Positions 1 to 64,000 of a stretch of 64,000 bases of DNA are shown here, piece after piece. The notes under the pieces are model-generated. The model saw only the letters and a program-made list of their open reading frames with translations. It did no database searches and was not told the origin of the DNA. The stretch comes from a virus: the IMG/VR virus record IMGVR_UViG_3300033153_007262, positions 1-64,000 of that record, one strand, 5' to 3'. A program made the translations under genes and the position numbers. Numbering within the stretch: position 1 is the stretch's first letter; each line of letters begins with the position of its first letter.

Positions 1-5
1 TAAAA

Positions 6-146
6 ATGCACGTTGATACATATAATTTCCTAAAATGGCTCGCAGACGATGAGGAGCATTGTTTTCTTACGGAAGATTGGGACAAACATTATATGGAAAT
101 CCTTGAAGCGCTGTATATTATTTACGCCGGAGCGGAGTGGTATTGA
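6..146 (+). CDS. small hypothetical protein (46 aa)
   Basis: This short frame opens with an ATG at base 6 and ends with a TGA that overlaps the ATG of the next gene, an arrangement typical of translational coupling in phage operons. The product is acidic and rich in aromatic residues (it ends in GAEWY) and has no recognisable domain or membrane segment. The window starts just upstream, so the ribosome binding site and any longer N terminus cannot be judged. I do not recognise the family. The coding call rests on the overlap and on the gene-dense context. Confidence 0.5.
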   Translation: MHVDTYNFLKWLADDEEHCFLTEDWDKHYMEILEALYIIYAGAEWY

Positions 147-370
147 TGAATGTAAAAGGGAATCACCCGTTAGCAGAAATAATAGCGAAAAAGTTATTCG
201 GAATCACCGGCGTGCCAAAGGAAGAGGCTGAAAAAATGGTAAACCGGGCGTGCAAGGAAGCAGTAATGTTTCACGTGGAACATATGGAGGAAGCCGATAA
301 GCGGTGGAGGGCAGAACACTCAATGCATATAGAGGCAGAGAAAGAATTGTGCCGAATGAAGGAGGAGTGA
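146..370 (+). CDS. small hypothetical protein (74 aa)
   Basis: The ATG at 146 overlaps the upstream stop codon (TGATG), so it is preferred over the GTG at 137. The predicted protein is mostly alpha-helical and highly charged, with a C-terminal run of Glu, Lys, Arg and His residues that could form a short coiled coil. No domain is recognised. Its last codons carry GAAGGAGGAG, which serves as the ribosome binding site of the ParB-like gene that follows. It is probably an accessory phage protein of unknown role. Confidence 0.55.
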   Translation: MNVKGNHPLAEIIAKKLFGITGVPKEEAEKMVNRACKEAVMFHVEHMEEADKRWRAEHSMHIEAEKELCRMKEE

Positions 371-376
371 TAAAAA

Positions 377-1084
377 ATGGATATTACAACAATTAACGTA
401 GATAAAATAAAACCGAACAACTGGAACCCAAATGTAATCCCGGCAGAAGTATTATCAAAACTCCGTACGGAGATAGAACGAAAAGGTATGTGTGAGCCAA
501 TCCACGTCCGTGAGGTAGGAATAGAGGGCGCCGGAGAATACGAAATCATTGACGGCTTTCATAGATGGAGTATAGCGAAGGAAGTCGGCATAACAGATAT
601 CCCAACTATCGTCCAACCCTACGACGAACAAGAAGCCAAAATTAAAACTATCCAATTAAACTATATGCGAGGGACGGCAATCCCAATCCGTATGGCAAAC
701 TTAATACACGAACTAAGTAAAGAAATGACAATCGAAGAATTAGCGTCTCGCCTCCCCTATGAAGAGGTAGAACTAATGGACAACCTCGAATTACTAAAAT
801 TGCCGGAAGACTTTGGAGGTGAATTAGAAACAAAAGCAATGGAGGAAGAGGAGGAAATGCCCGTAATATTTACTTTCGTGATGAGACCAAGCCAAGCCGG
901 AGCCTTAGAAGAAGCCATAGAGAAAGCCAAATCAACCGTCCCGGAAGGTGAGAAGAATATCAGGTCAACGGCGCTTGCAGTGGTGTGTTCACAATACGTT
1001 GGGGCAGAACGGGTTATGGAAGAACAACCGCCGGAAGAAGAAAAAGAACCGGCTCCTCAATCTTCGCATAACGAGGTAAGTTAA
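377..1084 (+). CDS. ParB-like N-terminal domain protein (putative nuclease or DNA-binding protein)
   Basis: The 235-aa product has the ParB/Srx-like fold signature. An opening segment (about residues 1-35) resembles the ParB start VDKIKPNNWNPN. It is followed near residue 55 by the core motif EIIDGFHRWSIA, whose GxHR element binds nucleotide in this family. Phage members act as nucleases, CTPase-like DNA-binding proteins or regulators, and often lie near terminase genes. The C-terminal 60 residues are very acidic and probably disordered. It starts 6 nt after the previous gene behind a GGAGG site, and its TAA shares an A with the next ATG. Domain assignment is fairly secure; the biochemical role is inference. 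Confidence 0.75.
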   Translation: MDITTINVDKIKPNNWNPNVIPAEVLSKLRTEIERKGMCEPIHVREVGIEGAGEYEIIDGFHRWSIAKEVGITDIPTIVQPYDEQEAKIKTIQLNYMRGTAIPIRMANLIHELSKEMTIEELASRLPYEEVELMDNLELLKLPEDFGGELETKAMEEEEEMPVIFTFVMRPSQAGALEEAIEKAKSTVPEGEKNIRSTALAVVCSQYVGAERVMEEQPPEEEKEPAPQSSHNEVS

Positions 1085-1734
1085 TGACAACGCACGAAAT
1101 TCCAATAACGGATTTGACAAAAGCGCAGTATCTAAAGATATGGACTCATTACTCCGTAGGCCATTTTACCCTTAAACAACTCACCGAACTCTTCGGCGTT
1201 TGCGATAAGACCGTTCAAAAGGCAATCAAATGGGCGGGCAACAACCGTCTACAATTTCCAACTGAAGTCCTCTGCGAATCAGCAAAGGAAGCCCTCGAGG
1301 TTCGGCTCCGCACACTCGCCTCTGACCTCACCGCTATCAAAGGAAGCACAACGGTCAACTGGAACGCTTACATCGGTCTCCTCCGTGTGATAAACGAGAA
1401 CGAAAAACTGCTTTGGCAACTCCAAAGCGTCCTCGCCGGTAGCCAAGTCACTATCAATAACATCAACGCTAACATAAGTTTAAGTGACCAAAGCGAAAAG
1501 ACAAACGAGACGCTGAAGCGTTTACCCGCCGGGCATAAGGTTGCGCTCTCAACACTCCTCGGGGCGATGGACGAGAGCCGGTCGATATCCCTTGAGGACG
1601 TTGACACGCACGGCGTTGTAAGGATTGCGATTGGGCCGGACGAAGTTGAGGACGCAGTTTTTACTGCCGAGGCGTTAGGGGTTGAGGTCGGCGAAGGGAT
1701 TGCCGTTGAGGACAGGGCGAGGGGAGAAGCGTAA
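1084..1734 (+). CDS. helix-turn-helix protein, possible terminase small subunit
   Basis: The N-terminal third (about residues 10-55) contains a helix-turn-helix pattern: a sequence around YSVGHFTLKQLTELFGV followed by a recognition-type helix (DKTVQKAIKWA). The middle is helical and may oligomerise. This shape fits small terminase subunits, which recognise the packaging site. Its place between a ParB-like gene and a resolvase, about 4.4 kb upstream of the large terminase, is compatible with that. No diagnostic small-terminase motif is visible, so a regulator is also possible. Start and upstream stop overlap (TAATG), indicating coupled translation. Confidence 0.5.
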   Translation: MTTHEIPITDLTKAQYLKIWTHYSVGHFTLKQLTELFGVCDKTVQKAIKWAGNNRLQFPTEVLCESAKEALEVRLRTLASDLTAIKGSTTVNWNAYIGLLRVINENEKLLWQLQSVLAGSQVTINNINANISLSDQSEKTNETLKRLPAGHKVALSTLLGAMDESRSISLEDVDTHGVVRIAIGPDEVEDAVFTAEALGVEVGEGIAVEDRARGEA

Positions 1735-1803
1735 GTTTAATAATTTGAATGGGTTAAGTCGATTGCGCCGGTAAGGTCAATCGGCTGTTCTTGTTCGTCG
1801 GGG

Positions 1804-1817
1804 TGAGCATATGCTCA
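1804..1817 (+). promoter_or_regulatory. perfect 14-bp palindrome, possible operator
   Basis: TGAGCATATGCTCA is an exact palindrome in the 150-bp gap between the HTH gene and the resolvase gene. Perfect palindromes of this length are typical binding sites for dimeric regulators. No convincing -35/-10 pair was found beside it, so the operator role is only a suggestion. Confidence 0.3.
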
Positions 1818-1884
1818 TAATGGCAAGCGGTCTCCGGGGGGTGGAGAGGTAAGACAAAAGTGTTTAATAGCAAGGGGTTACGAA

Positions 1885-2427
1885 ATGGTCATAATTGGAA
1901 TTGACCCGGGTAAAACCGGGGCGTTAGTTAAGGTCGAAAGCGATGGGGCGTTATTGATATGGGATATGCCGACGTTCCAAGAGGCGAGACCGGGCAAGAC
2001 GGCGATGGGAAAGCCAAAGGCTCCTAAGACAAAGGTAGACATCCCGGCGTTGGCACGGGTTATAAGAACAGCGGGGGCGCAAGGGAACACGGTTTGTTAT
2101 TTAGAGAGGCAGTGGACGTGGCCGGGGGAAGGTGCCGTGCAGTCTTTTTCACACGGGGAGCAATACGGATTATTGATTGGTATGCTTACGGCGTTCGGGG
2201 TGCCTTATGTTACGCCGACAGCACAGGCGTGGCAGAAAGAGTTTGGGGTTAAGAAGGACGGCAAGCGGTCGACAAAAGGTGCCTCGTATGATAAGGCATC
2301 GGCATTATTCCCAAAGGAAGTATTTAAGACCGAGAGGGGCAGAATATTAGACGGGCGTTGCGATGCGGTTTTGATTGCCGAGTATGGACGGCGGAAACAC
2401 GGCGCAATCCGGGACGCCGTATGTTAA
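1885..2427 (+). CDS. RuvC-like Holliday junction resolvase
   Basis: The 180-aa protein has the RNase H-fold signature of RuvC-type resolvases. It opens with MVIIGIDPGKTGA, giving the first catalytic Asp at residue 7. A Glu lies in CYLERQ (E74), and a C-terminal cluster around DGRCDAVLIAEYG supplies Asp156 and Asp160. These enzymes cut branched DNA, resolving recombination intermediates or debranching concatemers before packaging. The length matches phage RuvC-like proteins. A modest AAGGGG site precedes the ATG. It is the last gene before 1.7 kb of repetitive non-coding DNA. Confidence 0.82.
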   Translation: MVIIGIDPGKTGALVKVESDGALLIWDMPTFQEARPGKTAMGKPKAPKTKVDIPALARVIRTAGAQGNTVCYLERQWTWPGEGAVQSFSHGEQYGLLIGMLTAFGVPYVTPTAQAWQKEFGVKKDGKRSTKGASYDKASALFPKEVFKTERGRILDGRCDAVLIAEYGRRKHGAIRDAVC

Positions 2428-2990
2428 GGCGGATAATATCCCCGGGAAAGACCGTGACTCTCCCGGGCGCCGGCGCAAAATATCCGGGAGCCGGCATCCT
2501 CACTCTACGAAGTCCGCACCCTCACTCTCCCGTCCCGGGGGGGAGTAAGCCGGGGCGTCTCCGGGAGCAAGGCGGAGTTTCTGCGGGCAGTCTCCTTTTT
2601 TCTGCGGGCGCTCTTCTTTTTATGCGGGGAGCAAGCCGGCAATTAAGCCATATTAGGGCAGTTCTTTGATAAAATGGGCGTTTTGTCGACGAGGATTGCG
2701 GGAGGCTCCCTTTTGTGCGGGAGACACTCCCTTTTTGGCGGGAGACTCTTCTTTTTAGCGGGAGGTTTCTGCGGGAGGGGGGCAGAGTTACTCCCGGAGC
2801 AATCCCCAAATCGCCGGGCGCTTCTCCGGGAAAAGGGATGGTCACTCTCCCGGAGGGGGCAGAGTTTCTCCGTGCGGGCCGTGGAGTTACTGCGTTTTGC
2901 CGTGGAAGTGTTGGGGAGGCGAGCCGGGGGCCGTTGCCTTTAGGCCGTTGGGGGGAGGGCGCAAGGGCTGGTCAACGCCGGCATTGACCC
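2428..2990. repeat. G-rich degenerate repeat block (family 1), non-coding
   Basis: This stretch is built from degenerate copies of a unit around GCGGGAGRCNCTYCTTTTT, seen best at about 2575-2790, with flanking GC-rich segments containing CCCGGG and GCCGGC. Open frames here on either strand encode only Gly/Arg/Ser/Leu-rich low-complexity peptides without ribosome binding sites and are not believed. It is the first of three distinct repeat families in the gap between the resolvase and the ACP-like gene. Confidence 0.6.
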
Positions 2991-3024
2991 AAATGAACCG
3001 GGCAGACACGATTCACGGGGGTTC

Positions 3025-3366
3025 TTTTGATTCACGAGCGTTCCGAATCAAAAATTAGGGCAATGAACCGATTCATCCCGATTCTTTTGATTCTGAATGG
3101 TTCTGAATCAAAAAAAGGGGGGCTGAATCGATTCTTTTGATTCAGGAGCGTTCTGAATGGTTCTGACTCGATTTAGGGGGCGCTTTGCCGGGGTTATCGG
3201 CCCATAACCGGCCATAACCGGGCATTACCCGGCGCAATGACCCGGGTGAATGCTGTCGAATCGATTCCCGGGCGGTATTTTGATTCAGAACCATTCAGAA
3301 TCAAAAAAGGGGGCAATGAATCGATTCATTCCGATTCTTTTGATTCAACAGCGTTCTGAATCAAAA
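3025..3366. repeat. hairpin-forming repeat block (family 2)
   Basis: A module is repeated in which TTTTGATTC and its reverse complement GAATCAAAA face each other 11 nt apart. Pairs lie at 3025-3053, 3085-3113, 3278-3306 and 3338-3366, with a decayed copy at about 3135-3176. Most copies are followed by (A)nGGGGGC and by GAATCGATTC-type palindromes. Each copy could form a 9-bp hairpin in single-stranded DNA or RNA, or bind a dimeric protein. No coding frame is credible. Confidence 0.75.
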
Positions 3367-3570
3367 ATTAGGGCTGTGAATCGTTCCGATGGGGGTTTTT
3401 GTGTTCTTTGCCGGGTTGAATCAAAAAAGGGGCGGTGAATCATTCCACGGGGGTTCATCCGTGCCAAAGGCGTGCCGGGGCGCAAAGGGGCAATCCAACG
3501 GGCAAATCCACCCATTGGGCGGTTAAGGGCAGAGGGCCGGGGGCTTGGGGCAACCGGGCAAGACATCCTT

Positions 3571-3789
3571 AGGGATGTTTGAAATTTATGAGGGATGGTC
3601 GGACATCATTAAAAATGTGGGGAAATTGTGAGAGATGTTGAGGGATGGTTAAAATTTGTGAGAAATTGTGAGAGATTGTGAGACATCATTAAAATTTATG
3701 GGAAATTATGAGGGATGGTGAGACATCATTAAAATTTATGAGAGATTGTGAGACATCATTAAAGATGTGCGAAAATTGTGATGGATGTT
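3571..3789. repeat. decamer tandem array A (10-bp period)
   Basis: About twenty consecutive decamers run in strict 10-nt register, with a consensus close to GAGAGATTGT and a recurring variant pair GAGACATCAT-TAAAATTTAT. The 20-nt pair occurs identically starting at 3680 and 3720. Register is kept through point changes, so this is a true tandem array rather than chance AT-richness. A period close to one helical turn would place bound proteins or bends on one face of the DNA, as in iteron-type origins or phage packaging sites. Confidence 0.8.
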
Positions 3790-3861
3790 GCCCGGGTTGG
3801 CGCTTAACAGGGCAATAAGTGAGCGATTACGTTGCAGTTATGCGGTAAAAAGGGGCAACAG

Positions 3862-3872
3862 CGACGAGGATT
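3862..3872 (+). promoter_or_regulatory. CGACGAGGATT intergenic motif
   Basis: This 11-mer lies in the non-repetitive spacer (3790-3902) between the two decamer arrays. Matching or one-base-different copies are found in other non-coding stretches at 2687-2697, 48524-48534 (reverse strand), 48568-48578 and 48598-48608. The repeated occurrence outside genes suggests a protein-binding site. The same letters can arise in coding DNA from Asp-Glu codons, so significance needs a count. Confidence 0.3.
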
Positions 3873-3902
3873 TAAGATGTAGTCGGAGGATGTATTAGGA
3901 TG

Positions 3903-4087
3903 TCGGAACATCCCTCGAAATTTATGAGCATCGTGAGGGATGGTGAGAAATTGTGAGGGATTATGATAGATGGTGAGAAATCGTTGGAGATGGTTGGAAA
4001 TTATGAGAGATTGTGAGGGATTGTGATAGATGTGCCGGAAATATGAGAGATGGTGAGAGATTGTAAACGATGTAACAAAATTATGAC
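3903..4087. repeat. decamer tandem array B (10-bp period)
   Basis: This is a second run of about eighteen decamers of the same family as array A (GAGGGATGGT, GAGAAATTGT, GATAGATGGT and similar), again in unbroken 10-nt register, ending about 60 nt before the ACP-like gene. The reverse-strand frame across it reads as a His/Ser/Ile-rich periodic peptide, which is a by-product of the repeat and not a gene. Confidence 0.8.
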
Positions 4088-4149
4088 AAATGTGCGTGCG
4101 GTTACCGGCGCAAGCGGGTACCGGGCGCAAAGCAAAAGGAGGTAGGGCG

Positions 4150-4422
4150 ATGAGCGACGTTGTACGGGACAAAATATACGGTCTGTTAGAGGAACACGCC
4201 GGGGTAAGGGCAAGGGATATCTTAGGCATAAATACTTTAGAGGGCGACCTCGGGATGGATGACCTCGATAAGGTTGAGTTTATTCTGGCGGTTGAAGATG
4301 AGTGGGGCTTTGAGGTCTTAGACGAGGACGAGGGCCGGATGGGGACGGTCGATGAGACGGTCGATTATATTAAAGGGCGGATTAAAGAGAAATCTGACCG
4401 CAAGGAGAAGGGGTTATCATAA
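4150..4422 (+). CDS. acyl-carrier-protein-like protein lacking the phosphopantetheine serine
   Basis: The 90-aa protein matches ACP in length and helix pattern: an N-terminal helix, a loop with LEGDLGMDDLDKVEFI, the conserved acidic helix AVEDEWGFEVLDED, and a closing TVDETVDYI helix. In canonical ACPs the second motif reads DSLD, and its Ser carries 4'-phosphopantetheine. Here the position is Asp (D38), so the protein cannot be a conventional acyl carrier. It may act as a binding partner of host enzymes or a structural scaffold. The start at 4150 follows a perfect AAAGGAGGT site, so the frame's longer upstream extension is rejected. Fold call good, function unknown. Confidence 0.75.
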   Translation: MSDVVRDKIYGLLEEHAGVRARDILGINTLEGDLGMDDLDKVEFILAVEDEWGFEVLDEDEGRMGTVDETVDYIKGRIKEKSDRKEKGLS

Positions 4423-4452
4423 ACAGGGGCAATAAGAGAGGGGCGGTGAGCA

Positions 4453-4821
4453 ATGGGTAAAGACAAGAACACGAAATTTAGATTAAATATGGAGATATCG
4501 CTTGAAGGGATATCAGATGTCCCGGAGGGTAAGGGGCCGGCTGATATCTTTGTCGGATTTCTTATCGGGATGTTTAACCGTTGGGCGGACAGCAAAGGCG
4601 GTGTGACGTACCAAGATGGTAAAACGTTTATGGGCATAAAGGACGCCTTAATGGATGCGCTAAAGACAAAAGAGACGAGCGTTATCCTTGACCGCAGTCA
4701 ATTAAAAACGGTTAACAGGGTTCTCAACGAGGTGTCGACGATACCGTTCGGCGGGCTTGAGATGTTAATGCGCTGTGGGAAGAATATTGAGGAGGCATTG
4801 CAAAGCGGTGAGATTGAATAA
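4453..4821 (+). CDS. hypothetical protein (122 aa)
   Basis: The gene begins 30 nt after the ACP-like gene behind an AGAGGGGCGG site and probably shares its transcript. The product is soluble and mixed alpha/beta, with a cluster of Met and Gly residues near ADIFVGFLIGMFNRWAD and a C-terminal acidic tail (EEALQSGEIE). I recognise no domain. A promoter and a terminator-like hairpin follow within 120 nt, so it closes a short two-gene unit. Confidence 0.6.
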   Translation: MGKDKNTKFRLNMEISLEGISDVPEGKGPADIFVGFLIGMFNRWADSKGGVTYQDGKTFMGIKDALMDALKTKETSVILDRSQLKTVNRVLNEVSTIPFGGLEMLMRCGKNIEEALQSGEIE

Positions 4822-4842
4822 AGAAAATTAAGTAATCTTTAT

Positions 4843-4871
4843 TTGACGGAGAGTATATGTTAAGTTATATT
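4843..4871 (+). promoter_or_regulatory. sigma-70-type promoter
   Basis: TTGACG at 4843-4848 and TATATT at 4866-4871 are separated by 17 bp, one mismatch from consensus in each box. The expected transcription start, about 4878, falls just before a hairpin with a T-tract, so the immediate product would be a very short RNA. Confidence 0.55.
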
Positions 4872-4877
4872 AGTTAA

Positions 4878-4938
4878 CGAACGGGATATCTGCATCGGCG
4901 CCGAAGGGCGTTAAGATGGAGGTGTCCCGTCTTTTTTT
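4878..4938 (+). ncRNA. candidate small RNA or leader ending in an intrinsic terminator
   Basis: Downstream of the promoter, an outer stem pairs ACGGGATA (4881-4888) with TGTCCCGT (4923-4930) and is followed directly by C and seven T residues. Inside it, GCGCC pairs with GGCGT around a GAAG loop. The transcript would be about 60 nt, essentially one extended hairpin with a U-tail, resembling a bacterial sRNA. Alternatively it is an attenuator for the zinc-motif gene starting at 5012. A second inverted repeat, TTTTGTTA/TAACAAAA (4935-4956), follows. Confidence 0.45.
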
Positions 4939-4978
4939 GTTACTGGCATAACAAAATGAGTTCTCCCCCAAAGAGAGA

Positions 4979-5136
4979 GGGGTGTCCGCAGTCTTTCCTT
5001 TGTAAAACAGAATGGGGCGTGAGAGAGTGAGCAATAACGATTTGTATTGTCGCAAATGCCGGTCGCATCATCACCCGGTCGAGTGTCCGAAAGCAATTGA
5101 CGAGAATGTTTTACAAAGAAAGACTCCGAACACCCC
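4979..5136. repeat. long inverted repeat with about 30-bp arms flanking 99 bp
   Basis: The left arm at 4979-5008 and the right arm at 5108-5136 are near-perfect reverse complements, differing by one inserted base and two substitutions. They enclose the start of the zinc-motif gene. Arms this long are far above chance. They could fold into a stable cruciform or RNA hairpin, or mark an invertible or recombined segment. No recombinase gene is adjacent. Confidence 0.65.
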
Positions 5137-5326
5137 TGCACGACAATCCCCGCAAAAGGTCGAGGCGATGTTGCATTTGTCCGGGCGTGGTTACCCCGGT
5201 CAAGGCGATAGAATTAAATGTCACTCCGACCGAGAGGCAGAACGCACGGTAGCGAGTACTGGAAGATTGCAGACGGCGGACGGCCTTAAGCAAGTCGTCC
5301 CTGTCTCTTATGGCGGTGATGGATGA
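5012..5326 (+). CDS. small protein with N-terminal zinc-binding motif
   Basis: The frame encodes 104 aa. Residues 13-25 read CRKCRSHHHPVEC, a CxxC plus His/Cys cluster that could bind one zinc ion. The rest is Arg/Gln/Ser-rich with no recognised fold. Either the ATG at 5012 or a GTG at 5027 could start it, and neither has a strong ribosome binding site. The stop overlaps the next start (ATGA). The left part lies within a long inverted repeat whose right arm encodes residues around VLQRKTPNTP. That could mean the gene was altered by recombination, and the C-terminal half may not be under coding constraint. Confidence 0.45.
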   Translation: MGRERVSNNDLYCRKCRSHHHPVECPKAIDENVLQRKTPNTPARQSPQKVEAMLHLSGRGYPGQGDRIKCHSDREAERTVASTGRLQTADGLKQVVPVSYGGDG

Positions 5327-5511
5327 GAGAGGGTGACGGCAAAATGATATCGAAGCGGGCCGAGATTGGGTGGGGGATAGTTAAATCAAATGGTAAAGGG
5401 CGCCGGTGTACCGAGTGCCGGCATAAAATGTCGATGTATACAAACGGCGACCGATGTAATAATTGCCAAGAGAGATTACGGAGCAAATTAAATTTTATGG
5501 GGAAGATATGA
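5323..5511 (+). CDS. small zinc-ribbon protein (62 aa)
   Basis: The product carries CTEC and CNNC pairs (C29, C32, C45, C48) about 12 residues apart, the classic four-cysteine zinc-ribbon spacing, in a Lys/Arg-rich background consistent with nucleic-acid binding. The start at 5323 overlaps the previous stop by four bases; an internal ATG at 5344 behind GAGGGTGACGG is an alternative. The stop overlaps the start of the next gene. The partner is unknown. Confidence 0.6.
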   Translation: MREGDGKMISKRAEIGWGIVKSNGKGRRCTECRHKMSMYTNGDRCNNCQERLRSKLNFMGKI

Positions 5512-5726
5512 GCCAAAGCCGGGCGATGAGTTTAGTTGAATCGCTGACAAACATTGCGGTTGGATATAGTGTCGCCGTATTAAGTCAGTTAATTGTGTTT
5601 CCATTGTTTGGAATCGATATTCCTCTGCGGAGCAATTTGTTAATTGGGGTATGGTTTACGGCGATATCGTTAATGCGGAGTTATATTATCCGGCGATGGT
5701 TTAACGGGCTGAAAATAGGGAGGTAA
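5508..5726 (+). CDS. small membrane protein of a widespread phage family (DUF7220-like)
   Basis: Starting at the ATG at 5508, the protein begins MSQSRAMSLVESLTNIAVGY. I recognise this opening from a family of short phage membrane proteins, usually near replication or structural genes. Two hydrophobic stretches follow (about residues 18-35 and 42-58), and the C terminus is basic (RRWFNGLKIGR). The start is preferred to the upstream ATG because it overlaps the previous stop and restores the family's usual N terminus. The function of the family is not known to me. Confidence 0.7.
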   Translation: MSQSRAMSLVESLTNIAVGYSVAVLSQLIVFPLFGIDIPLRSNLLIGVWFTAISLMRSYIIRRWFNGLKIGR

Positions 5727-5732
5727 AATATT

Positions 5733-6035
5733 ATGGGCGTGTCAGAAATCATATTTGTCGTGTTATTAGCGGGTGGGATGATTGGTAGCGGAGTTTATGT
5801 CGGGTTAAAAACAAAGAAATGGTATTTCCTCGGCGTGTTTGTTACATTCTTTTTATGTTTTGGGTTATGGGAATGGATAAGTGTTGCGCAGACGGGCGAA
5901 AGCATAAGCCAAACGATATGGGGGCTTGGCGAGAGTAACCCGGTCGGGTTTTGGATTATGATTAGTGCGCTTGCGGTAGCGTGGGCGTCATTGCTGTACC
6001 ATTTTATTGAGAAGAAGATTGGAAAAGAAAAATGA
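5733..6035 (+). CDS. membrane protein with three predicted transmembrane helices
   Basis: The 100-aa protein has hydrophobic segments at about residues 4-24, 29-47 and 70-92, ending in a basic tail (EKKIGKEK). It follows an AGGGAGGT ribosome binding site. Size and topology resemble class I holins, but a second set of holin-like genes lies at 47.4-48.5 kb, and this one sits just before the large terminase. The role is therefore left open. The stop overlaps a possible 36-aa frame. Confidence 0.6.
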   Translation: MGVSEIIFVVLLAGGMIGSGVYVGLKTKKWYFLGVFVTFFLCFGLWEWISVAQTGESISQTIWGLGESNPVGFWIMISALAVAWASLLYHFIEKKIGKEK

Positions 6036-6145
6036 TGGGCATCCATTTCCATAATCCGAGTTTAATAGTTTGGGATATCGATATGTTCGTTTGGGTTTTA
6101 TGGAAAGGGACGACGTTGGGTTTATTTGGACAGGATTTTATATGA
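6035..6145 (+). CDS. very small putative protein (36 aa)
   Basis: A short frame begins with an ATG at 6035 overlapping the stop of the membrane-protein gene, and ends with a TGA overlapping the ATG at 6142 of the large terminase. Both junctions look like translational coupling. That supports it as a real link in the operon and also supports the terminase start at 6142. The peptide is hydrophobic and rich in Trp/Phe/Ile and may insert in the membrane. No family is recognised. Confidence 0.4.
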   Translation: MGIHFHNPSLIVWDIDMFVWVLWKGTTLGLFGQDFI

Positions 6146-7755
6146 TAGAAGAAAATACTGATATAGATAAAGTTGATTTGATGTTCTGCGTCGGTTCGTT
6201 AGGCGAATCGTTGCCGGCAAGACGGCGTGGCAAGGCAATCTTAGACGGCTTGACCAATTGGGAAGAAGACCCGGTCGATATTACGACGTTTGTTGAGAGC
6301 GATGAATACTTAAATCTAAAAGGTGTCGTATGGCCGGCGGTGATGGATGACTTGCGGGATATTTTTGACGTTGACCACGACGTTGTGTTGGCAACGAATA
6401 AATTTAGTCAGTATCAGGAGTGCGTTTTGGATGAGGCCATCGGAGCCGGCAAGAGTTTCATCTCATCAATCGGAATCGTTTATATTACATACAGATTAAT
6501 CTGTTTGAAAAACCCACAGAGGTTTTATAAGAAGGCTCCCGGCACATTAATGGCGATTATGAATATGGCTCCGACGGCCACGCAAGCCAAGAACGTCGTG
6601 TTCGGTGAAATCAAAGCACGGGTTGATGGCTCGCCGTGGTTTAAGGAGTTTGGCGGGCTTGATAATAAAATAAAAAGTGTTCTGCGGTTCAATAAAGGGA
6701 TTACAATACTGCCCGGCAATAGCGCAGAGACTTTTCCTTTAGGATATTCTCTCATCGCTTGGATAATGGATGAGGGCGCCTTTTATACGGACACGGGAGA
6801 CCACGATGTTGCTCAAGAAATTTATTACGCCTTGTACCGCCGGTCGCAGTCCCGGTATGAGGATAGATTTTTAGGGATTATGATTTCGTCCCCGAGGTAC
6901 GTAGACGATTTTATAGAACGTAAAATGGACGAGGCAAAGAGGCATCCCGGGACGGTATATTCAAAGCGCCGTGCCTTATGGGAAAGCAAGCCGGAGGATA
7001 TCGAGGCGATTAAGAACGGCGAGACGTTTGAATTAGACGGTGCGCAGATACCATTAATATATAAAAAGACTTTTGACGAGAACCCGGACAAGGCGTGGCG
7101 GGATTTGGGCGCAAGACCGTCGTTGGTATTGGAACCGTACTTTAAGCAATGGAAATTACTGCAAGCCGGAGTTGACAACACAATGATTCACCCGGCGGAC
7201 AAGGATAATAAATTTTTTGATTGGTTTGTAGGGGAAGAGCCGTTCACATATTACTCACATATTGACTTGGCGCTTACCGGGGACGCTTGCGGTCTTGCAG
7301 TTTGCCATATGGACGTCGATATTATTGTGATAGACTTAATGTTGCAGATAAAACCGCTGTCGGGGAAGGAAATCGACCTCGCAAACGTGCGGTCTTATAT
7401 TTATGAGATGCAAAAGAGGAAGTTTTATTTTGGTAAGGTGACATATGACCAATTCCAAAGTGCCGAGAGCATACAGGAATTGAATAAGCGTAATATTAGC
7501 GCCGAGAGGTTGTCGGTCGATAAAGATTTGGGGCCGTATGATACACTTAAAGAAATGTTTTATTCCGGGCGTGTTAGATGTTATCAAAGCGATATCTTTT
7601 TCACCGAAGCACGGCGGTTGGAATTGATAAAGGGGAAAAAGGTCGACCATCCTCGCAAGGGAAGTAAAGACGTCACCGATGCAGTTGCCGGGGCCGTCTT
7701 TAACTGCGTGCAAGGGGAAGGTTCGTTCGGCGAGATGACAGTTAGCATCCTATAA
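6142..7755 (+). CDS. terminase large subunit
   Basis: This is the packaging motor ATPase and nuclease. With the ATG at 6142 the protein has 537 aa. Walker A is GAGKS at residues 101-105 and Walker B is MDEG at about 209-212. The C-terminal RNase H-like nuclease shows acidic residues in HIDLALTGD (D375), VTYDQF (D436) and SKDVTDAVAG (D510, D513). A TTG start at 6070 would add 24 residues but lacks a ribosome binding site. The ATG at 6142 has AGGA upstream and overlaps the preceding stop. The portal gene follows immediately, as in most tailed phages. Confidence 0.92.
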   Translation: MIEENTDIDKVDLMFCVGSLGESLPARRRGKAILDGLTNWEEDPVDITTFVESDEYLNLKGVVWPAVMDDLRDIFDVDHDVVLATNKFSQYQECVLDEAIGAGKSFISSIGIVYITYRLICLKNPQRFYKKAPGTLMAIMNMAPTATQAKNVVFGEIKARVDGSPWFKEFGGLDNKIKSVLRFNKGITILPGNSAETFPLGYSLIAWIMDEGAFYTDTGDHDVAQEIYYALYRRSQSRYEDRFLGIMISSPRYVDDFIERKMDEAKRHPGTVYSKRRALWESKPEDIEAIKNGETFELDGAQIPLIYKKTFDENPDKAWRDLGARPSLVLEPYFKQWKLLQAGVDNTMIHPADKDNKFFDWFVGEEPFTYYSHIDLALTGDACGLAVCHMDVDIIVIDLMLQIKPLSGKEIDLANVRSYIYEMQKRKFYFGKVTYDQFQSAESIQELNKRNISAERLSVDKDLGPYDTLKEMFYSGRVRCYQSDIFFTEARRLELIKGKKVDHPRKGSKDVTDAVAGAVFNCVQGEGSFGEMTVSIL

Positions 7756-7768
7756 AGGAGGATTACCG

Positions 7769-9442
7769 ATGGCAATTAAAAAGAGCAAATCAAAAACGCC
7801 CGGGGAAATGAAAATGTTTGTTACAAACCTCGGTAAAGTTTTCAGTGAAGCCGATTTGAAGCGTTACGAAATCCCGCAGACAAAACAAATCGTCCCGGAG
7901 GGGCAGTTTGGGGCGGAAGCGATATCTCCACCGTATGATTTAGCAAAACTTATGTCGTGGCTAGAGGTTAACGTCGTCCACGGTTCTTGTGTTCGCACGA
8001 AAACACAAGACAGCGTTGGTATCGGTTGGCATTTAGAATTAGTTGACGAGACAGAGACAGAAGAAAAGAGAGCCGAGCAAGAAAAGGAGGCGCTCACAAA
8101 CTTTTTCATAAAAGTAAATGAGAAAGAGGACATCACGTCGGTTATGAAAAAGGTATTCCTAGACTACGAGGGGTGTGGTAACGGCTACATCGAATTAGTC
8201 CGGGGCGACGGCGTGGAATCCGATGTCCTTGAAAAGAGTATCAAGAGTTTATATCACGTCAATGCGACGACCGTCCGATGGGCCAAGACACAGGATAAAT
8301 TCTTGCAGAGGATTGGACAAAAGAAAGTTTATTTTAAGTGTTTTGGTGATGACCGGGTACTGAATAAAGATACCGGCACGTTTGGAAAGATTGCCAAGCC
8401 GGAGTCTGTGGCCAATGAGTTAATCCAAGTCCGTCAATATTCGTGGCGGTCGTTTTGGTACGGTTCGCCGGAATGGATTAGTTCAATCGTCCAGATGTAT
8501 GGGCAAATGAAAGAGGCTGAATATAATTTAGACTTCTTTACCAATTATGGTGTGCCGGCGTATGCGGTAATCATAAAAGGTATGAAAATGAACACGACGG
8601 TCGAGGAAACTATTAAGAAATATTTTGAGACCGAGGTAAAAGCAGACCCGCACAAGACGATGGTCTTTGGGTTACCGGCGGGTGGTGAAATTGTCTTTGA
8701 AAAGTTAAGTGTTGAAGCAAAAGAAAGTTCGTTTAATATCTACCGCAAAGATATGCGGGACGATATCTTAACTGCTCATCACGTCCCGCCGTATCGGGCG
8801 AGCATTGTCGAGAAAGGGCAACTCGGTGGCAGTGTAGCCGAGGACGTTGACCGCATATACCTCGACAGCGTTATCAATCCCCGGCAACGGGATTTTGAAT
8901 GGATTATAAATCAGTTAATTATCAAAGAGGGATTCGGTATCACGGCGTGGAGATTTAAGTTTGATGATATCGACATCGATGACAAGAAAACGCAGTCCGA
9001 TATCGATGAGAAATATTTTAATATGGGTGTTTATACGCCGAATCAAATCAGAAAGAAGTTGGGGCTAGAAGAATATGACGGTGGCGACACTTATTACATT
9101 GCTGGCAATCTTGTTCCTGTTGGAGAGATTGAAATAATCGAGGAGAAAGTTGACGAGGACGATTATATCGATGAAGATATCGGCGGTATGAGAGGCGAGG
9201 CTATAGCAAAATACATCGATGCCGTTAATTGGCGGACAGATGAGGACGTGTCTTTACTTAATCACCCCGAGCAGAAAAAGTATATCAAGACGGAGATGTT
9301 AGCGCAGAATGATTTCCTCGGCGGGACATTCCGGGACGTTTATGTCGGTGGGAACGGCGTGTTGGCCATCGTTGGCAAGTTGCAGTCCGGGGAAGTCGAT
9401 GTCCAATGTTTCTTGAAAGATAAAATTAAAAATGAAGATTAG
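7769..9442 (+). CDS. portal protein
   Basis: This 557-aa protein forms the dodecameric DNA gate at the capsid vertex. It has the PBSX/HK97-type portal pattern: an N-terminal segment reaching NVVHGSCVRTK, a central GSPEWISSIVQMY helix region, and the conserved C-terminal stretch around HHVPPYRASIVEKGQLGG. The last 80 residues are acidic. It begins behind a canonical AAAGGAGG site 13 nt after the terminase stop and overlaps the MuF-like gene by 11 nt. Position and motifs agree. Confidence 0.9.
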   Translation: MAIKKSKSKTPGEMKMFVTNLGKVFSEADLKRYEIPQTKQIVPEGQFGAEAISPPYDLAKLMSWLEVNVVHGSCVRTKTQDSVGIGWHLELVDETETEEKRAEQEKEALTNFFIKVNEKEDITSVMKKVFLDYEGCGNGYIELVRGDGVESDVLEKSIKSLYHVNATTVRWAKTQDKFLQRIGQKKVYFKCFGDDRVLNKDTGTFGKIAKPESVANELIQVRQYSWRSFWYGSPEWISSIVQMYGQMKEAEYNLDFFTNYGVPAYAVIIKGMKMNTTVEETIKKYFETEVKADPHKTMVFGLPAGGEIVFEKLSVEAKESSFNIYRKDMRDDILTAHHVPPYRASIVEKGQLGGSVAEDVDRIYLDSVINPRQRDFEWIINQLIIKEGFGITAWRFKFDDIDIDDKKTQSDIDEKYFNMGVYTPNQIRKKLGLEEYDGGDTYYIAGNLVPVGEIEIIEEKVDEDDYIDEDIGGMRGEAIAKYIDAVNWRTDEDVSLLNHPEQKKYIKTEMLAQNDFLGGTFRDVYVGGNGVLAIVGKLQSGEVDVQCFLKDKIKNED

Positions 9443-10550
9443 TATTTTTGATAAGGGCCGGTCGTTATCGGAATTAAAAATCGAGAATGGTTGTGCCACG
9501 GATGTTTATAAAGAATTCAAACGTCAGGGGCGGGAAACCATTAAATGGGCCAATAAAAAAGGGCTGTTTAAGAAACTGCATCGATATTTTTCCGATGAGT
9601 ACCCCGGTCTTTATGAAAAGGCTACGAAGAAAGACGCAAAAAGAATAAACGCTATGATTTATGATTGGGGCAAGGCGGTCAAGCCCGAAAAGATGGAGGA
9701 GGTACTTTATAAATGGTACCTTGTATCAGGAAATTACGCCGGCAATCAAGTAATGAAAGATTTGAAGGTCGCCCCGCAGTTTAATCTTCGCAACCCGGAT
9801 ATGCTTAGTGGTTTCGCCGAGAGGGGTGAGAAGATTACCGGCTCCATTACCAAGACCACGCTAAAAAACTTCCGAAATAAACTCGCAAAGACATATGCAA
9901 AGGTCGGTATGAGTCCGTACGCCGTTGAAAAAGAAATCAAAGGTATGTTTAAGGAAACATATAAGAACCGGGCAAGGACAATCGCCCGGACAGAGACCCG
10001 CATCGCCCAATCAACCGTCAAGCACGAGACTTATGCCCGCAATGGAATTAAAAAGAAAAGATGGTCGTCATCAAAGGACGATATCGTCCGCCCAACACAT
10101 TCCGTGGCGGATGGTCAGGTGAGATTGGTGAAGAACACGTTTATGGTCGGCGGTGTTGCTATGGCGCACGACCACGACCCAAGCGCCCCGGCAAAAGAGG
10201 TCGTTAACTGCCGATGCAGTACACAATATTTTTCTGATTTAAGAAGTTACAAGCCGGTAAAGGTATGGGAGGGTGGCGCAGACGGTGTTGTCCGGCGTGT
10301 TCCGGGCGGGCCATCCCCGGCGTTGGTAAAAAGTTTCAAAGACAGATATAAAACCCTATCGGCGTTTGTTAATTTGCCGAAGATGGGGGCAGACCAGATA
10401 AGTACCGTGCAAGCGATGGTAGATGCCGGGCGTGTTCTCTCGGCAATGAAATATTTAGGAAAGTATTCCGGCTTAAGAGCATCGACATTAAAAAAGGCGA
10501 AGGGTTACGCCGGGTACAAAGCAAATTACAGAAAGTGTACGGGCAAATGA
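9432..10550 (+). CDS. MuF-like phage head morphogenesis protein
   Basis: The 372-aa protein carries the SPP1 gp7 / Mu F head-morphogenesis domain in its middle part. Diagnostic strings are IARTETRIAQS, the segment RPTHSVADGQ, and the closing EVVNCRC. Family members are minor capsid proteins that contact the portal and can be injected with the DNA. The N-terminal 130 residues are basic and helical. In many phages the C terminus carries a toxin or enzyme domain; here that activity seems to be on a separate gene just downstream (ART-like, 10804). It overlaps its neighbours on both sides. Confidence 0.85.
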   Translation: MKISIFDKGRSLSELKIENGCATDVYKEFKRQGRETIKWANKKGLFKKLHRYFSDEYPGLYEKATKKDAKRINAMIYDWGKAVKPEKMEEVLYKWYLVSGNYAGNQVMKDLKVAPQFNLRNPDMLSGFAERGEKITGSITKTTLKNFRNKLAKTYAKVGMSPYAVEKEIKGMFKETYKNRARTIARTETRIAQSTVKHETYARNGIKKKRWSSSKDDIVRPTHSVADGQVRLVKNTFMVGGVAMAHDHDPSAPAKEVVNCRCSTQYFSDLRSYKPVKVWEGGADGVVRRVPGGPSPALVKSFKDRYKTLSAFVNLPKMGADQISTVQAMVDAGRVLSAMKYLGKYSGLRASTLKKAKGYAGYKANYRKCTGK

Positions 10551-10810
10551 TAACTTTTACAATGAATTCCGAGGGACAATTATCAAATTCTCTTTTGACA
10601 TTAGTCGATGTTGCTCGTGCCGGCAACTATCCCAATGCTATGCTCGGCCCTTTTGAAGACCACGTCTTGTTTGCCGGCGGTATTATCATTGACGGCAAGG
10701 GTGAGAAAAGATTAGCGGACGCATTTGAAAATAAATTAAAATCGCAAGACGTCTTTTACACGAGAGAAGATAAAATTGGCGTTGAATATTATAAGGAACG
10801 ACGATGGTAG
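10547..10810 (+). CDS. hypothetical protein between the MuF-like and ART-like genes
   Basis: The start at 10547 overlaps the MuF stop (ATGA), and the stop overlaps the next start by 7 nt, so the three genes are translationally linked. The 87-aa product is mixed alpha/beta, with a glycine-rich patch (FAGGIIIDGKGEK), and is not recognised. Position between a head-morphogenesis protein and an ADP-ribosyltransferase-like protein suggests a virion accessory role or an inhibitor of its neighbour. This is inference only. Confidence 0.6.
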   Translation: MITFTMNSEGQLSNSLLTLVDVARAGNYPNAMLGPFEDHVLFAGGIIIDGKGEKRLADAFENKLKSQDVFYTREDKIGVEYYKERRW

Positions 10811-11682
10811 AAGTAGTGTTCAAAGATAATGGATGTGCGAGTTTATTTGGCGGTAAGTTATCTCCGGCTGGCACGAAGCCGAAGATTGACGACAGAAGAT
10901 TATCTCAAGAGGGGGTATGGGACGACCAAAATAATACACATAAATATATGAGAGAGTTACAGAACACACAGGCCGTGCCGACCGATACCGTTGACCAAAT
11001 GCAGAGTCATTGGCTCGATAGCGCCAGTCAGGGCGCATACGTTGATGTCGGTGAGGCGATTGCGAATGCAAAAACAGCCGGAGATTTAGAGGCCATCAAG
11101 AAACTTTACGGCGGGGCAGATATGTTGAGACATCAAAAACAAATTAAGAAATTATTACTGAAAGAAATCGCCGACAAAGACGGATACATAACTGTTTACC
11201 GTGGAATCAGAAAGAACCCGGCCCTAAAAGTTATTCAACTATACGGAACGAAAAATCCCGTTGCGCTTAATACGAAAACCTTAACATCGTATAGTTTGAG
11301 CAAACAGCAAGCCGGAGTGTTCGCCGGACAGGGGACGATAAAACTTGGAACGGGGAGTAAGACGACACGCACGCCGGGAATGGTATTCAAAAGAAAAATA
11401 CACGTTGATGACGTTTATGATATGCCGGCATTGTATAATGAGGAGTTTATGTTTGAGGGGGAAGTCGTTGTTATGAATCCGTCGAAGGTTCTTGTCGTTC
11501 CTCAAAAGGATATTACTTATATTGCCAAGCCGGGTGAGGTCATTCGCAACAAAGCAAAAGAAAAGAAGCCGGTCGACATTGATTCCGATGCGACAAATCG
11601 ATGGTGGGCGCACGATGAATATTACAGAGAGGTAAACAAATACTTCCGGCGCCTCGAGGCGTTCATCGGAGAATCCGTGTAA
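10804..11682 (+). CDS. ADP-ribosyltransferase-like protein (R-S-E type)
   Basis: Three features in the 292-aa protein match the R-S-E mono-ADP-ribosyltransferase core: an Arg in ITVYRGIRKNP (R133), a TSYS element (161-164), and an E-x-E pair in EEFMFEGEVVV (E218 and E220). These enzymes move ADP-ribose from NAD+ to protein or nucleic acid targets. In phages they are often linked to MuF proteins and injected to modify host proteins. Here the domain is a separate gene overlapping the MuF operon. A long N-terminal helical region precedes it. The fold call is motif-based and the target is unknown. Confidence 0.65.
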   Translation: MVEVVFKDNGCASLFGGKLSPAGTKPKIDDRRLSQEGVWDDQNNTHKYMRELQNTQAVPTDTVDQMQSHWLDSASQGAYVDVGEAIANAKTAGDLEAIKKLYGGADMLRHQKQIKKLLLKEIADKDGYITVYRGIRKNPALKVIQLYGTKNPVALNTKTLTSYSLSKQQAGVFAGQGTIKLGTGSKTTRTPGMVFKRKIHVDDVYDMPALYNEEFMFEGEVVVMNPSKVLVVPQKDITYIAKPGEVIRNKAKEKKPVDIDSDATNRWWAHDEYYREVNKYFRRLEAFIGESV

Positions 11683-11698
11683 AGAAAAAATAAAAAAT

Positions 11699-11736
11699 CA
11701 AGAAATATCTTGTGTTATTTTATAATATGTTATAAT
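11699..11736 (+). promoter_or_regulatory. AT-rich promoter region with inverted repeat
   Basis: The gap before the protease gene is AT-rich. It has two TATAAT hexamers at 11721-11726 and 11731-11736, and a CAAGA-AATA-TCTTG inverted repeat at 11699-11712. A TTGTGT at 11710-11715 lies only 15 bp from the second TATAAT, which is short for a -35 box. A promoter for the head-maturation genes, with an overlapping operator, is plausible but not certain. Confidence 0.4.
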
Positions 11737-11758
11737 TTAATTAAAGAATGGAGAATTG

Positions 11759-12913
11759 ATGCCCGAGGTTACTCAAAGAAATATCCGCATCCCTGTAAAG
11801 AAAGCCGAAAATCACACCGGCCATAAAGTGAGGACGGTTAACGTCTCAAAGGGAAAAGGCGTCAAAGGACTGTATTGTGTTTCGTGCAGAAAGATTTTCA
11901 CATACTTATTTGCAAAGAATAAGGGATGGGATTTAGAGACCTCCAAGAAATGGGTGGTCGACCACACCGCAAAAATCCTTAAGGTCACAGAATTCCACGT
12001 AGACCAAGAGATGAGTTTCCTAAAATTAAATATTACGATGCAAGATGGACGCACAGAGATTTATGAACCCAACACCCCGGAGTTTATTCTCAAAGAGCAA
12101 CAGACAAGTTTGAGCGAAGTCGTGCAAGACGGCGAACACGTTGTGTCCGTTAAGGCGGTTGACCTTTTTGAGGACGATAGTTTTACCCGGCGTGAGGTAC
12201 AGGACGATGTTTTTAGTATATTCGGTAAATTAAAAGAGACGGAGGCCCCGGCGTTGATGGAGTATCGTTTTTCTTCATCTGCGTTCTCGATTGAACAAGT
12301 CAAGGGATGGGTTGAGGGCCACGATATTCAATCTGTTATGGTACAGGAGGACAAAATGTCGATAGAAAATATTGATAAGGCAGAACTTACTTGTGTATGT
12401 CCTGAATGCGGTAAATCGCAAAAGGCAAAGTCCGGCGTCGCTTGTAATCAGACACGCTGTAAAGATTGCAATTCGACTATGGTCAATCAGAAAAAAGATA
12501 CAAAGAAAACAAAAGCAGAAACAAAAGAATATGAAGTGAATGACGAGCAATTAGAAATCGTAAAGATTGATAAAATGAAACGTCTCGTCTATGGTATATT
12601 TCTTGTGCCGGAAACGGCAGACCACGATGGCGACGTGATATCGGGAGACGATATCGAAAAGGTTGCCCACGACTTTATGGTTGATTATCGGACTATCGAT
12701 GAGATGCATAGGGACGTCATCGATGCGGATATCGTTGAGTCGGCAATAGCGTGGGAAGATGGATTAAAGTACCACGGAAAAGAATTAAAAAAGGGAACGT
12801 GGTTCGGCGCCGTAAAGGTTCACAACGACGACGTTTGGGAGAAAATTCAAAACGGTGAATATGCCGGCTTCTCTGTTCGCATTTCTGGAATACGGGAACC
12901 GATTGAAAAATAA
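11759..12913 (+). CDS. XkdF-like putative prohead protease with zinc-ribbon insert
   Basis: The C-terminal part of this 384-aa protein (about 270-384) matches the XkdF family of putative phage serine proteases: RLVYGIFLVPETADHDGDVI, then DEMHRD (candidate H317) and EYAGFSV (candidate S372). Upstream is a cysteine cluster (C212, C214, C217, C229, C234, C237) resembling a zinc ribbon, and two related helical segments ending in KKWVVDH and KGWVEGH. The protease would mature the head or clear scaffold. The start at 11759 has GGAG upstream and is preferred over the adjoining TTG at 11756. The coiled-coil scaffold-like gene follows. Confidence 0.75.
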   Translation: MPEVTQRNIRIPVKKAENHTGHKVRTVNVSKGKGVKGLYCVSCRKIFTYLFAKNKGWDLETSKKWVVDHTAKILKVTEFHVDQEMSFLKLNITMQDGRTEIYEPNTPEFILKEQQTSLSEVVQDGEHVVSVKAVDLFEDDSFTRREVQDDVFSIFGKLKETEAPALMEYRFSSSAFSIEQVKGWVEGHDIQSVMVQEDKMSIENIDKAELTCVCPECGKSQKAKSGVACNQTRCKDCNSTMVNQKKDTKKTKAETKEYEVNDEQLEIVKIDKMKRLVYGIFLVPETADHDGDVISGDDIEKVAHDFMVDYRTIDEMHRDVIDADIVESAIAWEDGLKYHGKELKKGTWFGAVKVHNDDVWEKIQNGEYAGFSVRISGIREPIEK

Positions 12914-12925
12914 GGAGGAGTCGAA

Positions 12926-14086
12926 ATGACTTTAGAAGCCAAATATCGTTTACACGCCACGAAAGTGGACAGGATTGCCGTCGTTGACCGCCCGGCCGTT
13001 CCAGATGCAAAGGTTGTTTTATTTAAGCGGAAAGACACCGGCACAGACGTCCTCTCCGAAAAGGCGATGGACTTTAACCGGGAATTTCAGTATAAATCTA
13101 CACAGTCCGCCGTGGATGTTCTTGAACAAGGGTTCTGGAATATCTATTATTATCAGGAGGACGGTGTTGACACGAAAAAAGAGTGGAAGAAACTTTTTAA
13201 GGACTTCCGTTCAATCTTAATCGACGTGGTAGCAAAGTTAACCCCATCAGAAAAACAGGAAACTGACGCCCAAGACGAACCCACCGTTGAAGAAGTCGTT
13301 GGAGCATTCAATAAGTATCTGAGTGTGACAATGGTTTCAAAAGCGTTTGAGTATTTCAAAAATTATATGGGATATCTTTTGTTAACCGTCGGCCAGTCGC
13401 CTAATAGCGAAAAAATAATTACGAAAGTAATCGATGTCTTTGAGGGACACGTTTTAACGCAAGGTGAATCAGCGTTAACCGAGATTGGAAAGTCTCGCAA
13501 AGTCGTCATTGATAAAGAGGGGCGGGTGTTATCCGGCGCAAGAGTCAGAAAATTGGAAGAGGCGATGGCTGTCATTTCCGAACTCTTGCACGATGCCAAA
13601 CCTCGCATTCAAGAAAAATTAAAGGAGGAGGCAGTTATGGAAATTCAAGAAATGTTAAAAGCATTTGAAGAATCTCCTATTCTCAAAGGTCTGGTCGAGA
13701 GGTTATCAGCAATCGAGACCACGTTGAAAGAACAGAAGTTACTTTTGACGCCGGATGAGAAGGCAGATTTGGAAAAGGCAGAAAAAGAAGCAACAGAAAA
13801 GAAGGACGCCGAGGACAAAGAGGCGACCGAAAAGGTCGAGAAGGAAAATGCCGAGGCTGTTGAGAAGGCGAAAAAAGATGCCGATGCAGAAGCAGAAGTC
13901 GAGAAGAAAAGAAGCGACGAAGCAGAAGCACGTTTGGCCGGTATCGAAAAAGGACTTGAATCTGCGACGAAAGTCGTTGAAGGAATTGCTAAACGGATGG
14001 GCATTCAGACATCATTGAAAGATGATGGGACGAGTGACACGCCGGACGTCAATGAATTCGACAAGGCCTTAAAAGAAAGAAAATAA
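12926..14086 (+). CDS. scaffold-like capsid assembly protein with coiled coil
   Basis: The 386-aa protein begins with a segment containing VDRIAVVDRPAVPDA, common at the XkdF/scaffold junction of related phages. It ends with a long Glu/Lys/Ala coiled coil (about 250-350) followed by a short charged tail. Such proteins template procapsid assembly between the protease and the major capsid protein and are then removed. The gene lies between those two behind a strong AAGGAGG site. The C-terminal coil is so rich in Ala, Glu and Lys codons that shadow frames appear on both strands. Confidence 0.7.
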   Translation: MTLEAKYRLHATKVDRIAVVDRPAVPDAKVVLFKRKDTGTDVLSEKAMDFNREFQYKSTQSAVDVLEQGFWNIYYYQEDGVDTKKEWKKLFKDFRSILIDVVAKLTPSEKQETDAQDEPTVEEVVGAFNKYLSVTMVSKAFEYFKNYMGYLLLTVGQSPNSEKIITKVIDVFEGHVLTQGESALTEIGKSRKVVIDKEGRVLSGARVRKLEEAMAVISELLHDAKPRIQEKLKEEAVMEIQEMLKAFEESPILKGLVERLSAIETTLKEQKLLLTPDEKADLEKAEKEATEKKDAEDKEATEKVEKENAEAVEKAKKDADAEAEVEKKRSDEAEARLAGIEKGLESATKVVEGIAKRMGIQTSLKDDGTSDTPDVNEFDKALKERK

Positions 14087-14128
14087 ACCCCCGGAACATT
14101 GGAGGTTAAATTATAAAGGAGGCAGGAA

Positions 14129-15073
14129 ATGGATATCGATAAAATTCTAGAGAAGGCCTTCACGACCGGTGACCTTGCGTCCGGCGGTCTATTAAATCCA
14201 GAGCAGTCTGCAAAGATGGTTCGTGGGATTTTTGATAAGGCCGTCATCACAACCGAGTCACGTCGTGTGCCGATGAAAGCAAATAAACGGCAGATTGACA
14301 AAATCACCTACACGGGTGACATTCTGCAAATCCCTACCGCCGTGGGTACAGAACATACCACGACGACAAAGCCGACAACGTCGAAAGTTACGTTAGACGC
14401 ACAGGAAGCGATTATAGCAATCGACATTGGTTATGATTCGCTTGAAGATAGTATTGAAGGGCAAGGCCTGATGGATACTATTCTTGAAATCACTTCCGGG
14501 CGTCTTGGTTATGAGTTAGACGTTCTCGCCTTACAGGGCGACGTTGCGGGAGCAACAGGAACCTTCCGTGATTTATTGGACGGGTTCTTCAAACAGGTGA
14601 CAACGAATGTTTATGATGCATCAAACGGAACGTTGTCGGACACGGTTTTGTATAACGCCTTGAAAATGTTGCCGGGTAAGTATCTCGACAATGAAAACGC
14701 TTGGCGCTTCTATACAAGCCATCGTGCAAGATTGGATTATGTCAATGTGTTAGCCGGCAAGGGTGTTAACGAAGCGTTTACTCGTTATTTACTCGAAGCA
14801 CAAGAGCCGACTTATCAAGGTATCCCCGTCCGCAAGGTCGGTGGTGTCGAGACAGTCCAACTTGACCCCGGCCCGCCAATTATTTCTGGTGGACAGGCGC
14901 TTCTTATTAATCCGGCCAATATGATTTTTGGTGTTCATAGGGATATCTCCTATGAATTTATGCGACAGCCTCGCAAACGGGTTATCGAAGTGACAATGAC
15001 ACTGCGCATCGACTTCAAGTTGGAAGAAGAAACTGCCGTTGTCAAAATCAGCAATTTGGGACACAGCGCTTAG
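14129..15073 (+). CDS. major capsid protein (HK97 fold)
   Basis: The 314-aa protein fits the HK97-fold capsid family by length and layout: an N-terminal arm, an extended loop with ITYTGDILQIPTAVG, a spine region around SLEDSIEGQGL, and the A-domain/P-domain end MTLRIDFKLEEETAVVKI. It follows the protease and scaffold-like genes and is closed by an intrinsic terminator, as expected for the most highly made virion protein. The ribosome binding site is AAAGGAGG. No delta domain is needed because a separate scaffold-like gene precedes it. Confidence 0.88.
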   Translation: MDIDKILEKAFTTGDLASGGLLNPEQSAKMVRGIFDKAVITTESRRVPMKANKRQIDKITYTGDILQIPTAVGTEHTTTTKPTTSKVTLDAQEAIIAIDIGYDSLEDSIEGQGLMDTILEITSGRLGYELDVLALQGDVAGATGTFRDLLDGFFKQVTTNVYDASNGTLSDTVLYNALKMLPGKYLDNENAWRFYTSHRARLDYVNVLAGKGVNEAFTRYLLEAQEPTYQGIPVRKVGGVETVQLDPGPPIISGGQALLINPANMIFGVHRDISYEFMRQPRKRVIEVTMTLRIDFKLEEETAVVKISNLGHSA

Positions 15074-15102
15074 TCTGAAAAAGATTAAGTTTTATATAAT
15101 TG

Positions 15103-15140
15103 AGGGGCGGGGTGTAATAGCCCTCGCCCCTTTTTATTTT
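15103..15140 (+). terminator. intrinsic terminator after the major capsid gene
   Basis: AGGGGCG (15103-15109) pairs with CGCCCCT (15125-15131), with further G-C pairs inside, and runs into TTTTTATTTT. It follows the capsid stop by 30 nt and probably ends most head-gene transcripts. Confidence 0.8.
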
Positions 15141-15169
15141 AACTACCAATAAAGTACAAATTGGTAGTT
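15141..15169. promoter_or_regulatory. perfect 10-bp-arm inverted repeat
   Basis: AACTACCAAT (15141-15150) and ATTGGTAGTT (15160-15169) are exact reverse complements separated by 9 nt, directly after the terminator T-tract and just upstream of the shared leader of the glycosyltransferase fusion gene. It could be an operator or a processing hairpin at the 5' end of the downstream message. Confidence 0.5.
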
Positions 15170-15180
15170 AATTAGTAATT

Positions 15181-15195
15181 AAAAGGGGGACTCAG
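15181..15195 (+). promoter_or_regulatory. shared translation leader, copy 1
   Basis: AAAAGGGGGACTCA immediately precedes the start codon of the glycosyltransferase-methyltransferase fusion. The same 14 nt occur before two other genes (18668 and 46227). Its G-run replaces the AAGGAGG site used elsewhere. With copy 2 it also shares the preceding GTTAATTAGT. Confidence 0.7.
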
Positions 15196-16725
15196 ATGCA
15201 AATAGCATTATTAAGGATTGGTGGTGTCGGCGACACGTTAATATTAACGGCGTTAGCCGTGGCAGTTAAAAGAAAGTTCCCGGAGAGCCATATCACGGCG
15301 TTCGTCCGGGGGAGTACGGAGTTGATTACTGACCACCCGGACGTTGACCGGGTTATTCAGATTGGGAACGGGCGGTGGGAAGTTGTTCTTGATAAGATTT
15401 TGGAAAAACCGTTCGATATGGTCTTTGACAATCGGTATGTAACAAAAGTTTATTGCCAAACAGAAGAGGCGAAGGCGTTTCAGCCGGAGTTTGACAAAGC
15501 GTTTATTGATTTTCAGAAGGTATACGACGGGTGGATAGAATCGTGTAATATCCTCCCGGAATATAAGATGTCATCGTATGATATTATGTTTAAGAGTTGC
15601 GGGTTGCCCGGGGATATCGACGAAGATTTATTCATAAAGTTGGATTGGCGGGACTTCGACAAAACAAAATTGTTAGACGGCGAGAAATATGTAACGATTC
15701 ACAACGGCGCTGATGTGGCCCGGCAAACGAAGTGTTGGTTGACAGAATATTGGAACGCAGTGGTCTCTGTTTTGAATGAACGGAAATACAAAGTCATTCA
15801 GTTGGGGCAAATCCACGAGCCGAAGGTTGATGGCGTGTTAGATATGCGTGGACGCACGACTTTGAAAGAAGCGTCCGCCCTGATTACGAAAGCGCAGTTC
15901 CACATCGGGAACGAGGGCGGGTTAATTCATCTCGCAAAGGCAGTCAAGACCCGTTCTATCGTTATGTTTGGCCCCACGCCGAGGATTACGTTTGAGTACG
16001 CCGAGAATATAAGCATTGAGACGCCTAAAAAATGTAAAGGGTGTTGGTGGCGCACACAGGATTGGTGGAGGGCGTGTCCAGAAAGATTTGCGTTGCCGGT
16101 TCCGTGTATGAAAGAAATTACACCTCAAATGGTTATCGACGCCGTGTATGAAATCGAAAAGTTGCCCCAATTGGAAAAAACTCATACAAGCGACGTTGAT
16201 TTATCAGATGAGAATGAACAATTTGCCGTTGAGTTGGCGTTAACCGAAGAGCATTACAGGGGGGAGCCACATCAATGGGACAGGATTTATGCAATGATGT
16301 CTTTGTGCAAAGGAAAAAAGGTGTTGGAAGTTGGAGCCGGCGACGGTTACTGCGTGCAAGTGTTACGGAATCAGGGATTCGACGTGTCGGCGGTGGACGT
16401 TTCCAAAATCCGTCTTGCCCGTATGAAAGACAAAGGTATCAATGCCCTTTACGGCGATGTGAACGACCTTCCCTTCGAGGACGGCGAGTTCGATACAGTA
16501 ATTTGTGGCGAGGTCTTAGAGCATATCGAGAGTATCGGAAACGGATTCAAGGAATTGGAAAGAGTCTGTCACAAAAATGGGCGCATTGTCATCTCGTTGC
16601 CGGTTGCCCCGGTCTACAAAGAGATAGAGATGCACAAATGGGGAATCGATTTGAACGTAATCAACAAAGACGACCGCCCCGAGTTCGCCGTGTTAACTTT
16701 TGAGAGGTTGAAGCGTGATAAATGA
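15196..16725 (+). CDS. GT9-type glycosyltransferase fused to SAM-dependent methyltransferase
   Basis: The first 325 residues resemble family 9 glycosyltransferases (ADP-heptose:LPS heptosyltransferase fold), opening with IALLRIGGVGDTLILTAL and carrying the donor-site region FHIGNEGGLIHLAKAV (235-250). A cysteine cluster (C280, C283, C294, C304) follows. Residues about 345-509 are a class I methyltransferase with motif I VLEVGAGDG (376-384) and GEVLEHIE (438-445). The fusion suggests that one sugar is both transferred and methylated, probably on a virion or surface glycan. It starts behind the shared leader and overlaps the next frame. Confidence 0.82.
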   Translation: MQIALLRIGGVGDTLILTALAVAVKRKFPESHITAFVRGSTELITDHPDVDRVIQIGNGRWEVVLDKILEKPFDMVFDNRYVTKVYCQTEEAKAFQPEFDKAFIDFQKVYDGWIESCNILPEYKMSSYDIMFKSCGLPGDIDEDLFIKLDWRDFDKTKLLDGEKYVTIHNGADVARQTKCWLTEYWNAVVSVLNERKYKVIQLGQIHEPKVDGVLDMRGRTTLKEASALITKAQFHIGNEGGLIHLAKAVKTRSIVMFGPTPRITFEYAENISIETPKKCKGCWWRTQDWWRACPERFALPVPCMKEITPQMVIDAVYEIEKLPQLEKTHTSDVDLSDENEQFAVELALTEEHYRGEPHQWDRIYAMMSLCKGKKVLEVGAGDGYCVQVLRNQGFDVSAVDVSKIRLARMKDKGINALYGDVNDLPFEDGEFDTVICGEVLEHIESIGNGFKELERVCHKNGRIVISLPVAPVYKEIEMHKWGIDLNVINKDDRPEFAVLTFERLKRDK

Positions 16726-16930
16726 GAATGGAATCCCAATTTTGATTTTAAGAATGCCGTCGCACATCGAGATATTAAGTCTGTGGCTTGATGTACCGGC
16801 GACAGGCAAGCCAATCATAAATCTTATGTACGAGGAGTACGGTAACATTAGAATAAAAGATATCGACCCGGGCGTTCTGACACGCCCCGGAGGAGATGGC
16901 GAATCGCCGGGGGCAAATTCGAGAATATGA
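16715..16930 (+). CDS. small hypothetical protein (71 aa)
   Basis: A GTG start at 16715 overlaps the end of the fusion gene, and the stop overlaps the next ATG by four bases, so the frame is a coupled link in the operon. The N-terminal half (IPILILRMPSHIEILSLWL) looks ordered; the C-terminal Gly/Pro/Asp-rich end looks flexible. No family is recognised. A later in-frame ATG at 16754 would give a shorter product. Confidence 0.45.
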   Translation: MINENGIPILILRMPSHIEILSLWLDVPATGKPIINLMYEEYGNIRIKDIDPGVLTRPGGDGESPGANSRI

Positions 16931-17598
16931 TGGAAAGAAAATCAGATGGAATCGATATCGTTATCGTTAACCATAACGGGCAAGAAACATTGTCCAAATG
17001 CCTCGAGGGAATTTTCTGTAGCACGACAGGGAAAGTAAATATCATCGTTGTCGACCAAGCGTCAACGGACGGCTCGAGGGAATACCTTAAAAAGAAAAGG
17101 ATATCCCACCTCATATTGAATTCTTACGATACGGGAACGGCAGACGGTAAGAATCAGGGGATTATCGTTGGACGGCACGAATGGATTTGTCTTTTGAACC
17201 CGGCAGTGAGAATTACTGACCCGTTGTGGTTAGATAAAATGTGGGATTGGACATTCGAGAACGGTATTGGGATTGTCGAGGGGCTTGTTGAGACTTCCGG
17301 CCTCACCGTTTATGCCGGGCTTGAATTCTGTTTGATTAGCCGGCGCTGTTTAACGGAGGTTGGATTATTTGACCGGCATTTAGGAAGCGGTGGGGCGTCC
17401 GCCGACCTTTTAGCACGGATAGAATGGGCCGGTTATAAAACTTCGTACTGCCCGGACGTTAAATCTAAATATTTATTGAGAGAGAAAGTGGCAGTCCCGA
17501 TTGATTGGTTCAAAAAATATGATTTGGTGAAGGAAAAGTTCACAAGAAATATAACGAGGCGATTAAGATATAATTTGAAAGTGAACAAGGGGGCGTAA
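16927..17598 (+). CDS. family 2-like glycosyltransferase
   Basis: The 223-aa protein begins IDIVIVNHNGQETLSKCLEG, the nucleotide-binding strand of GT-A enzymes, followed by IIVVDQASTDGS (the usual VDNxSxDGS motif) and GTADGKNQGI. The later metal-binding DxD is not clear (LLNPAVRI occupies that place), so activity may need checking. It lies directly after the GT9-methyltransferase fusion and probably extends or caps the same glycan. The ATG overlaps the previous stop; a second ATG follows one codon later. Confidence 0.75.
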   Translation: MMERKSDGIDIVIVNHNGQETLSKCLEGIFCSTTGKVNIIVVDQASTDGSREYLKKKRISHLILNSYDTGTADGKNQGIIVGRHEWICLLNPAVRITDPLWLDKMWDWTFENGIGIVEGLVETSGLTVYAGLEFCLISRRCLTEVGLFDRHLGSGGASADLLARIEWAGYKTSYCPDVKSKYLLREKVAVPIDWFKKYDLVKEKFTRNITRRLRYNLKVNKGA

Positions 17599-17600
17599 TA

Positions 17601-17741
17601 ATGTTTACAGAAATCGTTGGATGCAGTGAGCAAGTTACGATGGGGATAGTCCCGGCAACGGTGCCGGCGACATCGGTTCAACTCTTATATGTGACGCCGA
17701 GCATCGATACAATACACGTCGACATAGAAGTGGAGGGTTAA
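17601..17741 (+). CDS. very small protein (46 aa)
   Basis: A frame of 46 codons starts at 17601 behind AAGGGGG and ends one base before the next ATG, with the next gene's GGAGG inside its last codons. The sequence is rich in Val, Thr and Pro (IVPATVPATSVQLLYV) and would form beta strands, as in short virion decoration peptides. No homologue is recognised. The call rests on the ribosome binding site and on tight spacing at both ends. Confidence 0.5.
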   Translation: MFTEIVGCSEQVTMGIVPATVPATSVQLLYVTPSIDTIHVDIEVEG

Positions 17742-17742
17742 A

Positions 17743-18057
17743 ATGCAAATTGTCAGAGGAAATTATGGGTATGATATTAATTTCACAGCCCGGGATAAAA
17801 ATGACACCGCCGTTGATTTAACGGGAGTGGTAAAAGTCATTTTTAACATTGCCGATATACAAAATAACAGAAATTTGTTATCGGAGGAGTGCGCCGAGGT
17901 AGATTATTCAATCGGCGAGGTCAAATATACCGTCCAATCCGAAGAAGTTTTGATGAAAGCCGGCGTGTATATCGGTTCTTTGCAGTTACAATATTCTGAT
18001 AAAGTAATTGACACTAAGGAATTCTATGTAACGGTAAAAGAAAAATTAAGTATATAA
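17743..18057 (+). CDS. BppU-like N-terminal domain protein
   Basis: The 104-aa beta-rich protein has the pattern of the baseplate upper protein (BppU/DUF2479) N-terminal domain: GNYGYDINFTARDKNDTAVD, then LTGVVKVIFNI, and a closing strand around EFYVTVKEK. Proteins with this domain anchor receptor-binding parts or decorate tails. Here the domain stands alone, between glycosyltransferase and structural genes. It follows a GGAGG site within the end of the preceding small gene. Confidence 0.6.
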   Translation: MQIVRGNYGYDINFTARDKNDTAVDLTGVVKVIFNIADIQNNRNLLSEECAEVDYSIGEVKYTVQSEEVLMKAGVYIGSLQLQYSDKVIDTKEFYVTVKEKLSI

Positions 18058-18060
18058 ACC

Positions 18061-18089
18061 TTGTAGAAGAAAACAGGGCGTGGTATAGT
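18061..18089 (+). promoter_or_regulatory. sigma-70-type promoter
   Basis: TTGTAG (18061-18066) and TATAGT (18084-18089) are 17 bp apart, in the gap upstream of the abundant-looking virion gene at 18136. Two mismatches in the -35 box and one in the -10 box leave moderate confidence. Confidence 0.5.
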
Positions 18090-18135
18090 TTTTGTGTGGG
18101 TTCTATATGGGCGTCCAGAAAAGGGAGGTAGTACT

Positions 18136-18597
18136 ATGAAATCAGCAGAACTTACGAAAGTAAAAGGGTTTGCTAGAATGCAAATCACCGACCCTAAGAC
18201 GGGTAAAATCGTTGGAGACAGCGGTTGGAGAAAGAACACCGTTGTTAATCTTGGTTTCCAAGATTACATCGTTGGTTCTATCGGCGCTATTGCAGGTAGC
18301 AAACAAGTATCTCATATGGCAATCGGAACCGGCACAGCGCCGGGTGTCGCAGACACATCCCTTGCCGGTGAAACAGGCGTTCGTGTTACAACAACGAATT
18401 CCGCAATTTCTTCAAAGACGTTACAAGCCACGGCTCAGTTTGCCGGTAGTGATATGGCTTCAACTTGTACCATTCAGAATGTTGCGTTGGTGAATACGTC
18501 AAGCGGTGGGACTGTCTTGGCCGGAACAACTTATGCGACTTCGCAATGGGCGAGTAACCAGAACGTCAATGCGACTTATCAATTGAGGTTCAGTTGA
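18136..18597 (+). CDS. probable virion structural/decoration protein
   Basis: The 153-aa protein is Thr/Ser/Ala/Gly-rich and lysine-poor after the first 50 residues, with a motif around HMAIGTGTAPGVADTSLAGE. I associate this motif with phage structural proteins carrying beta-sandwich domains. The start at 18136 lies behind GGGAGGT; the upstream GTG at 18094 is rejected. It has its own candidate promoter and is followed by a strong hairpin, suggesting a separately transcribed and abundant product. The exact place in the virion is unknown. Confidence 0.6.
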   Translation: MKSAELTKVKGFARMQITDPKTGKIVGDSGWRKNTVVNLGFQDYIVGSIGAIAGSKQVSHMAIGTGTAPGVADTSLAGETGVRVTTTNSAISSKTLQATAQFAGSDMASTCTIQNVALVNTSSGGTVLAGTTYATSQWASNQNVNATYQLRFS

Positions 18598-18630
18598 TAA
18601 GATTCCTTTGAAGGGCGCACAAAGAACATC

Positions 18631-18657
18631 CCCTCCCCGGCTAAACCCCGGGGAGGG
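18631..18657 (+). terminator. strong hairpin, terminator-like
   Basis: CCCTCCCCGG (18631-18640) pairs with CCGGGGAGGG (18648-18657) around a 7-nt loop. Only TTAATTAGTT follows rather than a T-run, so it may act as an mRNA 3'-end protector or a weak terminator. Confidence 0.55.
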
Positions 18658-18667
18658 TTAATTAGTT

Positions 18668-18681
18668 AAAAGGGGGACTCA
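18668..18681 (+). promoter_or_regulatory. shared translation leader, copy 2
   Basis: AAAAGGGGGACTCA lies 4 nt before the methyltransferase start, identical to the copies at 15181 and 46227. It is preceded by GTTAATTAGT, as in copy 1, and like copy 1 follows a hairpin. Confidence 0.7.
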
Positions 18682-18685
18682 AAAA

Positions 18686-19240
18686 ATGGTAAAAGAAATA
18701 CGTAAGAAATTCCGCATTAAAATACCTACCTACGTTAAAACACTCCTATCAAAGAATAAAAGAGGCATCAAATTAGACTGCGGTTGCGGTCTGAATAAGC
18801 AAAAGGGCTTCATCGGTATGGACAAGCGCAAGATACCCGGCGTTGTTGACATCATACACGATATCGAAGTGTTTCCTTTTCCTTTGCCGGATAATACGTG
18901 CAGTGTTATTTTGATGAGCCACGTCATCGAGCATATAAAACCGTGGTTGATGATTGATTTAATGAATGAGTTGTGGCGGGTTATGGAACCGGGCGGACAG
19001 TTATGGTTAGCCTTTCCTTACGCCGGCTCTTTTGGGTTTTGGCAAGACCCGACGCATTGCAACGGCTGTAATCAAGCGACGTTTACTTATTTCGACCCCA
19101 AGCATCCATTATACCAAGTCTACAAACCTCTGCCGTGGGATTTGAAACAAAACACGTGGTCGGAGACTGGTAATATGGAAGTTATTCTCGAGAAAGTTCT
19201 CGAGACAACGCTAGAGAAGAAAAAGAAAGGGGCGAAATAA
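18686..19240 (+). CDS. SAM-dependent methyltransferase
   Basis: The 184-aa protein has a compact class I methyltransferase core: motif I LDCGCG (30-35), an acidic loop FIGMDKR binding the SAM ribose (42-48), then IIHDIEVFPFPLPDN and SHVIEH (78-83), and a closing MEPGGQLWLAFP strand. Sequences of this type are common in polysaccharide loci and in phages with glycan genes. A lysine-rich tail ends the protein. The gene starts behind the shared leader and is followed 2 nt later by a glycosyltransferase-like gene, so it probably methylates a sugar. Confidence 0.8.
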   Translation: MVKEIRKKFRIKIPTYVKTLLSKNKRGIKLDCGCGLNKQKGFIGMDKRKIPGVVDIIHDIEVFPFPLPDNTCSVILMSHVIEHIKPWLMIDLMNELWRVMEPGGQLWLAFPYAGSFGFWQDPTHCNGCNQATFTYFDPKHPLYQVYKPLPWDLKQNTWSETGNMEVILEKVLETTLEKKKKGAK

Positions 19241-19242
19241 TT

Positions 19243-20073
19243 ATGGTCATTAAGAAAAAGAAAACTATTCAACCCGAGTTAGACGCCCCAAAAAGAGACA
19301 CGTGGGCCGGGTGGCATAAAAAGGTTTGTATCGCAGTACCGACGACCGGCAACGTCCGTGTCGAATGGATGATGGCGAGGTTCGGCCAAGTCATCCCGTG
19401 CAATTGGGCCAACGGAGATATTTTTCAATCCTTCGACCAATACAGCCCGATGGGATGGGCGGTTGCCGATGCGAGAAATATTTGCATTCAGCATTCAATA
19501 CAAAACGGTTTTGAGTGGACGTTATTTATCGACCACGATGTTATTTTACCGCCGGACACGTTTCTAAAGATGAATGAATATATGCGGACGGGCAAGTACC
19601 CGGTCGTGTGTGGCTTGTATTATTGTAAGGGTTCCCACCCGGAGCCATTAATCTTTCGTGGGCGTGGCACGGGGTACTATGACAAATGGAAACGGGGCGA
19701 GAAGATTTGGGTTGACGGAATCCCGATGGGTTGTACGTTAATTCACAATTCTATTATGAAGCCCCTCTATGATAAGTCCGAAACGTACTCGTGCAGTACA
19801 CTTGGGAATCCGATTGTCGTGCGCCGGGTGTTTGAAACGCCGAGGAAAGCGTGGTACGACCCGGAGACCGCAAGTTATAATACACAAGTCGGCACCGAAG
19901 ATTTATTTTGGTGTGACCGTGTTATGAAAGAGAAAATCTTTGAGAAATGTGGCGTTGCAAAATACAAAAAGTATCAAAAAATGGAATTCCCATTTCTTTT
20001 AGACACCTCTATTTTCTGTCAGCACATTGACCCGATGGGCCAGCAGTTCCCGGCGAACGTTGGGATTCGATAA
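19243..20073 (+). CDS. GT-A fold glycosyltransferase-like protein
   Basis: The 276-aa protein has the pattern of phage GT-A glycosyltransferases: KKVCIAVPTTGNVRVEW near the start, VADARNICI (74-82), and the metal-binding DHD in TLFIDHDVILPPD (97-99). Cys and Trp residues follow in GLYYCKG and VDGIPMGCTLI. The C-terminal acid TEDLFWCD is placed as the usual catalytic or acceptor-site motif. A paralogue lies at 21521. It is translated two bases after the methyltransferase, so the two likely act on one glycan. The acceptor is not known. Confidence 0.75.
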   Translation: MVIKKKKTIQPELDAPKRDTWAGWHKKVCIAVPTTGNVRVEWMMARFGQVIPCNWANGDIFQSFDQYSPMGWAVADARNICIQHSIQNGFEWTLFIDHDVILPPDTFLKMNEYMRTGKYPVVCGLYYCKGSHPEPLIFRGRGTGYYDKWKRGEKIWVDGIPMGCTLIHNSIMKPLYDKSETYSCSTLGNPIVVRRVFETPRKAWYDPETASYNTQVGTEDLFWCDRVMKEKIFEKCGVAKYKKYQKMEFPFLLDTSIFCQHIDPMGQQFPANVGIR

Positions 20074-20081
20074 AGGATATT

Positions 20082-20306
20082 ATGTCAGAGCAAGTTGAGA
20101 ATTTGGATATGAGTGTCTCGGAGAACGTAAAAACGATTGATAAATTCGGTAAAGACCGAGTTGAAAAACAGTTAAAGGGTTCTGCCGGGACACTCCACAT
20201 AACATCAGAAGAAAACAAGGAAAAAGTTGTCGACCTCGCTTGGCAGTTGAGTAAGCAAACTCAACTTCCTGTTGTGGTTGTGGTTAGGGCGCCAAGAGAA
20301 GTTTAA
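20082..20306 (+). CDS. small hypothetical protein (74 aa)
   Basis: The 74-aa product is acidic at the N terminus, basic in the middle and hydrophobic at the C terminus (LPVVVVVRAP). Its start lies 8 nt after the glycosyltransferase stop, with AAAGGA upstream. No domain is recognised. It is the last gene before the ncRNA locus, whose promoter begins within 11 nt of its stop codon. Confidence 0.5.
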   Translation: MSEQVENLDMSVSENVKTIDKFGKDRVEKQLKGSAGTLHITSEENKEKVVDLAWQLSKQTQLPVVVVVRAPREV

Positions 20307-20316
20307 TCGAAGGCCT

Positions 20317-20345
20317 TTGACAGCAATTTATTCCTATGTTATCTT
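20317..20345 (+). promoter_or_regulatory. sigma-70 promoter of the ncRNA locus
   Basis: A perfect TTGACA (20317-20322) is 17 bp from TATCTT (20340-20345). Transcription would start near 20352, where no protein-coding frame begins until 20610 and two terminators intervene. Confidence 0.6.
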
Positions 20346-20351
20346 TAATAT

Positions 20352-20472
20352 AGACACTATTTAAGAGACGGCAGAAAGGCGACGGCGGTAATCTATACGA
20401 TATCGCTAAGAAGCCCCGTAAGACTTCTCGAATGGTTTACTAATTTTTAACAAAATCGGTAAACCTTTTTTT
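20352..20472 (+). ncRNA. candidate phage small RNA (about 120 nt)
   Basis: A transcript from the promoter at 20317 would contain no convincing ribosome binding site or frame. It would include the stem AGAAG/CTTCT (20409-20428) and end at a hairpin pairing GGTTTAC (20434-20440) with GTAAACC (20459-20465) followed by seven T residues. Promoter, structured body and intrinsic terminator together define an independent RNA gene. No known RNA family is recognised. An alternative is a leader or attenuator for the lipoprotein gene. Confidence 0.55.
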
Positions 20473-20479
20473 ATTTATG

Positions 20480-20534
20480 GCCCCGTGCGACAGGTTCCAG
20501 AGTCCCTCTGCCCTGTTCGGCTTCGGCCCGGGGC
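20480..20534 (+). ncRNA. Y-shaped structured RNA element
   Basis: Three nested helices fit exactly. GCCCCG/CGGGGC closes the element. Inside, ACAGG/CCTGT with CAGAG/CTCTG forms one arm, and GGC-TTCG-GCC, a C(UUCG)G tetraloop, forms the other. It lies between two terminators (20434-20472 and 20546-20579). tRNA identity was considered and rejected because the anticodon and D-arm geometry are absent. It may be the 3' part of the same locus on read-through, or a separate RNA. Confidence 0.5.
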
Positions 20535-20545
20535 TTTAGATATCA

Positions 20546-20579
20546 CCCCGCCGGGGTTGGTTTACCGGCGGGGTTTTTT
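20546..20579 (+). terminator. strong intrinsic terminator
   Basis: CCCCGCCGG (20546-20554) pairs perfectly with CCGGCGGGG (20565-20573) and is followed by six T residues. This is the second terminator of the ncRNA locus, isolating it from the lipoprotein gene. Confidence 0.88.
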
Positions 20580-20609
20580 ATTAAGCCCGGCACAAGAAGG
20601 AGAAAGAAA

Positions 20610-21002
20610 ATGAAAAAGGGATTTATGTTGTTAGTAATTTGTCTATCTGTTCTTTGTCTGTTCGGCTGTCAGCCGAAAGAGGCAGAGGCAAGAGATAGTC
20701 GTCCATACCGTGACCCGTGTGAAACATTTCTTGGAAGTGTTTTGAACGATTGCGTTGAACATCCGGCTGATAAAAAGGCTCGGGTTGAAGCGGGTGTTGG
20801 ATTTGATGTGCCTTTATGGAAGACAGAGAAATTAATTGTCGACCAAGAGACTAAGTTCGATTTGAATAGCGGAAATGGAACGTGGACTAAAAGTAATCTG
20901 TCAACGTACACAGTTTTCAAGCCTCAGTTAGATGAGGGTATCTTTCAGACTGCTTGGCGAAAGATAAAAGACTGGTATCCGTTCAAAAAAGACGTTGAAT
21001 AA
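20610..21002 (+). CDS. predicted lipoprotein
   Basis: The 130-aa protein begins MKKGFMLLVICLSVLCLFGC, a type II signal peptide with lipobox LFGC, so Cys20 should be lipidated after cleavage. The mature part is soluble and charged, with two further cysteines (in PCETF and NDCVEH) that could form a disulfide. Phage lipoproteins on the host surface often block receptors or act in superinfection exclusion or lysis. None of these can be assigned here. The ribosome binding site is AAGAAGGAG. The gene is flanked by hairpins. Confidence 0.7.
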   Translation: MKKGFMLLVICLSVLCLFGCQPKEAEARDSRPYRDPCETFLGSVLNDCVEHPADKKARVEAGVGFDVPLWKTEKLIVDQETKFDLNSGNGTWTKSNLSTYTVFKPQLDEGIFQTAWRKIKDWYPFKKDVE

Positions 21003-21012
21003 ATACTGAATA

Positions 21013-21036
21013 GAGGGGCGGTTAATCCCGCCCCTC
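21013..21036 (+). terminator. hairpin, terminator-like without T-run
   Basis: GAGGGGCGG (21013-21021) pairs exactly with CCGCCCCTC (21028-21036) around a 6-nt loop. ACCATAAGGAGG follows instead of a T-tract, so it is more likely a transcript-stabilising or insulating hairpin upstream of the next ribosome binding site. Confidence 0.45.
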
Positions 21037-21055
21037 ACCATAAGGAGGGGAAGCA

Positions 21056-21520
21056 ATGAAATATTTAAGAGTTGAAATTAAGCGTGAAGAAAACCCGGGT
21101 GGAGGGACTCATTATGTTTACCCGTCAGAATACGATGCCCAAAAAGTTAAGTTTGGCCCAAGTTATGAAACCTTTAATCCTAAAAAGATGGCGTCGGTAA
21201 AGGCTCGCACGAATAAAGTTGAATATTGTATTATCGCTGTTGATGACGCCGATGCAGGTACTTTTTTAGAAAGCGATAGCATCGTTGCGATTACCGAAGC
21301 GACTTTTGTCGCAGAGGGTGACGATAATACGGGTGAGACCTCGGATATTATTGAGGATGAAGAAGCGGTTTTGAAAGTTTTGGACAAGGTTGTCAAAGGT
21401 CTACCGATTACACCGGCGGATTTGAATGTTATTGACGGCGCAAAACCCGGTCGTGGTGTGCGTAGAGGTAAAAAATTCAACGAGCATTGGCAAAATAGGA
21501 AAACAGAATTGGGGCTGTAA
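21056..21520 (+). CDS. hypothetical protein (154 aa)
   Basis: The gene starts behind AAGGAGGGG. The N-terminal 85 residues alternate hydrophobic and polar positions (KVEYCIIAVDDADAGTFL), suggesting a beta-rich virion-type domain. A Gly/Asp/Glu linker follows, then a basic C terminus (GRGVRRGKKFNEHW). No family is recognised. It abuts the glycosyltransferase at 21521 with no gap, so the two are probably co-translated. Confidence 0.55.
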   Translation: MKYLRVEIKREENPGGGTHYVYPSEYDAQKVKFGPSYETFNPKKMASVKARTNKVEYCIIAVDDADAGTFLESDSIVAITEATFVAEGDDNTGETSDIIEDEEAVLKVLDKVVKGLPITPADLNVIDGAKPGRGVRRGKKFNEHWQNRKTELGL

Positions 21521-22174
21521 ATGAAAAAGGTTTTTATTGGTATCCCAAACACCGGGACTGTCGTAATCGGATTAGCCGAGGTAATTTGTCATTGGGTTGC
21601 ACGGCGAGAGGTTGCGGTTATCCCATATTTTAGTCGGTACAGCAAACCGATGATGTTTAATCGAAATCATATCGTAAATCAATTTTTGAAAACTGATGCC
21701 GAGTATCTTTTATGGATAGATGATGACGTCGTGCCTCCCCCTCAAGCATTGACGCAGTTATTATCACACGAAGTCGACGCAGTCTCAACGATGTGCTTTT
21801 GTACCCGCCCTGACAAGGGCGTTTTGTTTCCATACCCGGTAACGATGAAGGATGCGCCGAACGGTGAGTTTACTATTTACTATCCTGAAAAAGACCTCGA
21901 GGAAATTGACGCTTGCGGTGGAGGGTGTATCTTAGTCCACCGGCGTGTGTACGAGCATCCAGAAATGAAAGCGCCGTATCAACATCAAATGAAAGAAGAT
22001 GGCGAGATGGGTATGACGTGCGATTTTAATGTTTGGCGCCGGGCAAAGAAGTTAGGATTTAAGTTATATGTCGACAGGAAAATTCAATGTTCTCATATCA
22101 GAGAAATGGATTTGAAGGAATTTAATAACACGTTAATAGTTACAAGCACACAAGGACAAAGTGTAAATGGCTGA
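21521..22174 (+). CDS. GT-A fold glycosyltransferase-like protein (paralogue)
   Basis: The 217-aa protein shares its plan with the gene at 19243: KVFIGIPNTGTVVIGLAEVI at the start, MFNRNHIVNQFL, and the metal-binding DDD in LLWIDDDVVPPP (67-69). Conserved Cys and Gly residues follow (IDACGGGCILVHRRVYE). It ends with a conserved-looking His in CSHIREMDL. It is probably a sugar transferase acting on the virion or a surface glycan. It directly precedes and overlaps the first giant repeat protein by 8 nt, which makes that protein an attractive substrate. This last point is inference. Confidence 0.72.
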   Translation: MKKVFIGIPNTGTVVIGLAEVICHWVARREVAVIPYFSRYSKPMMFNRNHIVNQFLKTDAEYLLWIDDDVVPPPQALTQLLSHEVDAVSTMCFCTRPDKGVLFPYPVTMKDAPNGEFTIYYPEKDLEEIDACGGGCILVHRRVYEHPEMKAPYQHQMKEDGEMGMTCDFNVWRRAKKLGFKLYVDRKIQCSHIREMDLKEFNNTLIVTSTQGQSVNG

Positions 22175-25100
22175 TTTGAATTTATATAATGTCTATGTTG
22201 CAGACGGTGGCAATAAAGTGTGGAAGTTTGACGACTTCTCGAACACTGTTGTCGACAGTCTGCCTCTTAATCATATTTCAAATGCAATCCACGATGTGCA
22301 GATGTGGAATGGCGATTTGTATATATGTAACCCGTCGTCGAATAGAATACACAAACTTGACGGATTCTCGGATACCATACTTGGCAACCTTTATGTTTAT
22401 TCGATAGACGCAGACGTCTCGGGCGTCACTATGGACGAACACGGCAACCTTCTGATGGGCGGGTATGCTTCCGACAAGTTTTATAAGTGCAACGGGTTTT
22501 CTACAACCATAACAGATAGTTTTTATGCCGGGGCCGGGCAGACACTTCTGACGGGAATGTATTGGGACGCCGGCAAGGGAGATTTGTATTCGATAAATAG
22601 AGGGACGGTCAAAAAAGCGTTCCACCATAATGGGTTTGGGCAGTCATCGTCGGAGGAAGTTGCCTTGTCTGGTTATCCGTGGGGAATAGATTTTGACCCT
22701 CAAGGAGACTTTATTCACGGGGACGCCATATCAGGAAAAACAATGTATAAGAGGTCGGGGTTTACGACAACGATACTCGATACATTTACTATGCCGGGCG
22801 GGGTAGACGTTAGAGGAAATACGAGTTGGTTGCCGATAGATTATGTTAACATATCTGAAGATGTTTCTTTGTACGTACACATATATGTCCCACCCCCCGG
22901 TTTTTACTTTGAGAATATTTCTGTTTCCGAGGACGTATCCATTCTCTTTACTTTTGATTGGGCTGATGTAAATGACGAACTGTCTCTCACGGAAGATATC
23001 GAAATTTATCTTGCCCATATATTTGAAGCCATTGAGGATGTTTCAATAACGGAGACCATTTCTGCGGTTTTCATAACGGCGTTATATTCTATGGAGGCAG
23101 ACGATTCGGTGTCTGTTGAAGAAAGCGTTTCGTTCTTGTCCATTGATTCGCCGGAGTTAAATATATCGGAAAGTTTATTTGTAGAGGAATCCGTATCTGT
23201 TTTGGCTTGGTTGTTTTTACACACCATAAGCGTAGACGATGCTGTGGCCGTTTCTGAAAGCGTTGCCCTCACATTATTCGCCTCCCCGGAATTAAATATT
23301 TCTGAAAACGTATCTTCCGTTGAAGATATAACTCTCTCTCCATTCTTAGCAACCCTTTATGTAAATGTAAGCGACAGCGCAACGGTCTCCGACGTTTTTG
23401 TCGGCGCAAGTTTTGTTCTTATAATAGAAGGCCCAAATGTTTCAGACAGCGTCGCCGTAGCAGAGGACGTAGATAGAATCGGGGCCATAAATGCGGTCGT
23501 CCCACCACCGGCTGTCGGAAATTTAATTACGGCTGACTACAATGCCAAGCGTATTCGACGTGTGGACGGGTTTTCTGAAACGATATTAAATGTTAAATCA
23601 TATTCAAATTATGAGCAGAGGGCGGGTGGGGTATGTTTAGACCCGGACAACGGCGATATTATTCATACGGGAATTTATACCGAGTACAAGGTTTACAGAC
23701 TCCCGTGGGCAAATTCAGTACCGACAGATAGTTTTTCAGCGCCGTCAACGTACCCTATCGGCGTCGATATGGACGACTCCGGCAACGTTTTCCTCGCCAC
23801 GAGGGGAACAGGGGCAAAGGGGCTGTATAAATTTAACGGGTTCTCGTCTACAATTCTCGAAACATTTCCTATGCCCGGCCCCGAGAAAAATCCAGAAGGC
23901 ATCTGGTTGAATAGACCGGGGAAAGAATTCCTTTACACTTCTGATACTTCGTCAGGAAAAGTTTACAAGCATAGCGGGATAATAGGAACGATTGTCGACA
24001 GTATTAATATCGGCTCGCTTGGTAGAAACGTCCGGCAGATTACTTTTGATGATAACGGAAATGTAATTCACGCTACCACCACAAGCACAAGAGGTTGGTA
24101 TCGTATGGACGGGTTCAGCACGACGTTAAAAGATTGTATTAGCGACCCCGGATACACGATTTATCCGGCGGGTGCTTGGTGGGAAGCCCCGTCATTCTCG
24201 GGTGTGTCTGTTGCCGAAAACTTTGATATCGAAATGGTGTACGCCTCTTGGCTTCTGTCTGGTTCTGATGACGTGACGGTCGCCGAGAGCATTGATATTC
24301 ATCTTGATAATTTATTCTTTGATATTTATGAAGCATCCGGCTTATTAATCACAGAGCATACGGACGTTATTGACCTCGTTGTCGAGGTGGGTGTCGTGGC
24401 AGAGTTTGTTTCCATTGCCGAAGGGGTAAATTTAGCAAAAGAAACCTTAGAGATAAATGTTTCTGATGAGAGTACCGCAACAGAAGATATCGAAATCCTT
24501 GACCTCGTTGTCGAGTTATTTGCCTCGGAGAATATTTTTGTTCAATCTGTTCTCGAGGGATTATCATTGCCTGTACTGAATATCGATGTGGAAGAAGAAG
24601 TCGCTGTTGAAGAAACCGGCGATGCGCTTCTCGGGATATTAAATTTTGACACGGCTGACAATATCGGTGTCGTAGAGGCGCCCGGTATAGACGCCCTAAT
24701 AAGCCTATCTGCATTTGATGAGGTGACAGCGGAAGAAAATATTCAATCTTTCATTGACATTCTTTCCGTTTCTGTATTTGAATTTTCCGGCTTGTTGATT
24801 ACGGAACACGTCGATATTGTTGACCTCGTTGTTGAGGTTGGTGTTGTTGCCGAGGCTATTCCTGTCGCAGAAGATTTCCAAATATACTTGGATGCGTGGT
24901 CGCTAGTCGCCTCAGAGAATATAGTCGCCGAGGACTACGGCAACGCCGGGTTAACGGTTCTTTTCATTAACATTTTTGATGAGATAACGGTTGTAGAGGA
25001 CGCAGAGGTTGTTGATATTATCATTGAGATGCCTTTGTTTATTGAGGATATTTCTGTCCAAGACTTCGGTACGGCTTTCATTGGCGAGTACAATCTTTTA

Positions 25101-27926
25101 GTTTTTGATGAGATTGCGACCTCCGAAGACATTAATATGCACGATATTATTGTTGAGTTGTTCGCTTTTGATGTCGTGAATATCGAAGAACAAGCCACAT
25201 TATTTGATATCGTTATTGAATTATTTACGGCCCTTGACGAAATATCTGTAGTCGAGACCGCTACCGCCGGGCTTTCTGAATTATTCCTCTCCGTTAATGA
25301 AATTTTGTCGGTGAATGACGTTGCGAGTATGACGGATATTATAATCGAACTCGGAATCGTAACCGATTTGATTTCTGTTGTTGATGACTTTGATATATTT
25401 ATCGGCAGTCTTAACCCGGATGTTTTTGACGCCGTTGCGGTCACCGAGCAGATTTCTATGCACGATATCATCATTGAATTATTTGCCGGGGACGATATTT
25501 CTGCTATTGAAAACATTGCTGTTCAACTTCCAGATTTATATCTTGTGATTTCGCAAGACATCCTCGTCACAGAGGTTGCATTGCTAACGGATATTATTAT
25601 TGAGTTGGGTGTGGTAGCCGAGGCGGTTAGCCTCACTGAATTTATCGGCGCTATTTTGGTTCTTATTCCAAACGTTAACGACTCGATTTCTGTTTCAGAG
25701 GACATTGATTTATGGGTTCACTACCCGCCGAATGAGGTTGGCGTAGCACAAGCGAATTTGTATACCTCAAACCGGGTTACGGATTTAATTTATAAGTATG
25801 AAGGGTTCACGGATAACGTTCTAGGCACGACGTCCCCGCCGATTGGCGAGGGGAATGTTAAGGCGATAGTATACCGTAAAGATAATTTATATGTCTACGG
25901 AAGAAATTGGAATAAGGTTTGGAAGTGCAGTGGGTTCACAAATACCGTCCTCGACAGTTTCACTTCTGCCTATGAAGGGAAACTGCAAATTGGTATGAGC
26001 ATTGACGCAAATGACAATGTTTATACTCTATCTGAATTTAATTGGACGCCCCTCCTTGCATATGTTTATAAATATTCCGGGTTCTCGTCCACGGTAACAG
26101 ATTCCATAGGGTTGCCGGATGTGATTCAGGGCATACATATGAAGGACGGCAATTTGTATTGTCTGAACGACCAACAGAATTCCCTAGATAAAATGTCGGG
26201 GTTCTCAACGACTGTGTTGGATACGGTAAGTATTCTTGCAGACAATTACGGGGACTTAACTTTTGAAGGTGAGAACCCAATCTTTATCGGTCAAGGCGAC
26301 AACTATGCATATCGGTTAGCCGGCTTTACGTCGACCTTAACGGACACGGTATCAACGGGATTTTTAACGGCGGGAGTGAGTTGGGCGAGTTCGTTAGCGT
26401 TAGGCGAGGATTTATCTATAGCAGAAAATGTTTCGTTAACTCTATTCCTCGCTCCACGGGAAATAAAAAATGCCGTTGATGAGATTTCTGTGTCTGAAGA
26501 CTTTATCGTAAGTCTGCCGTTGTTTAACGTCTCGGACGATATCAGCACGGAGGACTTTGCGGAGGCGCAATTAGACGTCCTTAATATTAATGTCCTTGAC
26601 CCATTTCACGTTCTTATCACGGAATCAATTAGCATAATCGATTTGATAGTTGAGGTCGGTGTTGTTATGGACGCCGTGAATGTCCTCGACAGCGCCGACG
26701 TTGTGTTCCCTCTGTTATTATTATCTGTAGCCGATGACATTACGCAGACAGATGTTGCCGACGTTCTTATGCCGTTGCTTCTTATCGATGTAAACGCTAC
26801 CGTCGGCGTCACAGAGTCTGCCGAAGTTTTTGATATCATTGTTGAGTTGGGAATCGTTGCGGAGGAGATATCAACACAGGAGAGCGTATCATTTGAAATG
26901 CCTATCGCCATATCGGTATCTGAAAGCATATCGGTGGTTGAAAATATCGGCGCATTGATTACTCTCCGATTCAGCGTGTCCGACGTATCGACATTAGAAG
27001 AAAGCCTGTCGACGTTTTTAGATATTTTGAGCATAGACGTCAACGACCAAAATGCAGTGATAGAAGAGTTTAGTCCATTGATTGACGTTCTTGTCCCGGC
27101 TGTCGGCGAAGATATTTTGATTACCGAGGTCGTTGTTACGCACGACTTGGTAATTGAGTTGGGTGTCGTTGTTGACTTTGTATCTATCCAAGACGCAATA
27201 GATACAAGTCTGGACACTTTGTTTATTTCTTATTTTGATGAAATATCTGTTGCGGATGAAGGTCTCACACACATCGGCGTGCTAAATATTTCAGAAAATG
27301 AAGAAATTGCCGTCACAGAATACGCCGAGGTGTTCGATATCACTATTGAGTTGGGCATTGTTGCGGACGAGATTACTGTCTCCGAGACGTTCGATATTTT
27401 ATTGCCGGAGTTAAATTTTGATGTTGACGAGCCGTTCCACGTTCTTATTACAGAGGTCGCAAGCGTCCTTGACCTTGTTGTTGAAGTTGGCGTTGTCACA
27501 GAAGTCATTAATGTAAATGACTTCGCCGGGGTTACTCTCCCCGAGTTATTTTTAGGCGTGACCGATAGCGTTTCTGTGGTCGAGTGGGCAGAGGTATTTG
27601 ATATCATTATCGAACTCGGAATCGTTGCCGACGATATTAGTGTTGAGGAGTCAGCGCTGACGGTTCTGCCGGAGTTAAATATCACGTTGGTGGAGGATAT
27701 CTCTATCGCAGAAGCAATTCTTATGCACGATATCATTATCGAGTTGGGGATTGCCACGGAGGATGTTCAGATAAATGAACACGTGTTCATTTATTTGGAC
27801 ACTTTGAACCCGGTGTGCGTTGACGATATTTCCACGGCGGACGAATTGATAAATATTAGTATGCCTATTAATTTTGAGGCGGTTGAGCAGAGAGGCATAG
27901 CAATCGTTCAAGTTGGAGGTTGGTAA
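22167..27926 (+). CDS. giant beta-propeller and acidic-repeat protein (1919 aa)
   Basis: Three propeller-like blocks (about residues 1-225, 455-695 and 1190-1415) contain recurring motifs such as KxxGFSxTxxDSF and GNLxxGG, typical of NHL-type blades. Between and after them run dozens of 20-residue repeats of the form V-x-D-x-I-S-V-x-E-x(5)-L-x-x-L, very rich in Val, Ile, Asp and Glu and nearly devoid of Lys and Arg. The alternation suggests a beta-solenoid or stacked sandwich fibre. Such a protein would suit a virion fibre or adhesin. It starts in overlap with a glycosyltransferase and shares repeats with the genes at 28361 and 39952. Confidence 0.8.
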   Translation: MADLNLYNVYVADGGNKVWKFDDFSNTVVDSLPLNHISNAIHDVQMWNGDLYICNPSSNRIHKLDGFSDTILGNLYVYSIDADVSGVTMDEHGNLLMGGYASDKFYKCNGFSTTITDSFYAGAGQTLLTGMYWDAGKGDLYSINRGTVKKAFHHNGFGQSSSEEVALSGYPWGIDFDPQGDFIHGDAISGKTMYKRSGFTTTILDTFTMPGGVDVRGNTSWLPIDYVNISEDVSLYVHIYVPPPGFYFENISVSEDVSILFTFDWADVNDELSLTEDIEIYLAHIFEAIEDVSITETISAVFITALYSMEADDSVSVEESVSFLSIDSPELNISESLFVEESVSVLAWLFLHTISVDDAVAVSESVALTLFASPELNISENVSSVEDITLSPFLATLYVNVSDSATVSDVFVGASFVLIIEGPNVSDSVAVAEDVDRIGAINAVVPPPAVGNLITADYNAKRIRRVDGFSETILNVKSYSNYEQRAGGVCLDPDNGDIIHTGIYTEYKVYRLPWANSVPTDSFSAPSTYPIGVDMDDSGNVFLATRGTGAKGLYKFNGFSSTILETFPMPGPEKNPEGIWLNRPGKEFLYTSDTSSGKVYKHSGIIGTIVDSINIGSLGRNVRQITFDDNGNVIHATTTSTRGWYRMDGFSTTLKDCISDPGYTIYPAGAWWEAPSFSGVSVAENFDIEMVYASWLLSGSDDVTVAESIDIHLDNLFFDIYEASGLLITEHTDVIDLVVEVGVVAEFVSIAEGVNLAKETLEINVSDESTATEDIEILDLVVELFASENIFVQSVLEGLSLPVLNIDVEEEVAVEETGDALLGILNFDTADNIGVVEAPGIDALISLSAFDEVTAEENIQSFIDILSVSVFEFSGLLITEHVDIVDLVVEVGVVAEAIPVAEDFQIYLDAWSLVASENIVAEDYGNAGLTVLFINIFDEITVVEDAEVVDIIIEMPLFIEDISVQDFGTAFIGEYNLLVFDEIATSEDINMHDIIVELFAFDVVNIEEQATLFDIVIELFTALDEISVVETATAGLSELFLSVNEILSVNDVASMTDIIIELGIVTDLISVVDDFDIFIGSLNPDVFDAVAVTEQISMHDIIIELFAGDDISAIENIAVQLPDLYLVISQDILVTEVALLTDIIIELGVVAEAVSLTEFIGAILVLIPNVNDSISVSEDIDLWVHYPPNEVGVAQANLYTSNRVTDLIYKYEGFTDNVLGTTSPPIGEGNVKAIVYRKDNLYVYGRNWNKVWKCSGFTNTVLDSFTSAYEGKLQIGMSIDANDNVYTLSEFNWTPLLAYVYKYSGFSSTVTDSIGLPDVIQGIHMKDGNLYCLNDQQNSLDKMSGFSTTVLDTVSILADNYGDLTFEGENPIFIGQGDNYAYRLAGFTSTLTDTVSTGFLTAGVSWASSLALGEDLSIAENVSLTLFLAPREIKNAVDEISVSEDFIVSLPLFNVSDDISTEDFAEAQLDVLNINVLDPFHVLITESISIIDLIVEVGVVMDAVNVLDSADVVFPLLLLSVADDITQTDVADVLMPLLLIDVNATVGVTESAEVFDIIVELGIVAEEISTQESVSFEMPIAISVSESISVVENIGALITLRFSVSDVSTLEESLSTFLDILSIDVNDQNAVIEEFSPLIDVLVPAVGEDILITEVVVTHDLVIELGVVVDFVSIQDAIDTSLDTLFISYFDEISVADEGLTHIGVLNISENEEIAVTEYAEVFDITIELGIVADEITVSETFDILLPELNFDVDEPFHVLITEVASVLDLVVEVGVVTEVINVNDFAGVTLPELFLGVTDSVSVVEWAEVFDIIIELGIVADDISVEESALTVLPELNITLVEDISIAEAILMHDIIIELGIATEDVQINEHVFIYLDTLNPVCVDDISTADELINISMPINFEAVEQRGIAIVQVGGW

Positions 27927-27927
27927 T

Positions 27928-28113
27928 ATGGGGCAAGTTAATACCGAACAGGCCATTGAGATTTTTAATGCCGGCGCAGAAACGGTTCGTGAGGCGGTTG
28001 TTATTGAGGCAGAGCCGACAAGTTATTTAGTCCCGGTTATTATTGCGGTTGTAACAGGAGTTTTTGGTTTGATTGGGATATGGTTAAAGGTTAAATTAAG
28101 TAAAAAGAAATAA
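27928..28113 (+). CDS. small single-span membrane protein (61 aa)
   Basis: The ATG at 27928 follows GGAGG with good spacing and is preferred over an ATG at 27913 inside the giant gene. The protein has an acidic N-terminal half and one transmembrane helix (about residues 32-53, VIIAVVTGVFGLIGIWLKV), ending in a Lys-rich tail (LSKKK) that should face the cytoplasm. Lying between two giant repeat proteins, it might be an assembly factor, or a holin or antiholin-type protein. No family is assigned. Confidence 0.55.
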   Translation: MGQVNTEQAIEIFNAGAETVREAVVIEAEPTSYLVPVIIAVVTGVFGLIGIWLKVKLSKKK

Positions 28114-28125
28114 CGGGAGGGGATT

Positions 28126-28356
28126 ATGCCACCAGAGACATTAGGAAGTTATGTGAAAGTTTTACACGAAATTAACAGGGCGGTGTTCTTCGGGACGTGT
28201 CCTAATTACCTTGCGAATCTAGAAATCGAGAAAGCAAGAATGGAAACAGACAATCCAACGTGGGCGACAAACCCCGGGTTGGTGAATCTATTACAGAATC
28301 ACAAAGGCGCAAATAAGTATGGAAAGAAAAAGGGAAGCCCTAATTCAGAGGAATAA
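28126..28356 (+). CDS. small hypothetical protein (76 aa)
   Basis: The gene follows ACGGGAGGGG and encodes a helical N-terminal part (GSYVKVLHEINRAVFFG) with a Lys/Asn/Gly-rich tail. It has no membrane segment or recognised domain. It ends 4 nt before the second giant repeat gene and is presumably co-expressed with it. A role in folding or attaching that protein is possible but unsupported. Confidence 0.5.
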   Translation: MPPETLGSYVKVLHEINRAVFFGTCPNYLANLEIEKARMETDNPTWATNPGLVNLLQNHKGANKYGKKKGSPNSEE

Positions 28357-28360
28357 ATAG

Positions 28361-31300
28361 ATGCCTGATTTACCTTTAATCTTTGATTCGGTAGTGATAT
28401 CTGAAAAGATATTCTATGAAGTCGGTCACGAAGAGAACGAGTATCTTTACGCTACGACACTCGGCGGAACGATTACGCCTACGGACAGCGCAAATATGAT
28501 TGATGGGGCGTTTAATGATTCCGTCGGGTATTGGGACAGCCAAACGGGTAACGTCCTGTTTACTGCGTTTGAAGATACGGCGTACACCGATTTCAATACT
28601 ATTCAGAAAGTATTGCTACAAATCAGATTAGATTTCAGCGCCTACAATGTAAACGATACCTTTGTCATTGAAATTTGGGACGGCACAGTTTGGACAGAGA
28701 TTATAAATTTCAGTGCGTCCGGGGATGGGTTTGCAACGCCGAGTATTATTACTCTTGATGCAACGGGTATCCTTAACAGCATAGCAAAGATAGACGGTTG
28801 CCAAGTAAGATTTACAAATGTGATGCAAGGTAGCCCCGATTATACTGTCTCCATTGACACGGCAAGATTAGAAATCATTTTACATAGCGCCGAAGAGTTT
28901 TTGTGGGGTGAAGAAGTCACCACGGCAATTGCCTTAATAAATTATCAGCATTGCATTGACGCCCGGTTCAATGGGTTAGAATCAGAGTTTATTATGGCGT
29001 CCGGGACGATTCTGTTCAATAAACTATTCGACACTATCGAAACAGTCATTGACGATTTTTCAGAAATATTTGCAGAAACAAAGTGGCACGCTACGGCTCC
29101 GCAGATTGATGACGTTATTGTCCTTGAAGTTTATAACGGCACGAGTTGGACGCCTCTCGAAACGTGGACGGCGGGGGTAAACCCGTGGCCGGTGAACATC
29201 GATTCCTTATTCTCTTACAATATCACGTCATTATTCACGTCAATCGCTTCCTTGAATAATGCTCAAATGAGATTTGTCACTACAAAGAACGCCGGGGCGG
29301 ATGCAGACATCCATCTTGATGAAGTTCGCATTAAGATTAAAACGCTTCGGATTAAAATAAGTGATTTTGTCGATATCAATGCAGAAGATTACGTCACGAT
29401 GCAGATGATATCCAGACCGAATATTTGGGAGAATATTTCTGTTGCCGAGGACGTCTCCATTGTCCTCGACCAATTAAGTATTAACGTTTCTGAATTATCC
29501 GGGATATTGATTACCGAACACGTTGACGTCGTTGACTTGGTGGTGGAGGTTGGCGTTATCGCTGACTTTATCTCTGAAATTTGTATTGCTGAGATGTTGC
29601 TTGACGTTTTGAACATAAATATTTCTGATTCCATCTTTGTGACGGAGGAATGCACAGCGTCCCTTGACGTATTAAATATTGATGCGGGCGCAGATATAGA
29701 TATCACCGATGGCGTGTCGTTCCTTTTGTCTCTAGGGTTTATTGTTTCTGATGAGATAGAGATTACAGAATATATAAATATCGGCTTTAGCGTATTAAAG
29801 ATAAGCGTTGCCGATAATATCACGACCGCCGAGAATATCAACGTGACACTTGACGTTCTTAACGTGAATGTCCTTGAATCAAACGGCTTATTAATAACGG
29901 AACACATTGATGTAATTGATTTGGTAATTGAGGTCGGTGTTGTCGCAGACTTTATGACCGAGGTTTGTTTTGCTGAAATGTTGCTTGACGTGTTAAACAT
30001 TTCTGTCGGCGACGATATTTCTATCACCGAGGATGTTCAAGTCCTCGATATTATAATCGAGTTGTCAGGGTACGACAACATTACGGTTGCCGAGTCCGTC
30101 GAATTAACTTTCCTCGCATCCCCGGAAATAAATGTTTTTGATGTGACGACGGTTACTGAATTTATTCAAGTCCTCGATATTATAATCGAGTTGCCGGCGG
30201 TCAATACAATAACTGTGACGGATTCAGCCGACGTATTTCTATCTGATTTAACATTGGCAGTCTATGACGATATGACCGTGACGGAATCGGTTAGCGTCCT
30301 CGATATCATTGTTGAGATTGGGATTGTCGTAGACACGGGAAGCGTGCAAGAGGTCGTGTTCGTTGGATTGGACTCTCTGTTTTTGTCCGCCGGAGAAGAT
30401 ATTTCTATCGTAGATAATATTTCTATCGGACTTGACGTTCTTTATTTTGACGTGTCCGATTCGGTTTCTATTGCAGAGGACGTCCAACTGCTTGATATCA
30501 CCGTTGAATTATTTGCGACGGATATAATAACAGTAACGGATTTTGCCTCGGTGTCGATTGGTGGATTGAGCCTTGCGGTTTTTGATGGCGTTCTTATCAC
30601 AGATGTCGTTAGCGTCCACGATATTATTGTTGAGGTTGGCATCGCCGTAGACACGGCAACGATAGAAGAGAATGTTGCCGTTGGGTTGGACGCATTATTC
30701 CTATCGGTCGGTGACGATATCCCTGTCGCCGATGATGTACAAATATCACTTGCTGTATTAAATATTATCGTTTCTGATGAGGCGACGATTACGGAATCCG
30801 TTCAATTACTCGATATCGTAATCGAACTTGGAATTGTTTTTGACGATATTAGTATCGCCGAGGATGTCTCTATAATTTTGTCCGGCGCCTTTCTCACCGC
30901 AACGGATAATATTTCTGTTACAGAATCCATTGCTTTGACTTTCCTTAACTCGCCGGAGGTAGACGTTTTTGACACAGCCGGCATTACAGAATTCGTTCAG
31001 ATATTAGATTTGGCTCTCGGGGTTGAGGCGGTCGATAATATATCCGTCACGGAATATGCAAATCTTCTTGATATCGTAATTGAATTAGAAATCGTATTTG
31101 ATGAATCGACATTGAATGAAAGCGTGTCGATATATTTGGATATCTTAAACATAGATGTTTCTGACAGCGTTTTGATTACTGAGGTTGCACAGATAATTGA
31201 TTTGGTAATTGAAGTCGGGGTTGTTGCGGATACCATTGGCGTGTCGGACAGCGCAACGGCGCAATTGGACGTTCTTAATTTTTCCGTAAGCGATACGTTA

Positions 31301-32455
31301 GCCATCACAGAAGATTTCCAATTTCAACTTACCGTTCCACCAGCCGGGGGTTCAGATGACATTGTCATCAGCGAAGTCGTGTCGGTTGGCCTTGACCAAT
31401 TATTCCTGTTCGCTCAAGAGCCGGTGGGCGTGTTTGATATCGCAATTATGACCGACCTTGTAATTGAGTTGGGGCCGGTGGTTGAGAACATTTCTGTGAT
31501 AGATTTGGGCGGGCCGACGCTTGGCGAGTTATTGATATCGGTTAGCGAGGATTTGAATATTGAAGAGTGGGTAACGGTTTTTGACCCGATTATCGAGTTG
31601 GGAGCCGGGGAGGATATCCTTGTAACAGAAGATTTATCTGTCCTCACGCCCGTGTTATACGTGCGCACGCACGAGGATATCGGCGTGCAAGAGTCAATTA
31701 GCGTTCTTGATATCGTCATTGAGGTCGGCGTTGTTATCGATGTCGTTGGTATTACAGAACTTGCGACACTTACTTTAGGCGAGTTGGTGATATTTGCCGG
31801 GGAAGATGTCCTTGTCACAGAGGTTGCCACGGTATTTGACGAGGCATTGGGCGTTGGCCCTGTGTGGGACGGTATAAGCGCCGGGGAGTTTGTCGCCGTA
31901 TCCTTAGACGTTTTGAGCGTGTTCGGGCTGTCTGAGGCGACTGTGCAAGACTACGGCACGGTTTTTGACCCCATCATCGACCTTTTTGTCTCAGATAGCG
32001 TTGGCGTGACCGAAGTTGTTATTACGCCGTTTGGGGTTATCGTTGGGGACGACGCATATGTTAACGGGGCGTTGACGGATTATGTTGCGGTGGTTGAGTT
32101 TACGGACATCGTTATTCCGTTCCTCGACGTATCTGTTGCCGATGATATTATCGTAACAGAATGGGCGACGGTTTTTGATATCATCATTGAGTTGGGGATT
32201 GTCTTTGACGAAATAACTGTTGAAGAATTTGTGCTTCCCCCGGTAACATCTTTCGATATTTTTGTATGGGATGAGATATTTATTAGCGAATATGTGATTG
32301 CCGGATATCCATTGAAGATAAATGTTGCAGATGATATCCTAATAATAGAATATGAATTAGTCCTGCAACAGGCGTACGATTTGTACCCAAGACTTTATAA
32401 CGTCTGTCCACGGCGCCGGATATTCACGAGAGATAAAAGGAAGGTGAAATTATGA
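28361..32455 (+). CDS. giant acidic-repeat protein with N-terminal jelly-roll-like domains (1364 aa)
   Basis: Residues about 1-175 and 180-330 form two related beta-rich domains with motifs like FVIEIWDGTVWTEIINF and VLEVYNGTSWTPLETW, recalling carbohydrate-binding jelly rolls. From about 345 to 1330 the protein consists of the same 20-residue acidic repeats as the gene at 22167, including near-identical blocks such as LLITEHIDVIDLVIEVGVV. The last 20 residues are abruptly basic (CPRRRIFTRDKRKVKL). It is probably a second virion fibre or adhesin. The stop overlaps the next start by four bases. Confidence 0.78.
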   Translation: MPDLPLIFDSVVISEKIFYEVGHEENEYLYATTLGGTITPTDSANMIDGAFNDSVGYWDSQTGNVLFTAFEDTAYTDFNTIQKVLLQIRLDFSAYNVNDTFVIEIWDGTVWTEIINFSASGDGFATPSIITLDATGILNSIAKIDGCQVRFTNVMQGSPDYTVSIDTARLEIILHSAEEFLWGEEVTTAIALINYQHCIDARFNGLESEFIMASGTILFNKLFDTIETVIDDFSEIFAETKWHATAPQIDDVIVLEVYNGTSWTPLETWTAGVNPWPVNIDSLFSYNITSLFTSIASLNNAQMRFVTTKNAGADADIHLDEVRIKIKTLRIKISDFVDINAEDYVTMQMISRPNIWENISVAEDVSIVLDQLSINVSELSGILITEHVDVVDLVVEVGVIADFISEICIAEMLLDVLNINISDSIFVTEECTASLDVLNIDAGADIDITDGVSFLLSLGFIVSDEIEITEYINIGFSVLKISVADNITTAENINVTLDVLNVNVLESNGLLITEHIDVIDLVIEVGVVADFMTEVCFAEMLLDVLNISVGDDISITEDVQVLDIIIELSGYDNITVAESVELTFLASPEINVFDVTTVTEFIQVLDIIIELPAVNTITVTDSADVFLSDLTLAVYDDMTVTESVSVLDIIVEIGIVVDTGSVQEVVFVGLDSLFLSAGEDISIVDNISIGLDVLYFDVSDSVSIAEDVQLLDITVELFATDIITVTDFASVSIGGLSLAVFDGVLITDVVSVHDIIVEVGIAVDTATIEENVAVGLDALFLSVGDDIPVADDVQISLAVLNIIVSDEATITESVQLLDIVIELGIVFDDISIAEDVSIILSGAFLTATDNISVTESIALTFLNSPEVDVFDTAGITEFVQILDLALGVEAVDNISVTEYANLLDIVIELEIVFDESTLNESVSIYLDILNIDVSDSVLITEVAQIIDLVIEVGVVADTIGVSDSATAQLDVLNFSVSDTLAITEDFQFQLTVPPAGGSDDIVISEVVSVGLDQLFLFAQEPVGVFDIAIMTDLVIELGPVVENISVIDLGGPTLGELLISVSEDLNIEEWVTVFDPIIELGAGEDILVTEDLSVLTPVLYVRTHEDIGVQESISVLDIVIEVGVVIDVVGITELATLTLGELVIFAGEDVLVTEVATVFDEALGVGPVWDGISAGEFVAVSLDVLSVFGLSEATVQDYGTVFDPIIDLFVSDSVGVTEVVITPFGVIVGDDAYVNGALTDYVAVVEFTDIVIPFLDVSVADDIIVTEWATVFDIIIELGIVFDEITVEEFVLPPVTSFDIFVWDEIFISEYVIAGYPLKINVADDILIIEYELVLQQAYDLYPRLYNVCPRRRIFTRDKRKVKL

Positions 32456-32751
32456 AAAAGGTTCCAACGTTACAAAAGGCTCCGGCAGAACAATTTGCAG
32501 TTGGATTGAAATATGAAAGTCCTGACCTTGATGAGGGGCAGAGAATTGTTAGTTGTACAGTAACAATTCAGCCGGTGGAGACCGGCGGGTTGGAAGTCGA
32601 CGGCAGTCCTGTTATTGAACACGATATCGTTTCACAAATGATAAAGGGCGGTGTCCACGGCAGTGATTATTACGTCAAGTTTTTAAGCGTCACATCCATT
32701 GGCCATATTTACGAGGATTCTATTTTTGTCCGAGTAAGGAATATTCAATAA
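32452..32751 (+). CDS. small beta-rich phage protein (99 aa)
   Basis: The 99-aa product begins with MKKVPTLQKAPAEQFAVGLK and continues as alternating beta strands (IVSCTVTIQP, YYVKFLSVTSIG, IFVRVRNIQ). Similar small proteins lie just upstream of head-tail connector genes in other siphoviruses and may adapt fibres or connectors. It starts in a four-base overlap with the giant gene and precedes the connector gene by 12 nt. The call is positional and shape-based. Confidence 0.55.
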   Translation: MKKVPTLQKAPAEQFAVGLKYESPDLDEGQRIVSCTVTIQPVETGGLEVDGSPVIEHDIVSQMIKGGVHGSDYYVKFLSVTSIGHIYEDSIFVRVRNIQ

Positions 32752-32763
32752 GAGAGGTGAACG

Positions 32764-33387
32764 ATGTCAAACTATATTACGCAAGAAGAAATAAGAGTGG
32801 CGCCCTACAACGTTAGTCAGGATGAGGCAGACGAACAATACCTTACGCTATTACAAAACCTGACAAAGCGAATCGTTGACGATGCGTGCCATCAAAGTTT
32901 CAACAGAGAGGGTGCAGACCCGGATTTTGTGGAATATAAAGTTGACGGCACAGGCAAGGACACCGTGTTTTTACCGTCGGACAAACGTCTCATTTTTATT
33001 AATAAAGTCCGTGTGTACGTTGCGAGCAATTCGTATGACGAGTATGACGCAGACGGTCACGAAAAATATGTATCGTGGAACACATACGGCAACACGTCAA
33101 GCGTCGGGCGGTTTGCAATTGATTCATTCCCAAAAGGCATTCGCAACATCGGTATCGTTGGGACGTGGGGTTGGATAACCGTCCCGGAGCCGATTAAATA
33201 TTTACAGGGACGGTTGATTACTAAGATTTTGAGGGAAGATGGATTAGCGGTAAAATATTCGTCAGAGAATATCGGTGATTATAATTATAAATTAAGAGAG
33301 GCTGAGACGGGTGAGATACTCGGCGACAAGGAATTGGATTTAATCATTAAGGATTACACGGATTGGAGTTTTTATAGTGCCATCTGA
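32764..33387 (+). CDS. head-tail connector (adaptor) protein
   Basis: The 207-aa protein opens with helices (YITQEEIRVAPYNVSQDEAD and QYLTLLQNLTKRIVDDAC), followed by a beta region (DTVFLPSDKRLIFINKVRVY) and a C-terminal helix. This is the layout of gp6/gp15-type adaptors that extend the portal channel. It is the first of a standard series: adaptor, stopper, gp10-like, tail terminator, tube. The ribosome binding site is AGAGAGGTG. Identity is supported by gene order as much as by sequence. Confidence 0.72.
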   Translation: MSNYITQEEIRVAPYNVSQDEADEQYLTLLQNLTKRIVDDACHQSFNREGADPDFVEYKVDGTGKDTVFLPSDKRLIFINKVRVYVASNSYDEYDADGHEKYVSWNTYGNTSSVGRFAIDSFPKGIRNIGIVGTWGWITVPEPIKYLQGRLITKILREDGLAVKYSSENIGDYNYKLREAETGEILGDKELDLIIKDYTDWSFYSAI

Positions 33388-33745
33388 TTTGAAAAGATTT
33401 TACACCATACAGGCTAATGTCTTACGCCGAAATCGTTCCGAAGATAAATACGGAGGGACGACGGATGTGTGGAAAAAGATGGAGTGGTGTATTTCTTGCC
33501 GGCTTTACTCTGAGAAATCTGTGTCCGGCGCCGGTGGTCAAGGATATATGATAGATATTCAAGGAAAGAAATATCCTATAACGACAAATATGTTATGCGA
33601 TTTGAATGCGGATTTGCAAGTTGGCGATAAAGTTGTGACGGAGTCGGCAACGTATATGGTATTGAGAACGACATATCGTTACCGAATGAAAAAGGCACAT
33701 CATAAAATAGGGATTTTATCGAGGATTGAATCTGATGCCAATTGA
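33377..33745 (+). CDS. head-tail joining (stopper) protein
   Basis: The GTG start at 33377 overlaps the adaptor by 11 nt and has GGAG upstream. The 122-aa protein resembles head-completion stoppers: an N-terminal strand KRFYTIQANVLRRNRSEDKYGGTTDVW (described here in parts, residues 5-31), a central barrel, and the segment LQVGDKVVTESATYMV. These proteins seal the portal after packaging and bind the tail. Position between the adaptor and a gp10-like gene fits. Confidence 0.68.
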   Translation: MPSDLKRFYTIQANVLRRNRSEDKYGGTTDVWKKMEWCISCRLYSEKSVSGAGGQGYMIDIQGKKYPITTNMLCDLNADLQVGDKVVTESATYMVLRTTYRYRMKKAHHKIGILSRIESDAN

Positions 33746-34190
33746 TTACGGTAAATATTCCGGCAAGGGGAGACCCAAAGCCTCTGATTATGTCGGCGGT
33801 ACAAAAGAAGCGGACGCTAAATTTAGGGCAACGCAGATGAATATTCAAGTGAACCTCGAAAGGATTTTAGTTATTGCCGGACTTGAGGTCGCTAATTTGG
33901 CCCAAGATATTATTACAGAAAATGAACATATTATTACGGGAAACTTAAAGGGAAGCATTCAAAGTTTCGTTACGGTTGACCAAGAAGAAGCGTCCACATC
34001 AATCGGTTCGTTCCCGCCCGGCTCAAAAGGGTACAATGGTAGTGACGCTCCGTACGCCCCCTTTGTTGAGGCGTTACCCGACGGTGGGTTCCTATTCCCG
34101 GCGTATATGCAGAAGAAGGATGAGTTAGAGGGGTTGATAAAGAATGCGGTTAAAAAAACTATCGATAGCGCAAAGGCGGGATTGATATGA
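33735..34190 (+). CDS. HK97 gp10-like tail component
   Basis: Starting at the ATG at 33735, the protein has 151 aa with a basic N terminus, a helix around NLERILVIAGLEVANLAQ, and the family-typical segment ITGNLKGSI plus YAPFVEALPDGGFLFPAYM. This resembles HK97 gp10 proteins that help join head and tail. It overlaps the stopper by 11 nt and the next gene by 4 nt. The upstream TTG at 33726 is less likely. Confidence 0.72.
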   Translation: MPIDYGKYSGKGRPKASDYVGGTKEADAKFRATQMNIQVNLERILVIAGLEVANLAQDIITENEHIITGNLKGSIQSFVTVDQEEASTSIGSFPPGSKGYNGSDAPYAPFVEALPDGGFLFPAYMQKKDELEGLIKNAVKKTIDSAKAGLI

Positions 34191-34681
34191 CATATAGATA
34201 TGAAAAGAACCCAACACCGCCGGTGTTTAATGATGAGAAGGGCGCAAAGGGGATTTATGAAGCCGTGACTTATATTTTAAGAAACGATGCGACGTTGTTG
34301 GGGCTTGTAAACTATACGAAGAAGGAGCCGAATATCCGGCGTGGGTACCAGACCTCCGGGAAGTGGGAAACCTTAATCGCATATTATTTACAGCCGGAGA
34401 ACGTGATGACAGAAATTGACGACATCAACCCCGGGGGTTCCGGCGTTATGCAAGCCCCGTTAATTTTTCAGTTGTATAATAGGGATGGGGATTTATTATT
34501 GTACGATATTTCAGAACGGATTATTCAGTTGTTACACGAGGCAGATTTAACGAAAGACGGTCTTGTCCACGTGTACCGCTGTTCTTATAGAGGTGAATTT
34601 GGCGCCTTGCGGTATGCGAATACTATTTCTGCATACCAAAAGACGTTGAGGTTTATGTTAACTTTTAGGAAGGAGAAATAA
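34187..34681 (+). CDS. tail completion/terminator-like protein
   Basis: The 164-aa protein fits the tail-terminator slot just before the tube gene. It has an N-terminal helix GIYEAVTYILRNDATLLGLV, which in such proteins sets the short domain length, and strands IFQLYNRDGDLLLYD and ALRYANTISAYQKTLRFMLTF. Tail terminators cap the tube and attach it to the head. Overlap with the upstream gene and 1-nt spacing to the tube gene support co-translation. Confidence 0.6.
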   Translation: MTYRYEKNPTPPVFNDEKGAKGIYEAVTYILRNDATLLGLVNYTKKEPNIRRGYQTSGKWETLIAYYLQPENVMTEIDDINPGGSGVMQAPLIFQLYNRDGDLLLYDISERIIQLLHEADLTKDGLVHVYRCSYRGEFGALRYANTISAYQKTLRFMLTFRKEK

Positions 34682-34682
34682 A

Positions 34683-35186
34683 ATGGATTATTCAGCAGAA
34701 AATGTATTAATTGGTTTAGGGAAGTTGTCCATCGATGGCGAAAGCGTCGGTTACACATCCGGCGGTGTTATGATTGTTATGACGGCTGACCGTATGGATA
34801 AAGAAGTCGACCAGAGTTATGCGCCGGTCGGCATTCACAAAATCAAAGAGACTTTTGAATTAAGAACAAGTCTCGCCGAGGCCACATTAGCAAATCTGAA
34901 ACTCATTTGGGAACAGTCCGAAGCAGTTGTGGAATCCTCGCCGTCACGAACGTTGTCGTGGGGTATGAACCCGAATGTAATTGAACACTCGATGGAGTTT
35001 ATCGGCAAATCGCCGGAAGGATACGACAGAACATATACCGTTTACAAAGCGGTTATTTGGGAAGTCGGAGAAGTAACTCACCAGAAAGATGCGATTACTG
35101 TTGTGCCGGTTACATTCAGAATCTTACCCGACATCGATAAAGGCGTCGGAAAAGAGTACGGACAAATCGTAGACCAGATGGTCTAA
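34683..35186 (+). CDS. major tail tube protein
   Basis: The 167-aa protein has the beta-sandwich pattern of siphovirus tube subunits: SAENVLIGLGKLSIDGESVG at the start, the extended loop MTADRMDKEVDQSY, a strand IKETFELRTSLAEATLANLK, and a C-terminal VVPVTFRILPD. It sits between the terminator and the assembly-chaperone genes, as the tube gene does in lambda-like tails. An AAGGAG site precedes the ATG. A short hairpin follows in the mRNA. Confidence 0.75.
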   Translation: MDYSAENVLIGLGKLSIDGESVGYTSGGVMIVMTADRMDKEVDQSYAPVGIHKIKETFELRTSLAEATLANLKLIWEQSEAVVESSPSRTLSWGMNPNVIEHSMEFIGKSPEGYDRTYTVYKAVIWEVGEVTHQKDAITVVPVTFRILPDIDKGVGKEYGQIVDQMV

Positions 35187-35194
35187 AAATAACT

Positions 35195-35208
35195 TCCTCG
35201 AAAGAGGA
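35195..35208 (+). promoter_or_regulatory. small GNRA-loop hairpin
   Basis: TCCTC-GAAA-GAGGA forms a compact 5-bp hairpin with a GAAA tetraloop between the tube and chaperone genes, a few bases before the latter's ribosome binding site. It may set the large difference in expression between tube and chaperone. Confidence 0.4.
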
Positions 35209-35227
35209 TAAAAAGGAGAGGGACGAG

Positions 35228-35629
35228 ATGACATCAAAAAAAGAGTTTCAAACAACATCTGTAGAAGAATATCGGAACAAGGTTGGCGAGCAGAGAGAAG
35301 TAACTTTGCCGTCCGGGGCTAAGTTTATTTTACGGCGGTTAACACCTCTTGATTATATCAAGGAAGGACTTGCGGATATCCCGAACGAGTTTGTCCAATT
35401 TATAGCAGAGGTTCAGGCCGGCGTTAAGTCAAAGCAATCTGCTACAGAGCAACGTGAAAACATTGAGTTGTTTGAAAACTTTTTGAGAGTGACGATTGAA
35501 AAGGGTGTCATCTCGCCCCCAATCCTTATGAAGTACGACAAGGAAAAGGTCGATACGCATTTAGTATTCGGCGAGTTAGAAGTTGCCGACCAATCAAAAA
35601 TGATAAATATTATTCTTGGGAAAGAATAA
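35228..35629 (+). CDS. tail assembly chaperone 1 (gpG-like)
   Basis: The 133-aa protein begins with a helical charged stretch and the motif REVTLPSGAKFILRRLTPLD, common to small chaperones that coat tape measure proteins before tube polymerisation. It is followed at once by a second small gene, then by the tape measure gene, matching the G-T-H order of lambda. Its TAA shares a base with the ATG of the next gene. Confidence 0.7.
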   Translation: MTSKKEFQTTSVEEYRNKVGEQREVTLPSGAKFILRRLTPLDYIKEGLADIPNEFVQFIAEVQAGVKSKQSATEQRENIELFENFLRVTIEKGVISPPILMKYDKEKVDTHLVFGELEVADQSKMINIILGKE

Positions 35630-35907
35630 TGGAACCATTTTTTATTGACCGACAATTATTGGTTATCATAGACCAAGTTGCCCGGCGCTATAACAAGACG
35701 CCTTATGAAATCGCTTCCGGGACGACGATTGAGGAATTTGATTTCAACGTCGCCGTGATGTTTATAGCGCAGATTGAAGCGAATAAAGAGGCGGAGAGGG
35801 TAAAACAAGAAGCCGGGCAGAAACCCGACGGCAAATCATCCGGGCCAAAGGGCGGGTGGGGAGCGTTTGGTATCAATCGGAAAATTGTTATGAAAGGTAA
35901 AGAATAG
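35629..35907 (+). CDS. tail assembly chaperone 2 (gpT-like)
   Basis: The 92-aa product carries ARRYNKTPYEIASGTTIEEF, a helix common in the second chaperone of tail modules, and a Gly/Pro/Lys-rich end. In lambda the second chaperone is made by a -1 frameshift from the first. Here it has its own ATG in a TAATG overlap, so reinitiation may replace frameshifting, though slippage at GGGAAAGAATAA cannot be excluded. Its stop overlaps the tape measure start. Confidence 0.62.
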   Translation: MEPFFIDRQLLVIIDQVARRYNKTPYEIASGTTIEEFDFNVAVMFIAQIEANKEAERVKQEAGQKPDGKSSGPKGGWGAFGINRKIVMKGKE

Positions 35908-38900
35908 TGGCTACCGATTTCGCATATTTGATGGTTAAGGTTGGGGCAAACATAGCCGGGCTACAGTCCGGCTTAAACAATGCCCGGGGAGCCGTCTCTC
36001 AATTCGGTCAATCGGGTAAGAAAACGATGGACGGGTGGGTTGCACAAAACGGCGCTATGGTAAAAGCGACCGGCAGAAATATGATGTTAATGGGGACGGC
36101 CATTACAGCGTTCACCGGGTTAGCCATAAGAAGTTTTGCAGAGATGGAAGAAAGTATGGCGAGCATCAGCACGATGCTTGACGAACAGACTATGCATTTG
36201 CTCCCCGAGTACGAGGAGGGCATTCGTAATATGGCCGAGGAAAGCGGGGACAATTTGAAATCCCTGACAAAAGGTATGTACGATTTACTCTCGGCAATGA
36301 TTGAACCTACAGAAGCATTGGGCGTTTTGGAAATTGCTTCTAAGACAGCGACCGCCGGACTTTCTTCAACCGCCACCGCTGTTGATGGTATGACAACAAT
36401 ATTAAATAGTTATGGATTAGAGGCGAGCCAAGCCGGTGATGTTGCCGACTGGTTTTTCACTATTATCAAAAGAGGTAAAACAACTTTTGATGAGTTGGCG
36501 CCGTCAATTGGTAAGGTGGCTCCGATAGCCTCGTCAGCCGGCGTGTCCCTCGAGGAAATGGGCGCTATGATGGCCCTCTTAACTCGAAACGGTGTCAACA
36601 CGGACATCGCAATTACTTCTTTGAAAGCAGTCATCACTGCGTTCGGAAGCGCCGGGGGTGAGGCATCGGATGTAGCAAAAGAATTAGGATTTGAAATGTC
36701 TGCGTCTGCGTTAGCAGAAAATGGTTTGGCGTGGGCGATGGAGCAAGTTAACAAAGCAAGTTCCGACCAGATGGCTGTTCTTGTCGGGAACGTCCGGGCC
36801 AAGTTAGCGACGTCGGTTGTCACACAGAATATGACAGAGTTGGAAGAAGATTTGATGGCGATGACAAATCGTTCCGGCAATATGATGGTTGCTTATGGCA
36901 AGACAAGTGTCACGCTGAAAAAGGATATGGAAAGATTAGGGCAGACGTTTAAGAACGTAAAAGACGAAGCCATCGCACGAATCATTCCTGAGTTTCAAGA
37001 GTTAGTTGTCGGAACGAAAGAAGCCCTACAAAATTTCCGGGAATGGAGCCGTGAGAACGAAGAGTTGTCGACAACGATAATGAAAATCGTTACAGCCGGT
37101 GGCCCGATGTTATTATTCTTCGGTATTTTCTTGACACAGTTACCGGCGCTTGTCTCGGGAGTTGCGCTTGCCGTTGGTGGGTTGTCATCGTTTGTCGCAT
37201 TTATGACAGGGCCGTGGGGCATCGTTATGGCGACGGCCGTTATAGCAATTCATAAAGTTACGAAGGCGTGGGTGGAGGCTTCCATCGCCGAGGCGAAGGC
37301 CTCGCAAGCCCGCCGGGATAATGCAAATCAATCAGAAGACGCTATGGATATAATGATAGCGTCCCTCGAGGAATTAAAAACAACGCATAGTGATTTGACG
37401 GACGAAGAAGTCAAAGCGATTTCCTCAAGGCAACGTTGGATTAAGGGCATTCAAGATACCATTGTTGTGCTGAAAGAGGACGGCGAGGTTACCGACGCAG
37501 ACGCTAAAGCGATATTTGAATGGACGACGAAACAGAATTTAGCGTCGCAAGAATTAATAAAGTCTATCAATAATAGGAAGCATAAAACGAGCGTGGTAAA
37601 AGAGTCGACCAGTGCGGTGGACGATGAGACAAGCGCCCTTGCGGAAGCCATCGCAAAGATGTCAGAAGAGTCCGACAAGATTAAGGAATTAAAAGAGCAA
37701 TACAAGGCGCTTAACACTCAACTTAAAGAGGGCAAGGTATCAAAAGAAGAATATTCTGAAAAGATGCGTGGGCTGATTGATGTGTTCAGCGGTATAGAAG
37801 GTGGGGCGCAAAAAGTCCTCGATATTATGGGCGAGATAGATGAGTCCGACCCGGAGATTGCTATTAAGTTTGAGATATTTGGGATGGAGCAGTACGAGAG
37901 TACGCAGTTGCGTATCAAAAAGATTAATCAGGAAATCGTTCTTGAGAAATTACAGGGCGACGAACGGCAGATACAGAGTGCGAAGTTTGAGTTAGAGAAT
38001 TTCTTATTCTTTATCGACACAAAAATCGAGGCTGAAAAAATAAAGAACGCCGAGATATTAAAAGACCTCGAGACAAATTTGAAGGCACAGACGGAGTTGC
38101 AGTTAAACAGGCTTAAAATTTCAAAAGATATTACACAAGAGGAATACGATTTTGAAGTTAAAAGATTAAAAGATAAGTTTGAAATCGATACAAAGATTAT
38201 CGATGAAACACAGAAGAAGAATTTTGACGCATATAATCAAGAGAAAGAAGCGTTCAGAGAAAAGACAGACGTCATCCTCAAAAAATTAGAAGAGAAGCAA
38301 CGGAAGTCAAAAGAGGTCGGCGACGAAGCCGTCAGGAATATTGATAGAGAAGGGAAGGCTGTCGACGCCCTCGGGAATGAATATGGAGACTTAAACAAAG
38401 AGGCGTCCGTCAAGCGGGGCAGTCAATTAGGAACGGTCACAAAAGCAACGATGTCGAGTTGGGGAGACACACTAAACAGTTTAATTAAGCAAAGCCCGTT
38501 TGGTAGTTCTATTAGTTCATCGTCAAGCCGGACAGCGCCGGCTATGTATACCTCAACTCCAAGACCGACTTTGCGTTCATCGAATCAGCCATCCCAAATT
38601 TCTTCTGTTGCCGGCGCTGATTCATCGTCCGCTGTTGAGCAAATACAAACAAGACGCCCGACGTATTCAGTCAAGCCGACGCTAAGAAGCGCACAGGGAG
38701 GCACGTCGTTCGTTCCGTCGACGGGGGAATATGTTTTGCATAAAGGCGAAAAGGTCACTCCCTCGGGACAAAATATGCGGGACAAGGACACAAACTCCGG
38801 CGGGGTTACGATATTAAATATTTTCAAAGAAGAAATGATTCCAGAAATTATGGCTAAGTACCCCGGGGCGATTATCAATACAATAAGTTCTGATATCGCT

Positions 38901-38951
38901 AATCACGGCGTGACGAAAAAGGTCATAATGGGGGTGATAAGAAATGCCTGA
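35907..38951 (+). CDS. tail tape measure protein (TP901 type)
   Basis: The 1014-aa protein sets tail length. The N-terminal 60-330 region matches the TP901-type core: ARGAVSQFGQSGKK, MLMGTAITAFTGLAIRSFAE, then ESMASISTML and a STATAVDGMTTILNSYGL segment. A hydrophobic stretch (about 390-440) could insert into the host membrane at DNA entry. Long charged coiled coils follow (about 540-850), then a Ser/Thr/Pro-rich tail. The start is a GTG at 35907 overlapping the chaperone stop. At roughly 1.5 angstroms per residue, a tail near 150 nm is expected. Confidence 0.9.
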   Translation: MATDFAYLMVKVGANIAGLQSGLNNARGAVSQFGQSGKKTMDGWVAQNGAMVKATGRNMMLMGTAITAFTGLAIRSFAEMEESMASISTMLDEQTMHLLPEYEEGIRNMAEESGDNLKSLTKGMYDLLSAMIEPTEALGVLEIASKTATAGLSSTATAVDGMTTILNSYGLEASQAGDVADWFFTIIKRGKTTFDELAPSIGKVAPIASSAGVSLEEMGAMMALLTRNGVNTDIAITSLKAVITAFGSAGGEASDVAKELGFEMSASALAENGLAWAMEQVNKASSDQMAVLVGNVRAKLATSVVTQNMTELEEDLMAMTNRSGNMMVAYGKTSVTLKKDMERLGQTFKNVKDEAIARIIPEFQELVVGTKEALQNFREWSRENEELSTTIMKIVTAGGPMLLFFGIFLTQLPALVSGVALAVGGLSSFVAFMTGPWGIVMATAVIAIHKVTKAWVEASIAEAKASQARRDNANQSEDAMDIMIASLEELKTTHSDLTDEEVKAISSRQRWIKGIQDTIVVLKEDGEVTDADAKAIFEWTTKQNLASQELIKSINNRKHKTSVVKESTSAVDDETSALAEAIAKMSEESDKIKELKEQYKALNTQLKEGKVSKEEYSEKMRGLIDVFSGIEGGAQKVLDIMGEIDESDPEIAIKFEIFGMEQYESTQLRIKKINQEIVLEKLQGDERQIQSAKFELENFLFFIDTKIEAEKIKNAEILKDLETNLKAQTELQLNRLKISKDITQEEYDFEVKRLKDKFEIDTKIIDETQKKNFDAYNQEKEAFREKTDVILKKLEEKQRKSKEVGDEAVRNIDREGKAVDALGNEYGDLNKEASVKRGSQLGTVTKATMSSWGDTLNSLIKQSPFGSSISSSSSRTAPAMYTSTPRPTLRSSNQPSQISSVAGADSSSAVEQIQTRRPTYSVKPTLRSAQGGTSFVPSTGEYVLHKGEKVTPSGQNMRDKDTNSGGVTILNIFKEEMIPEIMAKYPGAIINTISSDIANHGVTKKVIMGVIRNA

Positions 38952-39342
38952 TATTAATGTATATGAAGAATTAAATGCGTGGAGCCGGGTTACGATAGGA
39001 AAGATAGATGACTTTTCTGATTTCGTGCGGTCATATCCATTTGCGGAAATTACAAACGTCAGCGTTGAGGAGATAGAGTTTGAGGGCGGGGTAAAGCAAT
39101 TTGACGATAAATGGGGACGGACAAAAAAGATATTTGAGATTAACTTCCCGGTATCTCAAAAGGCAGAGGCATTGCCGATACAGGAGTTCTTTGAATCTCA
39201 TTATCATCAAAAGTTTTTATTTACGAGTCCAATTACCGGCGTGACGCATTGGGTGAAATTTGCGGACAATTCTTATACGTTAACCCGGAGCCATTATGAA
39301 ACTTACTTTGCTAACGTCGTGTTGGTGGAGGTTTTTGTATGA
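38944..39342 (+). CDS. distal tail protein, gpM-like
   Basis: The 132-aa protein overlaps the tape measure gene by 8 nt and resembles lambda gpM-type tail-tip proteins. It has a beta-rich core with FPVSQKAEALPIQEFFESHY followed by HWVKFADNSYTL and a terminal VVLVEVFV strand. In lambda-like tails this protein sits at the tip complex between the tape measure and gpL. The next gene is gpL-like, which supports the assignment. Confidence 0.68.
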   Translation: MPDINVYEELNAWSRVTIGKIDDFSDFVRSYPFAEITNVSVEEIEFEGGVKQFDDKWGRTKKIFEINFPVSQKAEALPIQEFFESHYHQKFLFTSPITGVTHWVKFADNSYTLTRSHYETYFANVVLVEVFV

Positions 39343-39944
39343 AAATTGTTTCTGATTCTTTTATTCAGCAGAAGAATAAGCAATTTACAAATTCGATAAT
39401 GTTATATGGGATTCGTTATAATGCGACGGCGAATGCGTGGCTGTATTATACAAATTATTCAGCAGAGGTCACCTTTGACGGTATCACTTATGTGCCGGCG
39501 GTTATCAGGCACGATGCCTTCAAAGAGAATTTAAGTGGTCGGCTGGAGAAAGTTAAACTTGAGATTGGGAACGTCGATAAAGTTATTCAATATTATGTCG
39601 ATTCCTACAGCGCATTGCGTAAGGCAAAGGTTTCAATCAAACAAGTTTTCAAAGATGAGTTGGACGACCCGACGTGTTACGACGAACAAGTCTTTTATAT
39701 TGAAGGCTGTACCGTTAATTCTATTGTGGCTAAGTTTGTTTTGGGTTCTAGTTTCGATGTTATGAATGCGAAACTTCCGAAGAGAACTTTTAGCCGTGGG
39801 TACTGCCAATTTAGATTTAAGGGAACGGAATGCGCCTACGCCGGGGCCGAGGGCAGTTGTAATAAAACAATTCAGCGTTGCGTTGAATTGGACAACGTCG
39901 GCCACGTCGGTATGTTCCCGGCGATTCCTATGAAACGAGTTTGA
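39339..39944 (+). CDS. tail-tip protein gpL-like with four-cysteine cluster
   Basis: The 201-aa protein ends with the cysteine-rich domain typical of lambda gpL: FSRGYCQFRFKGTEC (C156, C165), then GSCNKTIQRC (C174, C181) and a GMFPAIP segment. In lambda gpL four such cysteines coordinate an iron-sulfur cluster in the tail tip. The N-terminal part is beta-rich. Start and stop overlap or adjoin the neighbouring tip genes. The cluster chemistry is known for the family and only inferred here. Confidence 0.8.
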   Translation: MKIVSDSFIQQKNKQFTNSIMLYGIRYNATANAWLYYTNYSAEVTFDGITYVPAVIRHDAFKENLSGRLEKVKLEIGNVDKVIQYYVDSYSALRKAKVSIKQVFKDELDDPTCYDEQVFYIEGCTVNSIVAKFVLGSSFDVMNAKLPKRTFSRGYCQFRFKGTECAYAGAEGSCNKTIQRCVELDNVGHVGMFPAIPMKRV

Positions 39945-39951
39945 GGTAATT

Positions 39952-41613
39952 ATGTACACAAGGTATCACGTATGGCAAGAGCCAGATATAGCGTCAGCAA
40001 GCGAAACACTTTGGGAAAACGTTATCGTAACGAAATTCCCGGCGATAGATATCCGTCTGCTGTTAAAGGGCTATGGATGGAAGCCAAATCCCACCGACGA
40101 AAATCTCACAATATTATATGAGGGACGGTACGAAGTCTTTTACCGGGAGATATCAACCACGCCGTGGATTAAGTTTGCGACGGTGATATCAGAACGTGCC
40201 TCAACGAACGTCGGCTACGTTTACGAGGACGCTTCCGTGGCCCTCGGTCTATCCCCCGAAAAGATTTACGAATTAAAAATCGTCGCCGTTGACGGCGAGA
40301 AGTTTACCAATTGGGGCGGGACGTTGGAGGGAATAACGTCCGGCGGTGTTTTTTATACGGATATGCGTATGCGGATGATACGCCCGATAGAAGTCGGGGC
40401 GTGGGATGATATCGCCGTTCCAGACGTCGCTGTTCTCGGCAAAGAGTACATAGATTTATTTGCGTACGATTATCTTTTTTCTTTTTCTGCTGTCCCCGAA
40501 ATGTTCGGCATAACATTTATGGAGATATTTGATTCGTTGTCTATCGAGGAGACCCCTCGTATGCAAGTTAACTTAGTCCTCGGTGACCACGGAAATGTTT
40601 ATGAAGCGTTTAACGGCATTGTCGAAGTGATAATGACGACTTGGGAGGGGCCGAACAATTTATGGTCGCCGGTTGAGGATTTAACTGTCGAGGAAAATCT
40701 CGAAATTTATGAATTCCCTTATGGCATCCCCGAATGGGATAATATTCTTGTTGATGAATGGTTTGATATCGCTATGTCCACGATGGAAATATATCCGGGA
40801 GAGGATGTATCGATTACAGATTGGGCCGATATCATTGCCGGATTTTATAACACGCCGACTCTTTTTGAGAATTTGACGGCGCAAGACGAACTTGAATACA
40901 TTACGTTAACCCCGCCACATCCGATAAGACTTGGGGAGTGGATTGATGTTATTGAAGATTATGGAATGTATAAATGGTTCGATTACATCGACGAGGACGG
41001 TTCGAGCATCGCCGGGTGGACGGATTTATCTACAGACAACGGCTCGTTCTCAACAAATGGAAGCGAGATTATTTTAGATAATGGTGTCAATCCGGCAAAA
41101 TCAATGGCCGAATTTGTAACGGGGTTTGATTTTACAGACAACTATTATTTAGAATTTGAAATGAAATATATTTGGAAAGGCGCCCCGAGGTCAAGCGTTG
41201 GGGCGAGTGTTCTTATTAGAGGTGCGAATAAGGGCGGTGGATTTCCTGCATTTGTATTTCAAACGTCGATGTATGATTCTAATCCGGGAGGATTTCAGTC
41301 AGCAAAAAATAGATGGATGAAGGTTCAGATTGCCGTTGTAGAAAGCCGACCGACGTACGCATATACAATAAGATATACAGAGAACACATTCAGGGCGGAC
41401 GCCTCCTTTTATAGAATATATGACCTTGCGTGGGGATTTGAATTATATATGCCGGCGTCAAATGGAAGTATCGTTCTCATTAATCAAGCCACAGAGATTG
41501 AGATGAGATTTAGAAACATCAAAGGTGGAGCAATCAACGACGGAACGTATAAGAACTTCTCAACGTTGTGGTATGTGCCACATACCGAGTGGGTTAATTT
41601 GGAGGTCGTATGA
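39952..41613 (+). CDS. tail-tip-associated protein with acidic repeats and jelly-roll-like end
   Basis: The 553-aa protein stands where lambda has gpK/gpI but shows neither NlpC/P60 nor Mov34 motifs. Its first 130 residues are beta-rich (Fn3-like). The middle (about 135-340) carries degenerate copies of the acidic repeat seen in the giant proteins (GEDVSITDWADI, VEDLTVEENLEI). The last 200 residues resemble a LamG or jelly-roll domain (YYLEFEMKYIWKG, WMKVQIAVV). A receptor or fibre-attachment role is inferred. The stop overlaps the gpJ-like gene by four bases. Confidence 0.62.
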   Translation: MYTRYHVWQEPDIASASETLWENVIVTKFPAIDIRLLLKGYGWKPNPTDENLTILYEGRYEVFYREISTTPWIKFATVISERASTNVGYVYEDASVALGLSPEKIYELKIVAVDGEKFTNWGGTLEGITSGGVFYTDMRMRMIRPIEVGAWDDIAVPDVAVLGKEYIDLFAYDYLFSFSAVPEMFGITFMEIFDSLSIEETPRMQVNLVLGDHGNVYEAFNGIVEVIMTTWEGPNNLWSPVEDLTVEENLEIYEFPYGIPEWDNILVDEWFDIAMSTMEIYPGEDVSITDWADIIAGFYNTPTLFENLTAQDELEYITLTPPHPIRLGEWIDVIEDYGMYKWFDYIDEDGSSIAGWTDLSTDNGSFSTNGSEIILDNGVNPAKSMAEFVTGFDFTDNYYLEFEMKYIWKGAPRSSVGASVLIRGANKGGGFPAFVFQTSMYDSNPGGFQSAKNRWMKVQIAVVESRPTYAYTIRYTENTFRADASFYRIYDLAWGFELYMPASNGSIVLINQATEIEMRFRNIKGGAINDGTYKNFSTLWYVPHTEWVNLEVV

Positions 41614-44600
41614 GTTTAGAAACTTTATTGGCCGAGTTGTCGACGGTACAATTAGACTATCTGCAAGACGCCTCGATGGAGCAAGGCGTCGATATGCCTG
41701 TCGGTGAAAGCCCCACATATAATTGGGACGGCGCTTCTATGTCGGCGTCTGTCGGCATCCCAATCCCAATCGTTTACGGACGGCATTTAGTCCCGCCGAA
41801 TTTAGTAAATATTTATATCGAAGAGGGAGAACACGAAACGATTAATATGTTGCTCGGCGTGTGCGAGGGCGAAATTGAAGGTATCAGTAATATTAAACTT
41901 GACGATATTCCAATTGAGAATTTCTATGGCGAGACGGTCGGAGACCCGTATGGCGAGAACGCAGAGATAACAATTAAGCCCGGCACACTAACACAAGAGG
42001 CAGTCCAAAACTTCGATGATACTCATTTAATTACGCCGGTCGACCATACGTTGACAAAGGGCGTACCTTATGTTTTTACAATGACATCGAGCATCGCCGA
42101 GGCGTTTAGAATAGAGTTTAATATTCTGCGTTTATTCAGAAGAGACGACGGCGATAATCAATTGGCGTGGTATGTCGCCGTGCAAATTGAGTATAAACTT
42201 CATACAGATTCCGTTTGGCTTTCTGCCGGGATACATAATTTCAATAAAAACACGACGTCCTCTTTTAAGAGATATTTCAAATCCGAATATCTTGCCCCGG
42301 GGCAATACGATATCCGTGTCACACGGGTGTCCGATAATTCTGACGCAAACCACATCGGCGAAATTGTGTTTAACAGCGTCGCTGAAATCACAACGAATAA
42401 ATTAGCGTACCCCGGCACGGCGATGTTAGGGTTGCGGGTTGTCGCCACAGACGAAATAAGCGAAACGGTGCCGAACGTGACGTGCATAGTTACCGGCAAG
42501 AAAGTCCGCACGCCCGATGTCCGAAACTCTATAAACGAGCCGGTCGGTTACGAAGACTATTATTGGGATGAAGCAAATCAAACTTTTAGACTGCTCGCAA
42601 ATAACTCGGCGTGTACTTGGGATGGGACATATGTAACAGAGTGGAGCGCAAACCCGGTGTGGTGTTTGCGGGATTTATTAACGAATAATAGATATGGTCT
42701 CGGCGATTTTATTGTTGAGTCTCAAATTGACGAGGCGAGTTTTTTAGCGTCTGCGAAATATTGTGACGAGGGCATTGCGGATATGGACGGGAATATCGAG
42801 AAGCGGTTGCGCTTAGATATCGTTCTCGACATATCGTCCGGCGCCCTCGACGTGTTGTACCGCCTGTGTAATGTTTTTAGAGGGCTGATACATATTTCGT
42901 CTAGTACCGGCAAGGTCAGATTGGTAATCGAAAAGCCGGCTGACCCTGTTTATTTGTTTACGATGGGGAATATTATCCGCAATTCGTTAAGCATAATGTA
43001 TATGTCCGACCAGAGCATACCGAATATCGTTAAAATAACTTATACGAACAAAGATAAAAATTACAAAATGGACACGGTTGAGGACGGAAGCGAACAGGAT
43101 ATCGCCGACGGGAATGAAATATTACCGCAAAGCGTCCAATTAATCGGTTGCACGAGGACGTCACAGGCGTTAAGAGAGGGCCGGACACGGCTAAATAAGA
43201 GCCGGCTCAACCGCACAAAGATTTCTTTTGCGAGCAGTCGAGAGGCGAGATTGCTACAAGTCAATGATATTATTGAATTTCAACACGATTTGCCGGCGTG
43301 GGGAGAGGGCGGACGTGTGCAGTCCGGCTCTACAACGACGATTATTAAATTGAATAAGACGATTGATTTGGACGTCGGCGAGACATATGAAATCGGAATT
43401 AAGAATGGAATCAATGATGAGATAGAAGTCCGAACAGTTATTTCATCACCCGGGCAGACAGACGAGATAGAGGTCAGCGCCCCATTTACCTTTCAGCCGG
43501 CGGAGTTTGACATTTGGAATTGCGGGATTGAGGGGTACCGAAGCAAAAAATATCGAATCCTTTCCTTAGACAAGCAGAACGTCGTGTCGATACAGGCCGT
43601 TGAATATCACGAGGAGGCGTATGATTACACAGGAATTCAAACGCCGGAAGATAATTTTACTTACCTGACTTTAGAAATCCCAAGCGTTACGGATTTAACC
43701 GCCGAGGAAAGGGTTGTGAGGCTAGGCTCGGGAGAGATTAGCGTTAGCATAAATACATCATTTACGAAACCGCCCACCGGGGCGAGGTGGGTTAAGAAAG
43801 TCAATCGATTCCAAATCTATCTGTCGGACAATAACGGTGCGTCGTGGGATTATATCGGAGACACGGACAAGGAATCGTACGTCATCACCCGCCCCTTTAC
43901 CGTTGGCACGAGATATATTGTCGCCGTGGTTTCTGTAACGGACGTTGGGGAGGCAAAGGTTCCGGCAAACAGTCCGAAAATTGCTGTTGTAATTGAGGGG
44001 TGGAAATCGTCGCCGGTAAATATTTCTGGATTGACTTACACATTTGAGGACGAGATTAAATTGACTTGGGACATCGCCGTTGATACAGATTTGGCGGGTT
44101 ATGAAATCAGAACAGAAGATGATAATTGGGGATTGGACACGCCGAGTTTAGTTTGGAGTGGCAAAGCGGAAACGTATACAATCGTCCGACCGACGGCACG
44201 AAGCGGGATTATTTATTTTGTCCGGGCAAAGAATAGCAGTGGCGTATATTCCGACGTGTCCGCACAAGTCACGCCGGTCAACGCTCCACCTACGGCGCTT
44301 GCCCTGACATATTTGAACGTATTTCAAAAGGCATATTTGATGTGGCAAGACAGTACCGACGCCGACTTAGTTGAATATGAAGTTTGGATAAATAACACTT
44401 CGACTTTTGTCGGCATCGAAAGAGTAACAGAACGTATGGTCACGAAAGCGCAAGGAACGTCGGCGACGATTTTAGTTGAGTATGGCCCGTCGTTTTTTAG
44501 AATAAGAGGCGTGGATAAGTTTGGGCCGGGGGACTGGTCTAATGTTGTTGAGGTTGCAAAGGTACCAATCGTCACAGAAGATATCGGTGACGGGGCGGTA

Positions 44601-46223
44601 AACAGCCGGGCGCTTGGTGAAGACTCTGTCACGGCAAATAAGATTCAAGCCGGAAGCATTCAAGCCGGGCATATTTCTGCGCTGGCCGTCACAGCGGAGA
44701 AGATGAACGTGGCGTGCCTCTCGGCTATAACGGCCAACCTCGGAACGGTTACCGCCGGGACTATGATTGGTACGACAATAAAAACTTCTGATGAGTTGCA
44801 TAGACTTGAAATGACAAACGCCGGTCTCTTTGCTTATAACGAAGCCGGGGTTAACACCGTAAAATTAGAACAAGGGCAGATGTGTTTAATCAGCGCCGTG
44901 TGTAGCGACTTTTATTCTTACCTCGACCACGGCTCATTAAAATTTCGGCATCCATATGGGGAAGTGCCGTACCTCAAACGCCTGTGTTCCGGCGACGCCG
45001 TTACCGGCTCGACGGTAACTTTATGCCAATGGTATGAGCAACCGCAAGTCACGGTTAGCATAAAAAGATTAACGACATACGACGTAGCAAACTGCGTGGA
45101 TTCACAGGAGGTTTGCGTTTACGCCGACAACACAAGATTTTATGACAACGGCGCCGGGGACTTTGGGTGGAGATTTGATATCCACGCTGAGTTAAAGTTA
45201 TCCGGCGGTGTTCGGGACGAATGTTTTTATGATACGGCGTTTAATTTTGTCCAGACGACGCTAGGGGCGACGTGTTCGGTGCTTGTCAAAGAGCAGTTTC
45301 TCTTATTTCGGCACGGCGCCTCGCCGGAGAATTATTGTTATGGGCATTCCTGTTTTGAAGTAAGGTACCGGGTGCAAGGTTGTGCGGTGTGGTGTTCGTG
45401 TGAATACGAATATATTCAGCCGTTCACAACGCCGACAGAATTAGAAACGGTTGGCACGATATGTCAAACTGTCGGCTTTGGGTGTTCTGATACTTGGGAA
45501 ATCACAATGCACGAGAATAGTTTTACTTGGATTGACAGCGGGGTGGTCAGCGGAGAATATTGCTGTTGCCTCTGCCAGTGTTATTACCCGGTCGACTGTT
45601 CGTACGGGATGTCATTCTCGGACACCTACACAATCGGAATCGGCGACGGTGGTGGTGTCAGCACAAAGTACATAAATACTATTTGCCAATGTCTATTTGA
45701 TTACATTGTCGCATTAGGCTCTTGGAATGAAACTGAATATCCCGTTTATTGTTCGTGCGTAAATTATTCGTCAAATATGCATATAAGAGGAAACACCTGC
45801 TCGGGTTCGTTTTCTGTTTCAACAGTCGGACAGTATGGAGGAGCAAAGTCTATCTGCGCTCCGTGGGGAGGAGGCTATTGTTTTTACCAAATGACGCTAT
45901 ACGGAGGGAATTGGCAGAATTGTTTAATTCCTTCAGTGACGTTTTCTTCAAACAGTTGTTTGCACACCGGCCCCATCATCGGCATAAACGGAGACTCGGC
46001 GAGTGCGACTCATTGTTATGAAGGCACAACCGTCGACAGAACAATATGTTACAAACAATGTTGTGTTTGCTGTTGCCTCTGCGAGTTTTATTATTACACG
46101 TGGGTTGGGGCAAGTGCGTGCTGTAATTATAAAAAGTTTCATTCGATGCAAGAAATAAAAGGGACATCGTGTGTCGTCGACCCCAATGGGGTGCTGAATT
46201 ATTTGGCGATGGCATATTCGTAA
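41610..46223 (+). CDS. gpJ-like tail-tip/host-specificity protein with cysteine-rich C terminus
   Basis: The 1537-aa protein has the gpJ plan: an N-terminal hub domain with GIPIPIVYGRH, and the hallmark LLTNNRYGLGDFI followed by SAKYCDEGI. Fn3-type domains lie at about 700-970, and a helical segment carries NKIQAGSIQAGHISALAV. The last 450 residues are unusual: about 41 cysteines, with runs such as CCCLCQC and CCVCCCLC, against very few before. gpJ proteins contact the receptor and end the tail tube. The tail domain may be a variable receptor-binding or metal/disulfide-stabilised module. Confidence 0.85.
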   Translation: MSLETLLAELSTVQLDYLQDASMEQGVDMPVGESPTYNWDGASMSASVGIPIPIVYGRHLVPPNLVNIYIEEGEHETINMLLGVCEGEIEGISNIKLDDIPIENFYGETVGDPYGENAEITIKPGTLTQEAVQNFDDTHLITPVDHTLTKGVPYVFTMTSSIAEAFRIEFNILRLFRRDDGDNQLAWYVAVQIEYKLHTDSVWLSAGIHNFNKNTTSSFKRYFKSEYLAPGQYDIRVTRVSDNSDANHIGEIVFNSVAEITTNKLAYPGTAMLGLRVVATDEISETVPNVTCIVTGKKVRTPDVRNSINEPVGYEDYYWDEANQTFRLLANNSACTWDGTYVTEWSANPVWCLRDLLTNNRYGLGDFIVESQIDEASFLASAKYCDEGIADMDGNIEKRLRLDIVLDISSGALDVLYRLCNVFRGLIHISSSTGKVRLVIEKPADPVYLFTMGNIIRNSLSIMYMSDQSIPNIVKITYTNKDKNYKMDTVEDGSEQDIADGNEILPQSVQLIGCTRTSQALREGRTRLNKSRLNRTKISFASSREARLLQVNDIIEFQHDLPAWGEGGRVQSGSTTTIIKLNKTIDLDVGETYEIGIKNGINDEIEVRTVISSPGQTDEIEVSAPFTFQPAEFDIWNCGIEGYRSKKYRILSLDKQNVVSIQAVEYHEEAYDYTGIQTPEDNFTYLTLEIPSVTDLTAEERVVRLGSGEISVSINTSFTKPPTGARWVKKVNRFQIYLSDNNGASWDYIGDTDKESYVITRPFTVGTRYIVAVVSVTDVGEAKVPANSPKIAVVIEGWKSSPVNISGLTYTFEDEIKLTWDIAVDTDLAGYEIRTEDDNWGLDTPSLVWSGKAETYTIVRPTARSGIIYFVRAKNSSGVYSDVSAQVTPVNAPPTALALTYLNVFQKAYLMWQDSTDADLVEYEVWINNTSTFVGIERVTERMVTKAQGTSATILVEYGPSFFRIRGVDKFGPGDWSNVVEVAKVPIVTEDIGDGAVNSRALGEDSVTANKIQAGSIQAGHISALAVTAEKMNVACLSAITANLGTVTAGTMIGTTIKTSDELHRLEMTNAGLFAYNEAGVNTVKLEQGQMCLISAVCSDFYSYLDHGSLKFRHPYGEVPYLKRLCSGDAVTGSTVTLCQWYEQPQVTVSIKRLTTYDVANCVDSQEVCVYADNTRFYDNGAGDFGWRFDIHAELKLSGGVRDECFYDTAFNFVQTTLGATCSVLVKEQFLLFRHGASPENYCYGHSCFEVRYRVQGCAVWCSCEYEYIQPFTTPTELETVGTICQTVGFGCSDTWEITMHENSFTWIDSGVVSGEYCCCLCQCYYPVDCSYGMSFSDTYTIGIGDGGGVSTKYINTICQCLFDYIVALGSWNETEYPVYCSCVNYSSNMHIRGNTCSGSFSVSTVGQYGGAKSICAPWGGGYCFYQMTLYGGNWQNCLIPSVTFSSNSCLHTGPIIGINGDSASATHCYEGTTVDRTICYKQCCVCCCLCEFYYYTWVGASACCNYKKFHSMQEIKGTSCVVDPNGVLNYLAMAYS

Positions 46224-46226
46224 AAC

Positions 46227-46240
46227 AAAAGGGGGACTCA
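46227..46240 (+). promoter_or_regulatory. shared translation leader, copy 3
   Basis: AAAAGGGGGACTCA precedes the GT9-like gene, identical to the copies at 15181 and 18668, more than 27 kb away. It directly follows the stop of the gpJ-like gene. Confidence 0.7.
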
Positions 46241-46241
46241 A

Positions 46242-47309
46242 ATGGAGAAGAAAATGTATCAGGAGGCGGACAATTTAGTATTGATTGTATCGGGAGGGAT
46301 TGGCCGTAACATAATGGCGACGGCTGTCGTTCGGAATCTAAAGACGGCGTACCCGGACAAGGATATCATTGTTGTTGCCGGTTGCCCGGATGTGTTTTTG
46401 AAAAACCCAAACGTCAAAAGGGTAATCGACATAGGCCGGGCGATGTATTTTTACGAGGATTATGTCGTCGATAAAAAGACCGCCGTACTTAATTTTGAGC
46501 CGTACCAACACTTCGAGTATTTGCAGAGGACGAAACATTTTGTCGAATGTTGGTGTAATCAAATCGGGATTCCGTGCGACAACGTGTACCCGGAGATGTA
46601 TTTTAGCGACGCCGAAAGCCGAATGGCGAAAATATATGTCGAGGGATTTAATAGGAAGATGATTTTGATACAGCATTCCGGCGGTAAAATCCCGGAGAAT
46701 AAAAGTGAAAAGGCGTTGATACAATCCCGTGCCGGGATGTATAAACGGGATATCCCCGAGGCGGTCACGCAGAAAATTGTCGATGAATTAGTCAAGCGTG
46801 GATATATGGTCGGGGCAGTACAACACGAAAATCAATTTTTACCGAGGGGCGCCGAGAGGATATCATTTCCAATCCGGGCGATTGTAGCCCTCGTCCCTCA
46901 CGTTGAAGGTATCATTGGCATTGATAGTTTTCTTATGCACGCCTCTGCGGTGTTTAAGAAAAAGATTATCGGTGTGTGGGGCGGGACAAATCCGAAGGTT
47001 CTTGGGTACCCGGATAATATAAATTTAACCCGGGAGGTATGTCCGAACCCGATGTGCCACCGCCCAAATAGTTATTTATTCGATATCGAGCCGACCGGGT
47101 ACCTTTGGGATTGCCCGCACAACGATAAGTGTATGGCGTATGCGCCGGAGGACATATTAAAACCGTTGACGAAAATGATTGGAGGAGAGAATGGAAAAGT
47201 CAGAGGGACAGGAAAGCAAGACGAGGAATGCGGAGGAGATTGCGAACGTAAGCCCGGAAAAGTTGATGGCGATGCGAAGAGAGAAACAAGAGTTGGCAAC
47301 ATTACTTGA
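46242..47309 (+). CDS. GT9-type glycosyltransferase
   Basis: The 355-aa protein resembles heptosyltransferase-like GT-B enzymes: IVSGGIGRNIMATAVVRNLK at the start, MILIQHSGGKIPENK at the inter-domain region, and HVEGIIGIDSFLMHASAVFK as the donor-site motif. A cysteine cluster follows (CPNPMCHR, DCPHNDKC), as in the fusion protein at 15196. It probably adds a sugar to virion or surface glycans. The last 40 residues overlap the next gene in another frame and are low complexity, so the natural stop may once have been earlier. Confidence 0.8.
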   Translation: MEKKMYQEADNLVLIVSGGIGRNIMATAVVRNLKTAYPDKDIIVVAGCPDVFLKNPNVKRVIDIGRAMYFYEDYVVDKKTAVLNFEPYQHFEYLQRTKHFVECWCNQIGIPCDNVYPEMYFSDAESRMAKIYVEGFNRKMILIQHSGGKIPENKSEKALIQSRAGMYKRDIPEAVTQKIVDELVKRGYMVGAVQHENQFLPRGAERISFPIRAIVALVPHVEGIIGIDSFLMHASAVFKKKIIGVWGGTNPKVLGYPDNINLTREVCPNPMCHRPNSYLFDIEPTGYLWDCPHNDKCMAYAPEDILKPLTKMIGGENGKVRGTGKQDEECGGDCERKPGKVDGDAKRETRVGNIT

Positions 47310-47388
47310 AAAACAATATCAACAGGTTCTCGGTCAACTTGTCCTGATTGATGAATTGCTGAAACCCCACATAGGGGCCGGCAAGTAA
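47191..47388 (+). CDS. small coiled-coil protein (65 aa)
   Basis: The ATG at 47191 follows a perfect GGAGGAGAG site, so this frame is preferred although it overlaps the glycosyltransferase gene by 119 nt. The peptide is a charged helix with a heptad pattern (MRREKQELATLLEKQYQQVLGQL) described over residues 29-51. It may assemble with the next membrane protein in the lysis cluster. No family is assigned. Confidence 0.55.
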   Translation: MEKSEGQESKTRNAEEIANVSPEKLMAMRREKQELATLLEKQYQQVLGQLVLIDELLKPHIGAGK

Positions 47389-47398
47389 GGAGGGCGTG

Positions 47399-47800
47399 AT
47401 GCCCATAAAGAAAGGCGAATCAGAAATGAATGGAGACCTCGGAAAAATATACAAGGCGGTAAATGAAGTCAAAACCGATGTCGAGGTCTTGGCAAAACAG
47501 CAGACGTTAAATCACACAGAAAATAAGGGTGATATCGAAGTTTTATTTGATAAGATTGGCAAGGTCGACCTCTTGCCTTGCGCCGTTCACGTTGAGAAAT
47601 TTAGGACGTATGACAAGAGTTTGGCGATTGGGAGTACGTGGAAAGTTGCCCTTGTGATTGTGTTCCTCGGTTTGATTATCGAGGCGGTGGCATTTGCGGT
47701 ATCTTGGGGGCGTATAGTCGAATCCAACGAAGGGATACACCGGCAGATAAAATTATTACACCCGGCCCCGGCTTTGGAGTTCTCAAATGGCAATAATTGA
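47399..47800 (+). CDS. membrane protein with coiled coil, XhlA-like layout
   Basis: Starting at the ATG at 47399 behind AAGGAGGG, the 133-aa protein has an N-terminal helical part (LGKIYKAVNEVKTDVEVLAK) and one transmembrane helix at about residues 83-104 (VALVIVFLGLIIEAVAFAV), then a short C-terminal tail. This coil-plus-helix order recalls haemolysin XhlA-type lysis proteins, which work with a holin. The holin-like gene at 48188 is two genes downstream. The assignment is by shape only. Confidence 0.55.
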   Translation: MPIKKGESEMNGDLGKIYKAVNEVKTDVEVLAKQQTLNHTENKGDIEVLFDKIGKVDLLPCAVHVEKFRTYDKSLAIGSTWKVALVIVFLGLIIEAVAFAVSWGRIVESNEGIHRQIKLLHPAPALEFSNGNN

Positions 47801-48170
47801 AATTGACCGCCATATTTTGGCGCAAATTATTATGATACAGGAGAAGGTCAAACTGCTCCAAGTGGAACATAAAAAACAATGGGCGGTTATTCAGCAAGTC
47901 AAAGAGCGCACATACACCTTGTTGTTTGTTAGCCCGGATGGATGCAATGTAAAAACACCCGAATGCCAAAAGCGTATGGAGTGCCTGTTAAAGGAAGGCC
48001 GGCGAATCTTAAAGGCAACGTTAAAAGCCGAAAGCGTATGCAATGAAATTATAAGAATGGAGGCAAAGCAAGAAGCCCTGATGACGCATCTGGTTTCTAC
48101 AATCCGGGAAGCAGATACCAAGAAGGGCCTTGAGGCAACGGAGAATGGAAGCAGTAAAATTAACCCGTAA
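47787..48170 (+). CDS. helical hypothetical protein, possible lysis accessory
   Basis: The 127-aa protein overlaps the upstream gene by 14 nt. It is predominantly helical, with heptad-like stretches (IIMIQEKVKLLQVEHKKQ and ILKATLKAESVCNEIIRMEAK) and three cysteines. It has no signal peptide or membrane helix, which argues against a classical spanin. It lies between an XhlA-like and a holin-like gene, and a lysis-module role is inferred from position alone. Confidence 0.5.
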   Translation: MAIIEIDRHILAQIIMIQEKVKLLQVEHKKQWAVIQQVKERTYTLLFVSPDGCNVKTPECQKRMECLLKEGRRILKATLKAESVCNEIIRMEAKQEALMTHLVSTIREADTKKGLEATENGSSKINP

Positions 48171-48187
48171 AAACAAGGAGGTGCTGT

Positions 48188-48469
48188 ATGGAAGGATTAT
48201 CATTGGGAGGACTGGACGTTTATAGTGCGGGCGGAATATTAGCCGTAGCGATACCGTTCATTGTTCAGCAAATAAAGAAATTGAAATTCATTGGAAATAA
48301 GAATGCGCCAATCCTCGCATTTATTCTCGGTCTTGCCGGAGGCCTTGCCGGGTACTTTACCGGCTTTGCGCCGGAGGGGATGTCGCTAATCCAATCCATC
48401 GTGTCGGGCATTGCGGTCGGGGGAACGTCCTCCGGGTTGTATGACGTAGCCAAAAAAGTCGGCACATAA
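48188..48469 (+). CDS. putative holin
   Basis: The 93-aa protein has hydrophobic helices at about residues 14-28, 40-58 and 68-84, a short basic loop (KKLKFIGNKN) and a positively charged end (DVAKKVGT). The glycine-rich ILAFILGLAGGLAGY and the closing GGTSSGLYDVAKK are typical of small phage holins that open the membrane for the endolysin. No endolysin gene was recognised in the window. A strong terminator follows, closing the late region. Confidence 0.65.
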   Translation: MEGLSLGGLDVYSAGGILAVAIPFIVQQIKKLKFIGNKNAPILAFILGLAGGLAGYFTGFAPEGMSLIQSIVSGIAVGGTSSGLYDVAKKVGT

Positions 48470-48485
48470 AATCAGGGAATCGACC

Positions 48486-48516
48486 GAGCCGGGGCATCAA
48501 ACCCCGGCTCTTTTTT
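48486..48516 (+). terminator. strong intrinsic terminator ending the late operon
   Basis: GAGCCGGGG (48486-48494) pairs perfectly with CCCCGGCTC (48502-48510), followed by six T residues. It separates the structural/lysis genes from the ribozyme-containing operon. Confidence 0.92.
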
Positions 48517-48778
48517 ATGCCAAAATCCTCGTCGACAAACCCCCTCCCCCGACGACGACGCCCACACCGACGAGGAATTGAAAACCGCACAATTCGTCGA
48601 CGAGGAATCGATATTTCCGACCCACCACACACCCCGGGATTCCCGCCCAAAATGTCACATTTGGAGATTAAATACCTCAATCCTCGTAGAAATAGATTCG
48701 GGCCTTTCTGAGATGTTGTAACCCTTTGAAACTAGGCGACTTACGTCATTCCCCGTACCCCGCCCGGCCCGGTTTACC
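48517..48778. other. non-coding spacer with inverted repeat and CGACGAGGA motifs
   Basis: No credible gene is seen; the frame starting in the terminator T-tract has no ribosome binding site. The region holds an 11-bp inverted repeat, TCCTCGTCGAC (48526-48536) and GTCGACGAGGA (48596-48606), plus another CGACGAGGAAT at 48568-48578. It lies between a late terminator and an early-type promoter, a natural place for operators. Confidence 0.55.
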
Positions 48779-48807
48779 TTGCTTGTTATGATATATTATA
48801 TTATATT
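48779..48807 (+). promoter_or_regulatory. sigma-70-type promoter of the ribozyme operon
   Basis: TTGCTT (48779-48784) and TATATT (48802-48807) are 17 bp apart within a strikingly AT-rich island (GATATATTATATTATATTAT). It is the only clear promoter found upstream of the long operon that follows. Confidence 0.55.
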
Positions 48808-48811
48808 ATAA

Positions 48812-49361
48812 GTGGGACGGGGAGGGACGCCGAACCACCGGGACGGTCGAGGGCGAGACGCCGGGGAAAGAGAAGGCCGACAGGGATTGACAAAAAGGGA
48901 AGCGGAAACAGGGACGACCAGCCGGGGGAACAGGACGAGGCGGGCCGGACGCAAACCCTCAAGGACACGGCGGAATAAGACCCGGGAGCATAAAGGCGCA
49001 AGCCAGAAACCCGCCCGGAGGACGCCGGCTACCAAAACCGAGAGAAGCCAATAAAGTTTACGGGGCTTGAAAAAACTCAAACCGAAATCGGCGGAAGGTA
49101 GATTGACCGAATCCCGAAAGGCCCGGTCAAGTGAAAGAGGCAGAGGATTGGAAAAGAAGCAATTTTCAAAAAAAGGTATTTTGCCATATGCCTTAAATAA
49201 CAATAATGGGAATGGCGGGGAACGGCGGTTGCCCCAAATTTTCAAACGCCCTTTTGTCCGTTAAGCCAAACGGAGTTATCAGGCGAAAGTCTACGGCCCT
49301 TACCCGGGCCGGTAGGCTCCGCAAGGCGGTCGTTCCCCTTGCGCTGATGAGCCAAACGCAA
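48812..49361 (+). other. long leader region, purine-rich, probably untranslated
   Basis: The sense strand is rich in G and A. It contains two open frames (48812-49054 and 49067-49264) that encode only Arg/Gly/Lys/Thr-rich peptides with GTG or TTG starts and no ribosome binding sites; I treat them as non-coding with some doubt. A 7-bp hairpin CGCAAGG/CCTTGCG lies at about 49320-49342, just ahead of the first ribozyme. The segment probably forms the 5' untranslated leader of the operon. Confidence 0.45.
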
Positions 49362-49416
49362 ACCCGCTGATGAGACCGGGAGGCACGGTCGAAACGGTAT
49401 AAAAAACCGTCCGGGT
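49362..49416 (+). ncRNA. type I hammerhead ribozyme 1
   Basis: Stem I is ACCCG/CGGGT. The core is CTGATGA, then stem II GACCG/CGGTC with a 7-nt loop, GAAA, and stem III CGGT/ACCG with an A-rich loop. Predicted cleavage follows C49411 in GTC. Unlike the others it has no gene directly before it and ends the leader. Downstream, GGGTAATAATGCCC can form a 5' hairpin before the AACGGAGGTG site of the gene at 49447. Confidence 0.9.
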
Positions 49417-49446
49417 AATAATGCCCAATAAAAACGGAGGTGCATT

Positions 49447-49785
49447 ATGAGAGTACAAATCGATGCAACAATTGAGAAAGCCGACCAGAAATTGGCGGTG
49501 GGAACGGGCCTGCAAGGATATTTCAGCCGAGGCACAACCTACAAAGCGCTAGTTGAAAAGTTAGGAAAGCCAAACGCCGGAGAATCAGGCGACGGCAAGG
49601 TCAAGGCGGAATGGATTGTCAAACTGAAGTTTCATAGGAAAGACCCCGGCATAATATTTACAATCTACGATTATAAATCGTCGGTTGCGCCGGAGGAGAA
49701 TACCGATTGGCACATAGGAGGCAAAGGTCAGGCAATGCTCGAAATCTTTTCCCAAGTAATGGGGATTGGGATTGAGAACGATTAA
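49447..49785 (+). CDS. hypothetical early protein (112 aa)
   Basis: The ATG follows CGGAGGTGCATT, the leader shape used by several genes here. The protein is mixed alpha/beta, with AEWIVKLKFHRKDPGIIFTIYD in the middle and a glycine-rich end. I recognise no family. It is the first gene delimited by hammerhead ribozymes on both sides, and its last base is also the first base of stem I of ribozyme 2. Confidence 0.65.
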   Translation: MRVQIDATIEKADQKLAVGTGLQGYFSRGTTYKALVEKLGKPNAGESGDGKVKAEWIVKLKFHRKDPGIIFTIYDYKSSVAPEENTDWHIGGKGQAMLEIFSQVMGIGIEND

Positions 49786-49850
49786 CCCGCTGATGAGCCG
49801 TTGAGATTACGGCGAAACGCCCCGGGGCGCAAGCCCCCGGGCGTCCGGGT
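49785..49850 (+). ncRNA. type I hammerhead ribozyme 2
   Basis: Stem I ACCCG/CGGGT starts on the last A of the preceding TAA. The core is CTGATGA, with stem II GCCGT/ACGGC (loop TGAGATT) and GAAA. Stem III is long (5 bp, a C-C mismatch, then 5 bp) and is capped by a GCAA tetraloop. Predicted cleavage follows C49845. The 3' product starts with CGGGTAATAATGCCC, able to refold as a hairpin. Confidence 0.95.
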
Positions 49851-49879
49851 AATAATGCCCAAGAAAATGGAGGTGGGAA

Positions 49880-50395
49880 ATGGCATTAGGAACGAATTAT
49901 AAAAGAATCGGAAGGAAGCAAGACCTCATTTTGCGGATTCAAATCGCCCGGGTTGGACATCTTGGCGGGGTTTACGGCAAGATGACGAGGGACGAGGCGG
50001 TCGAAAGTACAAAAGGTTACAGCCGGAAATTAACGGTTGGAGAATTAGCCGAAATATTAAAACCGCTTGAGGCAATAGCAAAGAAGAAAAGGCCGACCGA
50101 AGGGAAATGGAAATTCGTTTATTCCAAAGGCTTAACGCCGACGGCAAGGATTGTGTCGGTTGATTTGCTAAACAAAGGATACTCGGATTGGATTTGCGAG
50201 ATGCCCTTTGGCAGTGAATCGGAAGCGAGGGAGATGGGCGGTAGCCACATCGCCAACGCCCGGTTAATAGCAAGGGCGCCGGAACTAATAGAGAAGTTAA
50301 AGGAGGCTGAAAAGTTTTTGAAAATGCTCGGCGTGAAAGACGAAATTGTTGATGAGATAAATTCATTAATAAATAAAGTTGAGCAGACGAGATAA
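49880..50395 (+). CDS. early protein with Mu gp16-like N terminus
   Basis: The 171-aa protein opens with RKQDLILRIQIARVGHLGG, and KLTVGELAEIL follows near residue 52, a pattern like the Mu gp16/DUF1018 regulators. The C-terminal half contains the segment HIANARLIARAPELIEKL, frequent in small early phage proteins, followed by a coiled coil. The N-terminal match is weak. The gene is flanked by ribozymes 2 and 3 and begins behind GGAGGTGGG. Confidence 0.6.
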   Translation: MALGTNYKRIGRKQDLILRIQIARVGHLGGVYGKMTRDEAVESTKGYSRKLTVGELAEILKPLEAIAKKKRPTEGKWKFVYSKGLTPTARIVSVDLLNKGYSDWICEMPFGSESEAREMGGSHIANARLIARAPELIEKLKEAEKFLKMLGVKDEIVDEINSLINKVEQTR

Positions 50396-50396
50396 A

Positions 50397-50460
50397 ACCC
50401 TCTGATGAGCCGGCGAGATACCGGCGAAACCGCCCGGGCGCAAGCCCGGACGGTCAGGGT
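50397..50460 (+). ncRNA. type I hammerhead ribozyme 3
   Basis: Stem I is ACCCT/AGGGT, a compensatory change relative to ribozyme 2. The core is CTGATGA with stem II GCCGG/CCGGC (loop CGAGATA) and GAAA. Stem III is CCG/CGG, a C-A mismatch and a 6-bp helix capped by GCAA. Predicted cleavage follows C50455. It starts one base after the stop codon. Confidence 0.95.
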
Positions 50461-50488
50461 AATAATGCCCATAACAAGGAGGTGCATT

Positions 50489-50944
50489 ATGAATAACACG
50501 CCGACAAAAAAGTATCTTCAAGAGAATGTTATTGTTGACGAGGTCAGCAAGAACAAGGCCGGCAATTTTATTTTTAGGGAGGGGTTCTTCTATACGCACG
50601 GGCGCACGGCAAACAGCCACGCCGACAGCATACAGAAGCAACTTACGGATTTGGGATTTAAGAATTTCAAATTCGTCGACACCGGGGAGCATTGGAGGGA
50701 ATTCAAAGGTGGCGCCTCGTTAAGAACGCAGTCGCATTGGTATGTCGAAGTTAAGTTTGACGCCGAGGAGCCGGATGTCACGGCGCCGGTTAAGGTTGGC
50801 GACAAGTTGTACTCTTGGGACGGTAAGATTGGAACGGTAAAGAAGATTCACGCTTTGGGCGATATGGCCGACGTGGATTTTGGCAACGGCAACATTTACG
50901 GAATTGCCTTTAGCCGAATCAAAGGTAGCAAAGTTGGAAAATAA
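50489..50944 (+). CDS. hypothetical early protein with KOW-like C terminus
   Basis: The start at 50489 follows AAGGAGGTGCATT; the longer upstream frame runs through ribozyme 3 and is rejected. The 151-aa protein has an N-terminal alpha/beta part (FIFREGFFYTHGRTANSHAD, residues 27-46). The C-terminal barrel-like segment VKVGDKLYSWDGKIGTVKKI resembles a KOW or SH3-type nucleic-acid-binding fold. The function is unknown. Confidence 0.65.
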   Translation: MNNTPTKKYLQENVIVDEVSKNKAGNFIFREGFFYTHGRTANSHADSIQKQLTDLGFKNFKFVDTGEHWREFKGGASLRTQSHWYVEVKFDAEEPDVTAPVKVGDKLYSWDGKIGTVKKIHALGDMADVDFGNGNIYGIAFSRIKGSKVGK

Positions 50945-51010
50945 ACCCGCTGATGAGATTGTGAAAGTCAATCGAAACGCCCCGGGGCGCAAGCCCCCGG
51001 GCGTCCGGGT
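50945..51010 (+). ncRNA. type I hammerhead ribozyme 4
   Basis: Stem I is ACCCG/CGGGT and the core CTGATGA. Stem II GATTG/CAATC (loop TGAAAGT) differs at three of five pairs from ribozyme 2 while keeping pairing. GAAA and a GCAA-capped stem III with one C-C mismatch follow. Predicted cleavage is after C51005. It begins immediately after the TAA. Confidence 0.95.
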
Positions 51011-51038
51011 AATAATGCCCAAAACAAGGAGGCGCATT

Positions 51039-51317
51039 ATGAAAAAGACAACGGGATATACGTCAAAGAAGGTTCACTATTGGCAGTTGAACCCAAAAGA
51101 CCGGGCAACATATGACCGGCAAGAATCATTAAAAGAAGAAGGGGATTGTGAACGGTTTTATTTTTGGCTGTTCACCCCGGGCATCGGGTACCGGCAAATG
51201 GGGTACACCGAGGGATACAAAACGGTCGAGGCGCTAAAGGAACATTGCATTAATAATCGTACCGATTGTATTTACCGCATTACAAGGTCACAGATTTGTC
51301 TTTCAAATAAAAGATAA
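51039..51317 (+). CDS. early protein, paralogue A (92 aa)
   Basis: The ATG at 51039 follows AAGGAGGCGCATT. The protein shares ERFYFWLF, RQMGYTEGYKT and YRITRSQI with the gene at 51822, so the two are paralogues two ribozymes apart. The family is not known to me. Aromatic residues dominate the core, suggesting a small single domain. The pair indicates that gene-plus-ribozyme cassettes have been duplicated. Confidence 0.68.
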   Translation: MKKTTGYTSKKVHYWQLNPKDRATYDRQESLKEEGDCERFYFWLFTPGIGYRQMGYTEGYKTVEALKEHCINNRTDCIYRITRSQICLSNKR

Positions 51318-51318
51318 A

Positions 51319-51376
51319 ACCCTCTGACGAGTCTTTGAAAATTAAGACGAAACCGCCGGCCCCCGGCGGTCAGGGT
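51319..51376 (+). ncRNA. type I hammerhead ribozyme 5
   Basis: Stem I is ACCCT/AGGGT. The core is CTGACGA, with the variable position C instead of T. Stem II is GTCTT/AAGAC with loop TGAAAATT, then GAAA. Stem III CCGCCGG/CCGGCGG has a 3-nt loop. Predicted cleavage follows C51371. It starts one base after the stop. Confidence 0.94.
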
Positions 51377-51405
51377 AATAATGCCCATAAAACAGGAGGT
51401 GCATT

Positions 51406-51729
51406 ATGGTAAAACGAATCGATAAATTAAAAAAGTTGGTAGCGGAGTTTGAGTCCTTGCAGAAAAGGTACAAACATACCGGCGCCGACGACACCGAGCC
51501 GGACGCACAGTTTCAGTTACGCTTGGTACAGTTTTATCAAGGGAATAGCGAGTTGCCGGCAAGAAGAGAATGGGAACTATACTCGGGCCATAAAAGGCAC
51601 GACGAGGTTGCCGACCTTTTGACGGCGAAGTTAAAAGAAATCCGAACAGTTATTCACGGCTCGACGGATAGTAACCACGAGGAAATAAAAACATACCTCG
51701 AGGAATATGTTTGGAGAATAGATTTTTAA
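51406..51729 (+). CDS. hypothetical early protein (107 aa)
   Basis: The gene starts behind CAGGAGGTGCATT. The product is predicted to be largely helical, with a basic N-terminal coil (IDKLKKLVAEFESLQKRY) and an acidic C-terminal helix (HEEIKTYLEEYVWRI). No domain is recognised. It is enclosed by ribozymes 5 and 6. Confidence 0.62.
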   Translation: MVKRIDKLKKLVAEFESLQKRYKHTGADDTEPDAQFQLRLVQFYQGNSELPARREWELYSGHKRHDEVADLLTAKLKEIRTVIHGSTDSNHEEIKTYLEEYVWRIDF

Positions 51730-51794
51730 CCCTCTGACGAGTCGTTGAAAATTACGACGAAATATTCCCCGGCGACGCCGGGGGATATCAGGGT
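51729..51794 (+). ncRNA. type I hammerhead ribozyme 6
   Basis: Stem I ACCCT/AGGGT begins on the last A of the TAA. The core is CTGACGA, and stem II is GTCGT/ACGAC, differing from ribozyme 5 by a compensated pair. GAAA follows. Stem III (TAT/ATA then CCCC/GGGG and inner pairs) is nearly the same as in ribozyme 9. Predicted cleavage follows C51789. Confidence 0.95.
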
Positions 51795-51821
51795 AATGAT
51801 GCCCATAAAAAGGAGGACGTT

Positions 51822-52082
51822 ATGGAAAAGAAAAAGACGACCCAAACGTGGGAAATGACAAAGAAGGAATTGCGGGCGCAAACGTTGGACAAGTCAAAAG
51901 CAGAATCATATGAAACAGAACGATTTTACTTTTGGCTGTTCTCGGAAGCCGGCGGTTGGAGGCAGTTGGGATACACCGAGGGGTACAAAACGGAAAAGGC
52001 ATTGAGAGAAGATAATAAATATCATTTCGATAAGAAAGATATTATCCGCATTACAAAATCAACGATTATTAAAAGAGGCTAA
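51822..52082 (+). CDS. early protein, paralogue B (86 aa)
   Basis: The protein shares ERFYFWLF, RQLGYTEGYKT, a following AL-x-E helix and RITKSTI with the gene at 51039. The N terminus is Lys/Thr-rich and divergent. The ribosome binding site is AAGGAGGACGTT. Both paralogues are single-gene cassettes between ribozymes. The function is unknown. Confidence 0.68.
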   Translation: MEKKKTTQTWEMTKKELRAQTLDKSKAESYETERFYFWLFSEAGGWRQLGYTEGYKTEKALREDNKYHFDKKDIIRITKSTIIKRG

Positions 52083-52137
52083 CCCGCTGATGAGATTGTG
52101 AAATTCAATCGAAACGCCCGGCGACGGGCGTCCGGGT
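52082..52137 (+). ncRNA. type I hammerhead ribozyme 7
   Basis: Stem I ACCCG/CGGGT starts on the last A of the TAA. The core is CTGATGA with stem II GATTG/CAATC (loop TGAAATT) and GAAA. Stem III CGCCCG/CGGGCG is capped by GCGA, a GNRA loop. Predicted cleavage follows C52132. Confidence 0.95.
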
Positions 52138-52166
52138 AATGATGCCCATAAAATGGGAGGTGTATT

Positions 52167-52643
52167 ATGAGCGAGAAAGCATATCTGAAAAAGAAAGGAC
52201 GCCTTGAGTGTATGGTCGAGGTTGCAGAATCGGAGATTGAGTTTATAGACGGCTCAATCGAAAAGGTAAAAGAGAAAGCCGAACGACAAATCAAAAAGTT
52301 GTTAGAGATGTCCGGCAAGATTGAAGACCGCCGGGACAAATACAACGACCAGATTAAACAAATTGATGAACAACTCGGCGCTTGCCAGAAAAGAAAAGTT
52401 GCCAAGACACAGGTACTTGCCGGCGAGGACAAATCGGTATGGGTGTTTTACGAAGCCTACGACTTTGTTGCCGAGGCAAAGATTGAGGCGCTTGGAAAGA
52501 AATTGAAATTAAAAAGAGAAGGAAGCGGTGGAGGATTCCAATCGTCAAAGAGAGATATCTCGTTTGGCCTCGGGGGTAACCCAAAGGAAAAAATCCTCAA
52601 AGCATTCCGTAAACTAAAAGATGTGACGGCAAGGATTTATTAA
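52167..52643 (+). CDS. coiled-coil early protein (158 aa)
   Basis: Residues about 10-85 form an uninterrupted charged helix with heptad periodicity (EIEFIDGSIEKVKEKAERQI). A shorter C-terminal part is rich in Lys and Gly (KREGSGGGFQSSKRDISFG). It probably oligomerises. The gene begins behind GGGAGGTGTATT between ribozymes 7 and 8. No family is recognised. Confidence 0.62.
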   Translation: MSEKAYLKKKGRLECMVEVAESEIEFIDGSIEKVKEKAERQIKKLLEMSGKIEDRRDKYNDQIKQIDEQLGACQKRKVAKTQVLAGEDKSVWVFYEAYDFVAEAKIEALGKKLKLKREGSGGGFQSSKRDISFGLGGNPKEKILKAFRKLKDVTARIY

Positions 52644-52644
52644 A

Positions 52645-52699
52645 ACCCTCTGACGAGTCCGTGCAACCCGGACGAAACGCCCCGGTGGGGCGTCAGGGT
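52645..52699 (+). ncRNA. type I hammerhead ribozyme 8
   Basis: Stem I is ACCCT/AGGGT and the core CTGACGA. Stem II is GTCCG/CGGAC (loop TGCAACC), then GAAA. Stem III is CGCCCC/GGGGCG with a 3-nt loop. Predicted cleavage follows C52694. The downstream hairpin is shortened to GGGTAACCC. Confidence 0.94.
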
Positions 52700-52721
52700 A
52701 ACCCATAACAAGGAGGACGGA

Positions 52722-52937
52722 ATGAGTAAGCAACCACCGAGACCGTACTTCGGTACGGATTGGACAGGAAAATGTATCACGAGCAGTTATATGAGTGTCG
52801 AACGTGTAGAAAAAGAAATCCTAAGTCGATGGGGAGCCGAGAACAGGTGGGGCTACCGCCCCGGGACTTATAAAGTCATCGACGTGAAAAGAAATGTTTA
52901 CAAGGAAATAAGAATTGAGAGAAGAGAAACCCTCTGA
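52722..52937 (+). CDS. small early protein whose stop lies inside a ribozyme
   Basis: The 71-aa basic protein starts behind AAGGAGGACGGA. Its reading frame continues into ribozyme 9: the last codons are part of stem I, and the TGA stop is the UGA of the CUGAGGA core. Coding sequence and catalytic RNA therefore share bases, and cleavage occurs only 52 nt after the stop. The protein (PYFGTDWTGKCITSSYMS near the start) is not recognised. Confidence 0.6.
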   Translation: MSKQPPRPYFGTDWTGKCITSSYMSVERVEKEILSRWGAENRWGYRPGTYKVIDVKRNVYKEIRIERRETL

Positions 52938-52994
52938 GGAGTCTTTGGAAATTAAGACGAAATATTCCCCGGCGACGCCGGGGGATATCAGGGT
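52929..52994 (+). ncRNA. type I hammerhead ribozyme 9 (overlaps a stop codon)
   Basis: Stem I is ACCCT/AGGGT. The core CTGAGGA contains the in-frame TGA of the preceding gene. Stem II is GTCTT/AAGAC (loop TGGAAATT), then GAAA. Stem III closely matches that of ribozyme 6. Predicted cleavage follows C52989. The downstream hairpin GGGT/ATCC keeps pairing through a compensating change. Confidence 0.93.
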
Positions 52995-53030
52995 AATAAA
53001 ATCCATAACAATTTAACACAGGAGGTGTCT

Positions 53031-53480
53031 ATGGAATTTATGTACAACGATGGAGGACGTGAGGACGCCGGGTATAAAGGTAGCGCCGGAGACTGCGTCG
53101 TCCGTGCCATCTCAATCGCAACCGGGAAGCCTTACCAAGAGGTGTACGACAAATTGAAAGACGCAAACCTCACGTTTGCATACACAAAAAGATGTCGTGT
53201 CGCCCGGAAGTTATTAAAGAGAGGCAGTACGCCGAGAAACGGGAATTACAAAAAAGTGTATCGGAAGTATTTAGAGGCGCTTGGATGGAAGTGGACACCG
53301 ACGATGTTCATCGGTAGCGGGTGCAAAGTCCACCTCAAAAAAGACGAGTTGCCCGGCGGTAAACTTATTGTAAATGTTTCAAAGCATATAACTGCGGTTG
53401 TCGACGGAGTTATCAATGACACATTTGACTGCTCGAGGGACGAGACAAGATGTGTGTACGGATATTACATCAAAAACTAA
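53031..53480 (+). CDS. papain-like cysteine peptidase-fold early protein
   Basis: The 149-aa protein contains AGDCVVRAISIATGKPYQEVY, a widely found phage motif with the likely nucleophile Cys at residue 22. Later it has KHITAVVDGVINDTFDCS, providing His and Asp in papain-like order. Such proteins are thought to be proteases, transglutaminase-like enzymes or inactive relatives. The start at 53031 follows GGAGGTGTCT. A plain hairpin (53491-53508) replaces a ribozyme after this gene. Confidence 0.7.
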   Translation: MEFMYNDGGREDAGYKGSAGDCVVRAISIATGKPYQEVYDKLKDANLTFAYTKRCRVARKLLKRGSTPRNGNYKKVYRKYLEALGWKWTPTMFIGSGCKVHLKKDELPGGKLIVNVSKHITAVVDGVINDTFDCSRDETRCVYGYYIKN

Positions 53481-53490
53481 AGAGAACCCC

Positions 53491-53508
53491 GGCGAGGGTT
53501 TCCTCGCC
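53491..53508 (+). promoter_or_regulatory. intergenic hairpin
   Basis: GGCGAGG (53491-53497) pairs with CCTCGCC (53502-53508) around a 4-nt loop, between two early genes where upstream junctions carry ribozymes. It precedes the AAGGAGGG site of the next gene. There is no T-run. Confidence 0.5.
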
Positions 53509-53526
53509 CCAAACAAGGAGGGCAAG

Positions 53527-53928
53527 TTGAAGATTGTAAAATTCATTGTGCCGGAGAATTTGAAAGCCGGTGAGATTTACCCCGACCATAAAGTAATCGC
53601 TTATGGTGAAGTTGCGGGTGACAGCGGACAAGTTTACGACGTCGGGCGGTACGCCGACCTCGAATACTTCTGTTCGTGCAAGGGCCGGTTATTCAACCGG
53701 CAAAGCGAATGCAAACACATTCGGTTGTTCAAAGAACGGGAAGCCGACGAGATTATTGCGGAGGACGACCCGACCGAGACCCCCGGCGCCGAGTTTTGGA
53801 AGTCGGAATGGTGTGACTGTAACAAAGAGGACGCCCCGGTATTTTTTGACGACGGGGAGTGTTCTTGCGGAACGGTGAAGCATCATTATCATTGTAAATT
53901 CTGCGGTAAGATTACACAGATTGGATAA
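53527..53928 (+). CDS. SWIM zinc-finger protein with C-terminal zinc ribbon
   Basis: The best start is a TTG at 53527, directly behind AAGGAGGG; the longer frame begins inside the previous gene and is rejected. The 133-aa protein has a SWIM motif, CxCx(n)CxH, in FCSCKGRLFNRQSECKHI (about residues 43-60). A second cysteine set follows (WCDCN, CSC, CKFCG) resembling a zinc ribbon with His residues. SWIM domains bind nucleic acid or proteins. The role here is unknown. Confidence 0.7.
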   Translation: MKIVKFIVPENLKAGEIYPDHKVIAYGEVAGDSGQVYDVGRYADLEYFCSCKGRLFNRQSECKHIRLFKEREADEIIAEDDPTETPGAEFWKSEWCDCNKEDAPVFFDDGECSCGTVKHHYHCKFCGKITQIG

Positions 53929-53940
53929 TACAAACAACCC

Positions 53941-53968
53941 GGGGCGTGGGTATAAACGCTCACGCCTC
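53941..53968 (+). promoter_or_regulatory. intergenic hairpin
   Basis: GGGGCGTG (53941-53948) pairs with CACGCCTC (53961-53968), including one G-T pair, upstream of the GGAGGAG site of the DUF932 gene. It looks like a transcript-stabilising hairpin rather than a terminator because no T-tract follows. Confidence 0.5.
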
Positions 53969-53987
53969 CAAACAGGAGGAGAAGAAA

Positions 53988-54965
53988 ATGGCACACGCAG
54001 TTAACGAAGGGAAGCGAATGTTTTATGTTGGCGAGGTACCGTGGCACGGATTAGGCACGGCCCTCGACAAGCCGGCTACGTCGGTCGAGGCAATTGCATC
54101 GGCGCAGTTGGATTATCCCATCGAGTTAAAAGAAATACAGACCGTCGATGGCAGAATGATTGACGGGAAGCGGGCAACGGTGAGAGGCGATACAAAAGTC
54201 CCCCTCGGTGTTGTCGGTGACGGATATCGTGTTGTCCAGAACGTCGAAGCATTTAGTTTCTTCGACGAGGTGGTCGGCGAAGGTCAAGCCATCTATCATA
54301 CCGCCGGGGCTTTAGGAGCCGGGGAACGAATTTGGATACTTGCGAAGTTGCCGGGCGAGTTAATTATAGGGAAGGAAGACAAGGTTGATGAATATCTTTG
54401 TCTTACTAATTCCCACGACGGCAGAAGTTCGTTAAAAATGTATTTCACGCCAATCCGAGTTGTTTGTCAGAACACGTTGTCGATGTCAATGAAGGACGCT
54501 AAAGACGGCGTTTCGATTCGACACTCCGGCAACATTAAAACTAAAGTTGAAAAGGCGCAGGAAACTTTACGCCTTGCGACAAAGTTTTATCAGGAGTTCG
54601 GCGAGGTAGCAAAGCAGTTAGGAAACACAAAGTTAAAAAAGGAACAGGTCGAGGGATATTTTACCGCCCTGTTGTTCAAAGGAGACAAGGAAAAAGAAAA
54701 AACGTCTGTGCAACTTAAACGTCAGAGAAATGAATTGTTGGCGCTGTGGGAACACGGCAAGGGCAACGATATCAAAGACATTAAGCACAGCGCTTGGACG
54801 GCCTACAATTCCGTAACGGAATATGTTGACCATCACAAAACGTTCAAAGGCATTCAGAAAGACCCGTCGACCAGATTAAAAAATATCTGGTTCGGCACCG
54901 GGGCGATTACGAAAGGCCGGGCGTTTGATGGCATTTTAGAAACAGCCGGTATCAAGGTAGGATAA
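53988..54965 (+). CDS. DUF932 phage/plasmid-like protein
   Basis: The 325-aa protein fits the DUF932/TIGR03299 family: MFYVGEVPWHGLGTALDKPA near the start, VVGDGYRVVQNVEAFSFFDE (about 84-103), then TNSHDGRSSLKMYFTPIRVV with the conserved VCQNTL. Family members occur on phages and plasmids and their function is not established. The ATG at 53988 follows CAGGAGGAGAA; an upstream in-frame start inside the hairpin is rejected. The length is typical. Confidence 0.85.
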   Translation: MAHAVNEGKRMFYVGEVPWHGLGTALDKPATSVEAIASAQLDYPIELKEIQTVDGRMIDGKRATVRGDTKVPLGVVGDGYRVVQNVEAFSFFDEVVGEGQAIYHTAGALGAGERIWILAKLPGELIIGKEDKVDEYLCLTNSHDGRSSLKMYFTPIRVVCQNTLSMSMKDAKDGVSIRHSGNIKTKVEKAQETLRLATKFYQEFGEVAKQLGNTKLKKEQVEGYFTALLFKGDKEKEKTSVQLKRQRNELLALWEHGKGNDIKDIKHSAWTAYNSVTEYVDHHKTFKGIQKDPSTRLKNIWFGTGAITKGRAFDGILETAGIKVG

Positions 54966-54979
54966 TTACCAGACGGCCC

Positions 54980-55025
54980 GGGAGGGTGGCTCGCTACGGC
55001 GGGTTGCCCTCCCTTAAAGAAGGGA
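54980..55025 (+). promoter_or_regulatory. mutually exclusive hairpins over a ribosome binding site
   Basis: GGGAGGG (54980-54986) can pair with CCCTCCC (55007-55013). Alternatively, TCCCTT (55010-55015) can pair with AAGGGA (55020-55025), which contains the ribosome binding site of the gene at 55035. The two helices share bases 55010-55013, so only one can form. This is the geometry of a translational switch. Confidence 0.45.
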
Positions 55026-55034
55026 GTACGCCTT

Positions 55035-55274
55035 ATGGGAAAGAGCAAAGCAGAAACATTATTGAAATGGATACTGTGGCATTACCCGAACGGATATTTT
55101 AGGACATCCGTCCGGGGTGTCCCGTGCCTCGTCGTTAAAAAAGGCAACACCGAGTTGGGCGTTGCATATTTTGGCAAGTCGGATTCGTTCAGAATGTTTG
55201 CCAATGACGTCGGCGAGAAGTGGGATATTAAAACAAAAGAAGAGGTTATCGAATACCTGAAGGGAGGTGATTAA
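55035..55274 (+). CDS. small early protein (79 aa)
   Basis: The 79-aa protein is mixed alpha/beta (ETLLKWILWHYPNGYFRTS, then strands LVVKKGNTELGVAYFG) and ends acidic. Its ribosome binding site, GAAGGGAG, lies within one of two competing hairpins. The last codons contain GGGAGGTG, which serves the clamp-like gene. No family is recognised. Confidence 0.58.
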   Translation: MGKSKAETLLKWILWHYPNGYFRTSVRGVPCLVVKKGNTELGVAYFGKSDSFRMFANDVGEKWDIKTKEEVIEYLKGGD

Positions 55275-55275
55275 T

Positions 55276-55761
55276 TTGAACCTCAAACAATTAAAAAGAT
55301 TGTCAAAGGTCGCTAAGAAAAACTCGGCAGAGGTTTTGCAGTATGTTGTTATAACCCCCGAGCATTTAATTGTGACCGACGGCAAAGTGTTATTCAAAGA
55401 GAAGCATTACAGCCGTAACCCGCCGGCGGAGACGTGTTATATCAAGCACGATGCGGTGGCTTCATTAAAAGGAACGATGTTTATAATCCGGGACGGCATT
55501 GGCTCGACGGACAAAGGTACGATTGAGGTAAAAATGAAAACCGACGTTCAGTACCCGAATTGTGAAAATCTGCTAAAGACAGTGAGGAAGGGCGAGAGGC
55601 TCCACCGGGTTAAACTATACGGGGAGGTATTAAAAACGCTCGCCGATTCATTGGACAAGGAAGCAAAATATGAATTTCAATTCCCAAAAGACCCCGGGCA
55701 ACCGATTATTATTACCGGGCCGGTTGGCGTTGAGATTTTACTTTGCCCCCTGTATAAATAA
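55276..55761 (+). CDS. sliding-clamp-like protein, short form
   Basis: A TTG at 55276, 8 nt after GGAGG, is the best start; the GTG at 55267 lies within that site. The 161-aa protein ends with a helix LKTLADSLDKEAKYEFQFP and the segment QPIIITGPVGVEILLCPLY, a pattern typical of the last domain of beta-type sliding clamps. The N-terminal 90 residues look like a second clamp repeat. At about 160 aa it would have to trimerise or more to encircle DNA, or act otherwise. The similarity is moderate. Confidence 0.5.
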   Translation: MNLKQLKRLSKVAKKNSAEVLQYVVITPEHLIVTDGKVLFKEKHYSRNPPAETCYIKHDAVASLKGTMFIIRDGIGSTDKGTIEVKMKTDVQYPNCENLLKTVRKGERLHRVKLYGEVLKTLADSLDKEAKYEFQFPKDPGQPIIITGPVGVEILLCPLYK

Positions 55762-55775
55762 AAGAAAGGAAGCGA

Positions 55776-56021
55776 ATGCCAAGAAAAGATGTAGGAGACA
55801 CAGACGCAATCCGGGTTTACCTCGGTAAGAAAGCGGGGGCTTGGACGATTGAGCCACCGAGAATTGTTGTAAAAGAATGGGCAGAGATGCGAGGCGTGAA
55901 CACGTCGGGGACGGGAAGATGGAATATCAAACAGACGCACGATATTCTAATCGTCGCCCAATCGATTAAGGAAATAACAAAATTAATCAAGGCGTATCGG
56001 CGCAAGAATCAAATCCTCTGA
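55776..56021 (+). CDS. small early protein whose stop lies inside a ribozyme
   Basis: The 81-aa protein starts behind AAAGGAAG and is basic with a helical C terminus (IKEITKLIKAYRRKNQIL). Its final codons form stem I of ribozyme 10, and its TGA is part of the CUGAUGA core, as for the gene at 52722. No family is recognised. Confidence 0.6.
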   Translation: MPRKDVGDTDAIRVYLGKKAGAWTIEPPRIVVKEWAEMRGVNTSGTGRWNIKQTHDILIVAQSIKEITKLIKAYRRKNQIL

Positions 56022-56080
56022 TGAGACCGTGAGAGCCGGTCGAAACGCCCCGGGTGATTACCCGACCGGGGCGTCAGGAT
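56013..56080 (+). ncRNA. type I hammerhead ribozyme 10 (overlaps a stop codon)
   Basis: Stem I is ATCCT/AGGAT, a new compensatory variant. The core CTGATGA contains the in-frame TGA of the preceding gene. Stem II is GACCG/CGGTC (loop TGAGAGC), then GAAA. Stem III begins CGCCCC/GGGGCG with an inner GGGT/ACCC hairpin and a 4-nt bulge. Predicted cleavage follows C56075. It is the last copy in the array. Confidence 0.93.
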
Positions 56081-56105
56081 AACCATAACAAAGGAGGTGA
56101 GATAA

Positions 56106-56366
56106 ATGAAAAGAGCAGTCGCAGAAATAATTGTTGACCTCTTACAAGACGCCGGACACGACGCCAAGATTTACGAAGGGTATAGTGGCCGGGGGATGTT
56201 TGGGGTGGAGACGACCGGCATTGATACGTCGGCAACTTCCGAGTATGTTGCCGGGCTTGTTGCCGGCAAGAAAGACAAAGAAGAGTTTGACGAAAAAGAA
56301 CGGGCGTTGTTGAACGCCGTTGTTATACGAGGAGATAATTTAGGGTTGGGCTACATCGTATATTAA
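56106..56366 (+). CDS. small early protein (86 aa)
   Basis: The gene begins behind AAAGGAGGTGAG, 26 nt after ribozyme 10. The protein is alpha/beta (AEIIVDLLQDAGHDAKIYEG) with a Gly-rich middle and a hydrophobic end (LGLGYIVY). I recognise no domain. From here on the junctions lack ribozymes. Confidence 0.6.
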   Translation: MKRAVAEIIVDLLQDAGHDAKIYEGYSGRGMFGVETTGIDTSATSEYVAGLVAGKKDKEEFDEKERALLNAVVIRGDNLGLGYIVY

Positions 56367-56383
56367 AAAAGGGAGGAGTTGGA

Positions 56384-56572
56384 ATGACACAGATGAGAAG
56401 GACAATCGAATCGCATATGCGAATGAAATTCCACGATGACCACGGCCTCGATGCAAATATATCCGCAAAAGAAATCCGGCGAATATACATCGAGGGGATG
56501 GAAAGGTTCCTCGCATTTGTTAATGAGGAATTCAAGAAGTTGATAGTGAAGAATAAAAAGGAGGACATATGA
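56384..56572 (+). CDS. small early protein (62 aa)
   Basis: This short helical protein starts behind AAGGGAGGAG and ends in a Lys-rich stretch, overlapping the next gene by 4 nt. It contains an amphipathic helix (EIRRIYIEGMERFLAFVNEE). The function is unknown. Confidence 0.55.
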   Translation: MTQMRRTIESHMRMKFHDDHGLDANISAKEIRRIYIEGMERFLAFVNEEFKKLIVKNKKEDI

Positions 56573-57327
56573 GCAAACTCAGGTTCAACGACGGCGAGGA
56601 GTTTGACACCGCCGGGGAGTTAAGGAAAGAAAGAAGAGCCGATGGCTGGTATGTCATCGGCAAGGGAATGCTAATCCCGTTAGAGACCGAGGTCTTGTGC
56701 GATAAATATCTCGCTAAGGCCCGGGCGGAAGCAAATCGAAAAGAAGAAGAACGGGATTGGGACATCAAGCACGGGTACAACCCCGAGTGTCCTAAATGCC
56801 AATTGCATCACGACCCAAACAAGAAAGAAGAATGCGGGAAGTTACCGCACGAGCAGATGCAAGAAGCCGAACCGCTAAAAATGTATGTTTTGCGCCGGGA
56901 TGGTTCGCCGGTGATAGAGGTCGGCAGTAATAAACACCGGCCTTTTACGAAAGAGGGCCTTGACCGGGCTTTGGATGTTGTAAACGAATTCGCAGTTGAG
57001 TTGCGGAAGGATTGGGACAGCAAAGATTGGTTCCCTTGCGGATTTGTGAATCTAAAGATACCGATTGGCAGTACCCTCGACGTGTTCCTCAAAAAGAATA
57101 ATGACAAGCCGGACGGCCCGGAGGGAAGTTTTGCATATCGAAACTTGTCCTCTACCCGAGGCTACGCCGACCCGGAGCAACGCCTCATATATTTGAGGAT
57201 TCCGAACGTCGACAAAGACGCCCTCGCTTCACAATGTATGAAATACAAACAGAGAGTTTACGAACAATTTCAAATCCTCTTGGCCCTTTTGTCGGTCACG
57301 TCCGGGCTTGAAACAGTAATTGATTAA
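56569..57327 (+). CDS. early protein with possible zinc-binding segment (252 aa)
   Basis: The 252-aa protein has a charged N-terminal half with a Cys/His group in CPKCQLHHDPNKKEEC (residues 75-90), which could bind zinc. Its C-terminal half has strands FVNLKIPIGSTLDVFL and RLIYLRIP followed by a helix. I do not recognise the family. Its ATG overlaps the previous stop, and the next gene follows after 10 nt. Confidence 0.6.
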   Translation: MSKLRFNDGEEFDTAGELRKERRADGWYVIGKGMLIPLETEVLCDKYLAKARAEANRKEEERDWDIKHGYNPECPKCQLHHDPNKKEECGKLPHEQMQEAEPLKMYVLRRDGSPVIEVGSNKHRPFTKEGLDRALDVVNEFAVELRKDWDSKDWFPCGFVNLKIPIGSTLDVFLKKNNDKPDGPEGSFAYRNLSSTRGYADPEQRLIYLRIPNVDKDALASQCMKYKQRVYEQFQILLALLSVTSGLETVID

Positions 57328-57337
57328 GGAGAAGCAA

Positions 57338-57673
57338 ATGAAAAAAGTTGTAATTGAAGGTTGGAGAACGGACAGGGGATGCTCGTTGACGGTTGACGGG
57401 CAACCCCTCGTAATGAAAATCGCATTGCATTCCCCGACGGGATTCGAGTGGGGCTACGGCGGTAGCGGGCCGGCGGAAACGTCGTTCTATATTTTGACCG
57501 CCGTTGCCGTGGCCCGGGATTGGAAAGACCTCTGCGTCCCCATATGGTTGTATCAGCAATTCAAATGGGACTTCGTCGCAAAGTGGGAAGGGAATCATAT
57601 CAAAGAATTTATTGATATCGATGCGTGGTTCAAGAAACAAAAATGGGATGGGAAGGTAGGTGAAATGAAATGA
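57338..57673 (+). CDS. hypothetical early protein (111 aa)
   Basis: The ATG at 57338 is behind TTAAGGAGAAG; the frame's earlier start lies inside the previous gene. The protein opens as beta strands (KKVVIEGWRTDRGCSLTV) and has a region rich in Trp, Gly and Phe (GFEWGYGGSGPAETSFYIL) that suggests a compact fold. No family is recognised. The stop overlaps the next start. Confidence 0.6.
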   Translation: MKKVVIEGWRTDRGCSLTVDGQPLVMKIALHSPTGFEWGYGGSGPAETSFYILTAVAVARDWKDLCVPIWLYQQFKWDFVAKWEGNHIKEFIDIDAWFKKQKWDGKVGEMK

Positions 57674-57906
57674 AAAACAAGAAGGGATATCGAACCTCCG
57701 CACGCCTCCGGCACACGTTGGACATTGCCGGCGCCTGTGGATTCGGTTATAACAGCGAGAAGTACCCCAACGGAGGGTTCCTCGACGTGTTTCAATTAGA
57801 GTTAGTTATAATTAAACTTCGGCAACTTGAAATGCAAGTCGCCGGTCTTACCAAAAAAGAAGCAAAAGAAATTGAGGGTGGAGGATTTGATTCTACAATA
57901 CATTGA
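57670..57906 (+). CDS. small early protein at the end of the operon (78 aa)
   Basis: The ATG at 57670 overlaps the previous stop by four bases and has no separate ribosome binding site, so translation is probably coupled. The C-terminal half is a helix (VIIKLRQLEMQVAGLTKKEAKEI). It is the last gene before an intrinsic terminator 36 nt later. Confidence 0.52.
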   Translation: MKNKKGYRTSARLRHTLDIAGACGFGYNSEKYPNGGFLDVFQLELVIIKLRQLEMQVAGLTKKEAKEIEGGGFDSTIH

Positions 57907-57942
57907 ACAGCAGAAGGGACTTTCGCCAAGACAAAATTAGCG

Positions 57943-57977
57943 CCCCGGGATATCCTCCCGGGGTGTTTTTTTTCTTT
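57943..57977 (+). terminator. intrinsic terminator closing the ribozyme operon
   Basis: CCCCGGG (57943-57949) pairs with CCCGGGG (57957-57963), followed by TG and a run of eight T residues. It ends the early-type operon just before a new consensus promoter. Confidence 0.88.
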
Positions 57978-57988
57978 CTTAAAATCTG

Positions 57989-58017
57989 TTGACATAAAAT
58001 TTCACTTATATTATAAT
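57989..58017 (+). promoter_or_regulatory. consensus sigma-70 promoter
   Basis: TTGACA (57989-57994) and TATAAT (58012-58017) match the consensus exactly with a 17-bp spacer, directly upstream of the small DNA-binding-like gene and the helicase gene. A promoter this strong should be active early or need repression. Confidence 0.85.
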
Positions 58018-58045
58018 CTATTATAATTGAGAGAGGAGGTTTGTC

Positions 58046-58240
58046 GTGCAAAAATGCGTTTATATTCCAGAGACTCCCGTGAACAGAAAAGTCCTTGACC
58101 GAGTCAAAAAGTTAGAGCAAGATTACTCTGTCAGTTTTTCAGAAGTGGTTGTGCAAGCGTTAAAGGATTTAGTCGCCGTACCCCGGCCAAAGAAGACAAA
58201 GGGAGATTTCAGAAGTGCTAAACTTGGATTGTTGCGGTAA
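58046..58240 (+). CDS. small ribbon-helix-helix-like protein
   Basis: The 64-aa protein starts at a GTG behind GAGAGGAGG. A strand (KCVYIPETP) precedes two helices with VSFSEVVVQALKDLV, the pattern of Arc/MetJ-type ribbon-helix-helix repressors that bind DNA as dimers. It lies directly downstream of the strongest promoter in the window and may repress it. It overlaps the helicase gene by 26 nt. Confidence 0.6.
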   Translation: MQKCVYIPETPVNRKVLDRVKKLEQDYSVSFSEVVVQALKDLVAVPRPKKTKGDFRSAKLGLLR

Positions 58241-59897
58241 TCAAAGAGATATATTTGTCGTAGATTTTTGGGGAAATGAATTCCGGGCGTATGTCAGCGC
58301 CGTGAAGTCTTTACCGTCGAGTACATACAAGCCGGCGTTAAAGAAATGGCACGTCAAACTTTATGATTATTCATTGTTGATGAAGGAGTTGGACGCCCGG
58401 AAATTAAACCATATCGTCCATTCTGAAAGTTTTGCATCCCTCATAAAATTATATCAAGATTGGGAAACCCGGACGAAGGATTTACTTGCCCTTGAGGACA
58501 CGTCTGTCCCGAATATCGAAGCCCTATTAAAACACCCGCTTATGAAACATCAACGGGTGGCGTGTAAGGTTTTGAACGAATTAAAAATATTATTACTCGC
58601 CGACCAAATGGGCGTCGGCAAAACCCTCCCGGCCATAGCCACGGCTCAATTATTAAAAACACAAGACGAAATAAAATCGTGTCTAATTATCTGCACGGCG
58701 TCCACGAAGGGGAATTGGACGAAGGAGATGGACAAGTTTTTGAAGGAATCCGAGTGGGCGATTATCGAAGGGACGCAGTCTGCCCGGGGCGAGGTGTATT
58801 CTTGCGACGCATTTTTCAAGGTCGTCAATTACGAATTGTTGCGCCGGGATATCTTATTGTTTGAGGACAGTATGACGTACGACTTAATCATTGCGGACGA
58901 GGTTCATCGGATTAGAAACCACACCGCCCTACAGTCAAAGGCTGTGGCGAAGTTGGGGCGCAAGGCAAAGTACCGATGGGGGTTAACCGGCACGCCGGTA
59001 CATAATAAAATCGAAGATTTATTTGCCGTGATGAAATTTATTCAGCCGACGATGTTTGGCAATTGGTATCATTTCGACAAGCGTTATATTGAGCGAGGGT
59101 TCTTTGGCGAGGTCACCGGCTATAAAAACCGGGACGAGATTAGGGACAAATTAAAACTGATTATGTTGCGCCGGCGGAAAGAGGACGTCCTCGGGGAGTT
59201 ACCGCCGAAGGTCTATAACAATGTTTACGTTGAATTAACTAAGGCGCAGAGGAAATTTTATCAGCACATCGTTGACCAGAACATAAAATTAAATTTCAAT
59301 AAAGAGGCGGAGGAAAAGATTAACGAAGCAAATCCCCTCGCCAAGACAACGTACGCCCGGGAGTGTTGCGACAGCACGGAGTTGATTGACCAGACGGGCC
59401 GGGAGTCGGCAAAATTAAAGGCGATGCACGAAGTCGTTGATGAATTTATCGGTGACGGGCGCAAGGTCGTCATATTCACGCAGTTTTCAAAGATGGGCGC
59501 AATCATCCAACGGGAGTTAAAACACCCGTCCGTCTTTCTGCACGGCGGGGTATCCACGCAGAATAACGTACGTCAAGAATTAATTGAAAAATTTACGAAT
59601 GACCCGGCGCTCCCGATACTTATAACAACGACTGCCGGGGGAGAAGGAATCAATTTACAATGTGCCGAGGCGATAATATTTTTTGACTTGCCGTTCAATC
59701 CGCAAATCATCGCCCAAGTTGAAGACCGGCTCCACCGCAAAGGACAAACCGGGACGGTCAACGTCGTCCGGCTGATTGCAACCGATACTGTGGAGGAACG
59801 GGTGTTGGAAATTCTCGAAGCCAAACAGGATTTATTCGACGCCCTCATAGAAAACGATATGGTTCTGTCCACGAAGCAGATACTCAAATTACTCTAA
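58215..59897 (+). CDS. SNF2-family DEAD/DEAH-like helicase
   Basis: The 560-aa superfamily 2 ATPase carries Walker A GVGKT (133-137) in LLLADQMGVGKTLPA, the DEVH box (228-231), motif III GLTGTPVHN, and C-terminal motifs around TTTAGGEGINLQCAEAIIFF and QVEDRLHRKGQTG, typical of SNF2/SMARCAL1-type proteins. An N-terminal domain of about 100 aa precedes the core. Phage versions remodel replication forks or protein-DNA complexes. The start is a GTG at 58215 with GGGAG upstream. It is co-transcribed with the small regulator-like gene. Confidence 0.88.
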   Translation: MLNLDCCGNQRDIFVVDFWGNEFRAYVSAVKSLPSSTYKPALKKWHVKLYDYSLLMKELDARKLNHIVHSESFASLIKLYQDWETRTKDLLALEDTSVPNIEALLKHPLMKHQRVACKVLNELKILLLADQMGVGKTLPAIATAQLLKTQDEIKSCLIICTASTKGNWTKEMDKFLKESEWAIIEGTQSARGEVYSCDAFFKVVNYELLRRDILLFEDSMTYDLIIADEVHRIRNHTALQSKAVAKLGRKAKYRWGLTGTPVHNKIEDLFAVMKFIQPTMFGNWYHFDKRYIERGFFGEVTGYKNRDEIRDKLKLIMLRRRKEDVLGELPPKVYNNVYVELTKAQRKFYQHIVDQNIKLNFNKEAEEKINEANPLAKTTYARECCDSTELIDQTGRESAKLKAMHEVVDEFIGDGRKVVIFTQFSKMGAIIQRELKHPSVFLHGGVSTQNNVRQELIEKFTNDPALPILITTTAGGEGINLQCAEAIIFFDLPFNPQIIAQVEDRLHRKGQTGTVNVVRLIATDTVEERVLEILEAKQDLFDALIENDMVLSTKQILKLL

Positions 59898-60214
59898 GGA
59901 TGGAATTTTCCATATTGCGTATATTGTGCTTTAGCACAATAACGCAGAAATGGTTTTTCTTTTATTAACACATTATTTAGATTACTTGCGACAGAAGGAC
60001 ATAAGTCCTTAACGGCTAACGTGCGATAATACAGTAATGAATAATAAATAATATTATTAATGTATAAGAAAAGCCGTAAACATAATAAGAACCGTAAATA
60101 AACGCAGTACGGAAAATAATAAATTGAATATATGAATAAAAAAATATGACTACACAAAACGGGGCCGGTGGATTATAATGCCGGCTCAAACTAGAAAATA
60201 GTTCAAAGGGACGA
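59898..60214. other. AT-rich intergenic region with hairpins, possible origin or control region
   Basis: No gene is seen in this 317-bp gap. A strong hairpin at 59916-59946 combines TGCGT/ACGCA with ATTGTGCT/AGCACAAT, and AAGGAC-ATAA-GTCCTT lies at 59995-60010. The stretch 60030-60160 is very AT-rich (AATAATATTATT and similar). GCCGG/CCGGC flanks a TATAAT near 60165-60186. It lies in the replication-gene region and could be an origin or a promoter region. Confidence 0.5.
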
Positions 60215-60694
60215 ATGGAATATAAGTGCAAAAAAACAAGGACGCCCTACACGGATAAAGATTGCCCGGCGTGGGACACGACAGACTTCGTGCATTATTA
60301 TAAAGACACCTACCAAAGAATATTCAAAACAAAGACGCACAAACCCACCGGCTTGATACTCGCCCACATAAACGCCAAGAGTATCAATTTTTTATATAAT
60401 CAAATCAAATCAGACGAACCGTCCACCGACAAAAATGAATTGTACCGGGCATTTATCGATTGGGTGTTTGCCAAGAAGCGGACGAGGGGCGACGGGTTAA
60501 TCCGGGTATGGTTTCTGAGCAATAAAGAAATTATGACGGACTATCTTGACATCCGGGCAAAGGATACCGTTGAGGCGCAGTTAGGCTCGGACGAAGCATT
60601 TGAAAAACAAGAACAAGAACGCCGTGAAAAGACACGGCTCTATTTTGAAAACAGAAAGGACACCGGCGATGACGCAAGGCAAGAAGATTTTTAA
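60215..60694 (+). CDS. hypothetical protein of the replication region (159 aa)
   Basis: The 159-aa protein starts behind AAAGGGACGA. It has an N-terminal Cys pair (YKCKK, DKDCPAW), an aromatic middle, and a long charged C-terminal helix (EKQEQERREKTRLYFENR). The region LYRAFIDWVFAKKRTRGDG looks like a small nucleic-acid-binding module, but no family is recognised. It overlaps the next gene by 26 nt. Confidence 0.6.
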   Translation: MEYKCKKTRTPYTDKDCPAWDTTDFVHYYKDTYQRIFKTKTHKPTGLILAHINAKSINFLYNQIKSDEPSTDKNELYRAFIDWVFAKKRTRGDGLIRVWFLSNKEIMTDYLDIRAKDTVEAQLGSDEAFEKQEQERREKTRLYFENRKDTGDDARQEDF

Positions 60695-60923
60695 GACTTT
60701 CCCGATTAAACTTTGGGTGGACAAAAAGACCAAAAAGGTTATAGCCCCATCGTTCCCACAGCAGTTAAAAGATTCAATCCCCATATTACATATCCTTGAA
60801 AAACATACGTTTTTGATGGCAGACCGTGAACAGGCGATGCCACCGTTCCAAGTTGCCGAGGACGTCGAGGAGGTTATCGCCGACCTTATCGTTTACGAAA
60901 ACCCGAAAAAGAAAAAGAAGTAA
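60669..60923 (+). CDS. hypothetical protein (84 aa)
   Basis: The ATG at 60669 overlaps the preceding gene; the ribosome binding site is weak (AAGGACACC). The protein is basic, with a short helix around LKDSIPILHILEKHTFLM, an acidic segment VAEDVEEVIADLIV, and a polylysine end. The upstream in-frame start at 60600 lies deep in the previous gene and is less likely. The function is unknown. Confidence 0.55.
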   Translation: MTQGKKIFKTFPIKLWVDKKTKKVIAPSFPQQLKDSIPILHILEKHTFLMADREQAMPPFQVAEDVEEVIADLIVYENPKKKKK

Positions 60924-60996
60924 CTGTACCCGCCCGGGAATATATTTTGCCGGCGGAGGATTCGTTTAAGTTAAATTAATCAAAGGAGCAAACTGA

Positions 60997-61173
60997 ATGG
61001 AAATATTGAAAGACCTTACCGTCACGTGTAGGGACTGCAATACCGATTTCCTTTTGCCGGCGAAGGAGCAAGAGTATTTTCTGAAAAAGAAATGGAGTCA
61101 GCCGAAGCGATGCAAGGTATGTCGTAAAGTTAACCGGGACAGAAAAGCGGGCGAGGAGGTAGCCAAGAAATGA
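60997..61173 (+). CDS. zinc-ribbon protein (zf-trcl-like, 58 aa)
   Basis: This small gene starts behind CAAAGGAGC and encodes 58 residues with TCRDCNTDFLLPAKEQEYF followed by QPKRCKVCR. That is a four-cysteine ribbon closely matching the probable zinc-ribbon family zf-trcl found in bacteria and phages. The product probably binds nucleic acid or protein. Its TGA overlaps the ATG of the reductase-like gene (ATGA), indicating coupling. Confidence 0.75.
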   Translation: MEILKDLTVTCRDCNTDFLLPAKEQEYFLKKKWSQPKRCKVCRKVNRDRKAGEEVAKK

Positions 61174-62009
61174 AATATGTAATTATCGGAAATGGGTACG
61201 TTGGCAATTATCTTTTGTCGGCGTTGCCGAATGCTGTTCTCGTCACGGACAAGATATGGAGCCGGGAGCAGATTTGTAAATTAATGTTGGACACGCATCC
61301 GAGCAGTGTTTTGATAAATTGCGCCGGGAAGATTGGCAAACCGAACGTCGATTGGTGTGAAGACCATAAGGACGTCGTGTTTGGGGCCAACGTCGGCTTG
61401 CCGGTTATGATTGCGGAGGCGTGCAAGGAAATCAAACAGCCGTGGATTCACATCGGTAGCGGGTGTATTTATGACGGCTACGATAAATGGTGGGCAGAGG
61501 ATGACGCTCCAAACTTTTACGGAAGTTTTTATTCCAAGACGAAAGCGTGGAGTCAAACAATCTTGTCGCAGTACGATGAGGTTTGTATTTTGCGAATCCG
61601 AATGCCAATCGATGAAGACTTGTCGGACAGAAGTTATGTCGGCAAAGTAATTAAATATGCTAAGGCCGGATGTTCGATTTTATCGGCGCCGAATTCTGTC
61701 ACATATCTTTCTGACCTTGCGATGGCGATTATCGGGTTGGCGGAGAAGGGGCAGACCGGGACGTTTAACGTTGTCAGCCCGGGCGCATTAACATCAAAAA
61801 ATGTTTTGACCCTTTGGGAGAATAATATCGAGCCGGGCATTGACCCGCAGTTTGAAGCGACCGAACAAGTTTTGGCAACGCTAAAAGCCGGACGCTCAAA
61901 TTGTATTCTTTCAACGGTAAAATTAGCCGGCGAGGGAATCGTGTTTGAAGATGCGTTCCGAAAGTTGGACGGACTTGTCAAGGCAAAGAAGCAAAAGGCA
62001 GAAGTTTAG
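61170..62009 (+). CDS. RmlD-like NAD(P)-dependent sugar reductase/epimerase
   Basis: The 279-aa protein is an extended short-chain dehydrogenase. The nucleotide-binding GNGYVGNYL is at residues 7-15, LINCAGKIGKPNVDWCE matches the RmlD signature NCAAYT-V-x-A, and IHIGSGCIYDG is followed by the catalytic YSKTKAWSQ (YxxxK). Such enzymes make or modify nucleotide sugars such as dTDP-rhamnose. It lies among replication genes but would supply a donor for the glycosyltransferases in the late region. The substrate is not assignable by eye. Confidence 0.78.
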   Translation: MKYVIIGNGYVGNYLLSALPNAVLVTDKIWSREQICKLMLDTHPSSVLINCAGKIGKPNVDWCEDHKDVVFGANVGLPVMIAEACKEIKQPWIHIGSGCIYDGYDKWWAEDDAPNFYGSFYSKTKAWSQTILSQYDEVCILRIRMPIDEDLSDRSYVGKVIKYAKAGCSILSAPNSVTYLSDLAMAIIGLAEKGQTGTFNVVSPGALTSKNVLTLWENNIEPGIDPQFEATEQVLATLKAGRSNCILSTVKLAGEGIVFEDAFRKLDGLVKAKKQKAEV

Positions 62010-62022
62010 ACTGTTATTTTTG

Positions 62023-62081
62023 GGGCGTGTGAGGATATTCGCCGATGCAGATTTCCCGTTTGTGAGGTGGATACCACGCCC
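62023..62081 (+). promoter_or_regulatory. 7-bp closed stem in the intergenic gap
   Basis: GGGCGTG (62023-62029) pairs with CACGCCC (62075-62081), enclosing 45 nt, in the 129-nt or longer gap before the helicase-loader gene. It could be the closing stem of a leader RNA. No known riboswitch class was recognised. Confidence 0.35.
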
Positions 62082-62165
62082 TAAAATCACAGTTCCTCGA
62101 CGACAAAAAAATGAGTTGATTAATTTTCCCTGAGAGTTATGATGCCCGCAACGAATGGAGATTGG

Positions 62166-62918
62166 ATGACCAATGGAGATATATCGGCGGATGCCTTGCG
62201 GGGTATCGTTGAGATGGCGCCGATAGAAATTGCTGAATTAAAGGCGCTTAAACAGAAAATATACGCACAACCGAAACCAGACGCAGAGAATAAAAAAGAA
62301 TTTATGTGGAAGGCGAAACTGCTACAAGCCGATATTCCACAGATTTATTGGGACAAGGTATTCCACAATTTCTGCAACGACGACCGGGCAAAGGCAATCA
62401 CGGAACGATATGTTTCGATGATTGACGAAGCGTATGACGAAGGGATGGGCGTTTTATTCGCCGGCAAGCACGGTACCGGCAAGACGATGCTTTCTTGTAT
62501 CGTTCTCAAATCTGCATTAAAAAACGGGTACACGGTTCGGTATCTCGACACTCCAAAAATAATCGATAATATTATGGCCGGGTTCGGCGACAGACAAATC
62601 AAAGACCGCCTTTCGACTATCGTCGCCGGAACGGAGTTTCTTGTCATTGATGATTTTGGAAAAGAATACAAAGGCGTCGGCGATAAGTTAGCGCCGATGA
62701 TTCAATTAGAGTTTGACCGAATACTGCGTTTGCGAATCGGCAAAGGTAAGGTGACCATAGGGACGACAAATCATAATAGCAACAGCATAAGAAAAGCATA
62801 TGGGGACAGCGTGTGTTCAATCTTTTTAGGACATATGCAACTTATTCCCGTTGTCGGCGAGGATTACAGGGTACACCGTGGGGAAAAATTTGGTAAAAGA
62901 TTAATGGAGGGGTTATGA
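62166..62918 (+). CDS. DnaC/DnaI-like helicase loader (AAA+)
   Basis: With the ATG at 62166 (GGAG 5 nt upstream) the protein has 250 aa; an ATG at 62139 lacks a good site. Walker A is GKHGTGKT (100-107), and Walker B is LVIDDFGKE with Asp 162-163. The sensor region has VTIGTTNHNSNSIRKAYG and the arginine-finger end EDYRVHRGEKFGKR. Loaders of this type place the replicative helicase on DNA. The next gene encodes a DnaB-like helicase, overlapping by four bases, so the pair probably works together. Confidence 0.85.
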   Translation: MTNGDISADALRGIVEMAPIEIAELKALKQKIYAQPKPDAENKKEFMWKAKLLQADIPQIYWDKVFHNFCNDDRAKAITERYVSMIDEAYDEGMGVLFAGKHGTGKTMLSCIVLKSALKNGYTVRYLDTPKIIDNIMAGFGDRQIKDRLSTIVAGTEFLVIDDFGKEYKGVGDKLAPMIQLEFDRILRLRIGKGKVTIGTTNHNSNSIRKAYGDSVCSIFLGHMQLIPVVGEDYRVHRGEKFGKRLMEGL

Positions 62919-64000
62919 GCGACGTCGTCGGCTTAGAGCGAGATGTGATTGTCGGATTGATGAAGGGATTTGAGGCCCGGGATATTATGCCCCGGTTCAC
63001 GGCGGAGTATTTTTCTGCGATGGAGTTGCGCCAATTGTTCGGTATCACAAAGGCGTATTACGAGCATTATAATGAGTTGCCGGATATCGAAGTCGTAAAG
63101 AATGAATTGACAAAATCAGAAAAGATGTCGCCGGAAGCGGTTACGAAATTAAAGATGTTTGTTTCCAAAGCCGAGGAGTCAAATCTCGTTGAGACAAAAT
63201 TTCGTTATGCCATATTGGAGGTCGAGAAGTCTTTTGCAACACGGCGGTTAAAAGAAAATATGAAAAATGCCGTGGGGATGTTGGACAAGGGGTTACCGTT
63301 TGAGGCGCAGGAGTATTTATTCAACGGGCTGATAAATTTGGCGTCCTTTGGGCGTGAGGTGACGGTCGTTGATTTTGCGGATACCGTTGGGCAGAGGGCC
63401 AAAGACTTAATTAACCGAAAAGAAAACCCGGAGTTGATTAAACAGTATTGTATTGCGACGGGGATTTCCGGGGTTGATAATGAATTGGACGGCGGGTTAC
63501 GGAAGGGCGAGTTGGGGTTATGGTTGGCCCCGCCGGAGGGGGGCAAAAGTGTGTCGTTACAAAATATCGCAATGAATTCTGCGTTGAACGGGTACCGCAC
63601 GGCGCTGTTTACGATTGAGATGACCCCAATGCAAACAGCGAGCCGGCTTGATAGTGTCCTGACGGGTATCCGCTACAAATCATTTCGCCGAGCGACGATA
63701 GAGGACGCTGAATTTGAATATTGGATTGAGACTGTTAAAAAACTTCCGTCAAACAGATTAAAAATCATCGGGGTACCCGAAGGATGTTCGTGCCGGCTTA
63801 TTGAGGCGGAGTTAAAAAGATTAGGCGTTCTGTTTAGACCAGACCTCATCGTCGTGGATTACGCCGGGATTATGAGTCCGAACGATGGGCGGTACAATAA
63901 TAGTATGGATTGGAAATACGTTGGTGAGATTGTTAAAAACCTCAAAGGGTTGGCCCTTAAATTAAATGTGCCGGTATGGTCGGCGTGTCAGTTACTTGTC
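62915..64000 (+). CDS. DnaB-like replicative helicase (partial, runs off the window)
   Basis: At least 362 residues are encoded before the window ends. The N-terminal helical domain spans about 1-160. The RecA-like core begins with GISGVDNELDGGLRKGELGL, Walker A APPEGGKS (205-212), the FTIEMTPMQTASR motif (232-244), and Walker B IVVDYAGIM (312-320), ending near VPVWSACQLL. This is the DnaB/Gp4-type pattern of ring helicases. It overlaps the loader gene (ATGA). The C terminus is missing only because of the window edge. Confidence 0.88.
   Translation, partial: MSDVVGLERDVIVGLMKGFEARDIMPRFTAEYFSAMELRQLFGITKAYYEHYNELPDIEVVKNELTKSEKMSPEAVTKLKMFVSKAEESNLVETKFRYAILEVEKSFATRRLKENMKNAVGMLDKGLPFEAQEYLFNGLINLASFGREVTVVDFADTVGQRAKDLINRKENPELIKQYCIATGISGVDNELDGGLRKGELGLWLAPPEGGKSVSLQNIAMNSALNGYRTALFTIEMTPMQTASRLDSVLTGIRYKSFRRATIEDAEFEYWIETVKKLPSNRLKIIGVPEGCSCRLIEAELKRLGVLFRPDLIVVDYAGIMSPNDGRYNNSMDWKYVGEIVKNLKGLALKLNVPVWSACQLLV

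Follow-up and report, generated by a model that had tools for sequence, protein, structure and literature searches.

The window analysed here comprises 64,000 nucleotides, positions 1 to 64,000 of the IMG/VR virus record IMGVR_UViG_3300033153_007262. In its last quarter a strong terminator closes the block of late genes, and a run of genes follows on the same strand, with hammerhead ribozyme motifs in its junctions:

48486..48510, + strand: strong intrinsic terminator, GAGCCGGGGCATCAAACCCCGGCTC then TTTTTT, which ends the late (structural) gene block
48773..48802, + strand: promoter-like site of weak consensus (TTTACC-18-TATATT, 9/12), candidate for the array transcript
49447..49785, + strand: array gene 1, 112 aa
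49880..50395, + strand: array gene 2, 171 aa, PHROG 1273
50489..50944, + strand: array gene 3, 151 aa
51039..51317, + strand: array gene 4, 92 aa, 42.5% identical to its paralogue, gene 6
51406..51729, + strand: array gene 5, 107 aa, PHROG 16722
51822..52082, + strand: array gene 6, 86 aa, paralogous to gene 4
52167..52643, + strand: array gene 7, 158 aa
52722..52937, + strand: array gene 8, 71 aa
53031..53480, + strand: array gene 9, 149 aa, PHROG 3754, opening a block of genes without hammerheads between them
53988..54965, + strand: DUF932 gene, 325 aa

Promoter-like sites in the region are no more numerous than expected by chance. No + strand promoter-like site was seen between 48.8 and 54.5 kb, and the gene junctions from 49.3 to 56.1 kb hold nothing terminator-like on that strand, two absences that carry little weight. 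A structured noncoding RNA in the leader at 48.8-49.28 kb was considered and rejected, as the leader folds no better than shuffled sequences (z 0.44). Five junctions of the operon, at 53.5-55.8 kb, are free of hammerheads, and Rfam detects no other ribozyme class in them; three of these junctions carry GC-rich hairpins.

Ten type I hammerheads and one of type II

The sequence-only reading had placed ten type I hammerheads in these junctions, and both their positions and their cut sites proved exact to the base. Every copy carries CTGANGA, a 5-bp stem II starting with a G-C pair, a loop of 7-8 nt, GAAA, stem III, TC at the predicted cut (H17 being C) and a 5-bp stem I. The catalytic core is invariant across the ten copies and the stems vary on both sides: there are three versions of stem I and several of stem III, with pairing kept in all, and stem II is likewise always paired, in seven distinct versions rather than the eight counted earlier, with one version common to copies 1 and 10, one to 4 and 7, and one to 5 and 9. 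Loop II mostly reads UGARAN(N)U (its first two bases are UG in 8 of 10 copies), and AA follows the 5-bp stem I next to it, a combination common to many phage hammerheads; a covarying tertiary contact that joins loop II to the side of stem I is not demonstrable within the window. The motif is missing from the minus strand, and 50 random windows yielded no match.

For scoring we used a covariance model, R1, built from 12 hammerheads of other contigs and none from the window. On the whole 69.4-kb record it returns exactly the ten copies, at 39.7-65.1 bits (E 1.6e-10 to 6e-19), and the next best match reaches 11.7 bits. The copies are listed with the last base 5' of the predicted cut:

49362..49416, + strand: type I hammerhead copy 1, cut after 49411, 49.8 bits (R1)
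49785..49850, + strand: type I hammerhead copy 2, cut after 49845, 65.1 bits (R1)
50397..50460, + strand: type I hammerhead copy 3, cut after 50455, 54.5 bits (R1)
50945..51010, + strand: type I hammerhead copy 4, cut after 51005, 59.9 bits (R1)
51319..51376, + strand: type I hammerhead copy 5, cut after 51371, 49.2 bits (R1)
51729..51794, + strand: type I hammerhead copy 6, cut after 51789, 42.2 bits (R1)
52082..52137, + strand: type I hammerhead copy 7, cut after 52132, 64.7 bits (R1)
52645..52699, + strand: type I hammerhead copy 8, cut after 52694, 56.7 bits (R1)
52929..52994, + strand: type I hammerhead copy 9, cut after 52989, 39.7 bits (R1)
56013..56080, + strand: type I hammerhead copy 10, cut after 56075, 57.9 bits (R1)

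The families of Rfam (RF00163 Hammerhead_1, RF02276 Hammerhead_II and RF03152 RAGATH-1-hammerhead) have the same core, stems, strand order and cut after UH, but at their gathering thresholds none of the ten type I copies reaches the cut-off. Taken literally, this is the outcome, scores below threshold for most copies, that had been named beforehand as speaking against the ribozymes. The Rfam threshold does not discriminate here, because almost all other phage hammerheads tested fail it too: among the roughly 50 hammerheads in six other phage arrays, just one attains it. The hammerhead of phage PaP3, reported to be active (PMC3088659), scores 31.7 bits with R1, below every copy of the window. 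R1 serves as a sequence model that finds phage hammerheads missed by the Rfam cut-offs.

Directly upstream of copy 1 lies an eleventh hammerhead that was not among the ten described before:

49281..49357, + strand: type II hammerhead, RF02276 30.3 bits, E 0.006, also found by our own motif scan

Its score is below the RF02276 gathering score of 37. The element has an open stem II (3 bp), closed stems I (7 bp) and III (6 bp), an intact core, a cut predicted after 49319, and a pseudoknot of 4 bp between CGTT in loop I (49331-49334) and AACG in the 3' tail (49355-49358), a contact described for most type II hammerheads (PMC3088659). The array therefore totals eleven hammerheads, one of type II followed by ten of type I; for the latter the assignment is supported by core, three stems and covariance score, and self-cleavage is predicted.

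Placement between stop codons and leaders

How are the ribozymes arranged relative to the genes? All copies in the window are in sense and run from stop codon to leader, none of them inside a gene and none reversed. The stop codons of nine genes fall between -9 and +1 nt relative to stem I, adjoining the hammerhead or inside it; the catalytic core itself contains a stop codon in copy 9, where the TGA at 52935-52937 ends the upstream gene, and in copy 10, with TGA at 56019-56021. Thus, a ribosome that terminates there must sit over both stem I and the core. On the other side, a ribosome-binding site and start codon follow 27-41 nt downstream of every predicted cut. The same arrangement recurs elsewhere: among the matches listed for viral loci, a stop lies within -10 to +4 nt in 177 of 234 type I hammerheads (16.8 expected), and stop and start are both so placed in 154 of 234 (14.4 expected), while bacterial and archaeal contigs show this placement in 44 of 66 (3.8 expected).

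The earlier statement that hammerheads of phages and metagenomes occur mostly as single copies or simple tandem repeats is too strong, as arrays of 3-18 are present in many viral contigs among the matches listed, with 6-18 copies in unrelated phages. At least about two dozen of the loci fetched hold arrays of at least three, and one locus has 14 type I and 4 type II hammerheads within 7 kb. No orthologues of the array genes carrying the same hammerheads were found. The 28 viral contigs with an orthologue of gene 9 (46-76% identity) have no type I hammerhead within 4 kb of it, and 20 contigs with an orthologue of the DUF932 gene have none within 7 kb, so that both proteins do without ribozymes in those contigs; the DUF932 gene also recurs inside or beside hammerhead arrays of other phages.

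The RNA downstream of the predicted cut is exemplified by copy 1:

49412..49446, + strand: post-cut leader of copy 1, 5'-terminal hairpin, then ribosome-binding site GGAGG

Its hairpin, GGGUA(auaa)UGCCC, reuses the 3' strand of stem I. A hairpin of this kind is possible in nine of the ten type I copies, copy 10 offering 2 bp only. It is clear in the window and in two further loci (G003 and G004), and in L261 by eye, with an offset of up to 2 nt; in G001, G005, G010 and L137 it does not rise above shuffles. Over all type I copies, hairpins of at least 5 bp occur in 38 of 244, against 18.4 +/- 3.2 in swapped leaders, a moderate excess that makes them the feature of a sub-class at most, not a general one. 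The conserved leader GGGTAATNATGCCCA has 50 matches in IMG/VR, which we attribute to chance because none adjoins a hammerhead. A ribozyme-controlled translation switch, in which the ribosome-binding site is masked until the cut, was rejected: the leader can pair with GGUGCAUUAU at the start codon in copies 1, 3, 4 and 5, the other copies not keeping this pairing, and the predicted gain in accessibility on cutting is at most 0.18.

Proposed transcript processing and its alternatives

What can be discerned about the role of the array? The sequence-only reading was right in assigning the hammerheads to the junctions of one operon, and its proposal, the processing into single-gene messages, is backed by their placement and appears to be the best explanation. 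We consider it probable that the eleven hammerheads divide an early polycistronic phage transcript into monocistronic mRNAs that carry terminal hairpins. The array would punctuate the first genes of a probable early operon of a tailed phage, each ribozyme cutting the nascent transcript in the infected cell immediately 3' of its stem III, no more than about 60 nt from the preceding stop codon and some 30 nt ahead of the next start codon. Each mRNA would then begin with a leader consisting of a 5'-OH, a short hairpin formed by the stem I 3' strand and the ribosome-binding site, and would end in a stem III hairpin with a 2',3'-cyclic phosphate. Such processing and end protection would free each gene from the influence of its neighbours, both in stability and in translation, as the engineered RiboJ insulator does. 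Weighing against this explanation are the orthologues of gene 9 and of the DUF932 gene that do without ribozymes, the restriction of the clear 5'-terminal hairpin to some arrays, and the five hammerhead-free junctions of the operon. More tentatively, ribozyme punctuation might be a general early-gene strategy of many phages, in which the terminating ribosome gates the cutting and the refolded stem I 3' strand caps the mRNA and prevents re-ligation, as a natural counterpart of RiboJ; this refolding is possible in nearly every copy of the window, G003, G004 and L261.

A role in down-regulation, with the cut exposing the mRNA to decay or freeing regulatory leaders at a time set by the ribosome of the upstream gene, seems rather unlikely. 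While it would account for the stop codons that adjoin or enter the core in most copies, in the window and elsewhere, where the terminating ribosome covers stem I and core, both products keep end hairpins and a complete ribosome-binding site, as suits stable and translatable RNAs, and the predicted accessibility of that site is little changed by cutting. It is distinctly unlikely that the unit of ribozyme and leader, about 95 bp in length, is a spreading intergenic repeat, multiplied by recombination in the genome and merely tolerated. Stem I and leader are common to the copies within one phage and differ between phages, whole stem III hairpins are identical in copies 6 and 9 and in copies 2 and 4, the leader accompanies a hammerhead in no other viral contig found, and relatives of the genes lack the unit; however, stems II and III diverged after duplication with their pairing kept and the core invariant, and the uniform orientation from stop to leader is likewise at odds with mere tolerance. 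RtcB ligases, and the hammerhead itself in its back-reaction, accept RNA ends with 5'-OH and 2',3'-cyclic phosphate. Yet it is highly improbable that the RNA between two cuts is joined into gene-sized circles, which such ends and a gene bounded by two ribozymes of identical or nearly identical stem I would suit, as the record contains no RtcB gene (although the host bacteria might supply one), several neighbouring copies have stem I strands that mismatch at the core-adjacent pair (ACCCG vs ACCCT), and Perreault et al. state in their text that circular or spliced products were sought and none found (PMC3088659).

Earlier work and wider meaning

The processing of phage transcripts into gene messages had been thought undescribed in the sequence-only reading, which is wrong: Perreault et al. 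(2011, PMC3088659) proposed it for multiple hammerheads flanking single genes in prophages, with clusters in C. scindens, A. caulinodans and A. tumefaciens. By their account, tandem phage arrangements cleaved in vitro and one cleaved in E. coli, and for a transcript of halovirus HF2 the mapped 5' end is at most 3 nt from a hammerhead cut site (PMC3088659). Those clusters and the window have in common several sense hammerheads between genes of one phage operon. However, the fragments tested there measured about 2 kb and the largest arrangement in the text is a triple, with larger ones perhaps in its figure 3 (PMC3088659), whereas in the window eleven hammerheads occupy 6.8 kb and eight genes in a row have one on either side. 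A further precedent is RiboJ, a hammerhead with a 23-nt hairpin that normalises 5' UTRs and raises transcript stability; as predicted for the window, its cut upstream of the ribosome-binding site leaves a 5' hairpin, and expression becomes independent of upstream sequence (PMC7536230). RiboJ is engineered, derived from sTRSV and located at the 5' end of single transcripts (PMC7536230), while the hammerheads of the window are natural, lie between operon genes and have a hairpin that reuses the ribozyme's own stem I strand.

New in our analysis are the scale of the array, its generality across phages, the fusion to stop codons and the reuse of the stem I strand in several unrelated arrays. With arrays of 11-18 copies, fused to stop codons and followed by leaders with ribosome-binding sites in many unrelated phages, the processing idea becomes testable, which bears on what phage hammerheads, found in 2010-2011, are for. 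Such arrays would be natural models for ribozyme insulators.

The hammerhead array and its setting

The array sits on a virus contig 69,406 bases long. To its left lie terminase, portal, head and tail genes, the terminase sharing 29-33% identity with its counterparts in Rhodococcus phages and their relatives, and to its right genes for DUF932, an SNF2-type helicase, a DnaC-like loader and a DnaB-like helicase. The relevant features are as follows:

48486-48510, strong terminator at the end of the late block
48511-49280, apparently non-coding stretch of ~770 nt, followed by the type II hammerhead, copy 1 and the genes
49281-49357, type II hammerhead (stem II open; Rfam and motif), directly upstream of copy 1
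49362-56080, + strand, type I hammerheads, copies 1-10
53031-53480, gene 9 (PHROG 3754)
53988-54965, DUF932 gene

The non-coding stretch, possibly a promoter or origin region, is C-rich up to about 48.8 kb, where, next to ATATTATATTATATTATA, it abruptly turns purine-rich; its RNA fold is not unusual.

A strict scan for CTGANGA, stem II, GAAA, stem III, TH and a stem I with 4 bp or more gave ten matches on the + strand of the window, the same ten elements that the sequence-only reading had reported, and none on the - strand or in 50 random windows of preserved dinucleotide composition. The elements are real and placed exactly as claimed, with all ten cut sites correct to the base. Stem I has the three versions described (ACCCG/CGGGT, ACCCT/AGGGT and ATCCT/AGGAT), while for stem II we count seven rather than eight. 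The stem III hairpin is identical between copies 6 and 9, and again between copies 2 and 4. The count of ten holds for type I, but overlooked an eleventh hammerhead, that of type II (30.3 bits, E 0.006, against an Rfam gathering score of 37). Its layout is GGC-GAAA-stem III-TC/CGCAAGG..CCTTGCG-CTGATGA-GCC (slash, predicted cleavage site), and loop I (CGTT) forms a pseudoknot with the 3' tail (AACG), a contact known from type II hammerheads.

Each of genes 1-8, the small genes of the array (71-171 aa, most without known relatives; 4 and 6 are paralogues), has a hammerhead on either side; five further junctions, without hammerheads, come next, and then copy 10. The stop codons of nine genes fall at -9 to +1 nt relative to stem I. 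Seven adjoin it; for copies 9 and 10, the stop codon is the very TGA contained in the catalytic CUGA. From cut to start codon, the leader measures 27-41 nt and contains a GGAGG-like site. At three hammerhead-free junctions (53485-53515, 53940-53970 and 54978-55015), GC-rich hairpins of up to -35 kcal/mol precede the ribosome-binding site; they match no ribozyme family.

Covariance models and leader hairpins

No copy reaches an Rfam gathering score, an outcome that the sequence-only reading had named as refuting its own proposal, yet this cut-off is uninformative here, since only one of about 50 hammerheads in six other phage arrays attains it. We built R1, a covariance model based on 12 hammerheads of other viral and genome contigs and none from the window, whose own pairing counts are partly by construction because our scanner chose those 12. 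In the 69.4-kb record, R1 picks out precisely the type I set of ten, with scores of 39.7-65.1 bits and E values from 1.6e-10 to 6e-19; the next-best match reaches 11.7 bits. As a yardstick, the hammerhead of Pseudomonas phage PaP3, which Perreault et al. (2011; PMC3088659) list among active core-variant ribozymes, scores 31.7 bits.

In nine of the ten window copies, which are related by duplication and hence not ten independent observations, the 3' strand of stem I, the first bases past the cut, can fold back, as GGGUA(AUAA)UGCCC, GGG(UAA)CCC (copy 8) or GGGU..AUCC (copy 9). The same reuse is found in the array records G003 (GGGA..UCCC, 7/7 copies) and G004 (e.g. CGGGAAG..UUUCCCG) and in locus L261, where the hairpin starts 0-2 nt from the end; in G001, G005, G010 and L137 it does not exceed shuffles. 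With all copies pooled, the excess is moderate (38 vs 18.4 +/- 3.2), and we treat the leader hairpin as a feature of some arrays. In L261 (2991-6430), each ribozyme has a loop II complementary to the nucleotides directly 3' of stem I, and the pairing covaries (UGACC/GGUCA, GGCC/GGCC, CAGCC/GGCUG), indicating a Watson-Crick tertiary contact whose bases could later enter the leader hairpin. In the leaders of copy 1 (49420-49450) and copies 3, 4 and 5, pairing is possible between AAUAAUGCC and GGUGCAUUAU, the latter located at the ribosome-binding site and start codon, in competition with the 5'-terminal hairpin; this pairing is not conserved in the other window copies.

Arrays in other phages

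Two pattern scans of IMG/VR, together with other fetched loci and the window, yielded at least 299 hammerheads in at least 196 loci; 287 of those listed are type I, nine type III and three type II. The same scanning found none in 2.8 Mb of randomised sequence. At least about two dozen loci, some of them near-duplicate contigs, hold three or more. In whole records or larger pieces, arrays number 9 (G002), 8 (G001), 7-8 (G003), 7 (G005, G007), ~7 (G021) and 6 (G004). The window array is large, though not the largest, since the 43.9-kb record G010 (locus L309) carries 14 type I and four type II copies between small genes within its first 7.4 kb (420-7404), its type I copies being nearly uniform in stem II and varied in stem III. 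The likeness of arrays in stem I and loop II is biased, as they were partly found with patterns modelled on the window; gene context is unbiased. Among the matches listed, 234 unique type I copies, including the window's ten, have enough flank: 177 have an open-frame stop codon at -10 to +4 nt of stem I (16.8 expected from random positions on these contigs); in 154, a nearby stop is combined with a start and ribosome-binding site within 80 nt past the cut (14.4 expected). A second, independent collection, drawn from genome contigs of bacteria and archaea and holding at most two hammerheads per locus, agrees (44/66 vs 3.8). In two Legionella contigs, RAGATH-13 and RAGATH-32 RNAs share contig pieces with hammerhead motifs (L330, 1890-2195; L344, 6310-6405).

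A DUF932 gene lies within or beside the array in seven of 13 array records of at least 30 kb, as against 0/20 among unrelated viral records (Fisher p 0.0004): the window, G001, G003, G010, G015, G018 and G021 (the last six at loci L311, L441, L309, L440, L439 and L438). Hammerheads bound it on both sides in four. DUF932 relatives without hammerheads are common, and type I copies are absent nearby in 20 contigs with DUF932 relatives and in 28 with gene 9 relatives (up to 66% identity across the full length); three near-identical gene 9 relatives have one type II hammerhead on the opposite strand of their locus. As these relatives carry no type I copy nearby, arrays seem to expand within single genomes from a small number of founding copies, their stems drifting apart under constraint, and do not seem to travel with their genes.

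Precedent and proposed role

The sequence-only reading took such self-processing to be apparently undescribed, yet the kind is already known: Perreault et al. (2011; PMC3088659) found clustered hammerheads on either side of phage genes, put forward the same processing, and report three tandem arrangements cleaved in vitro and one in E. coli. A 2017 review (PMC6155905) restated the clustering and called its role open; the open-access literature, outside which many subscription journals fall, turned up nothing later on large arrays. As far as could be checked, the following go beyond earlier work: the size of the array, the generality of the arrangement, the statistics on fusion to stop codons, the joint presence of types I and II in arrays, and the association with DUF932.

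What, then, can be discerned about function? On sequence grounds, the best reading, and a probable one, is that an early polycistronic RNA is cut co-transcriptionally into monocistronic mRNAs with structured ends. By established chemistry, hammerhead cleavage leaves 5'-OH and 2',3'-cyclic phosphate ends. The upstream message would keep the stem III hairpin as its 3' end, and the downstream message would begin with the leader. Cuts by the type II hammerhead and copy 1 would set free a 92-nt RNA and sever the long non-coding leader from the first mRNA. A ribosome terminating at the stop codon necessarily sits over stem I and the core, and translation may in this way set the time of cutting.
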